A DNA stretch of 39,036 bases from Bacteroidota bacterium. GTDB lineage: Bacteria; Bacteroidota; Bacteroidia; Chitinophagales; Saprospiraceae. The position numbers and the translations under genes were made by a program. Below, piece by piece: positions 1-39,036 of the stretch. The notes under the pieces were generated by a model. That model saw only the letters and a list, made by a program, of their open reading frames with translations, ran no database searches and was not told the DNA's origin. How positions within the stretch are numbered: position 1 is the first letter of the stretch; every line of letters starts with the position of its first letter. Location of the stretch: NCBI GenBank assembly GCA_963169325.1, contig CAUJEY010000034.1, positions 1 to 39,036 on the forward strand. The letters are read 5' to 3'.

Positions 1-7
1 TAAACCG

Positions 8-119
8 GGACTGTTCAAAAATCTGGTCTATTGACCCTATGTTATTTTTATAGATACCTAATTATCAATTTTTTAAATGCAATATTTTAAATATTAGACA
101 TCAGTTTTTGAACAGCCCC
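8..119. repeat. Short inverted-repeat element (MITE-like or IS remnant)
   Basis: An 11-bp arm (CTGTTCAAAAA, from 11) is matched by its inverse complement TTTTTGAACAG at 105-115. With the flanking G/C bases, both ends read roughly GG(G/A)CTGTTCAAAAA. The interior is AT-rich and has no ORF. Ends of this style are seen on many insertion sequences and their non-autonomous derivatives, but no target duplication is clear, so it could also be a bidirectional terminator hairpin. Confidence 0.4.
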
Positions 120-212
120 AAATTCAACTTAATTTTTTCAACTCATTCATTTTAAATATTTTATGACTGGAAGCGGGCGAAGACATCGATTTTTGAACAA
201 ACTCTTTGGCGG

Positions 213-490
213 AAACTCCCAAACCTCTAAACTCCCAAACCTCTAAACTCCCAAACCTCTAAACTCCCAAACCTCTAAACCCCCAAACCTCTAAACTCCC
301 AAACCTCTAAACTCCCAAACCTCTAAACCCCCAAACCCCCAAACCTCCAAACCCCCAAACCTCCAAACCTCTAAACCCCCAAACCTCTAAACCCCCAAAC
401 CCCCAAACCTCCAAACCCCCAAACCTCCAAACCCCAAACCCCCAAACCCCCAACCCCCCAAACCTCTAAACCCCCAAAACCCCAAACCCC
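213..490. repeat. C-rich 8/16-bp tandem repeat array
   Basis: About 35 head-to-tail copies of an 8-mer, AAAC(T/C)(C/T)C(C/T), often paired as the 16-mer AAACTCCCAAACCTCT and drifting to AAACCCCC towards the right end. The array stops at the stop codon of the minus-strand mmsA gene (492). On the mmsA strand it reads as runs of GGG to GGGGG separated by TTT, so the 3' end of that transcript could form G-quadruplexes. No coding potential is seen. Confidence 0.9.
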
Positions 491-491
491 T

Positions 492-1970
492 TCAACTCAT
501 CCAATTCGTTTTCGACTCCGGATTCCACTTCACCGTCGTTTTTTTCAACTTCGTCCAAAACTCGATAGAGCTCTTTCCGGTAATATCATTCACGCCGAAT
601 TTGCTCTCATTCCAGCCGCCGAAAGAAAAAGGCTCGCGCGGCACGGGTACACCCACGTTGACGCCGATCATGCCGGCGCCGGCATTTTCCATCACTTTGC
701 GGGCCATACCGCCACTTTGGGTGAATACGGACGCCGCGTTGCCGTAGTTGCTGGCATTTTCAATATCCAGTGCTTCGTCGATGTCTTTGGCGCGGATAAT
801 GGCCAGCACCGGGCCGAAGACTTCTTCTTTGGCGATGGCCATATCGGGGGTGACGAAATCAATCACGGTGGGCCCCACGTAAAAACCATTCTCATTTCCT
901 TCCACGGTCCAGTTGCGGCCATCCACCAATACTTTGGCGCCGGCTTTTTCGGCCTCATCGATATAACGTTCGATACGTTCTTTGGCAGCTTTGCTGATCA
1001 CACTGCCGAGATTTTTGCCCGGGATGATGTTTTTTGCTTCTTCGCAAATTTTGTCGATAATCAAATCTATCGGCCCAACGGCCACCATGGCTGAAGCGGC
1101 CATGCAGCGTTGGCCGGCACAGCCGCTCATACTGGCAGTGATATTGGAAGCCGTCATTTCCGGGTGCGCATCGGGCAGCACGATCAGGTGGTTTTTGGCG
1201 CCGCCCAGGGCCACGCAACGTTTCAGGTTGCCGGTAGCGCGGCGGTATACGATTTTGGCTACTTTCGTGGACCCGACGAAAGAAACGGCTTCAATGTCGG
1301 GATGGTCGCAGATAGCTTCCACGATTTCGCGGTCGCCGTTTATTACGTTGAATACACCGTCGGGCAGGCCGGCTTCTTTCAGCAATTCCGAAATGCGGAT
1401 TGCGGAGAGTGGTACCTGTTCGGAGGGTTTGAGGATCATACAGTTGCCCAGCGCGATGGCATTGGGAATGGTCCAGTTGGGCACCATGTTCGGAAAATTG
1501 AACGGCGCAATGGAGGCGACCACACCCAGGGGTTTGCGCTCCACCCTGCACTCCACACCTTTGCTCACTTCGAGCAATTCGCCGGAAACCAACTGCGGCA
1601 GGGAGCAGGCGAACTCGGTGAGTTCGATGCTTTTTTCCACTTCGGCGATGGCTTCCTCTATGGTTTTGCCGTTTTCTTCGTGTACCAGCCTGGCCAGTTC
1701 GGGCAAGTGTTTTTCGAGCAGGGTTTTGTACCGGTAAAAAATCTGTACCCGCTCTTTGATCGGCGTAGCAGACCAGGCGGGAAAGGCCTTTTTTGCCGCT
1801 TCCACGGCGAGGTCGAGGTCGGCAGCAGTAGAAAGCGGGACAATAGATAAAACGGCGCCGTTTAAAGGGGTGATTACGTCGAGTGTTCGCCCGGAAACAG
1901 GCAGGAAGGTCCCCCCGACAAAGTTTTTGGCCGCGGGGTATGGTAAGGTTATGGCGTCTATTTTTGTCAT
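492..1970 (-). CDS. mmsA: Methylmalonate-semialdehyde dehydrogenase (CoA-acylating)
   Basis: This 492-residue aldehyde dehydrogenase has the hallmarks of the CoA-acylating methylmalonate/malonate-semialdehyde branch (MmsA/IolA). The catalytic cysteine lies in GQRCMA (Cys289). The glutamate that ordinary ALDHs carry in ELGG is replaced (ALGGAKNH, about 255-261), as expected for the CoA-dependent family. The cofactor-site stretch IAPFNFP (about 154-160) and the FVGST loop (231-235) are present. The enzyme oxidises (methyl)malonate semialdehyde to propionyl- or acetyl-CoA with NAD+ in valine or inositol catabolism and is cytosolic. Length is normal. It is divergently transcribed from the GH9 gene with 56 bp between start codons. 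Its stop codon abuts the C-rich repeat array. It looks like a housekeeping gene unrelated to the conflict genes. Confidence 0.93.
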   Translation of the reverse strand: MTKIDAITLPYPAAKNFVGGTFLPVSGRTLDVITPLNGAVLSIVPLSTAADLDLAVEAAKKAFPAWSATPIKERVQIFYRYKTLLEKHLPELARLVHEENGKTIEEAIAEVEKSIELTEFACSLPQLVSGELLEVSKGVECRVERKPLGVVASIAPFNFPNMVPNWTIPNAIALGNCMILKPSEQVPLSAIRISELLKEAGLPDGVFNVINGDREIVEAICDHPDIEAVSFVGSTKVAKIVYRRATGNLKRCVALGGAKNHLIVLPDAHPEMTASNITASMSGCAGQRCMAASAMVAVGPIDLIIDKICEEAKNIIPGKNLGSVISKAAKERIERYIDEAEKAGAKVLVDGRNWTVEGNENGFYVGPTVIDFVTPDMAIAKEEVFGPVLAIIRAKDIDEALDIENASNYGNAASVFTQSGGMARKVMENAGAGMIGVNVGVPVPREPFSFGGWNESKFGVNDITGKSSIEFWTKLKKTTVKWNPESKTNWMS

Positions 1971-1989
1971 ATTCGTACAATATTTGCAA

Positions 1990-1997
1990 CAAAGTTA
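1990..1997 (-). promoter_or_regulatory. Putative -7 element for mmsA
   Basis: On the minus strand this reads TAACTTTG, a perfect match to the Bacteroidota -7 consensus TAnnTTTG, 20 bp upstream of the mmsA start. No TTG is found at the usual -33 distance, so the call rests on one short motif. Confidence 0.4.
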
Positions 1998-2026
1998 ACC
2001 GAAATTTCCGCACACAGAAACGAACC

Positions 2027-4507
2027 ATGCCATTTCTTAAGTACTGCATTCTTACCTGCTTCACGCTTTGCCTGCCTGGTAAAATCGCTGCCCAACCCGC
2101 CGCCTGGATCCGCATCAACCAACTCGGCTACCTCGAAAAAGATATAAAAGTGGCCGTTTTAGTCGGTAAACAAACGCTGTCTTTCGATGCGTTCGAACTG
2201 CGCGATGCCCTCACGAACGAGCCGGTTTTTAAAGGAAAAAACATTCGGAAATACGGCCCATGGGCTGCTTTTTCTGAAGGCTACCGGCTTGATTTTTCGG
2301 CATTTAGCACACCGGGAGCGTATTATATACAGGTGCAGGACATCAAATCGCCGGTTTTTCGCATTGCCAATGATGTGTACGACGGTGCGGCTGATTTTAT
2401 CCTCCGGTACATGCGGCAGCAGCGCAGCGGATTCAATCCCTACCTGAACGACTCCTGCCATACCCGGGACGGGTTTATCATTTACCACCCCGACCCGGCT
2501 AAAGACTCCACGCGCATCGACGTATCGGGCGGCTGGCACGACGCTTCCGACTACCTGCAATACCTGCCCACCTCGGCCAATGCCACGTTTCAGATGTTAT
2601 TCGCCTACCGGCAAAACCCCGGCGCGTTCGGCGACGCTTTCGACGCTTCGGGGCGGCCCGGCGCCAACGGCATTCCAGACATCCTCGACGAGGCCAAATG
2701 GGGCCTCGACTGGTTGCTTAAAATGAATCCCGGCCCCGGCGAATATTACAACCAAATCGCCGACGACCGCGACCACCAGCGCATGCGCCTGCCCACACTC
2801 GATTCCGTTTTCTACGGCGCACCCGACGGCAGCCTTGCCCGCCCGGTCTATTTCATCACCGGTACGCCGCAAGGAGCGTTTAAATATAAAAACCGGACGC
2901 AGGGAGCGGCCTCATCTGCCGGCAAGTTCGCCTCTGCATTCGCACTCGGCAGTCAGGTGTTACAACCTTTTTATCCGGAATATGCAAGCGCATTGGCGCC
3001 CAAAGCCGTAGCGGCTTATACATTTGGCCGGCAAAAACCGGGCTACACCCAAACGGCTCCCTGCCGCGCGCCTTATTTTTACGAAGAAGAAAATTGGGTG
3101 GACGACATGGAACTGGCGGCCGTACAACTCGACGACTTGTTCCCCGGCCAGGATTACCGCGAACAAGCCGAACAATACGGCAATGCCGAACCCATTACTC
3201 CCTGGATGGGCAGCGACACGGCCCGGCATTACCAGTGGTATCCGTTCGTCAACCTGGGTCACTATTTCCAGACAGAAAAGCCCGGCAGTCCGCAACAGGC
3301 CGTTTTCCTCGAATTTATGCGCCGCGGGGTCGACAGCGTGTACCAACGCGGCAAAAACAATACTTTCTCGTACGGCGTGCCGTTTATTTGGTGCTCCAAC
3401 AACTTAAACGTGGCCATATACACGCAGGCCCGCCTATACCGCGAACGCAGCGGCGACCAGCGCTACCGCGAAATGGAAACAGCCCTGCGCGACTGGCTTT
3501 TCGGCTGCAATCCCTGGGGCACGAGCATGATTTGTGGCCTGCCTGCCAGCGGCGTTTACCCGCGCGACCCGCATTCGGCCTTTACCCACCTGTACCACTA
3601 CCCTATCGACGGCGGCCTGGTAGACGGCCCTATCTATGGCAGCATCTGGAACAAACTCATCGGGATTACCCTGTATGAAGCGGACGAATACGCCGAATTT
3701 CAGTCGCCGCTGGTTATCTACCACGACGATTACGGCGACTACTCTTCCGACGAGCCGACCATGGACGGTACGGCAAGCCTGAGTTATATGCTCTCGGCGC
3801 TGCAAACAGAAGGAAACGCCGGTCGTACCGTCCAGGTGAAAGATCGCTACGGCGCCCTCATACGCGGCGACACGACGCAAAAGATCATCCATTTAGTTTT
3901 TACCGGCCACGAGTATGCCGAAGGCGCGAACGATATTTTAAAAACCCTGAAAAAAGCCGGGATAAAGGCTTCCTTCTTCCTCACTGGAGATTTTTGCCGG
4001 CACTACCCGAAAACCGTGCGGAAAATGAAAAAAGCCGGGCACTACGTCGGTCCTCACTCGGATAAACACCTGCTTTATTGCGACTGGCAAAAACGCGATT
4101 CTTTGCTGGTCCTCAAAAATGCCTTTTTAGAAGATTTGCGCGACAATTTCAACACCCTGGCCGCCCTGGGTATCCCCAAAAATGAAGCGCGTCTGTTTAT
4201 TGCGCCTTATGAATGGTACAACGACTCGATCGTCGCCTGGAGCCGGCAGGCCGGGCTGACCTTGCTCAACTACACACCGGGCACCTTGTCACACGCCGAT
4301 TACACGGCGCCGGAAATGAAGAACTACAGCTCCTCAGAAGCGATTTATACCAGTATCCTTGATTTTGAACGGAACAGCCCGAACGGGTTGAACGGGTTTT
4401 ATTTGCTGATGCATGTTGGGGCGGGGCCGGGAAGGAAGGACAAATTTTATGGGCGGTTGGGGGAGATGGTGCGGGCGTTGAAGGGGAAAGGATATACGTT
4501 TCGCTGA
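2027..4507 (+). CDS. Secreted GH9 glycanase fused to a NodB-like polysaccharide deacetylase domain
   Basis: The open frame runs further upstream, but the ATG at 2027 starts a good signal peptide (hydrophobic core then KIAA-QPAAW), giving 826 residues. Order: signal peptide about 1-22; CelD-N type Ig-like domain about 25-105 (AWIRINQLGY opening); GH9 (alpha/alpha)6 barrel about 115-590 with the GGWHDASDY motif (Asp172, Asp175) and a candidate acid Glu576 in SDEPTMDG; NodB-like domain about 615-826. The second NodB metal-site motif is present (HSDKH, 677-681), but the first, normally TFDD, reads VFTGHE, so the usual catalytic/metal Asp pair is missing. GH9 enzymes are mostly endo- or exo-beta-1,4-glucanases or exo-glucosaminidases. 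The deacetylase-fold partner suggests an amino-sugar polymer such as chitosan, but the substrate is inference. It stands alone, divergent from mmsA. Confidence 0.88.
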   Translation: MPFLKYCILTCFTLCLPGKIAAQPAAWIRINQLGYLEKDIKVAVLVGKQTLSFDAFELRDALTNEPVFKGKNIRKYGPWAAFSEGYRLDFSAFSTPGAYYIQVQDIKSPVFRIANDVYDGAADFILRYMRQQRSGFNPYLNDSCHTRDGFIIYHPDPAKDSTRIDVSGGWHDASDYLQYLPTSANATFQMLFAYRQNPGAFGDAFDASGRPGANGIPDILDEAKWGLDWLLKMNPGPGEYYNQIADDRDHQRMRLPTLDSVFYGAPDGSLARPVYFITGTPQGAFKYKNRTQGAASSAGKFASAFALGSQVLQPFYPEYASALAPKAVAAYTFGRQKPGYTQTAPCRAPYFYEEENWVDDMELAAVQLDDLFPGQDYREQAEQYGNAEPITPWMGSDTARHYQWYPFVNLGHYFQTEKPGSPQQAVFLEFMRRGVDSVYQRGKNNTFSYGVPFIWCSNNLNVAIYTQARLYRERSGDQRYREMETALRDWLFGCNPWGTSMICGLPASGVYPRDPHSAFTHLYHYPIDGGLVDGPIYGSIWNKLIGITLYEADEYAEFQSPLVIYHDDYGDYSSDEPTMDGTASLSYMLSALQTEGNAGRTVQVKDRYGALIRGDTTQKIIHLVFTGHEYAEGANDILKTLKKAGIKASFFLTGDFCRHYPKTVRKMKKAGHYVGPHSDKHLLYCDWQKRDSLLVLKNAFLEDLRDNFNTLAALGIPKNEARLFIAPYEWYNDSIVAWSRQAGLTLLNYTPGTLSHADYTAPEMKNYSSSEAIYTSILDFERNSPNGLNGFYLLMHVGAGPGRKDKFYGRLGEMVRALKGKGYTFR

Positions 4508-4534
4508 GTGATGCCGGTGCATGTAACAATTCCG

Positions 4535-4599
4535 GCTTCATTACTGGCGATGGATAAAATCCGGAACCGGTTTGGTAAAGGGGCGGGGCGGGAAATAAA
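4535..4599 (+). pseudogene. 3' scrap of a dinB-like (Y-family polymerase) gene
   Basis: Bases 4546-4584 match the 3' end of the intact dinB gene (26445-27590, minus strand) with two mismatches over 39 nt. In frame this gives AMDKIRNRFGKGA against AMDKIRDRFGKGA, followed by a matching GGGAAAT(A/G)A ending. No upstream dinB sequence is present, so this is a remnant. It points away from the tRNA-proximal end in the opposite orientation to the intact gene. Confidence 0.7.
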
Positions 4600-4701
4600 A
4601 TTCCCGCTTTCGGATTTTAGATTTGTTGGCAAGAATTGTTATCCTTTTTGCGGCCTCGGCGCCTGCTTAGGAACTTTTTTAAATTTTCCCGGTTTTAAAT
4701 G

Positions 4702-4733
4702 TTGATGTTTTACGCGATGACTGTGTATCTTTG
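4702..4733 (+). promoter_or_regulatory. Bacteroidota-type promoter of tRNA-His
   Basis: A TTG at 4702-4704 and TATCTTTG at 4726-4733 (matching TAnnTTTG) are separated by 21 bp, close to the Bacteroidota primary sigma consensus. The -7 element ends 17 bp before the tRNA 5' end, a natural distance for a tRNA transcript leader. It is the clearest promoter in the window. Confidence 0.75.
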
Positions 4734-4750
4734 CCGCGCTAAAAAAATAT

Positions 4751-4825
4751 GGAGGGTGTAGCTCAGCAGGTTAGAGCGCAAGTTTGTGGCACTTGAGGTC
4801 GGGGGTTCGAAACCCCTCATTCTCC
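4751..4825 (+). tRNA. tRNA-His (anticodon GTG)
   Basis: The cloverleaf folds fully. The acceptor stem GAGGGTG (4752-4758) pairs with CATTCTC (4818-4824). The anticodon stem CAAGT/ACTTG frames the loop TTGTGGC with anticodon GTG. The T-arm is GGGGG-TTCGAAA-CCCCT. The extra 5' G (G-1 at 4751) opposite C73 (4825) is the histidine identity element. CCA is not encoded. A promoter lies upstream and a terminator directly downstream. Confidence 0.95.
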
Positions 4826-4881
4826 CATCAAAGGGTCGGACGTCAAAATCCGGTCCTTTTTTTATTTTAAAAACTTCGCAA
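4801..4881 (+). repeat. Left direct repeat: tRNA-His 3' end plus terminator
   Basis: The stretch from the T-arm of tRNA-His through its terminator recurs at 25987-26072. The blocks GGGGGTTCnAAA, CATTCTCCC and a 51-52-bp terminator segment (4830-4881) are shared. The terminator part is almost identical, with one substitution plus run-length changes. The two copies bracket the conflict-gene block. Either this is an integration-site scar or a terminator cassette used several times in this genome. Confidence 0.6.
4830..4863 (+). terminator. Rho-independent terminator of tRNA-His
   Basis: An 11-bp stem AAAGGGTCGGA / TCCGGTCCTTT (two G-U pairs) with loop CGTCAAAA is followed by a T-run, beginning 4 nt after the tRNA. 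Confidence 0.85.
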
Positions 4882-5001
4882 AATGCGGCATTGGGCTTTG
4901 GCAATCGCAATTGTGGTAGCAATTTTAAAAAGTGTGTAACATTGCATACGCTTTGACAAATCTCTCCGCACCAATCAACAACAACCTAACTCAACGCCTC
5001 C

Positions 5002-7236
5002 ATGCCCACCCCCACCCGAAAAGGCATCTTCCTCGTCCTCCTCGCTATGTGCTTAGTCGTGGCGGTGGCGGTTATTCCGGATAAGTTCGGGGTCGAGTAT
5101 CAGCGGTATTTGATGGTGGGGATTGTGCTCGGGTTGGTTGTTATGCTCTTCTTTACTACCGACTTTAGGAAATGGCTGTGGCCTGGGGCTGCAAAATCAA
5201 AAGCAGACCGGTTCAATATTCCGCCCGGCGCCGCCACGCGGCGGTTGATCAATCTGGCGAAAGCGGCGATTAGCGAAGCCGAGCCGGAGAAATCGCTTCA
5301 GCATCTTTCGGGATTGAAAGCGCCGGCGCTGGACACCCAGGTTGTCGCCTTGAATGGCCGGTATGCAGAGTATCGGCGCAACAGCCGCTTGGGGCTGCTG
5401 TCAACAAAAGAGGAAACCCTGATTTCAAATCAGATCAAACACGATATTCTCGATCTGATAAAGGCCCTGGAAGATGAACTGGCCACCGGTACAGAGAATT
5501 ACAATATCATCAAAGAGTATCTTAAAAAGCGTTATACCAACCGGTTGAGGCAAAAATTAGCTAACCGGCAGCCCGTCAATTTGCGTCGCCTTATTAATGC
5601 CAAGGTTACCCCCAAAGGAAACAGACCTGCCTTTGTAACATACAATAGTGATGAGGTCAGTGGGAAGTTGCTGCAAACCTTTAATGAGGCCCGTGGACGG
5701 ATATTGCTGGTCGGTGCACCTGGCGCAGGGAAAACAACACTTTTGCTCCAATTAGTACTCGAATTGCTCGTGGCCGAACCTGATTCCTTACCCGTGCTTT
5801 TAAACCTTGCCACTTGGTCCAAAGAGTACATTTCTCTGGAGCCCTGGCTGATAAAGGTTTTGGCTGCGGAAATGGGTATTTCTGAAAAATATGCAGTCGA
5901 GATCATCCAGCAAAATCGCTTAATCCCTCTTTTTGACGGATTTGATGAAATTCGGGGAGAGGACCGCCCGTCTTGCCTGGAAGCCATTAATCGGTATGGG
6001 GCAGATACACAACGACAATATGTCATTTCATCTCGAAAAAAAGAGTACAAATCGGTGGGCAAAGCGGTGCTCGTACACCTCCCAATCGAAGTTTGTCCAC
6101 TTCCCCCGGAGCAAATGAAGGCAGAATTACAGCGGTTATGGGAGCATCCGGACAAGCCCGAAAGAGGCGCCATGCTATTATTAGACGCTATTGAAAAAGA
6201 TGCTTTGTTACAAAAAGCAGTACAAGTACCATTTTACTTTAACTGCTTACAGATTTTGTTTAATGAAGGGTTGACGCTGGAAGAAATGTTTTTTGTAGCC
6301 AAGACTCCGGAAGACCGACAGGCCGAAATTCTCGAACGATTCGTGGAGTACGAGTTTAAGGCGTCAGTGTATGAGTCATATCCTGTGGAAAAGATATGTC
6401 ATTGGCTATCCTTTCTTGCCTCCCGGATGACGGAGCAGAATATAGTTGTGTTTGAGTTGAGGGATCTGCAGTATGGGTGGTGGAGGTGGTCGAAAGGACA
6501 AATTATTTTGGCTTATTTGGTCTACGGGCTGGTTCAGGGACTACATGCACTAGTCTATGGGCCAGGTGTCGGGCTGGCAACCTGGCTGGTCGCCGCGCCC
6601 AATCGCGAAATAATTGAGTATATAACCGGTACACTGTTTGCTGGGCTGCTCGTGGTGGTGGTAGTCGGACCGCTTACCGGGTTGATCCACATGCTGCTCA
6701 ACTTAATATTTAATTGGCAACTAACTATCAAAACAAGAGACAACATAAACTGGTCTTGGGGTAATTACATAAAAAATCTTAAAAAGGACATAATCGCAGG
6801 GTCAACTGCGGGGCTAATTATCGGGCTGACCGCCGGGCTGGTATACGGGCCAATTATTGGGCTAACTTTCGGAATAATAGGCGGACCGATGTTTCGTGGG
6901 CTGCTCTCGTTATTAAAGTCTAGTACGGATATCCTTCAAATCACCTCCCCTTACCATCGATTCAATGCCTCAAAAAAATCTTTATGGTTTTCCATCCTCC
7001 AGCACAAATTCCTCTGCTACCAACTCCGCAAGCAAGGCTTACTCCCGCCCGACCTCGTTGTATTTCTCAACGAAATGTCCCTGCGCCATATCATGGAGTT
7101 CGACGGTGATCCGAAAACGGGTGAAGACGGCGGCTCCTGGCGCTTCCGTCACCGCATCTTGCAAGAATATTTCGATGCGCAATGGAAAGGGCCAAGGGAG
7201 CATAAAAAGCCGGAAAATCCATCGATATTCTCATAA
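5002..7236 (+). CDS. Membrane-anchored NACHT NTPase with effector-associated-like domain (NACHT1)
   Basis: 744 residues. Two N-terminal transmembrane helices (about 8-25 and 35-52) are followed by a helical segment (about 75-160) resembling the effector-associated (EAD) domains of bacterial conflict systems. Its core, about 115-158, has an ALNGRY...LISNQI...ILDLIKAL pattern. Then comes a NACHT module with Walker A GAPGAGKTT (238-246) and Walker B IPLFDGFDE (308-316). The C-terminal part has several glycine-rich hydrophobic helices (about 495-635) and ends with FRHRILQEYFD, the usual C-terminal NACHT motif. STAND ATPases of this type switch from an ADP-bound to an oligomeric ATP-bound state on sensing a trigger. 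No catalytic effector is fused, so it probably recruits one through the EAD-like segment. It is first of three NACHT genes; the next starts 29 nt later. Confidence 0.85.
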   Translation: MPTPTRKGIFLVLLAMCLVVAVAVIPDKFGVEYQRYLMVGIVLGLVVMLFFTTDFRKWLWPGAAKSKADRFNIPPGAATRRLINLAKAAISEAEPEKSLQHLSGLKAPALDTQVVALNGRYAEYRRNSRLGLLSTKEETLISNQIKHDILDLIKALEDELATGTENYNIIKEYLKKRYTNRLRQKLANRQPVNLRRLINAKVTPKGNRPAFVTYNSDEVSGKLLQTFNEARGRILLVGAPGAGKTTLLLQLVLELLVAEPDSLPVLLNLATWSKEYISLEPWLIKVLAAEMGISEKYAVEIIQQNRLIPLFDGFDEIRGEDRPSCLEAINRYGADTQRQYVISSRKKEYKSVGKAVLVHLPIEVCPLPPEQMKAELQRLWEHPDKPERGAMLLLDAIEKDALLQKAVQVPFYFNCLQILFNEGLTLEEMFFVAKTPEDRQAEILERFVEYEFKASVYESYPVEKICHWLSFLASRMTEQNIVVFELRDLQYGWWRWSKGQIILAYLVYGLVQGLHALVYGPGVGLATWLVAAPNREIIEYITGTLFAGLLVVVVVGPLTGLIHMLLNLIFNWQLTIKTRDNINWSWGNYIKNLKKDIIAGSTAGLIIGLTAGLVYGPIIGLTFGIIGGPMFRGLLSLLKSSTDILQITSPYHRFNASKKSLWFSILQHKFLCYQLRKQGLLPPDLVVFLNEMSLRHIMEFDGDPKTGEDGGSWRFRHRILQEYFDAQWKGPREHKKPENPSIFS

Positions 7237-7265
7237 ATCCGCATTTTTACCTAACTTTCAACGCC

Positions 7266-9311
7266 ATGCCCACCCACCCATCAAAGAAAATCTCCTGGGA
7301 GCAAGCCGCCCTTTGGATCGGGATCGTCGCAGCGATCGCAGGGGTAACAGGGCTTACCCTTGGCGACTTTGTCGACAAACAGGTGGTCGTGCAGTATGTG
7401 CGGGATAATGCGGAGTTGATTGGTCTTGGGATTCTTGTTCTGGTATTGGCCATAACCATCCTGCGTAAACGGATATTCTTCGGCGCCGCAAACAGATCTG
7501 CCGACCTCGCGCCCGGCACACCCGACCCCGACCTCGTCGCCAAAGTCCGCAAATACCTCACTGAGCGCTACGAACACCGCCTCCGTCAAAAACTGGCCGG
7601 TCGGCAGCCGGTGAACCTGCGCATCCTGCCTTCCATCACAGGCACCTCCAAAGAAGGCGCTGAAAACTACATCACCCTGCAAGAAGAAGAAGTCCGGGCC
7701 GCCATCGGTGATATTTTCACGCGGGCCAATGGCCGGCTGTTGCTCGTCGGTCTTCCCGGTTCCGGAAAAACCACGCTGGTCCTCCAACTCGCCATGCACC
7801 TGCTGGAACGGCCGGGAAGTAGCATGCCGGTGGTACTCAATCTCGCTACCTGGCGGGCAGAGTTTAAAACGTTCGAGGAGTGGCTGAAGAAGATACTACC
7901 GACCGAATTGGGCGCCTCGACGGGTTTGGCCGAGCAAATCGGGAAGCACACCCCGCTGATTTTACTCCTAGACGGCCTCGATGAGGTGCCAGAGGCTGAC
8001 CGGGATTCGCTCCTGGCCGGTATTGGCGAATACGGCGCCGATGCCAACCGGCAATTCTTGATCAGTTCCCGCATTGCCGAATACGCCACTACAAAAGACG
8101 CGCCGGTGAATGCCCAAGTGGAGGTGGCGCCGTTGACAGTGGAGCAGGTGGAGATAGGGCTTGCGGCTACGGCGGGTCTGCAACCGGAATCTAAACGTTT
8201 GCTGAATGCCTTGAAAAGCGATCCGCTGCTGCGCTCGGCGGTGGAAAATCCGTTTTACCTCAATACCGCGCAGTTGCTGTTTTCAACGGGTAAGAATTGG
8301 TCGGAGTTGGGGTTTGTGGCGAAGGATGTGGCTGGACGGCAGCGGGAGTTGGTGGAGCGGTTTGTAAAAGGGGCATTGGAGCGGAAAGTTTCACACGAGT
8401 ACCCACTAGATAAGGCCGGACATTGGTTGTCGTTTTTGGCATCGCGGATGACGGAACGGAATATGGTGGTTTTTGAGTTGAGGGATTTGCAGTATGGGTG
8501 GTGGAAGTGGAGAATTGGACAGTCAGTGCTTCCGTTGATGATTAACTTCCTTGTTATCTCATTTAACGGAATTCCAATTATCGGTTTAACCACTGGATTA
8601 GCTATTTTGTTGATTGATGGACTAAAGAGTGGACCGATCGTCGGGTTATTCAACGGACTGGTCGGTATGGTGATAAGCATATTAGTCATCGGCCTTATCT
8701 GTATGTTGATTGGCATGTTGATCTTTGTTGTGTTCGCAATGATGATTGGAGGACTTCCGCCGATTATAACTAAGGATAATATAATCTGGTCGTGGAAGAA
8801 CTATTTTACAAACTTCAGAAAACAGTTTCAAGGCCTCAGACTAGTCATGGGCTTAGGCTTTGGAGTGGTTTTTGGACTGAAAGGTGGGTTAATCTTTGTA
8901 CTAATCTTGACATTAATCTTCTTTCTGATATTTGGGCTAATCAGTTTTTTAAAAGACAGCAACGAACGCGAAACAAACCAAGTCGCATCTCCCTATCACC
9001 GCTTTGATGCTTCAAATAAAGTACTATGGTTTTCCATCCTCCAGCACCTCCTCCTCAGTTACCAACTCTACCAGCAGGGCCTCCTCCCATTCCGTCTCCC
9101 CCCCTTCCTCAACGAACTCTCCCTCCGCCACATCCTCGAGTTCGACGGCGATCCGACCACCGGCAAAGGCGGCGGCGCCTGGCGGTTTCGGCATCGCATT
9201 TTGCAGGAGTGGTTTGCGGAGAAGTGGGTGGAGCCGGAATGGCCAGAAAAGAAAACCGCTGAAGAAAAGACAGACGTAACAGCACATAAATCTTCTGCCA
9301 ATGCCGAATGA
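7266..9311 (+). CDS. Membrane-anchored NACHT NTPase, paralogue of the upstream gene (NACHT2)
   Basis: 681 residues. Two N-terminal hydrophobic helices (about 13-33 and 50-67) precede a NACHT domain with Walker A GLPGSGKTT (162-170) and Walker B ILLLDGLDE (232-240). Central hydrophobic, glycine-rich helices (about 420-570) follow, and the C-terminus carries FRHRILQEWF. It is clearly homologous to NACHT1: both share RLRQKLA(N/G)RQPVNLR before the NACHT domain, the MTE(Q/R)N(I/M)VVFELRDLQYGWW stretch before the membrane segment, and the C-terminal motif. The EAD-like segment of NACHT1 is absent. Membrane helices between the NACHT domain and the C-terminal motif are unusual; most NACHT proteins carry soluble repeats there. 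The 3' end overlaps the next gene by 11 nt, implying one operon. Confidence 0.83.
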   Translation: MPTHPSKKISWEQAALWIGIVAAIAGVTGLTLGDFVDKQVVVQYVRDNAELIGLGILVLVLAITILRKRIFFGAANRSADLAPGTPDPDLVAKVRKYLTERYEHRLRQKLAGRQPVNLRILPSITGTSKEGAENYITLQEEEVRAAIGDIFTRANGRLLLVGLPGSGKTTLVLQLAMHLLERPGSSMPVVLNLATWRAEFKTFEEWLKKILPTELGASTGLAEQIGKHTPLILLLDGLDEVPEADRDSLLAGIGEYGADANRQFLISSRIAEYATTKDAPVNAQVEVAPLTVEQVEIGLAATAGLQPESKRLLNALKSDPLLRSAVENPFYLNTAQLLFSTGKNWSELGFVAKDVAGRQRELVERFVKGALERKVSHEYPLDKAGHWLSFLASRMTERNMVVFELRDLQYGWWKWRIGQSVLPLMINFLVISFNGIPIIGLTTGLAILLIDGLKSGPIVGLFNGLVGMVISILVIGLICMLIGMLIFVVFAMMIGGLPPIITKDNIIWSWKNYFTNFRKQFQGLRLVMGLGFGVVFGLKGGLIFVLILTLIFFLIFGLISFLKDSNERETNQVASPYHRFDASNKVLWFSILQHLLLSYQLYQQGLLPFRLPPFLNELSLRHILEFDGDPTTGKGGGAWRFRHRILQEWFAEKWVEPEWPEKKTAEEKTDVTAHKSSANAE

Positions 9312-11226
9312 ATTTCAACTTTTTCCGGAATTCGGCGATCTTTTTGGGAAGGAAGCCGAGCCATACGCGATGTCGCTGGCCAGGCGCTTCGGCGAGGTGA
9401 AGGTCTTGGGTATGCCGCGGCCGGTGCCGTTATTGAGCCTTTACGTTCGAGCCAATATTCTGGAAAAAATCACCTCCCGGATCGGCGCCACCGTGGAGGA
9501 GATGGAAAAAGCATTCGATTTTGATCGCCGGCCGTTTGGAAAACGGCAGGAAACCAAAGATGGAGAAGAGATCGTCAACCAACTAGAGAAATTCATTGTC
9601 CTGGGCAAGCCTGGCGCCGGCAAAACTACCTTCCTGAAATACCTCACCCTGTCCATTCTCCATGCCGAAACCAAAATCCAAAAACGTCGCCTGCCCATAT
9701 TCATCACCCTGCGCGATTGGGCCGACCGCCGCACCAACCTGATGGATTATATCGCCGGCCAGTTCGATATCAACGGATTCGAACAGGCCGGGCCTTACAT
9801 CGAACGCGCGCTCAAATCGGGCAAGTGCCTGGTTTTTTTTGACGGGCTTGATGAAGTCAGTCAGGAAGCCAATATAGACGGCATCACTCGCGACATTCGT
9901 GATTTCACTGACAAGTATTCTGATAATCAATTTATTATCAGTTGCCGAATTGCAGCGTACAACCATTCATTCGACCAGTTTACCGATGTTGAGATTGCTG
10001 ATTTCAATGAAAAACAAATTGAGGCCTTTGTCGGCAATTGGTTTCACTATAATCTGGATAAAGCCCAAGAATGCTTGCAACACTTGAAGGCCAGTTCACA
10101 ATTTCAGGAATTGGCAACGGTCCCTCTACTGCTTACCTTGTTGTGCATGACGTATGAAAATAACAATGAATTTCCTCAACGTCGCGCCTCTTTGTATCAG
10201 GAGGCGCTAAAGGTGCTTTTGGAGCAATGGGACGAAAAAAGACCCGGAGGGCGGGTCAAGCGGGATGAAATCTACAAAAACCTCTCCGTGGAGAATAAAG
10301 AAGCCTTGCTCACTCGTATTGGTTACGGGACATTCCTTGAAAATCAATATTTCATCGAAGAAGATCATCTGGCTAAAATGATCCAGAATTTTGTAAAAAA
10401 TTTGCCGCAATATCAAGAGGAGAAGGTATTACCTGACGGCGCCCACATTTTGAGGCAAATTGAGGCACAGCATGGAATTTTAGTTCAGCAAGCCAAAGGA
10501 GTTTACTCGTTTGCGCACTTGACGTTCCAGGAGTATTTCACAGCAAAACACATTGCGGATCATAATTTGAACGAAACACTGGAAAACCTTGTACAGGAGC
10601 ATTTATACGATGACAAATGGAAGGAAGTGTTTCTCCTTGTGGCTGGTATGCTCCACAATGCCAGCGAATTGTTATTGTTGATGCTGAAAATAAATCGGAA
10701 ATTGCTACAAGTGCCTAAACTAAATGCATTGATGAGAATGGTCGCGAAAGCGCTTTTGCCTGTAGAAAGTAAATATACTAATATCGCTCGAAAATGTTTA
10801 GTAATTATTCTTGCAATTTCCCCTGGTCATCGGATTCGCAGAGATATCGCAATTTTAGGTTTCGCGCGTGGCCCATATGTTGCCCTTTGTTTTGCGCATT
10901 CGGCTACTTCACCTACCCTTAAAATTAAACACAAGATTAACCCTATTCGAAAAAGCAAAAACAATCAAGACCAGCCGACTGACAGTGAACTTATAGATTC
11001 TTATCTCCGTGGCGATCCATCCGTTGATTTGGCTGACGAAATGGGCCTTAATCTTGATCTTATAGACGCGAATGTACCATCACCTGAATTAAATTCACAG
11101 ATTGCGTCTTTCCTCTCTGGCAACATACTCATCGCCCAATGCCTCTCCTCCGCCGCCTACCTCTCCAAACCCACCCGCGAGCACGTCCTGAGTAAGATGC
11201 TGGCGCCGCTGGAGGAGGGGGAGTAA
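9301..11226 (+). CDS. Soluble NACHT NTPase (NACHT3)
   Basis: 641 residues from the ATG that overlaps the end of NACHT2 (ATGCCGAATGA). Walker A is GKPGAGKTT (102-110) and Walker B LVFFDGLDE (177-185). A sensor region SCRIAAYNH and the C-terminal NACHT motif FAHLTFQEYF (about 400-410) are present, followed by about 230 mostly helical residues that may serve as sensor. No membrane helix is evident, and the N-terminal ~90 residues hold only the usual linker seen between a fused effector and the NACHT domain. The effector is therefore either separate or lost. It belongs to a different NACHT branch from the two upstream genes. Operon position suggests the three work together, which is inference. 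Confidence 0.85.
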   Translation: MPNEFQLFPEFGDLFGKEAEPYAMSLARRFGEVKVLGMPRPVPLLSLYVRANILEKITSRIGATVEEMEKAFDFDRRPFGKRQETKDGEEIVNQLEKFIVLGKPGAGKTTFLKYLTLSILHAETKIQKRRLPIFITLRDWADRRTNLMDYIAGQFDINGFEQAGPYIERALKSGKCLVFFDGLDEVSQEANIDGITRDIRDFTDKYSDNQFIISCRIAAYNHSFDQFTDVEIADFNEKQIEAFVGNWFHYNLDKAQECLQHLKASSQFQELATVPLLLTLLCMTYENNNEFPQRRASLYQEALKVLLEQWDEKRPGGRVKRDEIYKNLSVENKEALLTRIGYGTFLENQYFIEEDHLAKMIQNFVKNLPQYQEEKVLPDGAHILRQIEAQHGILVQQAKGVYSFAHLTFQEYFTAKHIADHNLNETLENLVQEHLYDDKWKEVFLLVAGMLHNASELLLLMLKINRKLLQVPKLNALMRMVAKALLPVESKYTNIARKCLVIILAISPGHRIRRDIAILGFARGPYVALCFAHSATSPTLKIKHKINPIRKSKNNQDQPTDSELIDSYLRGDPSVDLADEMGLNLDLIDANVPSPELNSQIASFLSGNILIAQCLSSAAYLSKPTREHVLSKMLAPLEEGE

Positions 11227-11259
11227 TCGCAGTAGTACCCAAAATACCAAACATCCTCC

Positions 11260-11267
11260 TATATTTA
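11260..11267 (+). promoter_or_regulatory. Candidate -7 element of the CHAT1 cassette
   Basis: TATATTTA differs from TAnnTTTG by the last base and lies 32 bp before the CHAT1 start. It is embedded in a leader of about 45 bp that is conserved before the CHAT2 gene as well. Duplication alone could explain the conservation, so function is uncertain. Confidence 0.35.
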
Positions 11268-11298
11268 CCCCGCGCCTATTCAATCCGCCCAAGCCATT

Positions 11299-13023
11299 AT
11301 GGAAGTACTCCTCCTCGCTTTTGCCAACAGCGAAATCAATCCGCTCCCCACGCTCCGGGAAGAGGATGACAAAACCCACGCCATCCTCGGCGAACGGGTC
11401 GCGCGCGACGATTTCACGCTCGTCCGCGAACAGTATGCCGATCGGGAGAAAATCGTGGCTGCACTGAAACAATACCGGAACGATATCGCCCTGTTTTGGT
11501 ACAGCGGCCATGCCGGCCGCGACCGGCTGGAGTTGGAGGATGGATCGGCGCATGCCGACGGTATTGCCGCATTGCTGGGGGCCTGCCCCAAGTTGAAATT
11601 AGTCGGCCTGAACGGTTGCTCTACCCGCGACCAAGTGACGGCCCTGATCGGCAAAGGTATCCCGATGGTCATCGCAACCACCGCCCCGGTGGGCGACCAG
11701 ACGGCTACACAGTTTTCAATCGCCTTTTTTACAGAACTATCCAAAAACCGGCGTTCCGTCCGGGAGGCTTTCCAACTGGCCGTAGATACCGCCAGGGTGT
11801 ATGGAAAGATCGACGCCGTGATCCGCAGTATCGGGCTGGAGCAGACGGCAGGAAATCCGGTTTGGGAATTGATTTACGCCGAAAAAGACGCCGACCTGCT
11901 CGATACCTGGCGCCTGCCGGAAAATCAACCGGCCACACCCGTGAACCAATACCTGCATAACGCCCTGAACCTGCTGTATAAAACGCAACGAAAACCCGAC
12001 GAAAAAGCGGATACCCCCATCGACGAACTCCTCAAGAGCCTGCCTTTCACCATCAGCGAGCCGATCCGGAAACTGCTATCGCCCCGCGATAAATCCGAGC
12101 AGGTGTTCTACGACCGCCCCTCCCCGGAACGGTACCGCATGTTGTTATACGCCTACCGGAGCATAGGCAATTTCCTGACGTTCGCCTTACTGAGCCATCT
12201 GTGGAAAATCCGGTCTGCAGGGGCAGCCCTGACCGGCCTCGACGGGATTTGGGATGATTTCCGCCTTTGGTTGGGCGCCGATTTCCGGGCCGACGAAAAA
12301 CGCTCCATGATGCCGATGTTCAACCGCCTGGTGACTGTATTCAAGGCCAACGAGGTTCCCTACTTTTTCCCGGACCTGGAAAAATCCCTCCAGGATATGG
12401 AAAAACCCCTGAACCGGCAGGCGTTTGAATTTCTCGAACAAAAGTTGCAGGAACCTGCCGGAACCCGAAATGAAAACTGGGACAGGCTGTGTGATGATAC
12501 GGAAAAACAACTCGCGCTGGTGTTGTACTGTTTCGGGTTTTTATTCCGCTACACCCTCACCTCGGTAAAAGATATTGATGTCTTGTTTTACCTGCACAAC
12601 CGGAAGGCCACTTTTGAGCACACGGTCGTGCGTTTGCAACAGCAAATGTCCGGCATGCAAGACAACAAAGAGATGCACGAGCATTACCTGAATACGGCAG
12701 CGGTGTTGTTGCGTCATATATCAGATCAAAGCATGGAATTATACGTGTCGCCATTTATCATTGATGAAAATGCGTACACCCATACCTTGAAGGCCAATCC
12801 ACGTTTTTGCATCGCTTATGACAAACGCAACCAGCATTTTTATTTTAAAAGCGTCTCCAAGCCGAATGATGACATTTTAAAAATCAAAGAACAATTACCC
12901 ATCGAAGAGCTGATTATTATGGGTGAAGCCCCGGATGGCGACGACGATTTTTTCCCCCTCATTCACGGCCAGTTTTCGGCATTCTGTGATACCGTGTTTG
13001 GCAAAACCCTCGATGACCTATGA
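11299..13023 (+). CDS. CHAT-domain caspase-like protease (CHAT1)
   Basis: 574 residues. The N-terminal ~190 residues form a CHAT (caspase HetF-associated with TPRs) peptidase. The catalytic His71 is in FWYSGHAG and Cys107 in GLNGCSTRD, each after a hydrophobic strand as in caspase-fold clan CD enzymes. The remaining ~380 residues are helical and unassigned, possibly a regulatory or adaptor part. Its stop codon overlaps the start of STAND A by 4 nt (ATGA), so the two are translationally coupled and probably act as effector and sensor. In related conflict systems CHAT proteases are activated by STAND partners and cut a cellular or pro-effector target; the substrate here is unknown. It is about 95% identical to the protein at 20252-21982. 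Confidence 0.88.
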   Translation: MEVLLLAFANSEINPLPTLREEDDKTHAILGERVARDDFTLVREQYADREKIVAALKQYRNDIALFWYSGHAGRDRLELEDGSAHADGIAALLGACPKLKLVGLNGCSTRDQVTALIGKGIPMVIATTAPVGDQTATQFSIAFFTELSKNRRSVREAFQLAVDTARVYGKIDAVIRSIGLEQTAGNPVWELIYAEKDADLLDTWRLPENQPATPVNQYLHNALNLLYKTQRKPDEKADTPIDELLKSLPFTISEPIRKLLSPRDKSEQVFYDRPSPERYRMLLYAYRSIGNFLTFALLSHLWKIRSAGAALTGLDGIWDDFRLWLGADFRADEKRSMMPMFNRLVTVFKANEVPYFFPDLEKSLQDMEKPLNRQAFEFLEQKLQEPAGTRNENWDRLCDDTEKQLALVLYCFGFLFRYTLTSVKDIDVLFYLHNRKATFEHTVVRLQQQMSGMQDNKEMHEHYLNTAAVLLRHISDQSMELYVSPFIIDENAYTHTLKANPRFCIAYDKRNQHFYFKSVSKPNDDILKIKEQLPIEELIIMGEAPDGDDDFFPLIHGQFSAFCDTVFGKTLDDL

Positions 13024-15989
13024 ACCCCACGCCCAGTCCGTTCAAGTTTTTAGAGCCTTTCACCTTTGCCGACCGAAAGAATTTTTTCGGACGCGATAAG
13101 GAGGTGGAAACCTTGTACCGTGTTGTTCAACGTACGCCTTTACTGCTCCTGTATGGTCTTTCGGGCACCGGCAAAACCAGTCTGGTACAGTGCGGCCTGG
13201 CTGCCCGCTTCGACGGTCCCGATTGGCTGCCCCTTTGGATCCGGCGCGAAGACGACTTCGTCCGCTCTTTGCACAAAGAGATCGACGGGGCATTCACCAC
13301 CCCGGTCCCTGCCGGCGCCGGCGCCCCGGAAAAGATACAGGCCTTATACCGCCAATACCTGCGCCCGGTATTCCTGCTGTTCGACCAGTTTGAGGAACTG
13401 TTCATCCTGGGCGACGCAACGGAGCGCAATGCTTTCGTGGGCGAGATAAAAAACATCCTGAAGGCCGGCCTGCCTTGTACCATCCTGCTGATCATCCGCG
13501 AGGAATACCTCGGGCGTTTGTATCCGCTGGAAAAAGACATTCCCAATCTGTTCGATTTTCGGATGCGGGTGGAGTCTATGGACACCACCAACGTGACCAA
13601 GGTACTTACTGATTCGTTTGCCAACTTCAACATCCAACTCGAAGCGCCGGCCGAAACGCGTATCGGAGAAATCATCACGAACATTCGCCTGAAGGATACC
13701 CCGGTGGAGTTGCCGCATCTGCAGGTGTACCTCGACCGGCTGTACCGGGAAGATTTTGCCCGCACCTATCCAAACGGAGCAGACTCCCCCGAAGGCGCCT
13801 GGCCGCCGCTGGAATTTACAAAGGCTGAAATCGCCGACTTCGGCACGATTGAAAACGTGCTGGATGAGTTTCTGCGGGAGCAACGTAGACTAATTCAGGA
13901 GCAGTTTGAAAAAAACTTTCCGAGCGAGTCCGGCACCGAATATGCCGTGGATCGTGTATTGGCCGCATTTGTGTCGGCAGAGGGCACCAAACGCCCCATC
14001 AGCGTAGCAGAAGAGGCGGGAGGGCTTGTCATTGCCCCGCGCCAGCGGGATTTGTTCCCGGCACTTTCGCCAGAGGCCCTTTCCTGGTGTATCAAGCAGC
14101 TGGCGCAGTCGCGTATCCTGCACTCCAGCGGTGCCAGTTACGAACTGACGCACGATACCCTCGCCACCGCCGTGGAGCGGCAGCAAAACGCCGAACAGAA
14201 ACAACTGTCAGAAGCCCGCCACCGCATCGAGCTGGGTTACAAAAACCACCTGGACACCAATGGCCAATCCTTTATTGACCAGGCGATGCTGATCCGCCTC
14301 GAACCGCTCTTGCCGAAGTTGGACCTGCCTAAAGAATGGGCGGAGTTTGTAGAAAATAGTATTAAAGAGGTCAAACGGCAGGCGGACCTGGAAAACGAAC
14401 GGCAACGGCAGGAACGTGAAAGAATCCGGCGCGGCAAGCGACGCAATTTGGTAGTAGGGCTACTTGCCTTTGCGCTCCTGGGGTTTGCATTTTGGCAGAT
14501 GAAAGCCGCTGGAGATGCCGTTGAACTGGCCGAACAAAAAACCCATGCCGCGGAGTTAAGCGACTCCTTGGCCGGAATTGAAAAAAGAAATGCCGACACC
14601 GCTACCGGTTTAGCCCTGGCCGCTAAAAACGAAGCGGCTCAAAAAGAAAAAGAAGCAGCCACTGCGCAAGCGGCCGCTCGAATCGCGGAAATAAAGGCAC
14701 AAGATGCCATCAAACAATCTGGTGTAGATTCCGAAAAGGCCCGGCTTGCGGCAATCGAAGCAGAACAAAAAAAGCAGGAGGCAATTGAGGCAACACAGGT
14801 AGCTGAAAATGCTAAACTGGAGGCGCTAAAAGCTGCGGAGCAAGGTGTGGTGGCAATGCTCACTGTTGCCAATAATGCCATCAAACAACTAAACTACACT
14901 GAAGCCTCCGAAGCCGTCAACGCCGCCGTACGGCTGGAAGCCGGCAAGCCCGAAGTAGCCAATGCCCTGCTCGAAATGGCCTTTTTTCACAACCATACCG
15001 GCGATTGGAAAATCGCCGCGAAAGAAACTGCCACGGCTGCCCGCTGGTTGGGCAAGCCGGAACTGGCGACGCAAGCAGAGCGGGTAGGGAGCGGTAACGC
15101 CCTGCGCGCGTTGCGCCGCTTGCAGGAAACCCTGGCGCCGGCCCGCTTTGCCGATCTGGACAGCCTCTATTTCCCGAAAATGGTGGATATAAAAGGCGGG
15201 ACCTTCATACCGGGTTGTATAAAATCGGAAGATTGCGAGGAAAAAGATTCACTCTACCAGGCGACACTCTCCGATTACCAACTGGCCCAAACGGAAACTA
15301 CCGTATTTCAATACCATCTCTACACCACGGCCCTGGGCCGGCGCATCGGGCAGCGCATCACGCCGGCAGATACTTTAGAGGAGTATGATCCACCTACCTG
15401 GGGCTGGGTGTACGACCATCCGATTATTAATGTCAGCTGGTACGATGCCGTGGAATACGCCAACTGGGCCAGCGAACAACAAGGATTTACGCCGGTGTAT
15501 GACATCGTGAAAACGGAGCGTGATCCAGACAATCAGCATTCCGGAGATCAATACGGTTGGCTCGTGCGCATCCGGGAAGCCGCCAACGGCTACCGCCTGC
15601 CCACGGAAGCGGAATGGGAATTCGCGGCCCGGGGCGGCGTACGGCAGGATACATTCCAAAACGCCTCCGGCAGCGATGATCTGGACGAAGTTGCGTGGTC
15701 GTACTCAAACAGTGGCAGTCGCACGCATACCGTGGGCGGTAAAAAGCCGAATTCCCTGCAATTGTACGACCTGAGCGGCAACGTGTGGGAGTGGTGTTGG
15801 GATTGGTACGGCGATTATCCGGAAAAACCGGAAACGAATTATCGGGGAGCGTCTTCCGGGAGCAGTCGCGTACTGCGGGGCGGTTCGTGGTACGACGATG
15901 GTTTCATCGATCGCCTGGCTTTGCGGAATAGGATATATCCGATTGATCGGGACTACTACGTCTGCGGTTTTCGCGTTGCCCGGCACTAA
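13020..15989 (+). CDS. nSTAND ATPase - TM - coiled coil - FGE/C-type-lectin-like sensor (STAND A)
   Basis: 989 residues. An nSTAND1-type P-loop NTPase opens with the LEPFTFADRKNFFGR box; Walker A is GLSGTGKTS (46-54) and Walker B FLLFDQFEE (118-126). A single transmembrane helix (about 476-494) is followed by an Ala/Glu/Lys-rich coiled coil (about 495-615). The C-terminal FGE-sulfatase-like domain (about 719-989) shows YRLPTEAEWEFAARGG, LSGNVWEWCWDW, SRVLRGGSW and CGFRVARH. The two cysteines needed for formylglycine-generating catalysis are not at the expected C-terminal positions, so it is probably a ligand-binding version of the fold. Unlike STAND B and C, its terminal segment shows no nucleotide-level sign of templating by the same repeat. 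Coupled to CHAT1 by ATGA overlap. Inferred topology: NTPase and effector inside, sensor outside. Confidence 0.87.
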   Translation: MNPTPSPFKFLEPFTFADRKNFFGRDKEVETLYRVVQRTPLLLLYGLSGTGKTSLVQCGLAARFDGPDWLPLWIRREDDFVRSLHKEIDGAFTTPVPAGAGAPEKIQALYRQYLRPVFLLFDQFEELFILGDATERNAFVGEIKNILKAGLPCTILLIIREEYLGRLYPLEKDIPNLFDFRMRVESMDTTNVTKVLTDSFANFNIQLEAPAETRIGEIITNIRLKDTPVELPHLQVYLDRLYREDFARTYPNGADSPEGAWPPLEFTKAEIADFGTIENVLDEFLREQRRLIQEQFEKNFPSESGTEYAVDRVLAAFVSAEGTKRPISVAEEAGGLVIAPRQRDLFPALSPEALSWCIKQLAQSRILHSSGASYELTHDTLATAVERQQNAEQKQLSEARHRIELGYKNHLDTNGQSFIDQAMLIRLEPLLPKLDLPKEWAEFVENSIKEVKRQADLENERQRQERERIRRGKRRNLVVGLLAFALLGFAFWQMKAAGDAVELAEQKTHAAELSDSLAGIEKRNADTATGLALAAKNEAAQKEKEAATAQAAARIAEIKAQDAIKQSGVDSEKARLAAIEAEQKKQEAIEATQVAENAKLEALKAAEQGVVAMLTVANNAIKQLNYTEASEAVNAAVRLEAGKPEVANALLEMAFFHNHTGDWKIAAKETATAARWLGKPELATQAERVGSGNALRALRRLQETLAPARFADLDSLYFPKMVDIKGGTFIPGCIKSEDCEEKDSLYQATLSDYQLAQTETTVFQYHLYTTALGRRIGQRITPADTLEEYDPPTWGWVYDHPIINVSWYDAVEYANWASEQQGFTPVYDIVKTERDPDNQHSGDQYGWLVRIREAANGYRLPTEAEWEFAARGGVRQDTFQNASGSDDLDEVAWSYSNSGSRTHTVGGKKPNSLQLYDLSGNVWEWCWDWYGDYPEKPETNYRGASSGSSRVLRGGSWYDDGFIDRLALRNRIYPIDRDYYVCGFRVARH

Positions 15990-16116
15990 AATGACCCTTT
16001 TTTTCTTTTACCCCCGAGGTCTCGGGGCAGGCTCTTTTACCCTTTTTTTATCTCTGGCGCGCAGCGCAACCGATCCAAAACTACACTCTTTTCACTTCGC
16101 CACCATCGAAAACGCC

Positions 16117-17169
16117 ATGCTGGAACCCTCATCCGAAATCAGTAAAATCGTAGCCGACCTCAAAACCGGCCACGCCGCCCTCATCCTCGGCCCCGAAATC
16201 TTTGACGTCGACGGTACCTCCATGCAGCGCTATGTGCGGCAAAAGATCGAACAGCAGTTCGCTGACCAGATCGCCTCGTACTACGAACGCGACGGCTTTT
16301 TCATCATCAAAAATCAGGACGACAAGCCCGAAATCGCCGAAGCCGTCGCCGACCTATACCGCGGCCTGCGGCCCAACGAAGCCGTGTTGCAAAAGATCAT
16401 CGAGATTCCCTTCCCGCTGGTGGTGTCGGTGAATCCCGATACCTTTCTGACCGACCTGGCCTTCCGGCTCGGCGTAGCGCACCGTTTTTCGGCGTTCTAT
16501 CCCAACATGCCCGAAGACATCGAAACGCCCACGCGCGAAGTGCCCCTGTTCTACAATGTGGCCGGTTGCGTGGCCCGCGAATCTTCCTTGCTGCTCGACT
16601 ACGATGACTTGCTGCGCCTGCTCGAAGGCATGCTCTCGGCGCCCAAACTGCCCGAGCGCCTGCGCAACACCCTGGGCGATACCAAATCGTTCCTCTTCCT
16701 CGGCTTCCAGTTCGACCGTTGGCACACCCAACTGCTGCTGCGCCTGCTCAACATGCGCCAGGCCGTACGCCGCATCGCCACCAAAACGGCAATGCCCGAC
16801 GACGACACCCAGGCTTTCCTGCTCAACCAGTTCAAGATCAAGTTCCTCGGCGCCGACCGCGACCTGCTCGACGAACTCCACCAAGCCTGCGACGCCGAGG
16901 GTTTGCTGCGCCACACCAGTCCGCCCGGCAGCGCCCAGCAGGGCGACGTCATCTACTTTTTGCAAAAAGGCAACGTGGAAAAAGCGGCTGAAAAACTGCT
17001 TACCGCTGCGCAAAAAACCGCGCTGGCCGACGAGGCCACCTTGCTATCCGGCCAGGTCAATGCACTGCTGACGGAAAAGCCCAACCTCGACAGCCGCGAC
17101 TTCTTCCCACGTCAGAACAAACTGGCCGACACCATCCTCCAACTTGCCAAACAACTGCCCGCCGTATGA
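16117..17169 (+). CDS. SIR2-like effector with C-terminal EAD-like domain
   Basis: The open frame extends into STAND A, but the ATG at 16117 gives a clean 350-residue protein. Residues 1-215 resemble the SIR2_2 fold: HAALILGPEI at the nucleotide-binding start, LVVSVNPDTFLTD (101-113), VPLFYNVAGC (142-151) and FLFLGFQFDRW (192-202). SIR2-like proteins in defence systems commonly hydrolyse NAD+, but I cannot confirm a catalytic His/Asn pair here. Residues ~275-350 form a helical tail whose LLSGQVNALL...RQNKLADTILQLAKQL pattern resembles the EAD-like segment of NACHT1. The stop overlaps the STAND B start (ATGA). It occupies the place CHAT has in the other cassettes, so effector swapping is inferred. 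Confidence 0.78.
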   Translation: MLEPSSEISKIVADLKTGHAALILGPEIFDVDGTSMQRYVRQKIEQQFADQIASYYERDGFFIIKNQDDKPEIAEAVADLYRGLRPNEAVLQKIIEIPFPLVVSVNPDTFLTDLAFRLGVAHRFSAFYPNMPEDIETPTREVPLFYNVAGCVARESSLLLDYDDLLRLLEGMLSAPKLPERLRNTLGDTKSFLFLGFQFDRWHTQLLLRLLNMRQAVRRIATKTAMPDDDTQAFLLNQFKIKFLGADRDLLDELHQACDAEGLLRHTSPPGSAQQGDVIYFLQKGNVEKAAEKLLTAAQKTALADEATLLSGQVNALLTEKPNLDSRDFFPRQNKLADTILQLAKQLPAV

Positions 17170-19949
17170 AAGTGTATCGCTATCCCGGTGTTCGGCCTTT
17201 CCAGGCCGCCGACAAAGCCCTGTTCTTCGGCCGCGACCGCGACATTGCCGACCTGTACGAAATGGTACGGGCCGAGCGGCTGGTCGTGCTGTTCGGCAAA
17301 TCGGGCTACGGCAAATCGTCGTTGCTCAATGCCGGCGTATTGCCCCGCCTCGCGGGGGCGATGACTCCGGTGGAGGTGCGTCTGGGCGAGTATATCGCCG
17401 GCCAAAGTTTTCCGCCGGTGGAAACCCTGCGGCGTAAAGCGCCGGTTCAACGCAAATTAAAACCCGGCACGGCCTTCCTCGCCGACCTGCCGCCCACCCT
17501 GTGGACCCATTTCAAACAACTCGACAGCGCCGAAAAAGGCAGTTATCTGCTGGTGTTCGACCAGTTCGAGGAGTTTTTCTCCTACCCGCCCGAGCAGCAG
17601 CGCGACTTCCGCGACCAACTCGCCGACCTGCTCAACGGCGAACCGCCCGAGGCCCTGCGCGAAGCCGCCCGTGCCCTCGACCGCGAGCAGCGCCGCCTGC
17701 TCACCGCTCCCATGGACATTCGGGTGCTGTTCGCCATCCGCTCCGACCGGATGCATGAACTCGACCGGCTCAAAGATCGCCTGCCGGCCATTCTGCACAA
17801 ACGTTATGAACTCAAAGCGCTCAGCCGCGAGCAGGCGCGGGAGGCCATTATTGGCCCGGCCGCCCTCACCGATCCCCGGCCCGATCTGCGCGAAGGCCGT
17901 ATCACCATGACGCCCATGAAGGACCAGTGGGCGTTTGCTTCTCCGCCGTTTGAATACAGAGAAGACGCCTTGACGAAAATTTTAAATGGCCTGGCCGTAT
18001 CCAACACCGCGCAACAATCCGGTGTGGAAGCCTTTCAACTGCAAATCCTGTGCGATAGCATCGAAAACAAAGTAGCCGAAGGCAGTGTGCCCGACCGCGA
18101 CGGCAACGGCCTACCCGACGTAACGGCCGACGACCTGCCCGATTTCACCGAAGTATTCGCCCAATACTACGAACGGCGCCTCTCCCTGTTGCCCGAAACC
18201 GAGCGCGCCGCCGCCCGCCGCGTGATTGAAGACGGCCTCGTACGCTACGACCCCTTCACCGACGAAGGCCGCCGCCTCAGCGTCGACGGCCAGGCCCTGC
18301 TGAAAGACTACGAAAACATCGGCCTCAATCCCGACCTGCTGCGCGAACTCGAAAACACCTTCCTCGTCCGCCGCGAACCCAACACCCTCGGCGGACACAA
18401 CTACGAACTCAGCCACGACACCCTGCTGGCGCCGGTGGTGCGGGCAAAGAAAAAGCGTATGGCGGAGGAGGAGGAGCAGCGGCAGGGGGAAGCACTCGCC
18501 GCCGAAGAAGCCCGCATCGCCCGCGAAAAAGCGGATGCGCAGCGGCGGCAGAAGCGGGCGCTGTATACGTCGGTGGTGGCGGGGGTGTTGGTGCTGGCGG
18601 CCGTGGGGGCGTCGGTGTTTGCGTATCAGCAATCAAAAAAGGCTGCGGATGCTACCGAACTGGCTAACCAAAAAACCCGCGATGCAGAAGCAAGCAAATT
18701 GGAAGCGACAGCCCAAAGGGAAGAAGCCGAACAAAAAACATTCGCCGCGGATGAAGCAGACAAACGCGCCAAAAGAAACGAGGAAATAGCCGCCCTCGAA
18801 CAGAAAAAAGCGCGAACCGAACAGGAAAATGCCCGCTTGATGCAACTTAAAGCCGAACGCGCCGCTGAGCAGGCCGCGATTGCCCTTATAGACGCTGCCC
18901 GCAGAGACATTCTGCAACTTCATTACGACGCCGCTTTTTCAAAAATGAAAAACGCTGCCGGCCTCGGCTCGGTGAAAGACAGCGTAGCGTTTGAACTCAT
19001 GGAAATTGCTTTTTTCCGCCACCATGCCGGGCAATCCGATCAGGCAGCGGAGCCGCTCTCGATGGCTGCCAAATTGCTGGGGAAGCCGGGTGTTTCGGCT
19101 GACGCCGACCTTGAAGCGGCACTGAAGCGATTGGATATACAACGTGATTCTTTTTTGCGTGCCCGGTATTTTACCGCCATGATTCCCTTGAAAGGCGGTA
19201 CCTACCAAATGCAGGGCGAATTCGAAACCACAGTGCCCGGTTTCCACATGGCCGAAACCGAAACCACCGTATGGCAATACAATCTCTTTTGCCAGGCCAT
19301 CGGTCGCGATATTACCCAACGGATAGGGCGGGACGGCAAAACGCTGGAGGAGGAAAAATACCAACCCTCCTGGGGCTGGATCGGCAACAACCCGGTAGTG
19401 TATGTCAACTGGTACGACGCCGCGGAATACGCCGACTGGCTTAGCCGGAAAATGAACCGCACACCCGCTTATGACATCAGGCCGGATGAAAAGGACTCTC
19501 TGAATACCTCCGACTATGACGATTTTAAATGGACGGTCACCCTGCGCGAAAATGCCCGAGGCTACCGGCTGCCCACTGAGGCGGAATGGGAATACGCCGC
19601 TAAGGGCGGCGCCCAGCACGATACATTTAAGTACAGCGGCAGCGACGAGATTGACGAAGTGGCCTGGTACTATTATAATAGCGACAGCCGAACGCAAGCG
19701 GTAAGAGCCAAAAAAGCCAACGGCGCGGGACTTTACGACATGAGCGGAAATGTGTTTGAATGGTGTTTTGACTGGCGTGGCGGCTTGCCTGCCGAAACGC
19801 CCCGGGGGCCGAAAAGCGGTTCGCGCCGTGTTCTTCGCGGCGGGGGTTGGTACGACGACGCGGGCTACTGCCGCCCGGCGCACCGCCACGACTCCGACCC
19901 GGACTTCCGCACCGGCCGCTATGGCTTCCGCCTGGTTCTCCTCCCGTAG
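17166..19949 (+). CDS. nSTAND ATPase - TM - coiled coil - FGE-like sensor with DGR-type variable tip (STAND B)
   Basis: 927 residues. The nSTAND1 module starts YRYPGVRPFQAADKALFFGR; Walker A is GKSGYGKSS (44-52) and Walker B LLVFDQFEEFF. A transmembrane helix (about 465-490) precedes a coiled coil rich in Glu, Lys and Ala (to about 590). The FGE-like domain (about 670-927) has YRLPTEAEWEYAAKGG, MSGNVFEWCFDW and RVLRGGGW, and ends YGFRLVLLP. Only one of the two catalytic FGE cysteines is in place (GYC; the residue five later is Arg), arguing for binding rather than formylglycine formation. Its N-terminal half is only distantly related to STAND A and C, although the TM region resembles C. The final ~33 codons form a candidate DGR variable region. 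Coupled to the SIR2/EAD effector by ATGA. Confidence 0.88.
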   Translation: MKVYRYPGVRPFQAADKALFFGRDRDIADLYEMVRAERLVVLFGKSGYGKSSLLNAGVLPRLAGAMTPVEVRLGEYIAGQSFPPVETLRRKAPVQRKLKPGTAFLADLPPTLWTHFKQLDSAEKGSYLLVFDQFEEFFSYPPEQQRDFRDQLADLLNGEPPEALREAARALDREQRRLLTAPMDIRVLFAIRSDRMHELDRLKDRLPAILHKRYELKALSREQAREAIIGPAALTDPRPDLREGRITMTPMKDQWAFASPPFEYREDALTKILNGLAVSNTAQQSGVEAFQLQILCDSIENKVAEGSVPDRDGNGLPDVTADDLPDFTEVFAQYYERRLSLLPETERAAARRVIEDGLVRYDPFTDEGRRLSVDGQALLKDYENIGLNPDLLRELENTFLVRREPNTLGGHNYELSHDTLLAPVVRAKKKRMAEEEEQRQGEALAAEEARIAREKADAQRRQKRALYTSVVAGVLVLAAVGASVFAYQQSKKAADATELANQKTRDAEASKLEATAQREEAEQKTFAADEADKRAKRNEEIAALEQKKARTEQENARLMQLKAERAAEQAAIALIDAARRDILQLHYDAAFSKMKNAAGLGSVKDSVAFELMEIAFFRHHAGQSDQAAEPLSMAAKLLGKPGVSADADLEAALKRLDIQRDSFLRARYFTAMIPLKGGTYQMQGEFETTVPGFHMAETETTVWQYNLFCQAIGRDITQRIGRDGKTLEEEKYQPSWGWIGNNPVVYVNWYDAAEYADWLSRKMNRTPAYDIRPDEKDSLNTSDYDDFKWTVTLRENARGYRLPTEAEWEYAAKGGAQHDTFKYSGSDEIDEVAWYYYNSDSRTQAVRAKKANGAGLYDMSGNVFEWCFDWRGGLPAETPRGPKSGSRRVLRGGGWYDDAGYCRPAHRHDSDPDFRTGRYGFRLVLLP
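19824..19922 (+). other. Candidate DGR variable region (VR) of STAND B
   Basis: The region aligns without gaps to 24931-25029 of STAND C. In the 24-codon core (19851-19922) 25 of 72 bases differ, in 15 codons, all non-synonymous. The other nine codons are identical base for base. Twelve changed codons end in C in both genes and are explained by an AAC template with both adenines randomised. Two third-position changes (GGC/GAG, CGC/CTA) fit template adenines (GAA, CAA). Outside the core, the only difference in the preceding 27 bases is CGC/GGC, again explained by AGC. This is the adenine-mutagenesis pattern of DGRs at the position they usually target in C-type-lectin folds. Confidence 0.82.
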
Positions 19950-20112
19950 TCAGTTGGCAGCTCATCCCGGCTTTACATTTGAGCAAGAGCGCGTTGGCGA
20001 GAAAAAAGGAGGATGGAGGGAGGGACGACCGACTGCGCCTTTTTTTGAGGCAACGAGCGTTTTTTACCTTACCGCCTTGGGCGGTCGAAACAAAAAAGGG
20101 CAGCCCGCCACC
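19947..20112 (+). repeat. Post-VR conserved untranslated segment, copy 1
   Basis: The first 52 bp, beginning at the STAND B stop codon, are identical to 25054-25105. After a more divergent spacer, about 73 bp (20040-20112) match 25148-25221 with one substitution. It includes a small perfect hairpin ACCGCC-TTG-GGCGGT at 20071-20085. The 302-bp gap before CHAT2 holds this segment and the CHAT leader but no gene. Confidence 0.9.
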
Positions 20113-20212
20113 CCAACGGGCATCTTTACTTAAGCCGAAAAATTACTTAACAGTAGAATTCGGCAAGAAAGCCCTCCGTGCCCAACCCACGCAAAAATAT
20201 CCCCACAACCCC

Positions 20213-20220
20213 TATATTTA
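20213..20220 (+). promoter_or_regulatory. Candidate -7 element of the CHAT2 cassette
   Basis: TATATTTA lies 31 bp before the CHAT2 start, in the leader shared with CHAT1. It matches TAnnTTTG except for the last base. Confidence 0.35.
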
Positions 20221-20251
20221 CCCCGCGCCTATTCAATCCGCCCAAGCCACT

Positions 20252-21982
20252 ATGGAAGTACTCCTGCTCGCTTTCGCCAATAGCGAAATCCATCCGCTCC
20301 CCACGCTCCGGGAAGAGGACGACAAAACCCACGCCGTGCTCGGCGAGCGGGTCGCTCGCGACGATTTCACGCTCGTGCGCGAACAGTACGCCGGCCGGGA
20401 GAAAATCGTGGCCGCGCTGAAACAATACCGGAACGATATCGCCCTGTTTTGGTACAGCGGCCATGCCGGCCGCGATCGGCTGGAACTGGAGGACGGATCG
20501 GCGCATGCCGACGGTATCGCCGCATTGCTGGGTGCCTGCCCCAAGTTGAAATTGGTCGGGCTGAACGGTTGCTCTACCCGCGACCAGGTGACGGCCCTGA
20601 TCGGCAAAGGCATCCCGATGGTCATCGCAACCACCGCCCCGGTGGGCGACCAGACGGCTACACAGTTTTCAATCGCCTTTTTTACCGAACTGTCCAAAAA
20701 CCGGCGCTCCGTCCGGGAGGCTTTCCAACTGGCCGTAGATACCGCCAGGGTGTATGGAAAGATCGACGCCGTGATCCGCAGTATCGGGCTGGAGCAAGAG
20801 CAGACGGCAGAAAATCCGGTTTGGGAATTGATTTACGCCGAAAAAGACGCCGACCTGCTGGATACCTGGCGGCTGCCGGAAAATCAGTCGGTTACACCCG
20901 TAAACCAATACCTGCATAACGCGCTGAATCTGCTTTATAAGACACAACGAAAACCCGACGAAAAAGCGGATACCCCCATCGACGAACTCCTCAAGAGCCT
21001 GCCTTTCACCATCAGCGAGCCGATCCGGAAACTGTTGTCGCCCCGCGATAAATCCGAGCAGGTGTTTTACGACCGCCCCTCCCCGGAACGGTACCGCATG
21101 TTGTTATACGCTTATCAGAGCATCGGCAATTTCCTCACGTTTGCCTTACTGAGCCACTTGTGGAAAATTCGGTCCGCCGGCGCCCCACTGACGGGCCTCG
21201 ACGGGCTTTGGGAAGACTTCCGCCTTTGGCTGGGCGCCGATTTCCGGGCCGATGAAAAACGCTCCATGATGCCGATGTTCAACCGCCTGGTGACTGTATT
21301 CAAGACCAACCGGGTTCCCTACTTTTTCCCGGAACTGGAAAAGTCCCTCCAGGACATGGAAAAACCCCTGAACCGGCAGGCATTTGAATTCCTCGAACAA
21401 AAACTGCTGGAACCGGAAGGGACCCGAAATGAAAACTGGGACAGGCTCTGCGATGACACGGAAAAACAACTCGCGCTGGTGTTGTACTGTTTCGGGTTTT
21501 TATTCCGCTATACCCTCACCTCGATAAAAGATATCGATGTATTGTATTTCCTGCACAACCGGAAGGCCACTTTTGAGCATACGGTCGTGCGTTTGCAACA
21601 ACAAATGTCCGGCATGCAGGACAACAAAGAGGTGCACGAGCATTACCTGAATACGGCAGCAGTGTTGTTGCGTCATATATCAGATCAAAGCATGGAACTA
21701 TACGTGTCGCCATTTATCATTGATGAAAATGCGTACACCCATACCCTGAAGGCCAATCCACGTTTCTGCATCGCTTATGACAAACGCAACCAGCATTTTT
21801 ATTTTAAAAGCGTCTCCAAGCCGAATGACGACATTTTAAAGATCAAAGAGCAATTACCTATTGAAGAACTGATAATCATGGGAGAAGCCCCGGATGGCGA
21901 CGACGATTTTTTCCCCCTCATTCACGGCCAGTTTTCGGGATTCTGTGATACCGTGTTTGGCAAAACCCTCAATGACCTATGA
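20252..21982 (+). CDS. CHAT-domain caspase-like protease (CHAT2)
   Basis: The start is set at 20252 because sequence and reading frame from there match CHAT1, giving 576 residues; the open frame upstream runs through the post-VR segment and is not coding. His71 (WYSGHAG) and Cys107 (LNGCSTR) are conserved. It differs from CHAT1 by roughly 25 substitutions and an extra Glu-Gln near residue 180. The substitutions spare the catalytic motifs, so both copies look active. It overlaps STAND C by 4 nt (ATGA). Role as in CHAT1: candidate protease effector released or assembled by the partner STAND. Confidence 0.88.
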   Translation: MEVLLLAFANSEIHPLPTLREEDDKTHAVLGERVARDDFTLVREQYAGREKIVAALKQYRNDIALFWYSGHAGRDRLELEDGSAHADGIAALLGACPKLKLVGLNGCSTRDQVTALIGKGIPMVIATTAPVGDQTATQFSIAFFTELSKNRRSVREAFQLAVDTARVYGKIDAVIRSIGLEQEQTAENPVWELIYAEKDADLLDTWRLPENQSVTPVNQYLHNALNLLYKTQRKPDEKADTPIDELLKSLPFTISEPIRKLLSPRDKSEQVFYDRPSPERYRMLLYAYQSIGNFLTFALLSHLWKIRSAGAPLTGLDGLWEDFRLWLGADFRADEKRSMMPMFNRLVTVFKTNRVPYFFPELEKSLQDMEKPLNRQAFEFLEQKLLEPEGTRNENWDRLCDDTEKQLALVLYCFGFLFRYTLTSIKDIDVLYFLHNRKATFEHTVVRLQQQMSGMQDNKEVHEHYLNTAAVLLRHISDQSMELYVSPFIIDENAYTHTLKANPRFCIAYDKRNQHFYFKSVSKPNDDILKIKEQLPIEELIIMGEAPDGDDDFFPLIHGQFSGFCDTVFGKTLNDL

Positions 21983-24900
21983 ACCCCACGCCCAGTCCGT
22001 TTAAGTTTTTAGAGCCTTTCACCTTTGCCGACCGAAAGAATTTTTTCGGGCGGGGCAAGGAAGTGGAAACGCTGTACCGTGTTGTTCAACGTACGCCTTT
22101 ACTGCTCCTGTACGGTCTTTCAGGCACTGGAAAAACCAGTCTGGTACAGTGCGGCCTGGCTGCCCGCTTCGACGGCCCCGATTGGTTGCCCCTTTGGATC
22201 CGGCGCGAAGATGACTTCGTCCGCTCTTTGCACAAAGAGATCGACGGGGCATTCACCACCCCGGCCCCGGCCGGCGCCGGCGCCCCGGAAAAGATACAAG
22301 CCTTATACCGCCAATACCTGCGTCCGGTATTCCTCATGTTCGACCAGTTTGAGGAACTGTTCATCCTGGGCGACACAGCAGAGCGCAACGCATTCGTGGG
22401 CGAGATAAAAAGCATCCTGAAGGCCGGCCTGCCCTGCACCATCCTCCTGATCATCCGGGAGGAATACCTGGGGCGTTTGTATCCCCTGGAAAAAGACATC
22501 CCCAATCTGTTCGATTTTCGGATGCGGGTGGAGCCTATGGACACCGCCAATGTGACTAAGGTACTTACCGATTCGTTTGCCAACTTCAATATCAGCCTCG
22601 AAGCGCCGGCAGACAAGCGCATCGGAGAAATCATCGAAAATATTCGCTTAAAGGATTCCCCGGTGGAATTGCCGCATCTTCAGGTGTACCTCGATCGGCT
22701 ATACCGGGAAGATTATGTCCGTACCTATCCTAACGGGGCAGACTCACCCGAAGACACGTGGCCGCCCCTGGAATTTACAAAGGCTGAAATTGCCGACTTC
22801 GGCACGATTGAAAACGTGCTGGATGAGTTTCTGCTGGAGCAGCGCGGACTGATTCAGGTGCAGTTTGAAAACACCTTTCCGGGCGAGTCCGGCACCCAAT
22901 ATGCGGTGGATCGTGTATTGGCCGCCTTTGTGTCGGCAGAGGGTACCAAACGCCCTATTAGCGTAACAGAAGAGGCGGGCGGGCTCGTCATTGCCCCGCG
23001 CCAGCGGGCTTTGTTCCCGGCACTTTCCCCAGCGGCCCTTTCCTGGTGTATCAAGCAGCTGGCGCAGTCGCGTATCCTGCACTCCAGCGGCGCCAGTTAC
23101 GAACTCACACACGATACCCTCGCTACCGCCGTGGAGCGGCAGCAAAACGCGGAACAGAAACAACTGTCAGAGGCGCGCCGCCGTATAGAACTGGGTTACA
23201 AGGATCACCTGGACACCAATGGTCAATCCTTTATCGACCAGGCGATGCTGTTCCGCCTGGAACCGCACTTGCCGAAGTTGGACCTGCCTAAAGAATGGGA
23301 GGAGTTTGTGGACAACAGCTATAAGGAGGTGAAACGGCAGGCGGATGCCGAAAAAGAGCGGGTGGAGCGGGAACTGCGGCTGGCCGAAGAAAAACTTGTT
23401 GCAGAACGAAAGCAACAAGCGGCGGAGCAGGAACAACAAGCCGAAAGGCTAAGGCTAACCGAAGAGATGCTGGCCAAGGAGGCGCAGGCGCGAAAACGAC
23501 AGCGATTTTTTACGCGGCTGGTGGCCGGCGTGGCGGTGCTGGCGATTGGGGCGAGCGTGTTTGCTTTTTTCAAACAAAAGCAGGCGACGGAAGCGAGTAG
23601 CCTGGCTGAAACGCGCAGGCTTGAATCGGAGGAAAATTTGAAGTTAGCAAATAAAAATGAGCAAACTGCCAATAAAGCGAAGGCCGAGGCCGAGCAAAAC
23701 CTGGCTCTGGCTAAGAAAAACGAAGAGAAAGCCAGGGATGCCCTCGCACAAGCCGACCAGAATTTGATTTTGGCCAAAAAAGAGGAAGCCAAGGCAAAAT
23801 CTGCCCTCGAACAGGTGCAAAAAGAAAAGGCGGCTACCGAAGCACAGCGCAAAATAGCAGAAGATAATTATCGCATTGCGCAACAAAAAACGGTGGAGGC
23901 CGAGACGTCTGCAAAAGTGGCTTTAGATAAAACCAAAGAAGCGGAACGAGAACGCGACAGAGCCGAAACAGCCCGCTTAGAAGCCGAGGGTAATCTCAAA
24001 AAATTTGAGGCAGCCAGCGCCGAAATCGTCGATGCCCTCGTGCGCGAAGCCGACAACCTGATCTACCATCTGGACTATGCCGGGGCTACCGCCAAACTGC
24101 GCACGGCTGCCGACCTCAATCAACCCACAGCCTCTTTCCAAAAGGCCCTGGCGGAAGTCGCTTTTTTCTGGAACGAAGGCGGGCAGACCACACAAGTAGC
24201 CGACTTACTGGCGGTGGCAAAACAAACCGATGCGCCCAAGGAAAAAGCCGGCCTGCAGTCCTGGCTGAAAAAATATGCCGGCCCTTGGCACGACTCCCTC
24301 ATACTGCGCTACTACCCGAATATGCTGCCGGTAGCCGGCGGCGAAGCCAATATTGACGATAAAAAAGCCGCTGTTGGTGCATTCAAAATGGCTCGCACCG
24401 AGACGACAATGTGGCAATATGCCTTATTTTACACCTCGCAAGGGAACGATATGCGCGCCAATAAAGACCTTTCCTCCCTGAGTTGGGGCATCAACGGCGA
24501 CAACCCGGTGGTGTACGTTTCCTGGTTCGATGCGGCCCTGTACGCCAACTGGCTCAGCCGGCGCTTCGGGCTGCGGGAAGCCTACAAGATGGGCGAAGTA
24601 TCAAAAGGCGATTATGGCGATTACTATAAAAATATCGCCCTGGACAGCTCCTCCAACGGCTATCGCCTGCCCACCGAAGTGGAATGGGAATACGCTGCGC
24701 GGGGCGGCGCGGCGCAGGAGAACTTCAGATATCCAGGCAACAATGAAATAGATAGTGTCGGTTGGTACTCTGGTAACAGCGGAAACCGCACGCGCCCGGT
24801 AGCGACGAAACAAGCCAACAATCTTGGCCTTTACGATATGAGCGGCAACGCGTGGGAACGGTGCGGCGATTGGCATGGCGAGTATCCGGCTACTTTCCCG

Positions 24901-25056
24901 GCGAACTACCGTGGCCAGGAGACGGGTTCGGGCCGTGTTCTTCGCGGCGGGGGTTGGCGCGGCAGCGCGGAGGGCTGCCTACCGGCGTACCGCAGCGGCA
25001 GCAGCCCGGACTACCGCACCTTCTACTGTGGCTTCCGCCTGGCTCTCATCCCGTAG
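21979..25056 (+). CDS. nSTAND ATPase - TM - long coiled coil - FGE-like sensor with DGR-type variable tip (STAND C)
   Basis: 1025 residues. Residues 1-455 are about 90% identical to STAND A (Walker A GLSGTGKTS 46-54, Walker B LMFDQFEE). The chain then diverges into a longer charged helix, a transmembrane helix (about 510-530, LVAGVAVLAIGASVFAFF) and an extended coiled coil (about 535-685) with repeating A-E-Q-N-L-x-L-A-K-K-N/E motifs. The FGE-like domain (about 780-1025) has YRLPTEVEWEYAARGG, MSGNAWERC and RVLRGGGW, and ends CGFRLALIP. The C-terminal half is closer to STAND B than to A, so the gene is a mosaic. The last ~33 codons are the second candidate variable region. Coupled to CHAT2. 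Confidence 0.88.
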   Translation: MNPTPSPFKFLEPFTFADRKNFFGRGKEVETLYRVVQRTPLLLLYGLSGTGKTSLVQCGLAARFDGPDWLPLWIRREDDFVRSLHKEIDGAFTTPAPAGAGAPEKIQALYRQYLRPVFLMFDQFEELFILGDTAERNAFVGEIKSILKAGLPCTILLIIREEYLGRLYPLEKDIPNLFDFRMRVEPMDTANVTKVLTDSFANFNISLEAPADKRIGEIIENIRLKDSPVELPHLQVYLDRLYREDYVRTYPNGADSPEDTWPPLEFTKAEIADFGTIENVLDEFLLEQRGLIQVQFENTFPGESGTQYAVDRVLAAFVSAEGTKRPISVTEEAGGLVIAPRQRALFPALSPAALSWCIKQLAQSRILHSSGASYELTHDTLATAVERQQNAEQKQLSEARRRIELGYKDHLDTNGQSFIDQAMLFRLEPHLPKLDLPKEWEEFVDNSYKEVKRQADAEKERVERELRLAEEKLVAERKQQAAEQEQQAERLRLTEEMLAKEAQARKRQRFFTRLVAGVAVLAIGASVFAFFKQKQATEASSLAETRRLESEENLKLANKNEQTANKAKAEAEQNLALAKKNEEKARDALAQADQNLILAKKEEAKAKSALEQVQKEKAATEAQRKIAEDNYRIAQQKTVEAETSAKVALDKTKEAERERDRAETARLEAEGNLKKFEAASAEIVDALVREADNLIYHLDYAGATAKLRTAADLNQPTASFQKALAEVAFFWNEGGQTTQVADLLAVAKQTDAPKEKAGLQSWLKKYAGPWHDSLILRYYPNMLPVAGGEANIDDKKAAVGAFKMARTETTMWQYALFYTSQGNDMRANKDLSSLSWGINGDNPVVYVSWFDAALYANWLSRRFGLREAYKMGEVSKGDYGDYYKNIALDSSSNGYRLPTEVEWEYAARGGAAQENFRYPGNNEIDSVGWYSGNSGNRTRPVATKQANNLGLYDMSGNAWERCGDWHGEYPATFPANYRGQETGSGRVLRGGGWRGSAEGCLPAYRSGSSPDYRTFYCGFRLALIP
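24931..25029 (+). other. Candidate DGR variable region (VR) of STAND C
   Basis: Counterpart of 19824-19922; the randomised core is 24958-25029. Invariant codons keep the fold (Cys, Pro, Ala, Arg, Pro-Asp, Arg-Thr positions), while the changed ones carry Arg, Gly, Ser, Glu, Tyr, Phe and Cys in place of STAND B residues. The flanking GGGGGTTGG on the left and GGCTTCCGCCTGG on the right are identical in both genes. Confidence 0.82.
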
Positions 25057-25221
25057 TCAGTTGGCAGCTCATCCCGGCTTTACATTTGAGCAAGAGCGCG
25101 TTGGCAAAAAAAATGTGAGGTGGGGGGAGGGACGACCCCCGGCACGCATTTTTTGAGGCAACAAGCGTTTTTTACCTTACCGCCTTGGGCGGTCGAAACA
25201 AAAAAGGGCAGCCCGCCACCC
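25054..25221 (+). repeat. Post-VR conserved untranslated segment, copy 2
   Basis: Begins at the STAND C stop codon and repeats the segment after STAND B, including the ACCGCC-TTG-GGCGGT hairpin (25179-25193). Sequence beyond 25221 is unrelated. The remaining bases up to 25303 show nothing I recognise. Confidence 0.9.
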
Positions 25222-25303
25222 AGACGGACCACCCCATGAAACAACCTATAAACCTAAAATTCAAAAATAGAGATCAACCTAAGCAACCCGCCCGGCGCCG
25301 CCG

Positions 25304-25480
25304 TCACCTCGTCACCACCCAAAGCAATACCGTCAAAAAAACGGTCATGATCACAATAGTCAGCACATCACCCACGCCACCCGCGTCCGATCCCACTTCC
25401 GGGTCGCGTACAGGCTTCCGGGGTTCAGTCCCGCGCGGGTCGTGTTGGCGAAAGTTCTGCCCTTCTGGTCGGTTGCTCAT
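25304..25480 (-). CDS. Small predicted membrane protein, unknown function
   Basis: The 58-residue frame starts at the ATG lying 6 nt beyond the stop of the upstream minus-strand gene. A longer start at 25516 would overlap that gene. The N-terminal half is charged and proline-rich (MSNRPEGQNFRQHDPRG); the last ~20 residues form one transmembrane helix (VLTIVIMTVFLTVLLWVV). I do not recognise a family. Tight linkage with the gene at 25486 supports it being real. Confidence 0.45.
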   Translation of the reverse strand: MSNRPEGQNFRQHDPRGTEPRKPVRDPEVGSDAGGVGDVLTIVIMTVFLTVLLWVVTR

Positions 25481-25485
25481 ATTGC

Positions 25486-25908
25486 TCAATTCAACGACGG
25501 CATTTTCGAAAAGCACCCCGGAAAAGCCAATTGGATCGAAAATACCACTTCGGAGGCCGCGCCATCTGCACTACAGTAACCCGGTTGCAGCGGCACCTTT
25601 ACCAGGTACCGCCCACCCGGGTGCAAGGAGGCTTCAAAATGGTACAGCAGGCAATTCATATCCGGCGCTTCCGTCACCCGCACACCGTTTACGTACCAGC
25701 CTTCGTCATACCATACGTGCAGGGGATAAGAAAGGCTTGCACTTTGTTCGTGGCTCCCGGCCACTTCCCGTTCCAGCAATGCCAGTACCGGCGCGGGCAG
25801 CAATAGCCGGAAATCTGCCGGTCGCCGCCGCAGGGCCGCGTGCATGGCGCCCTGGCGGGATAACTGGGCAAACATTTTCGAAAGGAGGGTGAGTATCGGC
25901 GTGTCCAT
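25486..25908 (-). CDS. Hypothetical protein, 140 residues
   Basis: A soluble protein of mixed alpha/beta character with natural residue composition: a helical, Arg/Leu-rich first 50 residues, then strand-like segments around LHVWYDEGWYVNGVRV and YLVKVPLQPGY. The opposite strand also carries a long frame, but its low-complexity Arg/Pro/Ser-rich product looks like a shadow. No family recognised. Transcribed with the small membrane protein downstream of it. Confidence 0.5.
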   Translation of the reverse strand: MDTPILTLLSKMFAQLSRQGAMHAALRRRPADFRLLLPAPVLALLEREVAGSHEQSASLSYPLHVWYDEGWYVNGVRVTEAPDMNCLLYHFEASLHPGGRYLVKVPLQPGYCSADGAASEVVFSIQLAFPGCFSKMPSLN

Positions 25909-25937
25909 GGCGGAGCGTGATAAAGGTGGGCTGGGAA

Positions 25938-25983
25938 TAAAAAAAACCTGCTTTCAGGCTGCAAAGAGCGCTGAAAGCAGGTT
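25938..25983 (-). terminator. Rho-independent terminator, minus strand
   Basis: A perfect 13-bp stem AACCTGCTTTCAG / CTGAAAGCAGGTT is followed on the minus strand by a run of eight T. It would stop leftward transcription, for example from dinB, before the two small minus-strand genes. Confidence 0.75.
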
Positions 25984-25986
25984 CAA

Positions 25987-26072
25987 GGGGGTTCTAAAAT
26001 TGTCCGGCCATTCTCCCCCAGAAAGGGTCGGACGTCAAAATCCGGCCCTTTTTTATTTTTAAAACTTCGCAA
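25987..26072 (+). repeat. Right direct repeat: tRNA-like 3' scrap plus terminator
   Basis: It repeats the tRNA-His T-arm start (GGGGGTTCTAAA), the acceptor end (CATTCTCCC, 26009-26017) and the terminator segment (26022-26072) found at 4801-4881. The spacing inside the tRNA part differs by 5 nt and the T-arm no longer pairs, so it is not a working tRNA. Confidence 0.6.
26022..26054 (+). terminator. Rho-independent terminator, plus strand (copy of the tRNA-His terminator)
   Basis: The stem AAAGGGTCGGA / TCCGGCCCTTT with loop CGTCAAAA is followed by T6. No gene on the plus strand ends shortly before it, which fits a displaced copy. Confidence 0.75.
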
Positions 26073-26088
26073 CGAATTGATTTTGAAC

Positions 26089-26403
26089 ATGAACAGCAAC
26101 CAGAGCAACCTGCAACTCATTGAAAAAATCGACGCCTTGGGCGTACGGGCGGCCATCGACGCTTTGCTCCACGAACTGGAACGCGCAGAAACCAAATTTC
26201 CCGCCTGGCCCGATGATCTTATCCACGCCGCCGCCATCGTGGGCGAAGAATCCGGCGAACTGATCCGCGCGGCACTGCAATACCAATACGAACAAGGCGA
26301 ATGGCAGGAAGTGCAAAAAGAAGCGGTCCAGGTCGGCGCTATGGCGATACGATTGCTGAAAAACCTGCCGGAGCAGGAACCCACAGGCCGCCTTCATTTT
26401 TGA
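26089..26403 (+). CDS. MazG-like / all-alpha NTP pyrophosphatase-like protein
   Basis: 104 residues from the ATG at 26089; a TTG 12 nt upstream is in frame but less likely. The EESGEL motif (in IVGEESGELIRAAL) and the following KEAVQVGAMAIRLL helix resemble the ExxE...ExxD-type helices of MazG-like nucleotide pyrophosphohydrolases, though the last acidic residue is not conserved in the usual place. Such proteins hydrolyse (d)NTPs for nucleotide-pool control or act as phage or mobile-element accessories. It is a single-gene unit in plus orientation between two minus-strand transcripts, facing dinB tail to tail (41 nt apart). Confidence 0.65.
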   Translation: MNSNQSNLQLIEKIDALGVRAAIDALLHELERAETKFPAWPDDLIHAAAIVGEESGELIRAALQYQYEQGEWQEVQKEAVQVGAMAIRLLKNLPEQEPTGRLHF

Positions 26404-26444
26404 TTTGCGGAATCGTGCGGCGGAAGATTACCCTCCTGCGAGTT

Positions 26445-27590
26445 TCATTTCCCACCCCGCCGCACAGCCCCTTTGCCAAACCGGTCCCGGATTTTATCCA
26501 TCGCCTCCAGCAGGCGCGATTCTTTTTCCGTGTCATCGAACAGATTGAGTTGACTGGAACCGGGAACCATTTCGCTGAAACGTACGCCTACCAACCGGAT
26601 AGCCTGCCGGCGTTCGTATAAGCGGTCGAACAAGGCCAAGGCGTGTCCGGTAAGCAGGCTATCCTGGGCGGTATAGGGGATTTTGGCCTGCCGGGTGAAC
26701 GTGTTGAAATCCGAATAACGCAGCTTCACCGTGACGCAGGCGGTCAATTTCTTCAACGCGCGCAATTCATACGCCAATTGAGCGGTTTGCCTGCGTATCT
26801 CATCCTGCAGATAGCACATATCGATGGTGTCGGCGTGAAACGTGCGCTCCGTGGACATCGAATCTTGCGTCCGATAAGGTACCACGGGCGTATCATCCAC
26901 GCCGTTTACCCGTTTCCACATCAGCACGCCATGTTTGCCAAACTCCCGCTCCAACAGCCGCGGCGGCACTTCGCTCAGCACCTGACAGGTCCGCACCCCC
27001 ATCAATGACAGCCGGCGTTCGGTTTCTTTGCCGATGGAAGGAATTTTACCGACGCGCAAAGGAGCCAGGAAGGCCTTTTCCACACCGACCGGTATCAATT
27101 TGGCGCCATTGGGTTTTACTTCGCCGGCGCCGACCTTCGAAACCGTTTTATTCACCGAAAGTCCCAGCGACAACGGCAAACCGGTTTCCCGAATGATGCG
27201 CTCCCGCAATTCAGTGCTCCATTTCCAACAACCGATATATTTATCCATGCCCGTCAGATCTAAGTAAAACTCATCGATCGATGCCTGTTCGAACAAAGGC
27301 GCTTCGGCTTCGATCACCTCCCGCACCAGCGCCGAATGCTTGGAATAGGTTTCCATATCGCCCTTCAGTACGGTAGCGTCCGGACAAAGTTGCAAGGCCT
27401 GCCGCATGGGCATTGCCGAACGCACGCCGAATGCCCGGGCTTCGTAACTACACGAGGCTACCACGCCCCGGTCGCTACTGCCGCCGATGATCAGCGGCTT
27501 GCCACGCAGGCTGTCATTGCGCAACACCTCTACCGCCACGTAAAAAGCATCCAGGTCGAGGTGAAGAATAGATCGGTCAAAGTGTTCCAT
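26445..27590 (-). CDS. dinB: DNA polymerase IV / Y-family translesion polymerase
   Basis: 381 residues from the ATG at 27590. The longer open frame runs into dnaE2 and is not used. Order: palm with catalytic HLDLDAFYVAVE near the N-terminus and SIDEFYLD (about 103-110), thumb/HhH region with IPSIGKETERRL, little-finger domain to about 345, and a C-terminal tail with QLNLFDD, a beta-clamp binding type motif. The product bypasses lesions with low fidelity. It follows dnaE2 by 11 nt on the same strand, forming a mutagenesis pair comparable to imuB/dnaE2 cassettes, and would be damage-inducible in that setting. A scrap of a related 3' end lies at 4535-4599. Confidence 0.93.
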   Translation of the reverse strand: MEHFDRSILHLDLDAFYVAVEVLRNDSLRGKPLIIGGSSDRGVVASCSYEARAFGVRSAMPMRQALQLCPDATVLKGDMETYSKHSALVREVIEAEAPLFEQASIDEFYLDLTGMDKYIGCWKWSTELRERIIRETGLPLSLGLSVNKTVSKVGAGEVKPNGAKLIPVGVEKAFLAPLRVGKIPSIGKETERRLSLMGVRTCQVLSEVPPRLLEREFGKHGVLMWKRVNGVDDTPVVPYRTQDSMSTERTFHADTIDMCYLQDEIRRQTAQLAYELRALKKLTACVTVKLRYSDFNTFTRQAKIPYTAQDSLLTGHALALFDRLYERRQAIRLVGVRFSEMVPGSSQLNLFDDTEKESRLLEAMDKIRDRFGKGAVRRGGK

Positions 27591-27601
27591 AATCGTACAT
27601 T

Positions 27602-30600
27602 TTATTCCGGATAACGCTCGTCGATTCGATACGGCAAACGCTGCATATCCATGACTTCCAGACTGATAAATCCAAAATCGGACGTCGGCCGGCCACGAAT
27701 ACGATAGATGCCCCGGCCACGAAAAGACGTTTTTTTTAACTGGTCCGGAAAGTGTACCGTGTCGAAAAACTGGCCTTCCATGTCGAGCCAGGTGCCGAAG
27801 TGCATGATTTCTCCTTTTGTCGTTCGCGTGTCTTTCCTGCAAACATAATAACCCGTCATCACAACGATCTTATGAACATGATCGGCCATCTCCTGCGCCC
27901 GCAAACCGGGGTGTTCCTGCCTGGCAGCATCTTCCAGCAGGTCGAAGGGCGAGCATAGCGGGAAGCCCAGCAATTCCAGTTCGTCAAAAGACTGGTCAAA
28001 AGAACTATCTTCCAATTCAGGCAACCGAAAAGTATCCGCTTCATCAGCAAACAGCGGATTGGATCCGAGTCCGCTTTGCTGCGTGAGCACGCGGCTTTTT
28101 TCCCACAACAATTCGCTTTTTTTCAATCCGGTGAACCGAAACGCCCCGATACGGATCAGAATATTCAATTGCGTTGGCGTAATAGCCACCCGCCGGACAA
28201 AATCCTCCAGGGATTTGAACGCGCCAAACTCCGCCCGTTGCCGCTCTATTTCCTGAATGACCTGCGTCTCCAATCCGCGAACATGAATAAAACCCAGGTA
28301 GATATCGGCGCCGGCAATTCGAGTCAGGTTCCGGCTCCGGTTCACACACGGCGCATGAATAGCGCCGCCGCACATACGGGCCTCGTGCACATAATATTCC
28401 GTGTTATAAAACCCGCCGAAATTGTTGATCACGGCAACCATAAATTCCAGCGGGAAGTACGTTTTCAGATACAGGCTTTGAAACGACTCCACCGCAAAAC
28501 TGGCGGAATGGGCCTTGCAAAAAGAATAACCGCCAAAACTCTCAATCTGCCGCCAAACTTCCCGGGCCAGTTCGTCGGAGTGCTTGCGGGATTTACATTG
28601 TTCAAAATACTTCTGCCGCAGCCGGGCAAACGCCTCCGAGGAACGTTTTTTACCGGTCATCATACGGCGCATCACATCGGCTTCGTCCAGCCCCAAACCG
28701 GCAAAGTAGTGCAGGATTTTCATCACATCCTCCTGATACACCATCACCCCGAACGTTTCGCTAAGGTGCTCTTTGAATGTCGGGTGCAGGTATTCGAAGC
28801 CGTTGGGCTGGTGAAAACGCTGGATGTATTCGCGCATCATGCCCGATTTGGCTACGCCGGGCCGAATGATGCTGCTGGCTGCCACCAGGTGGACGTAGTT
28901 ATCGCAGCGCAACCGCCGCAACAGCCCGCGCATGGCAGGACTCTCAATGTAAAAACAACCCATACAACGGCTGCTGCGCAGTTGGGCACGCACCTTTTCA
29001 TCCGTTTTCAGCCGTTCCACGTCGTGTATGTTTACGGCCCTCCCCTGGTTTTCGCGCACCAGGTCCACACAATCCTTAATGTGCCCAAGGCCGCGCTGAC
29101 TCAACACATCGAATTTGTGGAAACCCCAATCTTCCGCCGCATACATGTCGAAATGCGTAACGGGGAAACCCTTCGGCATCATTTGCAACGCTGTAGCCTC
29201 GCTCAGCGGTTTTTCTGAAATGATGATTCCTCCGGCATGGATGGACAAGTAATTGGGGAAATCGACAAGCATTTCCCCATATCGCAAAATGTGCTTCGTC
29301 CAGGGATGCAGGTTCCCGCCACCGGCTTCTGCGGCCGGGTTTTTCGGCTTGCCATTCGGCGAAGGCGATACGTTTTCCGCGTCTTTGCGCGACGTCCATT
29401 CCCAGGTGCCGGCAGCCGTAGCCGACCAGTGATCTACGATTGCATCAATCTCATTTTTCGTCAGGCCGAATACCTTACCCAATTCCCGGATCACGGCGCC
29501 GTGTTGGAATGTACTGTATGTGGCGAGCAAAGCAGTATGCTCGCGCCCATACCTTTTAAAAATATAATCTGTTACGTCGTCTCGCTCATCCCAGGAGAAA
29601 TCAATATCGAAATCGGGCGGTGATGTGCGTTGTGTATTGATGAAGCGCTCAAAATAAAGGTCAAGTTCGAGGGGCTCCACGTCGGTAATAAACAGGCAGT
29701 ACGCAACAATGGAATTCGCGCCGCTTCCCCGACCGATATGGTGATAACCGGACGACTCCGCATACCGTACGATATCCCACGCGATCAGGAAATAGGAGGT
29801 AAAATCCAGTTGGGCAATGGCTTTCAGTTCTTTGCGCACCCGCTCCTGCGCCTCTTGTGCGCGCCGGTGTTGTGGTCCATAACGCCGTTGGCAGCCGCTT
29901 TCAGCCAATTTTGTCAGCAAATTGATGTCCCCGTCTTTAGTGCCCATGAACGTCCGGCGGTTGATTTGCAGGCCGGTTTCAAAACGGATCGTACAAGATT
30001 CGATCAAACGGCGGGTGTTTTCCACAATTTTTGGGTAACGTTTAAACGGCTCCAGCACCTCCGTTTCGGTTGGGAAGTTTTCATCGGCCCGGGCAATTAC
30101 CACGGCGTCGAGTTTGGTCACCAACGTATTGGCATCAATGGCACGGAGCAGTTTATGTACCCGGTAACCCTCCGCATCGAGAAAAGTAACGGGCTGCCAC
30201 ACCACCAACTTGTCGGGATGATGGCGCCAATTCGAAGAAAACAACCCGCCGGCCTGAGCCGGCCGGATACCGATAAATTCATTCGGTCGAAACATTTCCA
30301 GTGGCTTTACCTCCCGATCATATACGATAAAAACACCGTCCATCGGCGGCGGAACCGCCGGCAACGACTTTCCGGCCAGCGAATGTTCCGTTAAAAAACT
30401 ACAGAGCGCCGCCCAGCCTGCATTGTTACGGGCAATCCCGACATACAAAAAACGGCAACGCTCATCCCGAAACTCAATGCCCAGCACCGGTTTGATACCC
30501 CGCTCCCGGCAGGTATGGACAAAGCCCAGTGCCGCCGACGTGTTGTTAATGTCCGTCAGCACAAGGGTTTTCACCCGCCGCGACACGGCTGCTTCCACCA

Positions 30601-30661
30601 GTTGTGGTGGCGACAAAGTCCCGTAGCGCAGGCTAAAAAAGGTATGCGCGTTCAGGTACAT
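27602..30661 (-). CDS. dnaE2: Error-prone DNA polymerase III alpha subunit (DnaE2-type)
   Basis: 1019 residues from ATG 30661 (a GTG two codons upstream is possible). An N-terminal PHP domain (MYLNAHTFFSLRYG, then VLTDINNTSAALGF) leads into the C-family polymerase core with the catalytic aspartates in PPDFDIDFSWDE (about 348-360), the AHSASFAVES region, a helix-hairpin-helix segment (TPTQLNILIRIGAF) and a C-terminal OB fold (VVMTGYYVCRKDTRTT). The length is short for a replicative DnaE and fits DnaE2/ImuC. The PHP metal ligands look degenerate, suggesting no proofreading. With dinB it would form a translesion pair; no imuA or lexA-like partner is seen in the window. Confidence 0.88.
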   Translation of the reverse strand: MYLNAHTFFSLRYGTLSPPQLVEAAVSRRVKTLVLTDINNTSAALGFVHTCRERGIKPVLGIEFRDERCRFLYVGIARNNAGWAALCSFLTEHSLAGKSLPAVPPPMDGVFIVYDREVKPLEMFRPNEFIGIRPAQAGGLFSSNWRHHPDKLVVWQPVTFLDAEGYRVHKLLRAIDANTLVTKLDAVVIARADENFPTETEVLEPFKRYPKIVENTRRLIESCTIRFETGLQINRRTFMGTKDGDINLLTKLAESGCQRRYGPQHRRAQEAQERVRKELKAIAQLDFTSYFLIAWDIVRYAESSGYHHIGRGSGANSIVAYCLFITDVEPLELDLYFERFINTQRTSPPDFDIDFSWDERDDVTDYIFKRYGREHTALLATYSTFQHGAVIRELGKVFGLTKNEIDAIVDHWSATAAGTWEWTSRKDAENVSPSPNGKPKNPAAEAGGGNLHPWTKHILRYGEMLVDFPNYLSIHAGGIIISEKPLSEATALQMMPKGFPVTHFDMYAAEDWGFHKFDVLSQRGLGHIKDCVDLVRENQGRAVNIHDVERLKTDEKVRAQLRSSRCMGCFYIESPAMRGLLRRLRCDNYVHLVAASSIIRPGVAKSGMMREYIQRFHQPNGFEYLHPTFKEHLSETFGVMVYQEDVMKILHYFAGLGLDEADVMRRMMTGKKRSSEAFARLRQKYFEQCKSRKHSDELAREVWRQIESFGGYSFCKAHSASFAVESFQSLYLKTYFPLEFMVAVINNFGGFYNTEYYVHEARMCGGAIHAPCVNRSRNLTRIAGADIYLGFIHVRGLETQVIQEIERQRAEFGAFKSLEDFVRRVAITPTQLNILIRIGAFRFTGLKKSELLWEKSRVLTQQSGLGSNPLFADEADTFRLPELEDSSFDQSFDELELLGFPLCSPFDLLEDAARQEHPGLRAQEMADHVHKIVVMTGYYVCRKDTRTTKGEIMHFGTWLDMEGQFFDTVHFPDQLKKTSFRGRGIYRIRGRPTSDFGFISLEVMDMQRLPYRIDERYPE

Positions 30662-31027
30662 ACCCACGCGAGTTTTTTGCTTTAAAGAGAGAGAATCAGG
30701 AAATTTTCACCGGTCAAAACGGGAAAAGGCGGGAGTATTTAAAACAATATGCGGCAAGGTAAGGGCATATTTGGTAAATACTCAAAATTAAAAACAAATA
30801 ATTTTAAAAGTAATTTCTAAGGAAGTGGGTGCGTTGAATTTATTTTGGGGTGTTATCGGGCAACCAGCCACTTTGCGGCCGAGGCCCGGATGGGCTGTTT
30901 CAGGTAGGAATGGCTTCGATTCTGCTGTCTGTTTTACATATTTGGGCTTTTGTATAACATTTTTCGGTTAAGGGTTTACATTTGCCAACAGCGCGCCGCC
31001 CCCCTCCATTCAATCTGAAAGAATCAC
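30662..31027. other. AT-rich divergent intergenic region (dnaE2 / hsdR)
   Basis: 366 bp without a convincing gene. On the dnaE2 strand a TAATTTTG (complement of 30783-30790) matches the -7 consensus. On the hsdR strand TACATTTG lies at 30977-30984. I see no repeat or hairpin of note, and no obvious SOS-box palindrome. Confidence 0.6.
30977..30984 (+). promoter_or_regulatory. Putative -7 element of hsdR
   Basis: TACATTTG matches TAnnTTTG 43 bp before the hsdR start. The nearest upstream TTG (30950-30952) is 24 bp away, longer than the usual 19-21. Confidence 0.45.
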
Positions 31028-33781
31028 ATGAACAACAAAACGCCGGAACAACTCGCCAGAGACCGCATCGACGAACTGCTGCACCAGTCCGGTTGGGCTG
31101 TGCAGGACCGGAAAGCCATTAATTGGTCGGCCGGGATGGGCGTTGCGGTGCGGGAATACCAAACTTCCGAAGGCCCGGCGGATTACATCCTGTTCGTGGA
31201 TCGAAAACCCATCGGCGTGATCGAAGCGAAACGGGCCGAAAAAGGCGAGTCACTCACCACCGTGGAAGACCAATCCCAGGGCTACCGCAAAGCCAAATTG
31301 CAGTACCTCGACAATGCGCCGCTGCCCTTCGCCTACGAATCCACCGGCGAAGTCACCTGGTTCACCGACCACCTGGACCCCAAGCCCCGAAGCCGGCGCG
31401 TATTTTCCTTTCACCGCCCCGACGTGTTTGCCGAATGGCTAAAAAATGCCCGGTCGCTGCGCGGCCGGTTGCAGGACATGCCCAAATTAGATACTACCGG
31501 CCTGCGGGAATGCCAGATCAGCGCCATTCAAAACCTGGAAAAATCCTTCACAGCGGCCCGTCCCAGAGCCCTGATTCAAATGGCCACCGGCTCCGGAAAA
31601 ACCTACACCGCCATAACCGCCATCTACCGCCTGCTGAAATTTGCCGACGCCAAACGGGTGTTGTTTCTGGTGGATACCAAGAACCTCGGCGAACAAGCCG
31701 AACAGGAATTTATGGCCTTCAATCCGCCGGACGACAAGCGCAAGTTCACCGAACTCTACACCGTCCAGCGGCTCAACTCCCGCTACATATCGCCCGACAG
31801 CCAGGTGTGCATTTCCACCATTCAGCGGCTGTATTCCATCCTCAAAGACGAAGAACTGGACGAACGCGCAGAACAGGAAAACCCCAACGAACGCTGGCAA
31901 CCCCGGGAACCGGTGCCGGTGGTGTACAATGAAAAAATACCCATCGAGTTCTTCGATTTTATTGTCATCGACGAGTGCCACCGCAGCATTTACAACCTTT
32001 GGAAACAGGTGCTCGACTACTTCGACGCCTTCCTGATCGGCCTCACCGCCACACCCGACGCCCGCACATTCGGCTTTTTCCAGGAGAACGTCGTCTCCGA
32101 ATACACCCACGAGCAGGCGGTCATCGACGGCGTCAATGTCGGCTACGACGTGTACCTCATTGAAACCAAAATCACGCAGGACGGCGCTACCGTGCAGGCG
32201 GGCGAGTACATCGAACGCCGGGAAAAACTATCCCGCCGAAAACGCTGGGAACTGCTCGACGAAGACGAATCGTACGCCGCTACCAAACTCGACCGCGACG
32301 TCGTCAACCCCAGCCAAATCCGCTGGATCATCCGCACCTTCCGCGACAAACTGCCCGAGATATTTCCCCACCGGACGGAAGTGCCTAAAACCCTCATTTT
32401 CGCCAAAACCGACTCCCACGCCGAAGACATCATTCGGATGGTGCGCGAAGAATTTGGCGAAGGCAATGAGTTTTGCAAAAAGATCACCTACCAATCCAAA
32501 GAGGTGCCCAAATCGGTGCTGGCGCAGTTGCGCAACGAATACAACCCGCGCATTGCCGTTACGGTGGACATGATCGCCACCGGAACCGATGTAAAACCCC
32601 TGGAATGTCTCCTGTTTATGCGCGACGTGAAGAGCCGCAACTACTTCGAACAAATGAAAGGCCGCGGCACGCGCACCCTCGGTTCCGACGATCTCAAAAA
32701 AGTAACCCCCTCGGCCGCTAGCGGCAAAACCCACTTCGTTATCGTGGATGCGGTGGGCGTCACCAAAACCCTGAAGACCGACTCCCGGCCGCTGGAACGA
32801 AAGCCCGGCGCCTCGCTCAAGGATTTGCTGGGCGCCGTGCTCATGGGTGCGCGGGATGAAGACCTGTACACCTCGCTCGCCAACCGCCTGATTCGCCTCG
32901 ATCGCCAACTTTCCGACCCCGAACGCGCTGAATTCCGGCAGGAAGCCGACGGCAAAACGGCTTCGCATATCGCGGCCACCCTGCTGGCGGCGTACGATCC
33001 GGACAAGATAGAAGACAAGGCCCGGGAAATCTACGCGGTACCGCCCGGCCGCCAACCCGACCCAAGCCACCTCGCCGCCGCACAGGAATCCCTGTTGCAT
33101 GCTGCGGGCGGTATTTTCTCCGGCGCCCTGAATGAGTACATCGACAATGTGCGCCGCGTACATGAGCAACTGATCGATATCGTCAACCTCGACGAACTGA
33201 AACAAGCCGGCTGGGATACCTCCAGCGGCGCGCGCGGGGCCGACCTGGTGCAGGGATTTCAGGCCTATATCGACACCTATAAAGACGAGATCGGCGCGTT
33301 CCGCATCTTTTACGAGCAGCCTTACCAGCGGCGGCATTGGACCTACCAAATGGTAAAGGAAATACTCGAGCACCTCAAACGCCACAAACCCCAACTCGCG
33401 CCCTACCGCGTGTACGAAGCCTTCGCCGAACTGGACAAGGTACCCAAAGACCAACCCAAATCGGAACTGATCGCCCTGGTCAGCCTCTTGCGCCGGGTAA
33501 CCGGCATGGATGCCCGCTTGGACCCCTACGATGAAAAAGTGCGGCGCAATTTTCAGGACTGGGTATTCCGCAAACAAGCCGGCGCCCTGAAATTCAGCGA
33601 AGAACAAATGGACTGGCTGCGTATGATCCGGGATCATATCGCGGCCTCGGTTTCCATATCAGCAGATGACCTGGATTTTTCACCGTTCGATGCGAAAGGC
33701 GGACGGGGTAAGATTTGGCAGCTGTTTGGAGCGGAAACGGAAGGAGTTATTCATGCATTAAATGAAGAATTAGTCGCTTGA
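31028..33781 (+). CDS. hsdR: Type I restriction enzyme R (motor/nuclease) subunit
   Basis: 917 residues. The N-terminal PD-(D/E)XK-like nuclease has Asp52 (ADYILF) and Glu66/Lys68 (GVIEAKR). The SF2 translocase follows with Walker A ATGSGKTY (about 185-192), DECH box (about 315), ALTATP-type motif LIGLTATPD, and a second RecA domain with VDMIATGTDVKP and QMKGRGTRT. The C-terminal helical part (about 690-917) fits the EcoEI-type R-subunit C-terminal domain. It cleaves foreign DNA after ATP-driven translocation when the HsdM2S complex finds unmethylated sites. It is intact and of normal length. The stop at 33779-33781 lies next to the hsdS start. Confidence 0.94.
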   Translation: MNNKTPEQLARDRIDELLHQSGWAVQDRKAINWSAGMGVAVREYQTSEGPADYILFVDRKPIGVIEAKRAEKGESLTTVEDQSQGYRKAKLQYLDNAPLPFAYESTGEVTWFTDHLDPKPRSRRVFSFHRPDVFAEWLKNARSLRGRLQDMPKLDTTGLRECQISAIQNLEKSFTAARPRALIQMATGSGKTYTAITAIYRLLKFADAKRVLFLVDTKNLGEQAEQEFMAFNPPDDKRKFTELYTVQRLNSRYISPDSQVCISTIQRLYSILKDEELDERAEQENPNERWQPREPVPVVYNEKIPIEFFDFIVIDECHRSIYNLWKQVLDYFDAFLIGLTATPDARTFGFFQENVVSEYTHEQAVIDGVNVGYDVYLIETKITQDGATVQAGEYIERREKLSRRKRWELLDEDESYAATKLDRDVVNPSQIRWIIRTFRDKLPEIFPHRTEVPKTLIFAKTDSHAEDIIRMVREEFGEGNEFCKKITYQSKEVPKSVLAQLRNEYNPRIAVTVDMIATGTDVKPLECLLFMRDVKSRNYFEQMKGRGTRTLGSDDLKKVTPSAASGKTHFVIVDAVGVTKTLKTDSRPLERKPGASLKDLLGAVLMGARDEDLYTSLANRLIRLDRQLSDPERAEFRQEADGKTASHIAATLLAAYDPDKIEDKAREIYAVPPGRQPDPSHLAAAQESLLHAAGGIFSGALNEYIDNVRRVHEQLIDIVNLDELKQAGWDTSSGARGADLVQGFQAYIDTYKDEIGAFRIFYEQPYQRRHWTYQMVKEILEHLKRHKPQLAPYRVYEAFAELDKVPKDQPKSELIALVSLLRRVTGMDARLDPYDEKVRRNFQDWVFRKQAGALKFSEEQMDWLRMIRDHIAASVSISADDLDFSPFDAKGGRGKIWQLFGAETEGVIHALNEELVA

Positions 33782-33783
33782 TT

Positions 33784-35001
33784 ATGATAGATATAAAGGA
33801 ATTGCCGGAAGGGTGGGAATCAATTGGGTTGATGAATATTTCCAGAGTCCGAACAGGAAAACGAGACGCAAATCATGCAACTCCTAATGGCATATATAGA
33901 TTTTATACATGTGCATATGAGCCTCTTTTTTGTGATACAAAATCCTTTCATGGAGAATGCCTCATCCTGCCGGGAAATGGTGCAAATGTAGGAGAGGTAT
34001 TTTATTATAGTGGAGATTTCGAAGCATATCAAAGAACGTATGTAATTGATGGCATATCAATCTTTGCAAAATTCCTCTATTATCATTTTAGATGGAATTG
34101 GAAAGGCCTAACTGAAAAAAAACAATATGGATCGGCGACAAACTACATTAGAATTGGCAATTTTGAAGATTATCATGTACGAGTCCCACCTCTCCCCACC
34201 CAGCACCTTATCGTCGCCAAGATCGAAGCGTTGTTCAGCCAATTAGACCATGGTATCGCGCAACTAAAAACGGCCCAGGCACAACTCAAGGTGTACCGAC
34301 AAGCGGTGCTGAAGTGGGCGTTTGAGGGGCGGCTGACAAATAAGGACGTGAAAGAGGGGGAATTGCCGGAAGGGTGGAAAATTGCAAAGTTAGGGCAAGT
34401 GATAACGGATATTGAAGCAGGCAAAAGCATGAAATGTGATGAACGACCGCCAAGAGAAAACGAGGTTGGAATTGTCAAAGTTAGCGCAGTTACATGGGGA
34501 ATTTATGATGAAGAAGAAAGCAAAACTTGCTTTTCGAATAGCGCTTACAATCCAAAATATTTAATACGAAAAGGAGATTTTCTGTTCAGTCGCGCTAACA
34601 CAATAGAGTTGGTTGGAGCCTGTGTTATTGCCCATAGAACATCAAAAAAATTGATGCTCAGTGATAAAATTTTACGCTTCCAATTTACTGCTGAGGTTAC
34701 CAAAGAGTTTATTCTGCATTATTTACGTTCCCCAAAAGGCCGCCCCGAAATTGAACAAAAATCCTCCGGGAACCAAATGTCAATGAGGAATATTGGACAG
34801 GGAAAAATTAGAGAAATTGAAATTCCGCTCCCGCCCCTCCCCGAACAACACCGCATCGTCCAGGAAATCGAATCCCGCCTCTCCGTTTGCGACAAGATCG
34901 AAGAAACCATCATAGAGGGTTTGCAACAAGCGGAAGCGCTGCGGCAGAGTATTTTGAAACGTGCGTTTGAGGGGAAGTTGGTGGGGGAGGTTATCTTGTA
35001 A
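33784..35001 (+). CDS. hsdS: Type I restriction-modification specificity (S) subunit
   Basis: 405 residues from ATG 33784; an in-frame TTG at 33778 would overlap hsdR by 4 nt. There are two target-recognition domains (about 1-130 and 195-330), each followed by a conserved helical spacer: PTQHLIVAKIEALFSQLD...AFEGRLT and PEQHRIVQEIESRLSVCD...AFEGKLV. It sets the bipartite DNA target. The TRDs are richer in A/T than the neighbouring hsd genes, common for exchanged TRDs. The last codons (ATCTTGTAA) merge into the repeat array that follows; the same ATCTTGTAAAGA string recurs near 36024, so the repeat supplies the stop codon. Confidence 0.93.
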   Translation: MIDIKELPEGWESIGLMNISRVRTGKRDANHATPNGIYRFYTCAYEPLFCDTKSFHGECLILPGNGANVGEVFYYSGDFEAYQRTYVIDGISIFAKFLYYHFRWNWKGLTEKKQYGSATNYIRIGNFEDYHVRVPPLPTQHLIVAKIEALFSQLDHGIAQLKTAQAQLKVYRQAVLKWAFEGRLTNKDVKEGELPEGWKIAKLGQVITDIEAGKSMKCDERPPRENEVGIVKVSAVTWGIYDEEESKTCFSNSAYNPKYLIRKGDFLFSRANTIELVGACVIAHRTSKKLMLSDKILRFQFTAEVTKEFILHYLRSPKGRPEIEQKSSGNQMSMRNIGQGKIREIEIPLPPLPEQHRIVQEIESRLSVCDKIEETIIEGLQQAEALRQSILKRAFEGKLVGEVIL

Positions 35002-35590
35002 AGAACCGTCCGCTCTACGCCCCTTTCCCTCCCACGGGTTGTCATTTTGTAAAAACCTGTCCGCTCTACGAATATTCCCCTCTACGCACTGTCATTTTGT
35101 AAAAAACCGTCCGCTCTACGGGCGCTACGCGATGTAAAAAAAGCCCGTCGTAGAGCGGACGGTTCTCTACAAGATGACAACGTGTAGGAGGGAAAGGGGC
35201 GTAGAGCGGACGGGTTTTTACAAAATGACAACGTGTAGGAGGGAAAGGGACGTAGAGCGGACGGGTTTTTACAAAATGACAACGTGTAGGAGGGAAAGGG
35301 ACGTAGAGCGGACGGTTTTTTACAAAATGACAGTGCTGGGGAAGGAAAGGGCGTAGAGCGGACGGGGTTTTACAAAATGACAGCGTGTGGGAGGGAAAGG
35401 GCGTAGAGCGGACGGGGTTTTACAAAATGACAGTGCTGGAGAAGGAAAGGGGCGTAGAGCGGACGGGTTTTTACAAAATGACAGTGCTGGGGAAGGAAAG
35501 GGCGTAGAGCGGACGGGTTTTTACAAAATGACAACGTGTAGGAAGGAAAGGGCGTAGAGCGGACGGTTTTTTACAAAATGACAACGCGTG
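34992..35590. repeat. Repeat cluster 1: inverted then direct 50-51-bp units
   Basis: Two to three units read on the minus strand (CCGTCCGCTCTACG ... GTCATTTTGTAAAAA, about 34999-35120). After a centre at about 35121-35148 come nine plus-strand units starting CGTAGAGCGGACGG at 35149, 35200, 35251, 35302, 35352, 35402, 35453, 35503 and 35553. Each unit has a GC-rich core, T4-6ACAAAATGACA, and a variable purine-rich spacer (GTGTAGGAGGGAAAGGG or similar). A 51-bp period keeps a frame open, but the frames encode only the repeat. Confidence 0.92.
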
Positions 35591-35630
35591 GACGAGAAAA
35601 AAGGGATGAGTTTGAGCGATTAAATGTTTT

Positions 35631-35638
35631 TATTTTTG
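35631..35638 (+). promoter_or_regulatory. Putative -7 element of the GIY-YIG gene
   Basis: TATTTTTG matches TAnnTTTG. A TTTG 16 bp upstream is closer than usual. If used, transcription starts at about 35643-35646, which favours the ATG at 35671 over 35641. Confidence 0.45.
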
Positions 35639-35670
35639 TGATGTCTTATGACTTTTCAAACAACCTCGCC

Positions 35671-36000
35671 ATGGAAAGGGAATATAATTTTTGGGTCTAT
35701 ATCGTAACCAACTGGAAAAAAACAGTTCTGTATGTGGGAATGACCAATGATTTGGGCCGTCGCCTGATGGAACATTACGCTAACCGGGGAAATCAGGAGA
35801 CATTTGCCGGTCGCTACTATTGCTATAACCTAGTCTATTACGAATGGCATCCTTATGTAGAAAGTGCCATAGCGCGGGAAAAGGAGATCAAAAATTTCCT
35901 CCGGGAAAAAAAGGAAGCCCTGATTCGGGAATTCAACTCCGATTGGAAATTCTTCAATACCACTATATGCGGCGCCTGGCCTCCGCCGGCCACCCTTTAG
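35671..36000 (+). CDS. GIY-YIG nuclease-superfamily protein
   Basis: 109 residues from ATG 35671 (an in-frame ATG at 35641 adds 10 residues). The motif pair VYIV...LYVG (GIY-YIG equivalents) is followed by LGRRLMEH with the catalytic-type Arg and by AREKEIKNFLREKKEALI with the conserved Glu, as in the short UPF0213/YhbQ-like group. These small proteins are single-strand or structure-specific nucleases, or of unknown role. The gene is not part of a normal hsd operon: it sits between hsdS and hsdM, flanked on both sides by the same inverted-repeat clusters, as if carried with them. Possibly it acts on the palindromes; this is inference. Confidence 0.85.
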   Translation: MEREYNFWVYIVTNWKKTVLYVGMTNDLGRRLMEHYANRGNQETFAGRYYCYNLVYYEWHPYVESAIAREKEIKNFLREKKEALIREFNSDWKFFNTTICGAWPPPATL

Positions 36001-36019
36001 GCCCTTGTTGTTTGCGTTG

Positions 36020-36215
36020 TCATCTTGTAAAGAGCCGTCCGCTCTACGTCCCTTTCCCTCCCACGGGTTGTCATTTTGTAAAAAACCGTCCGCTCTACGG
36101 GCGCTACGCGATGTAAAAAAAAGCCCGTCGTAGAGCGGACGGTTTTTTACAAAATGACAGTGCGCGTGGAGGAAAATGGGCGTAGAGCAGACGGCTCTTT
36201 ACAAGATGACAACGC
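36020..36215. repeat. Repeat cluster 2: second copy of the head-to-head repeats
   Basis: The same family as cluster 1 in the same order: minus-oriented units (36027-36099), centre, then plus-oriented units (36129 and 36181 onward). About 75 bp around the centre (36069-36144) is identical to 35090-35164 except for one extra A. The rest of the gap to hsdM (36216-36300) is AT-rich leader. Confidence 0.9.
36069..36159. repeat. 31-bp perfect inverted repeat (long palindrome)
   Basis: The arm 36069-36099 is the exact reverse complement of 36129-36159, separated by a 29-nt loop that can pair further (ACGGGC with GCCCGT). The equivalent in cluster 1 (35090-35179) has three mismatches in the right arm. 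It would extrude a cruciform or form a long RNA hairpin. Confidence 0.92.
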
Positions 36216-36300
36216 GGATGGTGTAGAAAAAGGGATTTGGGGTGGATTTCGTGATTAACGACTATTTTTACCGGACAAACCCGATTAATAAACTATACCC

Positions 36301-37782
36301 ATGTCCAACACCTCATCCATCATTTCCCGCGTCTGGTCCTTCTGCAACGTCCTCCGAGACGACGGCGTGAGCTACGGCGACTATCTGGAACAACTCACCT
36401 ACCTGCTCTTCCTGAAGATGGCCGACGAGTACGCCAAGCCGCCGTACAACCGCGACATCAAAATACCGGCGGCCTACAACTGGGAGAGCCTGCGCAGCCG
36501 GCGCGGCGCCGAACTGGAAACGCATTACGTGACACTGCTCCGCGAACTCGGCAAACAAACCGGCATGTTGGGCGAAATCTTCTTCAAGGCCCAGAACCGG
36601 ATACAGGACCCCGCCAAACTGTACAAGGTCATCCAGATGATCGACGACGAGAGTTGGGTGATGATGGGCGCCGACGTAAAAGGCGACATCTACGAAGGCC
36701 TGCTGGAGAAAAACGCCGAGGACACCAAGTCCGGCGCCGGGCAATATTTTACCCCCCGCGCCCTCATCCGCGCCATGGTAGAATGCGTGCAACCCGAGCC
36801 CGGCAAATCCATCGCCGATCCCAGCGCCGGCACCGGCGGCTTTTTCCTGGCGGCTTACGACTACCTCACCCAAAACTACCAACTGGACCGGGAGCAAAAG
36901 CACTTCCTCAAATACGAAACCTTCCACGGCTGGGAGATCGTGGCCGGCACACACCGGCTGTGCCTTATGAATCTCTTCCTGCACAACATCGGCGACCTCG
37001 ACCACGAGCCCGACATCCACCGCAACGATGCGCTCATCGCCGATCCTGGCAAACGTTTCGACTATGTGCTCGCCAATCCGCCCTTCGGCAAAAAATCCTC
37101 CATGACCAGCACCAACGAGGAAGGCGAACAGGTAAAAGAGGGCCTGAGTTACAACCGGCAGGACTTTTGGGCCTCCACCTCCAACAAGCAGTTGAACTTC
37201 GTCCAGCATATCCGCACCATCCTCAAGATCAACGGCGAAGCCGCGGTTGTGGTGCCCGATAATGTGCTGTTCGAGGGTGGCGCCGGCGAGATCGTCCGGA
37301 AAAAGTTGATGCAGAATACCGACCTGCACACCATCCTGCGGCTGCCCACCGGATTGTTCTACGCCGGCGGCGTAAAAGCCAACGTCATCTTTTTCGACAA
37401 CAAACCCGCCCAAAAGGAGCCCTGGACCAAAGCCGTCTGGGTTTACGACTTCCGCACCAACATTCACTTTACCCAAAAGAAAAAGACCCTCCAGTTCGAA
37501 GACCTGCAGGAATTCATTCAATGCTATAACCCGCCGAACCGCCACAAGCGCGCCGAAACCTGGTCGCCCGACAACCCAGAAGGCCGCTGGCGGAAATTCA
37601 CCTACGACGAAATTCTCGCCCGCGACAAAACCAGTCTCGATATTTTCTGGCTCAAAGACAAATCCCTCGCCGATCTCGACAACCTGCCTGATCCCGATGT
37701 GCTGGCGCGGGAGATCGTGGATAATTTGGAGGCCGGGTTGGCGAGTTTTCGGGAGATGTTGGGGGAGTTGGAGGGGAGGTGA
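36301..37782 (+). CDS. hsdM: Type I restriction-modification DNA methyltransferase (M) subunit
   Basis: 493 residues. An N-terminal helical HsdM domain (about 10-140) precedes the N6-adenine methyltransferase core, with the SAM-binding motif DPSAGTGGFF (about 173-182) and the catalytic NPPF (about 259-262). It methylates adenine in the sequence chosen by HsdS and forms the M2S core used by HsdR. Intact and of usual length. The gene order R-S-[insert]-M is uncommon, and about 1.3 kb separates it from hsdS, so it probably has its own promoter; a TATTTTTA at 36263-36270 is a weak candidate. Confidence 0.95.
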   Translation: MSNTSSIISRVWSFCNVLRDDGVSYGDYLEQLTYLLFLKMADEYAKPPYNRDIKIPAAYNWESLRSRRGAELETHYVTLLRELGKQTGMLGEIFFKAQNRIQDPAKLYKVIQMIDDESWVMMGADVKGDIYEGLLEKNAEDTKSGAGQYFTPRALIRAMVECVQPEPGKSIADPSAGTGGFFLAAYDYLTQNYQLDREQKHFLKYETFHGWEIVAGTHRLCLMNLFLHNIGDLDHEPDIHRNDALIADPGKRFDYVLANPPFGKKSSMTSTNEEGEQVKEGLSYNRQDFWASTSNKQLNFVQHIRTILKINGEAAVVVPDNVLFEGGAGEIVRKKLMQNTDLHTILRLPTGLFYAGGVKANVIFFDNKPAQKEPWTKAVWVYDFRTNIHFTQKKKTLQFEDLQEFIQCYNPPNRHKRAETWSPDNPEGRWRKFTYDEILARDKTSLDIFWLKDKSLADLDNLPDPDVLAREIVDNLEAGLASFREMLGELEGR

Positions 37783-37887
37783 TCGCGCATCTGTCGGGGC
37801 TGAGGCGGAGTAGGATTAGTTTACAGGACTTAATATTGAGACCATAAGGATTACGGGGAGGTGTTGAAGACGCGACTGGAGACATTT

Positions 37888-38772
37888 ATGCAAAATGATA
37901 GTTTATTGCTAAATGTATGTTATGATAGTGGGTTTGAATATCCGAACGTATTTGACGAGGCTTTCAGGCAACAATGGATTCAAAAAAACAATGCAGATGC
38001 CGTTATTTATGGAAGTTATTCCGGAGGTGCAGAGACTGATTTTGTGAATGTCAACTTATCGATCAAGCCGGAGTTCGGTACAATTACGAGGAAGAGCGAT
38101 CTACAGGTAACTACGCTCCCCGATTTTTCAAAAGGAGGCCTCCAGGGAGAAATAGATTATGTTGTTACACTCTTTTCGACCCTGATAGCTGCTCAGGTAG
38201 GGTTTAATTGTGGCACAGGTCCGGTAGAGATATTTATTCCGAACGATTCGACTATCGGGGTTGTTGATTGTGAAACACTCAAAATGAAGTCAAAAAAATA
38301 TCTGAAAAAAATAACCGAAAACGAACGTTTCAGGCAGTATTTCGATGCCAATACTTATTTATACCTTGGTCAAATTTGCATGATCCAGGACGATAAGAAA
38401 AAAGCAGCTCAGTATTTCACAAAAGCCTATGAAATGGACAGTACTAATGCGAGGGTTGTACTTTTTTATGCTGAACACAGAATACACTTGCTGGACTTAG
38501 ATCATCTTACGCCAAAAGAGAAAGCCGCGAAATTGATCCCTACTACAACAAAACTTATGGAGCGCGCATTTTGGCTTTCACCAAATGATGAAAGTATCAT
38601 TTTTGCTCTTGGCGCCTGGCATTTTCTTGTTACTAAAGATCTAAAAAGAGCACAGGCGGTTGTTTATAGTAATGGTTATCCAATTGATATGATATACCAT
38701 GATCTTATTTTAGGCATGAGAGAAAATATTGATTTGGAAATTTTATCTAAGGAGGCCAATTCGCCCAATTAA
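37888..38772 (+). CDS. TPR-like protein, probably the C-terminal remnant of a larger sensor protein
   Basis: 294 residues from ATG 37888; a GTG at 37861 in the same frame extends it by 9 residues. The early part NADAVIYGSYSGGAETDFVNVNLSIKP looks like a strand-rich module often found between an NTPase and a TPR tail. The second half has TPR-like helices (YLYLGQICMIQDDKKKAAQYFTKAYEMDSTNARV, about 165-198, and a later pair). There is no signal peptide. The start inside what looks like a domain, the lack of any upstream NTPase and the low GC content compared with hsdM suggest a 5'-truncated gene. It may still be expressed. Function unknown. Confidence 0.6.
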   Translation: MQNDSLLLNVCYDSGFEYPNVFDEAFRQQWIQKNNADAVIYGSYSGGAETDFVNVNLSIKPEFGTITRKSDLQVTTLPDFSKGGLQGEIDYVVTLFSTLIAAQVGFNCGTGPVEIFIPNDSTIGVVDCETLKMKSKKYLKKITENERFRQYFDANTYLYLGQICMIQDDKKKAAQYFTKAYEMDSTNARVVLFYAEHRIHLLDLDHLTPKEKAAKLIPTTTKLMERAFWLSPNDESIIFALGAWHFLVTKDLKRAQAVVYSNGYPIDMIYHDLILGMRENIDLEILSKEANSPN

Positions 38773-38848
38773 GTTAATTTTCGGTCGGAACCTCGCAATT
38801 TATACCACTAATCATTAACGATCAACCATCACACACTCAAACCCAGCC

Positions 38849-38914
38849 ATGGCTAATGCAGAACACCTGAAAATTTTGAAGGAGGGGGTGGAGAGGCATG
38901 CGCATCAGGTTTAG
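38849..38914 (+). pseudogene. N-terminal fragment of a pentapeptide-repeat-type protein gene
   Basis: MANAEHLKILKEGVE resembles the usual opening of pentapeptide-repeat proteins (MAN-x-EHL-x-IL-x-x-GV-x-x-W). After residue 15 the sequence departs and stops at 38912-38914. The break lies just before the probable IS. Confidence 0.5.
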
Positions 38915-38949
38915 TATTTAACTAAAGTATATTTTGTTGAAAAAGAAAA

Positions 38950-38993
38950 GGTGTTCCATTTTTGTCTTGGCAAAACAAAAATCATGGAACACC
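38950..38993 (+). promoter_or_regulatory. Hairpin enclosing the start codon of the terminal ORF
   Basis: GGTGTTCCAT (38950-38959) pairs with ATGGAACACC (38984-38993), and TTTTTGT pairs with ACAAAAA inside. The initiator ATG is in the right arm. Structures like this block translation of transposase mRNA read in from outside in several IS families. Confidence 0.6.
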
Positions 38994-39036
38994 AGACTTT
39001 AAATAAAGCATGGCAAAGCAAAGGAATATGCCAGCG
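38984..39036 (+). mobile_element. Start of a probable transposase gene, cut by the window end
   Basis: An open frame begins MEHQTLNKAWQSKGICQ and runs off the window. The upstream hairpin and the broken host gene 70 bp before it fit the left part of an insertion sequence, with its end somewhere between 38895 and 38950. The IS family cannot be named from 17 residues. Confidence 0.5.

Follow-up and report, generated by a model that had tools for sequence, protein, structure and literature searches.

On sequence comparison, the 3' ends of two genes in the window (the whole 39,036-nt stretch of DNA analysed here) are DGR variable repeats, VR1 and VR2, and we class the window as the target of a DGR rather than a complete element. 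In a DGR clade of related bacteria, the template is directly followed on its 3' side by a tract of ~18 nt (T') whose reverse complement, box T, typically lies 10-20 nt 3' of the variable repeat, and both window repeats are followed by a T-like box. As a joint proposal, we consider it probable that the products of the two genes are NLR-like conflict sensors, each an nSTAND1 switch with an FGE-fold sensor and a DGR-variable tip, that a DGR rewrites the tips, and that T and T' pair with each other. The wider proposal is that a widespread cellular DGR clade uses RNA-guided retrohoming, in which an ~18-nt barcode addresses remote targets and separates coexisting DGRs, and to this we give about even chances.

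Results

Both target proteins join a STAND NTPase to a sensor domain (nSTAND1-FGE, by Pfam; Table 1). Their variable patches differ at 25 of 72 bases, which affects 15 of 24 codons and leaves the other nine identical; the differences fall 9, 14 and 2 times on codon positions 1, 2 and 3, and 12 of these 15 codons have C as their last base in both repeats. Upstream, 19824/24931 is the sole differing base among 27, and exactly 52 bases are identical starting at the stop codon. These counts bear out those of the preliminary description, except for its statement that no change was synonymous: one changed codon, TCC/AGC, encodes serine in both repeats, and could still be obtained by randomising a template AAC. 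Outside the patch, 823 aligned codons comprise 149 identical ones, 150 with synonymous and 524 with non-synonymous differences (402, 352 and 528 differences at positions 1, 2 and 3), and by these counts the genes are strongly diverged paralogues, at whose 3' ends sits a nearly unchanged frame with A-type changes. Since the surrounding codons show this different, diverged pattern, the patch is neither chance nor ordinary divergence.

Table 1. Features of the window, in order of position
Feature	Position	Strand	Basis or remark
EAD11 + NACHT protein	5002..7236	+	Pfam
STAND/NACHT-type NTPase	7266..9311	+	NACHT just below cut-off; membrane segments by eye
NACHT protein	9301..11226	+	Pfam; PDC-S60 4.1e-12
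CHAT-like protein adjoining sensors	11299..13023	+	Pfam CHAT E 8.2e-4, 19.3 vs 24 bits (below curated cut-off)
Third nSTAND1-FGE gene	13020..15989	+	Pfam; FGE end VR-like, without IMH-like end and T-like box
SIR2-like protein, candidate effector	15898..17169	+	PF13289 2.4e-8; EAD11 PF19964 1.4e-5, 25.4 vs 26 bits (just below cut-off)
Target gene 1	17166..19949	+	ORF, 927 aa; nSTAND1 NTPase PF20703 6.6e-33 and C-terminal FGE-sulfatase (CLec-type) PF03781 4e-40
Constant 5' end of VR1 (RVLRGGGW)	19825..19850	+	Same bases as 24932-24957
VR1, variable codons	19851..19922	+	VR1/VR2 comparison; A-specific differences from G040 template
IMH-like constant 3' end of VR1, stop codon included	19923..19949	+	2 differences from VR2; fits G040 template end
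Segment 3' of VR1	19950..19984	+	Same after VR2; 1 difference after VR-like end on own contig C130
T-like box of VR1	19962..19984	+	Near reverse complement of T' after G040 template
Near-duplicate of CHAT-like gene, between target genes	20252..21982	+	Repeats D4, D5; no own Pfam match
Target gene 2	21979..25056	+	ORF, 1025 aa; Pfam nSTAND1 and FGE-sulfatase domain
Constant 5' end of VR2	24932..24957	+	VR1/VR2 comparison
VR2, variable codons	24958..25029	+	VR1/VR2 and G040 template comparisons
IMH-like constant 3' end of VR2, stop codon included	25030..25056	+	VR1/VR2 and G040 template comparisons
T-like box of VR2	25069..25091	+	Identical to T-like box of VR1

A template in congener G040, DGR RTs in the genus and a TvpA-like FGE fold support the reading, first proposed from the window alone, of the patches as DGR variable regions whose template codons are of the AAC type. 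The G040 template (L065:6694-6828) carries AAC at most sites of variable codons in the window repeats. In an alignment that includes 3 gap positions, VR1 differs from it at 20 of 35 adenines and at 4 of 92 other bases (Fisher p 2e-10), VR2 at 22 of 35 and 4 of 92 (p 5e-12), and the IMH-type constant 3' end is common to the template and both repeats. It is because the differences concentrate at adenines that we assign the patches to a DGR. Ordinary gene conversion combined with positive selection on a binding surface, with no DGR involved, would agree with a patch dominated by amino acid changes, but the concentration at template adenines (20-22/35 against 4/92) refutes it in the main and third positions are mostly spared (2 of 25 differences), leaving it barely credible.

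The proposed search for a template and a DGR-type RT succeeded in relatives and failed in the genome itself. Congeners have such RTs and further templates, so that both components, whose absence from genome and relatives alike had been named as the contrary outcome, do occur in relatives. In the fragmented draft assembly to which the window belongs (349 contigs, 96.7% complete), no template was found with VR DNA or an inferred template as query, and no DGR RT with the RVT_1 profile or a congener RT protein; by eye, the four RVT_1 matches comprise two group II intron-like sequences, one retron-like sequence and one adjoining Cas1/Cas2-like ORFs. Matches to the expected T' in this draft were at chance level (allowing at most 3 mismatches, 60 in the forward and 62 in the reverse direction, where a backward control gave 91 and 85), and three of the best are known T boxes read on the opposite strand. 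One further site, C97:1557, fits the T pattern, but the preceding 200 bases contain no VR and it was rejected. The VR-like ends of this genome bear two, perhaps three T types, and on our proposal more than one template locus would therefore have to be missing from an assembly of such completeness, which speaks against it. As the assembly yielded neither RT nor template, a single template shared by VR1 and VR2 is putative. The same result, together with template loci lacking an adjacent RT in congeners (e.g., G040:C256), would also suit fossil or orphan repeats that have lost their DGR and now only drift. We find this doubtful: the assembly is in 349 pieces, and a near-identical VR frame in genes that are otherwise so diverged (149/823 codons identical) speaks for both repeats having been copied recently from a single template.

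The T-like box of the window, scored against the T' of congener G040 (its own T' being unseen in the draft), reaches an ungapped score of 13, compared with a 99th percentile of 9 and a maximum of 11.5 in 1000 shuffles that kept only single-base composition. Among relatives, 87 of 95 VR-template pairs from 70 named loci of one DGR clade score at or above the 99th percentile of shuffles preserving single-base composition only, and 8 fall below, whereas in direct orientation only 5 of 95 reach the threshold; short flanks led us to drop 3 of 98 pairs, and 10 of 80 loci had no usable pair (8 had none). In cis loci T and T' bracket the RT-template block in inverted orientation, as they would if they were the terminal inverted repeats of a mobile cassette, made up of RT and template, that had inserted beside target genes. 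However, T' is also matched by 30 of the 33 VRs that do not lie just upstream of the template, including some beyond it, and the window VRs bear T-like boxes although the window contains no cassette; we regard the cassette explanation as very improbable.

T varies between lineages and T' follows. Across 23 flank clusters, with the best VR per locus, own T and T' match in 19/23 cases and cross-matches occur in 27/506 (18/23 and 29/506 if the first-listed VR is used instead), and the mean score of 14.6 compares with at most 9.5 in 20,000 re-pairings. For 26 of 29 VRs in eight multi-DGR genomes picked by hand, the own template is strictly the best, and for the other 3 it is tied. The variable part of T' occurs exactly in the own VR flank in 55 of 81 cases and in the flanks of others in 159 of 5946. 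Cross-locus matches are frequent among close relatives (945/3973), and the 95 pairs thus represent far fewer independent events. For two loci that have a template only, contributing three pairs, the assignment to a group relied on the template flank itself, which makes it circular; in that group, every one of the 11 same-locus pairs with an RT scores 11 or higher.

On an RT tree, one clade has the complementarity in 49 of its 54 scored rows and the rows outside it in 0 of 17, a count that excludes L104 (a mis-extracted antisense ORF dropped after the tree was made); six duplicate loci had been omitted beforehand and 10 rows without a pair went unscored. A second DGR group of relatives ('group B', 16 loci hand-chosen by RT identity, other loci such as the template-only L133, L134 and L136 having been left out of this test) has it in 1 of 19 pairs. 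None of 32 viral cases including BPP-1 shows it, nor does any of 18 candidate pairs in plasmid DGRs (from 9 of 30 records, some pairs with ill-placed ends).

A hairpin 3' of the VR, of the type found in BPP-1, is not universal among DGRs. The flanks of the window VRs contain none of this type (longest stem 3 bp), and in the complementarity-bearing clade perfect stems of at least 7 bp occur in 0/95 pairs and of at least 6 bp in 6/95, in a scan restricted to 60 nt and to perfect Watson-Crick stems closing loops of 3-8 nt. Stems of at least 7 bp occur in 1/19 pairs of the second group; long hairpins are thus rare there too, and their absence does not by itself accompany complementarity. A consensus RNA fold of the template flanks gave no structure, and a small hairpin with a stem of at least 3 appears in 20/23 of them in a per-sequence scan, a weak signal with no shuffle control. 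A TGAACAG-like box, a candidate for the priming of cDNA, lies ~28 nt past the template.

For the FGE domain of target gene 1, the best PDB match by sequence and by fold is TvpA (2y3c), the DGR variable protein of Treponema denticola; the AlphaFold model used was built from 61 sequences (pLDDT 91.5), one from 6 sequences (pLDDT 51) having been set aside. Pfam, the PDB match and the model thus agree on a CLec/FGE-fold variable protein, as is usual for DGRs. Nearby effector or adaptor genes, as in STAND conflict systems, are also found, namely SIR2_2 and EAD11 + NACHT. The CHAT-like gene and its near-duplicate share two 300-nt stretches (D4, D5) that are 95% and 93% identical.

Discussion

Even for BPP-1, the way in which the cDNA of a DGR locates and enters the target is incompletely understood, according to the accessible part of PMC12875486, in which the cDNA pairs with the sense strand of the target and altered primase activity left homing unchanged, a result that its authors call inconclusive. 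The accessible part of PMC3240598 describes a DNA element 3' of the BPP-1 VR that is important for homing and cites unpublished data predicting hairpins for most chromosomal DGRs. In our proposal, a DGR outside the assembled contigs would reverse-transcribe template RNA and randomise adenines, and its cDNA would overwrite VR1 and VR2. More tentatively, target recognition would depend on a hybrid in two parts, formed on the sense strand of the VR: the antisense cDNA, tethered to the template RNA in the BPP-1 model, would pair with the VR, and the RNA tract T' would pair with box T. Template RNA could in this way guide the tethered cDNA, the two lying end to end on the sense strand of the target, and the pairing would take the place of the BPP-1 hairpin and stop coexisting DGRs from crossing over.

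Since T directly follows the coding region and lies on the sense strand, pairing with the target mRNA would be equally possible on that ground. The position of T is nevertheless tied to the homing site, about where BPP-1 has its DNA homing element (PMC3240598, in part), and the cDNA pairs with the sense strand likewise (PMC12875486, in part), so that an mRNA partner seems unlikely to us. By analogy, the variable sensor tips may recognise changing signals from invaders or kin and activate the SIR2, CHAT-like or NACHT proteins encoded nearby.

We found no mention of complementarity between TR and VR flanks in the DGR literature searched, which did not extend to the large survey of Wu 2018 (10.1093/nar/gkx1150), and provisionally consider it new. 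A guide and a box that covary across a large DGR clade would constitute a concrete mechanism of target finding. The T box may allow orphan VRs to be assigned to their DGRs, and the pairing suggests a way of giving targeted hypermutators separate addresses. In the window, the immune-like sensors of a Saprospiraceae-type bacterium look as if they are kept variable by such a device.

The Bordetella phage BPP-1 DGR (PMC3240598 and PMC12875486, both in part) has in common with the present system a template-rewritten VR, adenine mutagenesis, an IMH-like 3' end and an element directly 3' of the VR that matters for homing. It differs in having its own 8-bp GAAA-loop hairpin, which our scan recovered, and a TR/VR flank complement of 9 nt, below threshold, whereas the clade of relatives has T complementary to T' instead. 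The STAND NTPase/FGE DGR conflict systems of multicellular bacteria (Dore 2024, PMC10907252) resemble the window in nSTAND1 with a C-terminal FGE VR, in EAD-bearing neighbours and in several DGR targets per genome, explained by trans activity; here, unlike there, the host is of Saprospiraceae type and the neighbours are EAD11 and SIR2, and flank complementarity is not mentioned in the accessible part of that paper. With TvpA (PDB 2y3c) the likeness is the FGE/CLec fold, the comparison covering the FGE domain (261 residues), which here ends an nSTAND1 protein of 927-1025 aa. In RNA-guided mobile elements such as group II introns, a short RNA tract pairs with target DNA beside the insertion site; in contrast to these, the guide proposed here, as a candidate mechanism, adjoins a template that is mutagenised at its adenines.

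Results

Variable patches and target genes

The two variable repeats (VRs) ending target genes 1 and 2 differ, on recount as in the preliminary description, at 25 of 72 bases and in 15 of 24 codons (9, 14 and 2 differences at codon positions 1, 2 and 3), and the 52-base identical run from the stop codon onward is likewise confirmed. Its claim that no change was synonymous does not hold, because a TCC/AGC pair encodes serine in both copies. Outside the patch, 823 aligned codons comprise 149 that are identical, 150 with synonymous and 524 with non-synonymous differences. Judged from sequence, the near-fixed frame and adenine-type changes ending two diverged paralogues are the mark left by retrohoming, and the feature is a target of a diversity-generating retroelement (DGR), a kind already known.

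Both target genes encode an nSTAND1 NTPase with a C-terminal FGE-sulfatase domain. In target gene 1, the top PDB match of this domain by sequence (1.9e-38) is the Treponema denticola DGR variable protein, also the best Foldseek match (1.7e-21) of its predicted fold (pLDDT 91.5). EAD11-NACHT, NACHT, SIR2-like and CHAT-like genes surround the targets, with CHAT scoring under its cut-off, as does EAD11 in the SIR2 gene, and PADLOC matches among the window genes were weak or partial. Names within the type I restriction locus (HsdR/S/M) come from reading of the ORFs.

Coordinates of features in the window and in two loci of relatives
Feature	Coordinates	Strand	Remarks
Tandem repeat	149-529		Periodicity 8 and 16 bases
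Third nSTAND1-FGE gene	13020-15989		VR-like end with neither IMH-like (constant 3') end nor T-like box; may once have been a target
Target gene 1	17166-19949	+	
VR1	19851-19922		
T-like box, VR1	19962-19984		
Target gene 2	21979-25056	+	
VR2	24958-25029		
T-like box, VR2	25069-25091		
HsdS-like	33778-35001		
Repeats, type I restriction locus	34990-36227		~50-nt tandem and inverted, between HsdS-like and HsdM-like
Small ORF amid these repeats	35578-36000		Group I intron endonuclease-type match, weak, below cut-off
HsdM-like	36301-37782		
Template locus, L065	6694-6961		No adjacent RT
RT frame with template, L066 (G018)	7476-8723		Template supplies the last (C-terminal) codons of this RT frame

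Template and reverse transcriptase

The template and DGR reverse transcriptase (RT) anticipated by the preliminary description were both absent from what we could find in the own draft (8.07 Mb, 349 contigs, 96.7% complete), of which the window is on contig C34, but among relatives a template in a congener (G040) explains the window VRs. Against it, VR1 has 20 of 35 adenines and 4 of 92 other bases changed (3 gap positions; Fisher p 2e-10), and VR2 22 of 35 and 4 of 92 (3 gap positions; Fisher p 5e-12). The four RVT_1 matches of the own draft are, by eye, two group II intron-like, one retron-like and one adjoining Cas1/Cas2-like ORFs, this last an RT frame of 341 aa on contig C344 (L004). With a congener RT as query, 49 of 100 relatives had some match at 1e-5, many listed matches being only a VR, a template or another RT.

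Template-only loci are present in the genus, since the G040 locus has no RT between its template and a stretch resembling residues 1-54 of the RT frame of G018, a stretch that forms a separate ORF at other loci. Templates lacking an adjacent RT occur at L065 (the G040 locus), L135, L134 and L068, some retaining the stretch that matches these residues; these loci are possible non-autonomous DGRs. Further VR-like gene ends occur in the own genome on contigs C130, C134, C307 and C154. Its VR-like ends carry two T types (three by our reading), so more than one template locus would be missing, which weighs somewhat against an assembly gap alone having hidden the templates.

Mirrored flanks

In G018, GCTCATAAGTAAAGCCGGA directly follows the template, and its reverse complement follows the VR, 16 nt on. 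Flank sequences vary in G019, G034, G009 and others, yet those of template and VR stay mirrored, which is why the 52-base identity in the window may matter. We call the box 3' of the VR T and the ~18-nt tract just 3' of the template T', and scored their ungapped reverse-complement match against shuffles. Compared with the G040 T', the T-like box of the window reaches a score of 13 (maximum of 1000 shuffles, 11.5), its own T' being unseen.

Relatives were sought in genome_contigs with an alignment of nine RTs, and the best 80 of 308 were kept, from Saprospiraceae, Chlorobiaceae, Bacteroidales, other Bacteroidota, KSB1, Verrucomicrobia and Anammoxibacter as judged by record title. Scanned by script for paired repeats with an adenine bias, 72 of these 80 loci yielded VR-template pairs, and the KSB1 locus yielded none. 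Among 95 pairs from 70 loci with usable flanks, 87 reached the shuffle 99th percentile (9.5) and 75 exceeded the shuffle maximum (12), against 5 of 95 in the direct orientation control; the eight below threshold belong to L166 (two), L169 (two of three), L181, L208, L218 and L224. In the pairs above threshold, T mostly starts 10-20 nt past the VR, with a wider range from -6, and the matching stretch is mostly 13-22 nt.

Because close relatives abound among the loci and matches between different loci are frequent (945 of 3973 pairs at 9.5 or more), template flanks were clustered into 23 groups, each represented by one locus. Taking the best-scoring VR per locus, own pairs matched in 19/23 and cross pairs in 27/506 (18/23 and 29/506 with the first-listed VR), the own pair was best or tied in 20/23, and the own mean score was 14.6, the top of 20,000 re-pairings being 9.5. 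For 81 of the 95 pairs T' could be parsed for its variable middle, of which an exact copy lies in 55/81 own VR flanks and 159/5946 foreign ones. All these figures are of sequences and not of independent events. In eight hand-chosen genomes with at least two such DGRs, 26 of 29 VRs matched the own template better than any other and three matched another equally well, the margin being small in some genomes. T' was matched in 57 of 62 VRs just upstream of the template; it was also matched in 30 of 33 elsewhere, which makes it very improbable that T and T' are terminal inverted repeats.

Other DGRs

T:T' was found in 0/32 pairs of a viral set of 36 loci including BPP-1, in 0/18 candidate pairs of nine plasmid DGRs from cyanobacteria, Chlorobiaceae and Proteobacteria (maximum 8), and in 1/19 pairs, a T-run, from 16 loci of relatives that form a second DGR group. 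The 8-bp GAAA hairpin already described for BPP-1 was recovered by the script. A 9-nt reverse complement is common to the template and VR flanks of BPP-1 (L231; score 9, just below threshold); it could be chance or a T:T' vestige, and is a lead only. Post-VR hairpin stems of at least 7 bp occur in 0/95 pairs of the T:T' clade, 9/32 of the viral set and 1/19 of the second group; being scarce in the latter too, their absence is not peculiar to the T:T' clade. In an RT tree of 82 rows, a clade of 61 (SH-aLRT 100) has T:T' in 49 of 54 scored rows, against 0/17 outside it (the L104 row, an antisense ORF, was dropped). By eye, VR 3' flanks at many second-group loci and cyanobacterial plasmid DGRs (L113-L132, L269-L275) are rich in CCCTTTTACCC-like tracts, which stand in place of T boxes or long hairpins and may represent yet another, third type of signal at the target.

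Discussion

The target-site element T looks like a new DGR variant; the literature searched, which did not include the main DGR survey, contained no prior report of flank complementarity between template and VR. According to PMC12875486, RNA 3' of the BPP-1 template folds and primes cDNA, which remains joined to the RNA, homing is favoured with the cDNA-complementary strand as lagging-strand template, and altered primase activity leaves homing unchanged; PMC3240598 describes an element 3' of the VR as required for efficient homing. Since T' and the cDNA are both complementary to the sense strand and follow each other in matching order, template RNA and cDNA could sit end to end along that strand where it is exposed. 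A TGAACAG-like box in template flanks, mostly ~28 nt on (18 of 23 clusters), is a candidate priming site. T:T' pairing with mRNA is possible as an alternative; T:T' pairing at the exposed DNA strand would fill the role of a BPP-1-type hairpin.

The window locus resembles the DGR-diversified STAND systems of Dore 2024 (PMC10907252), where sensing of invaders or kin is proposed for such systems; by analogy, the window genes may have a similar role.
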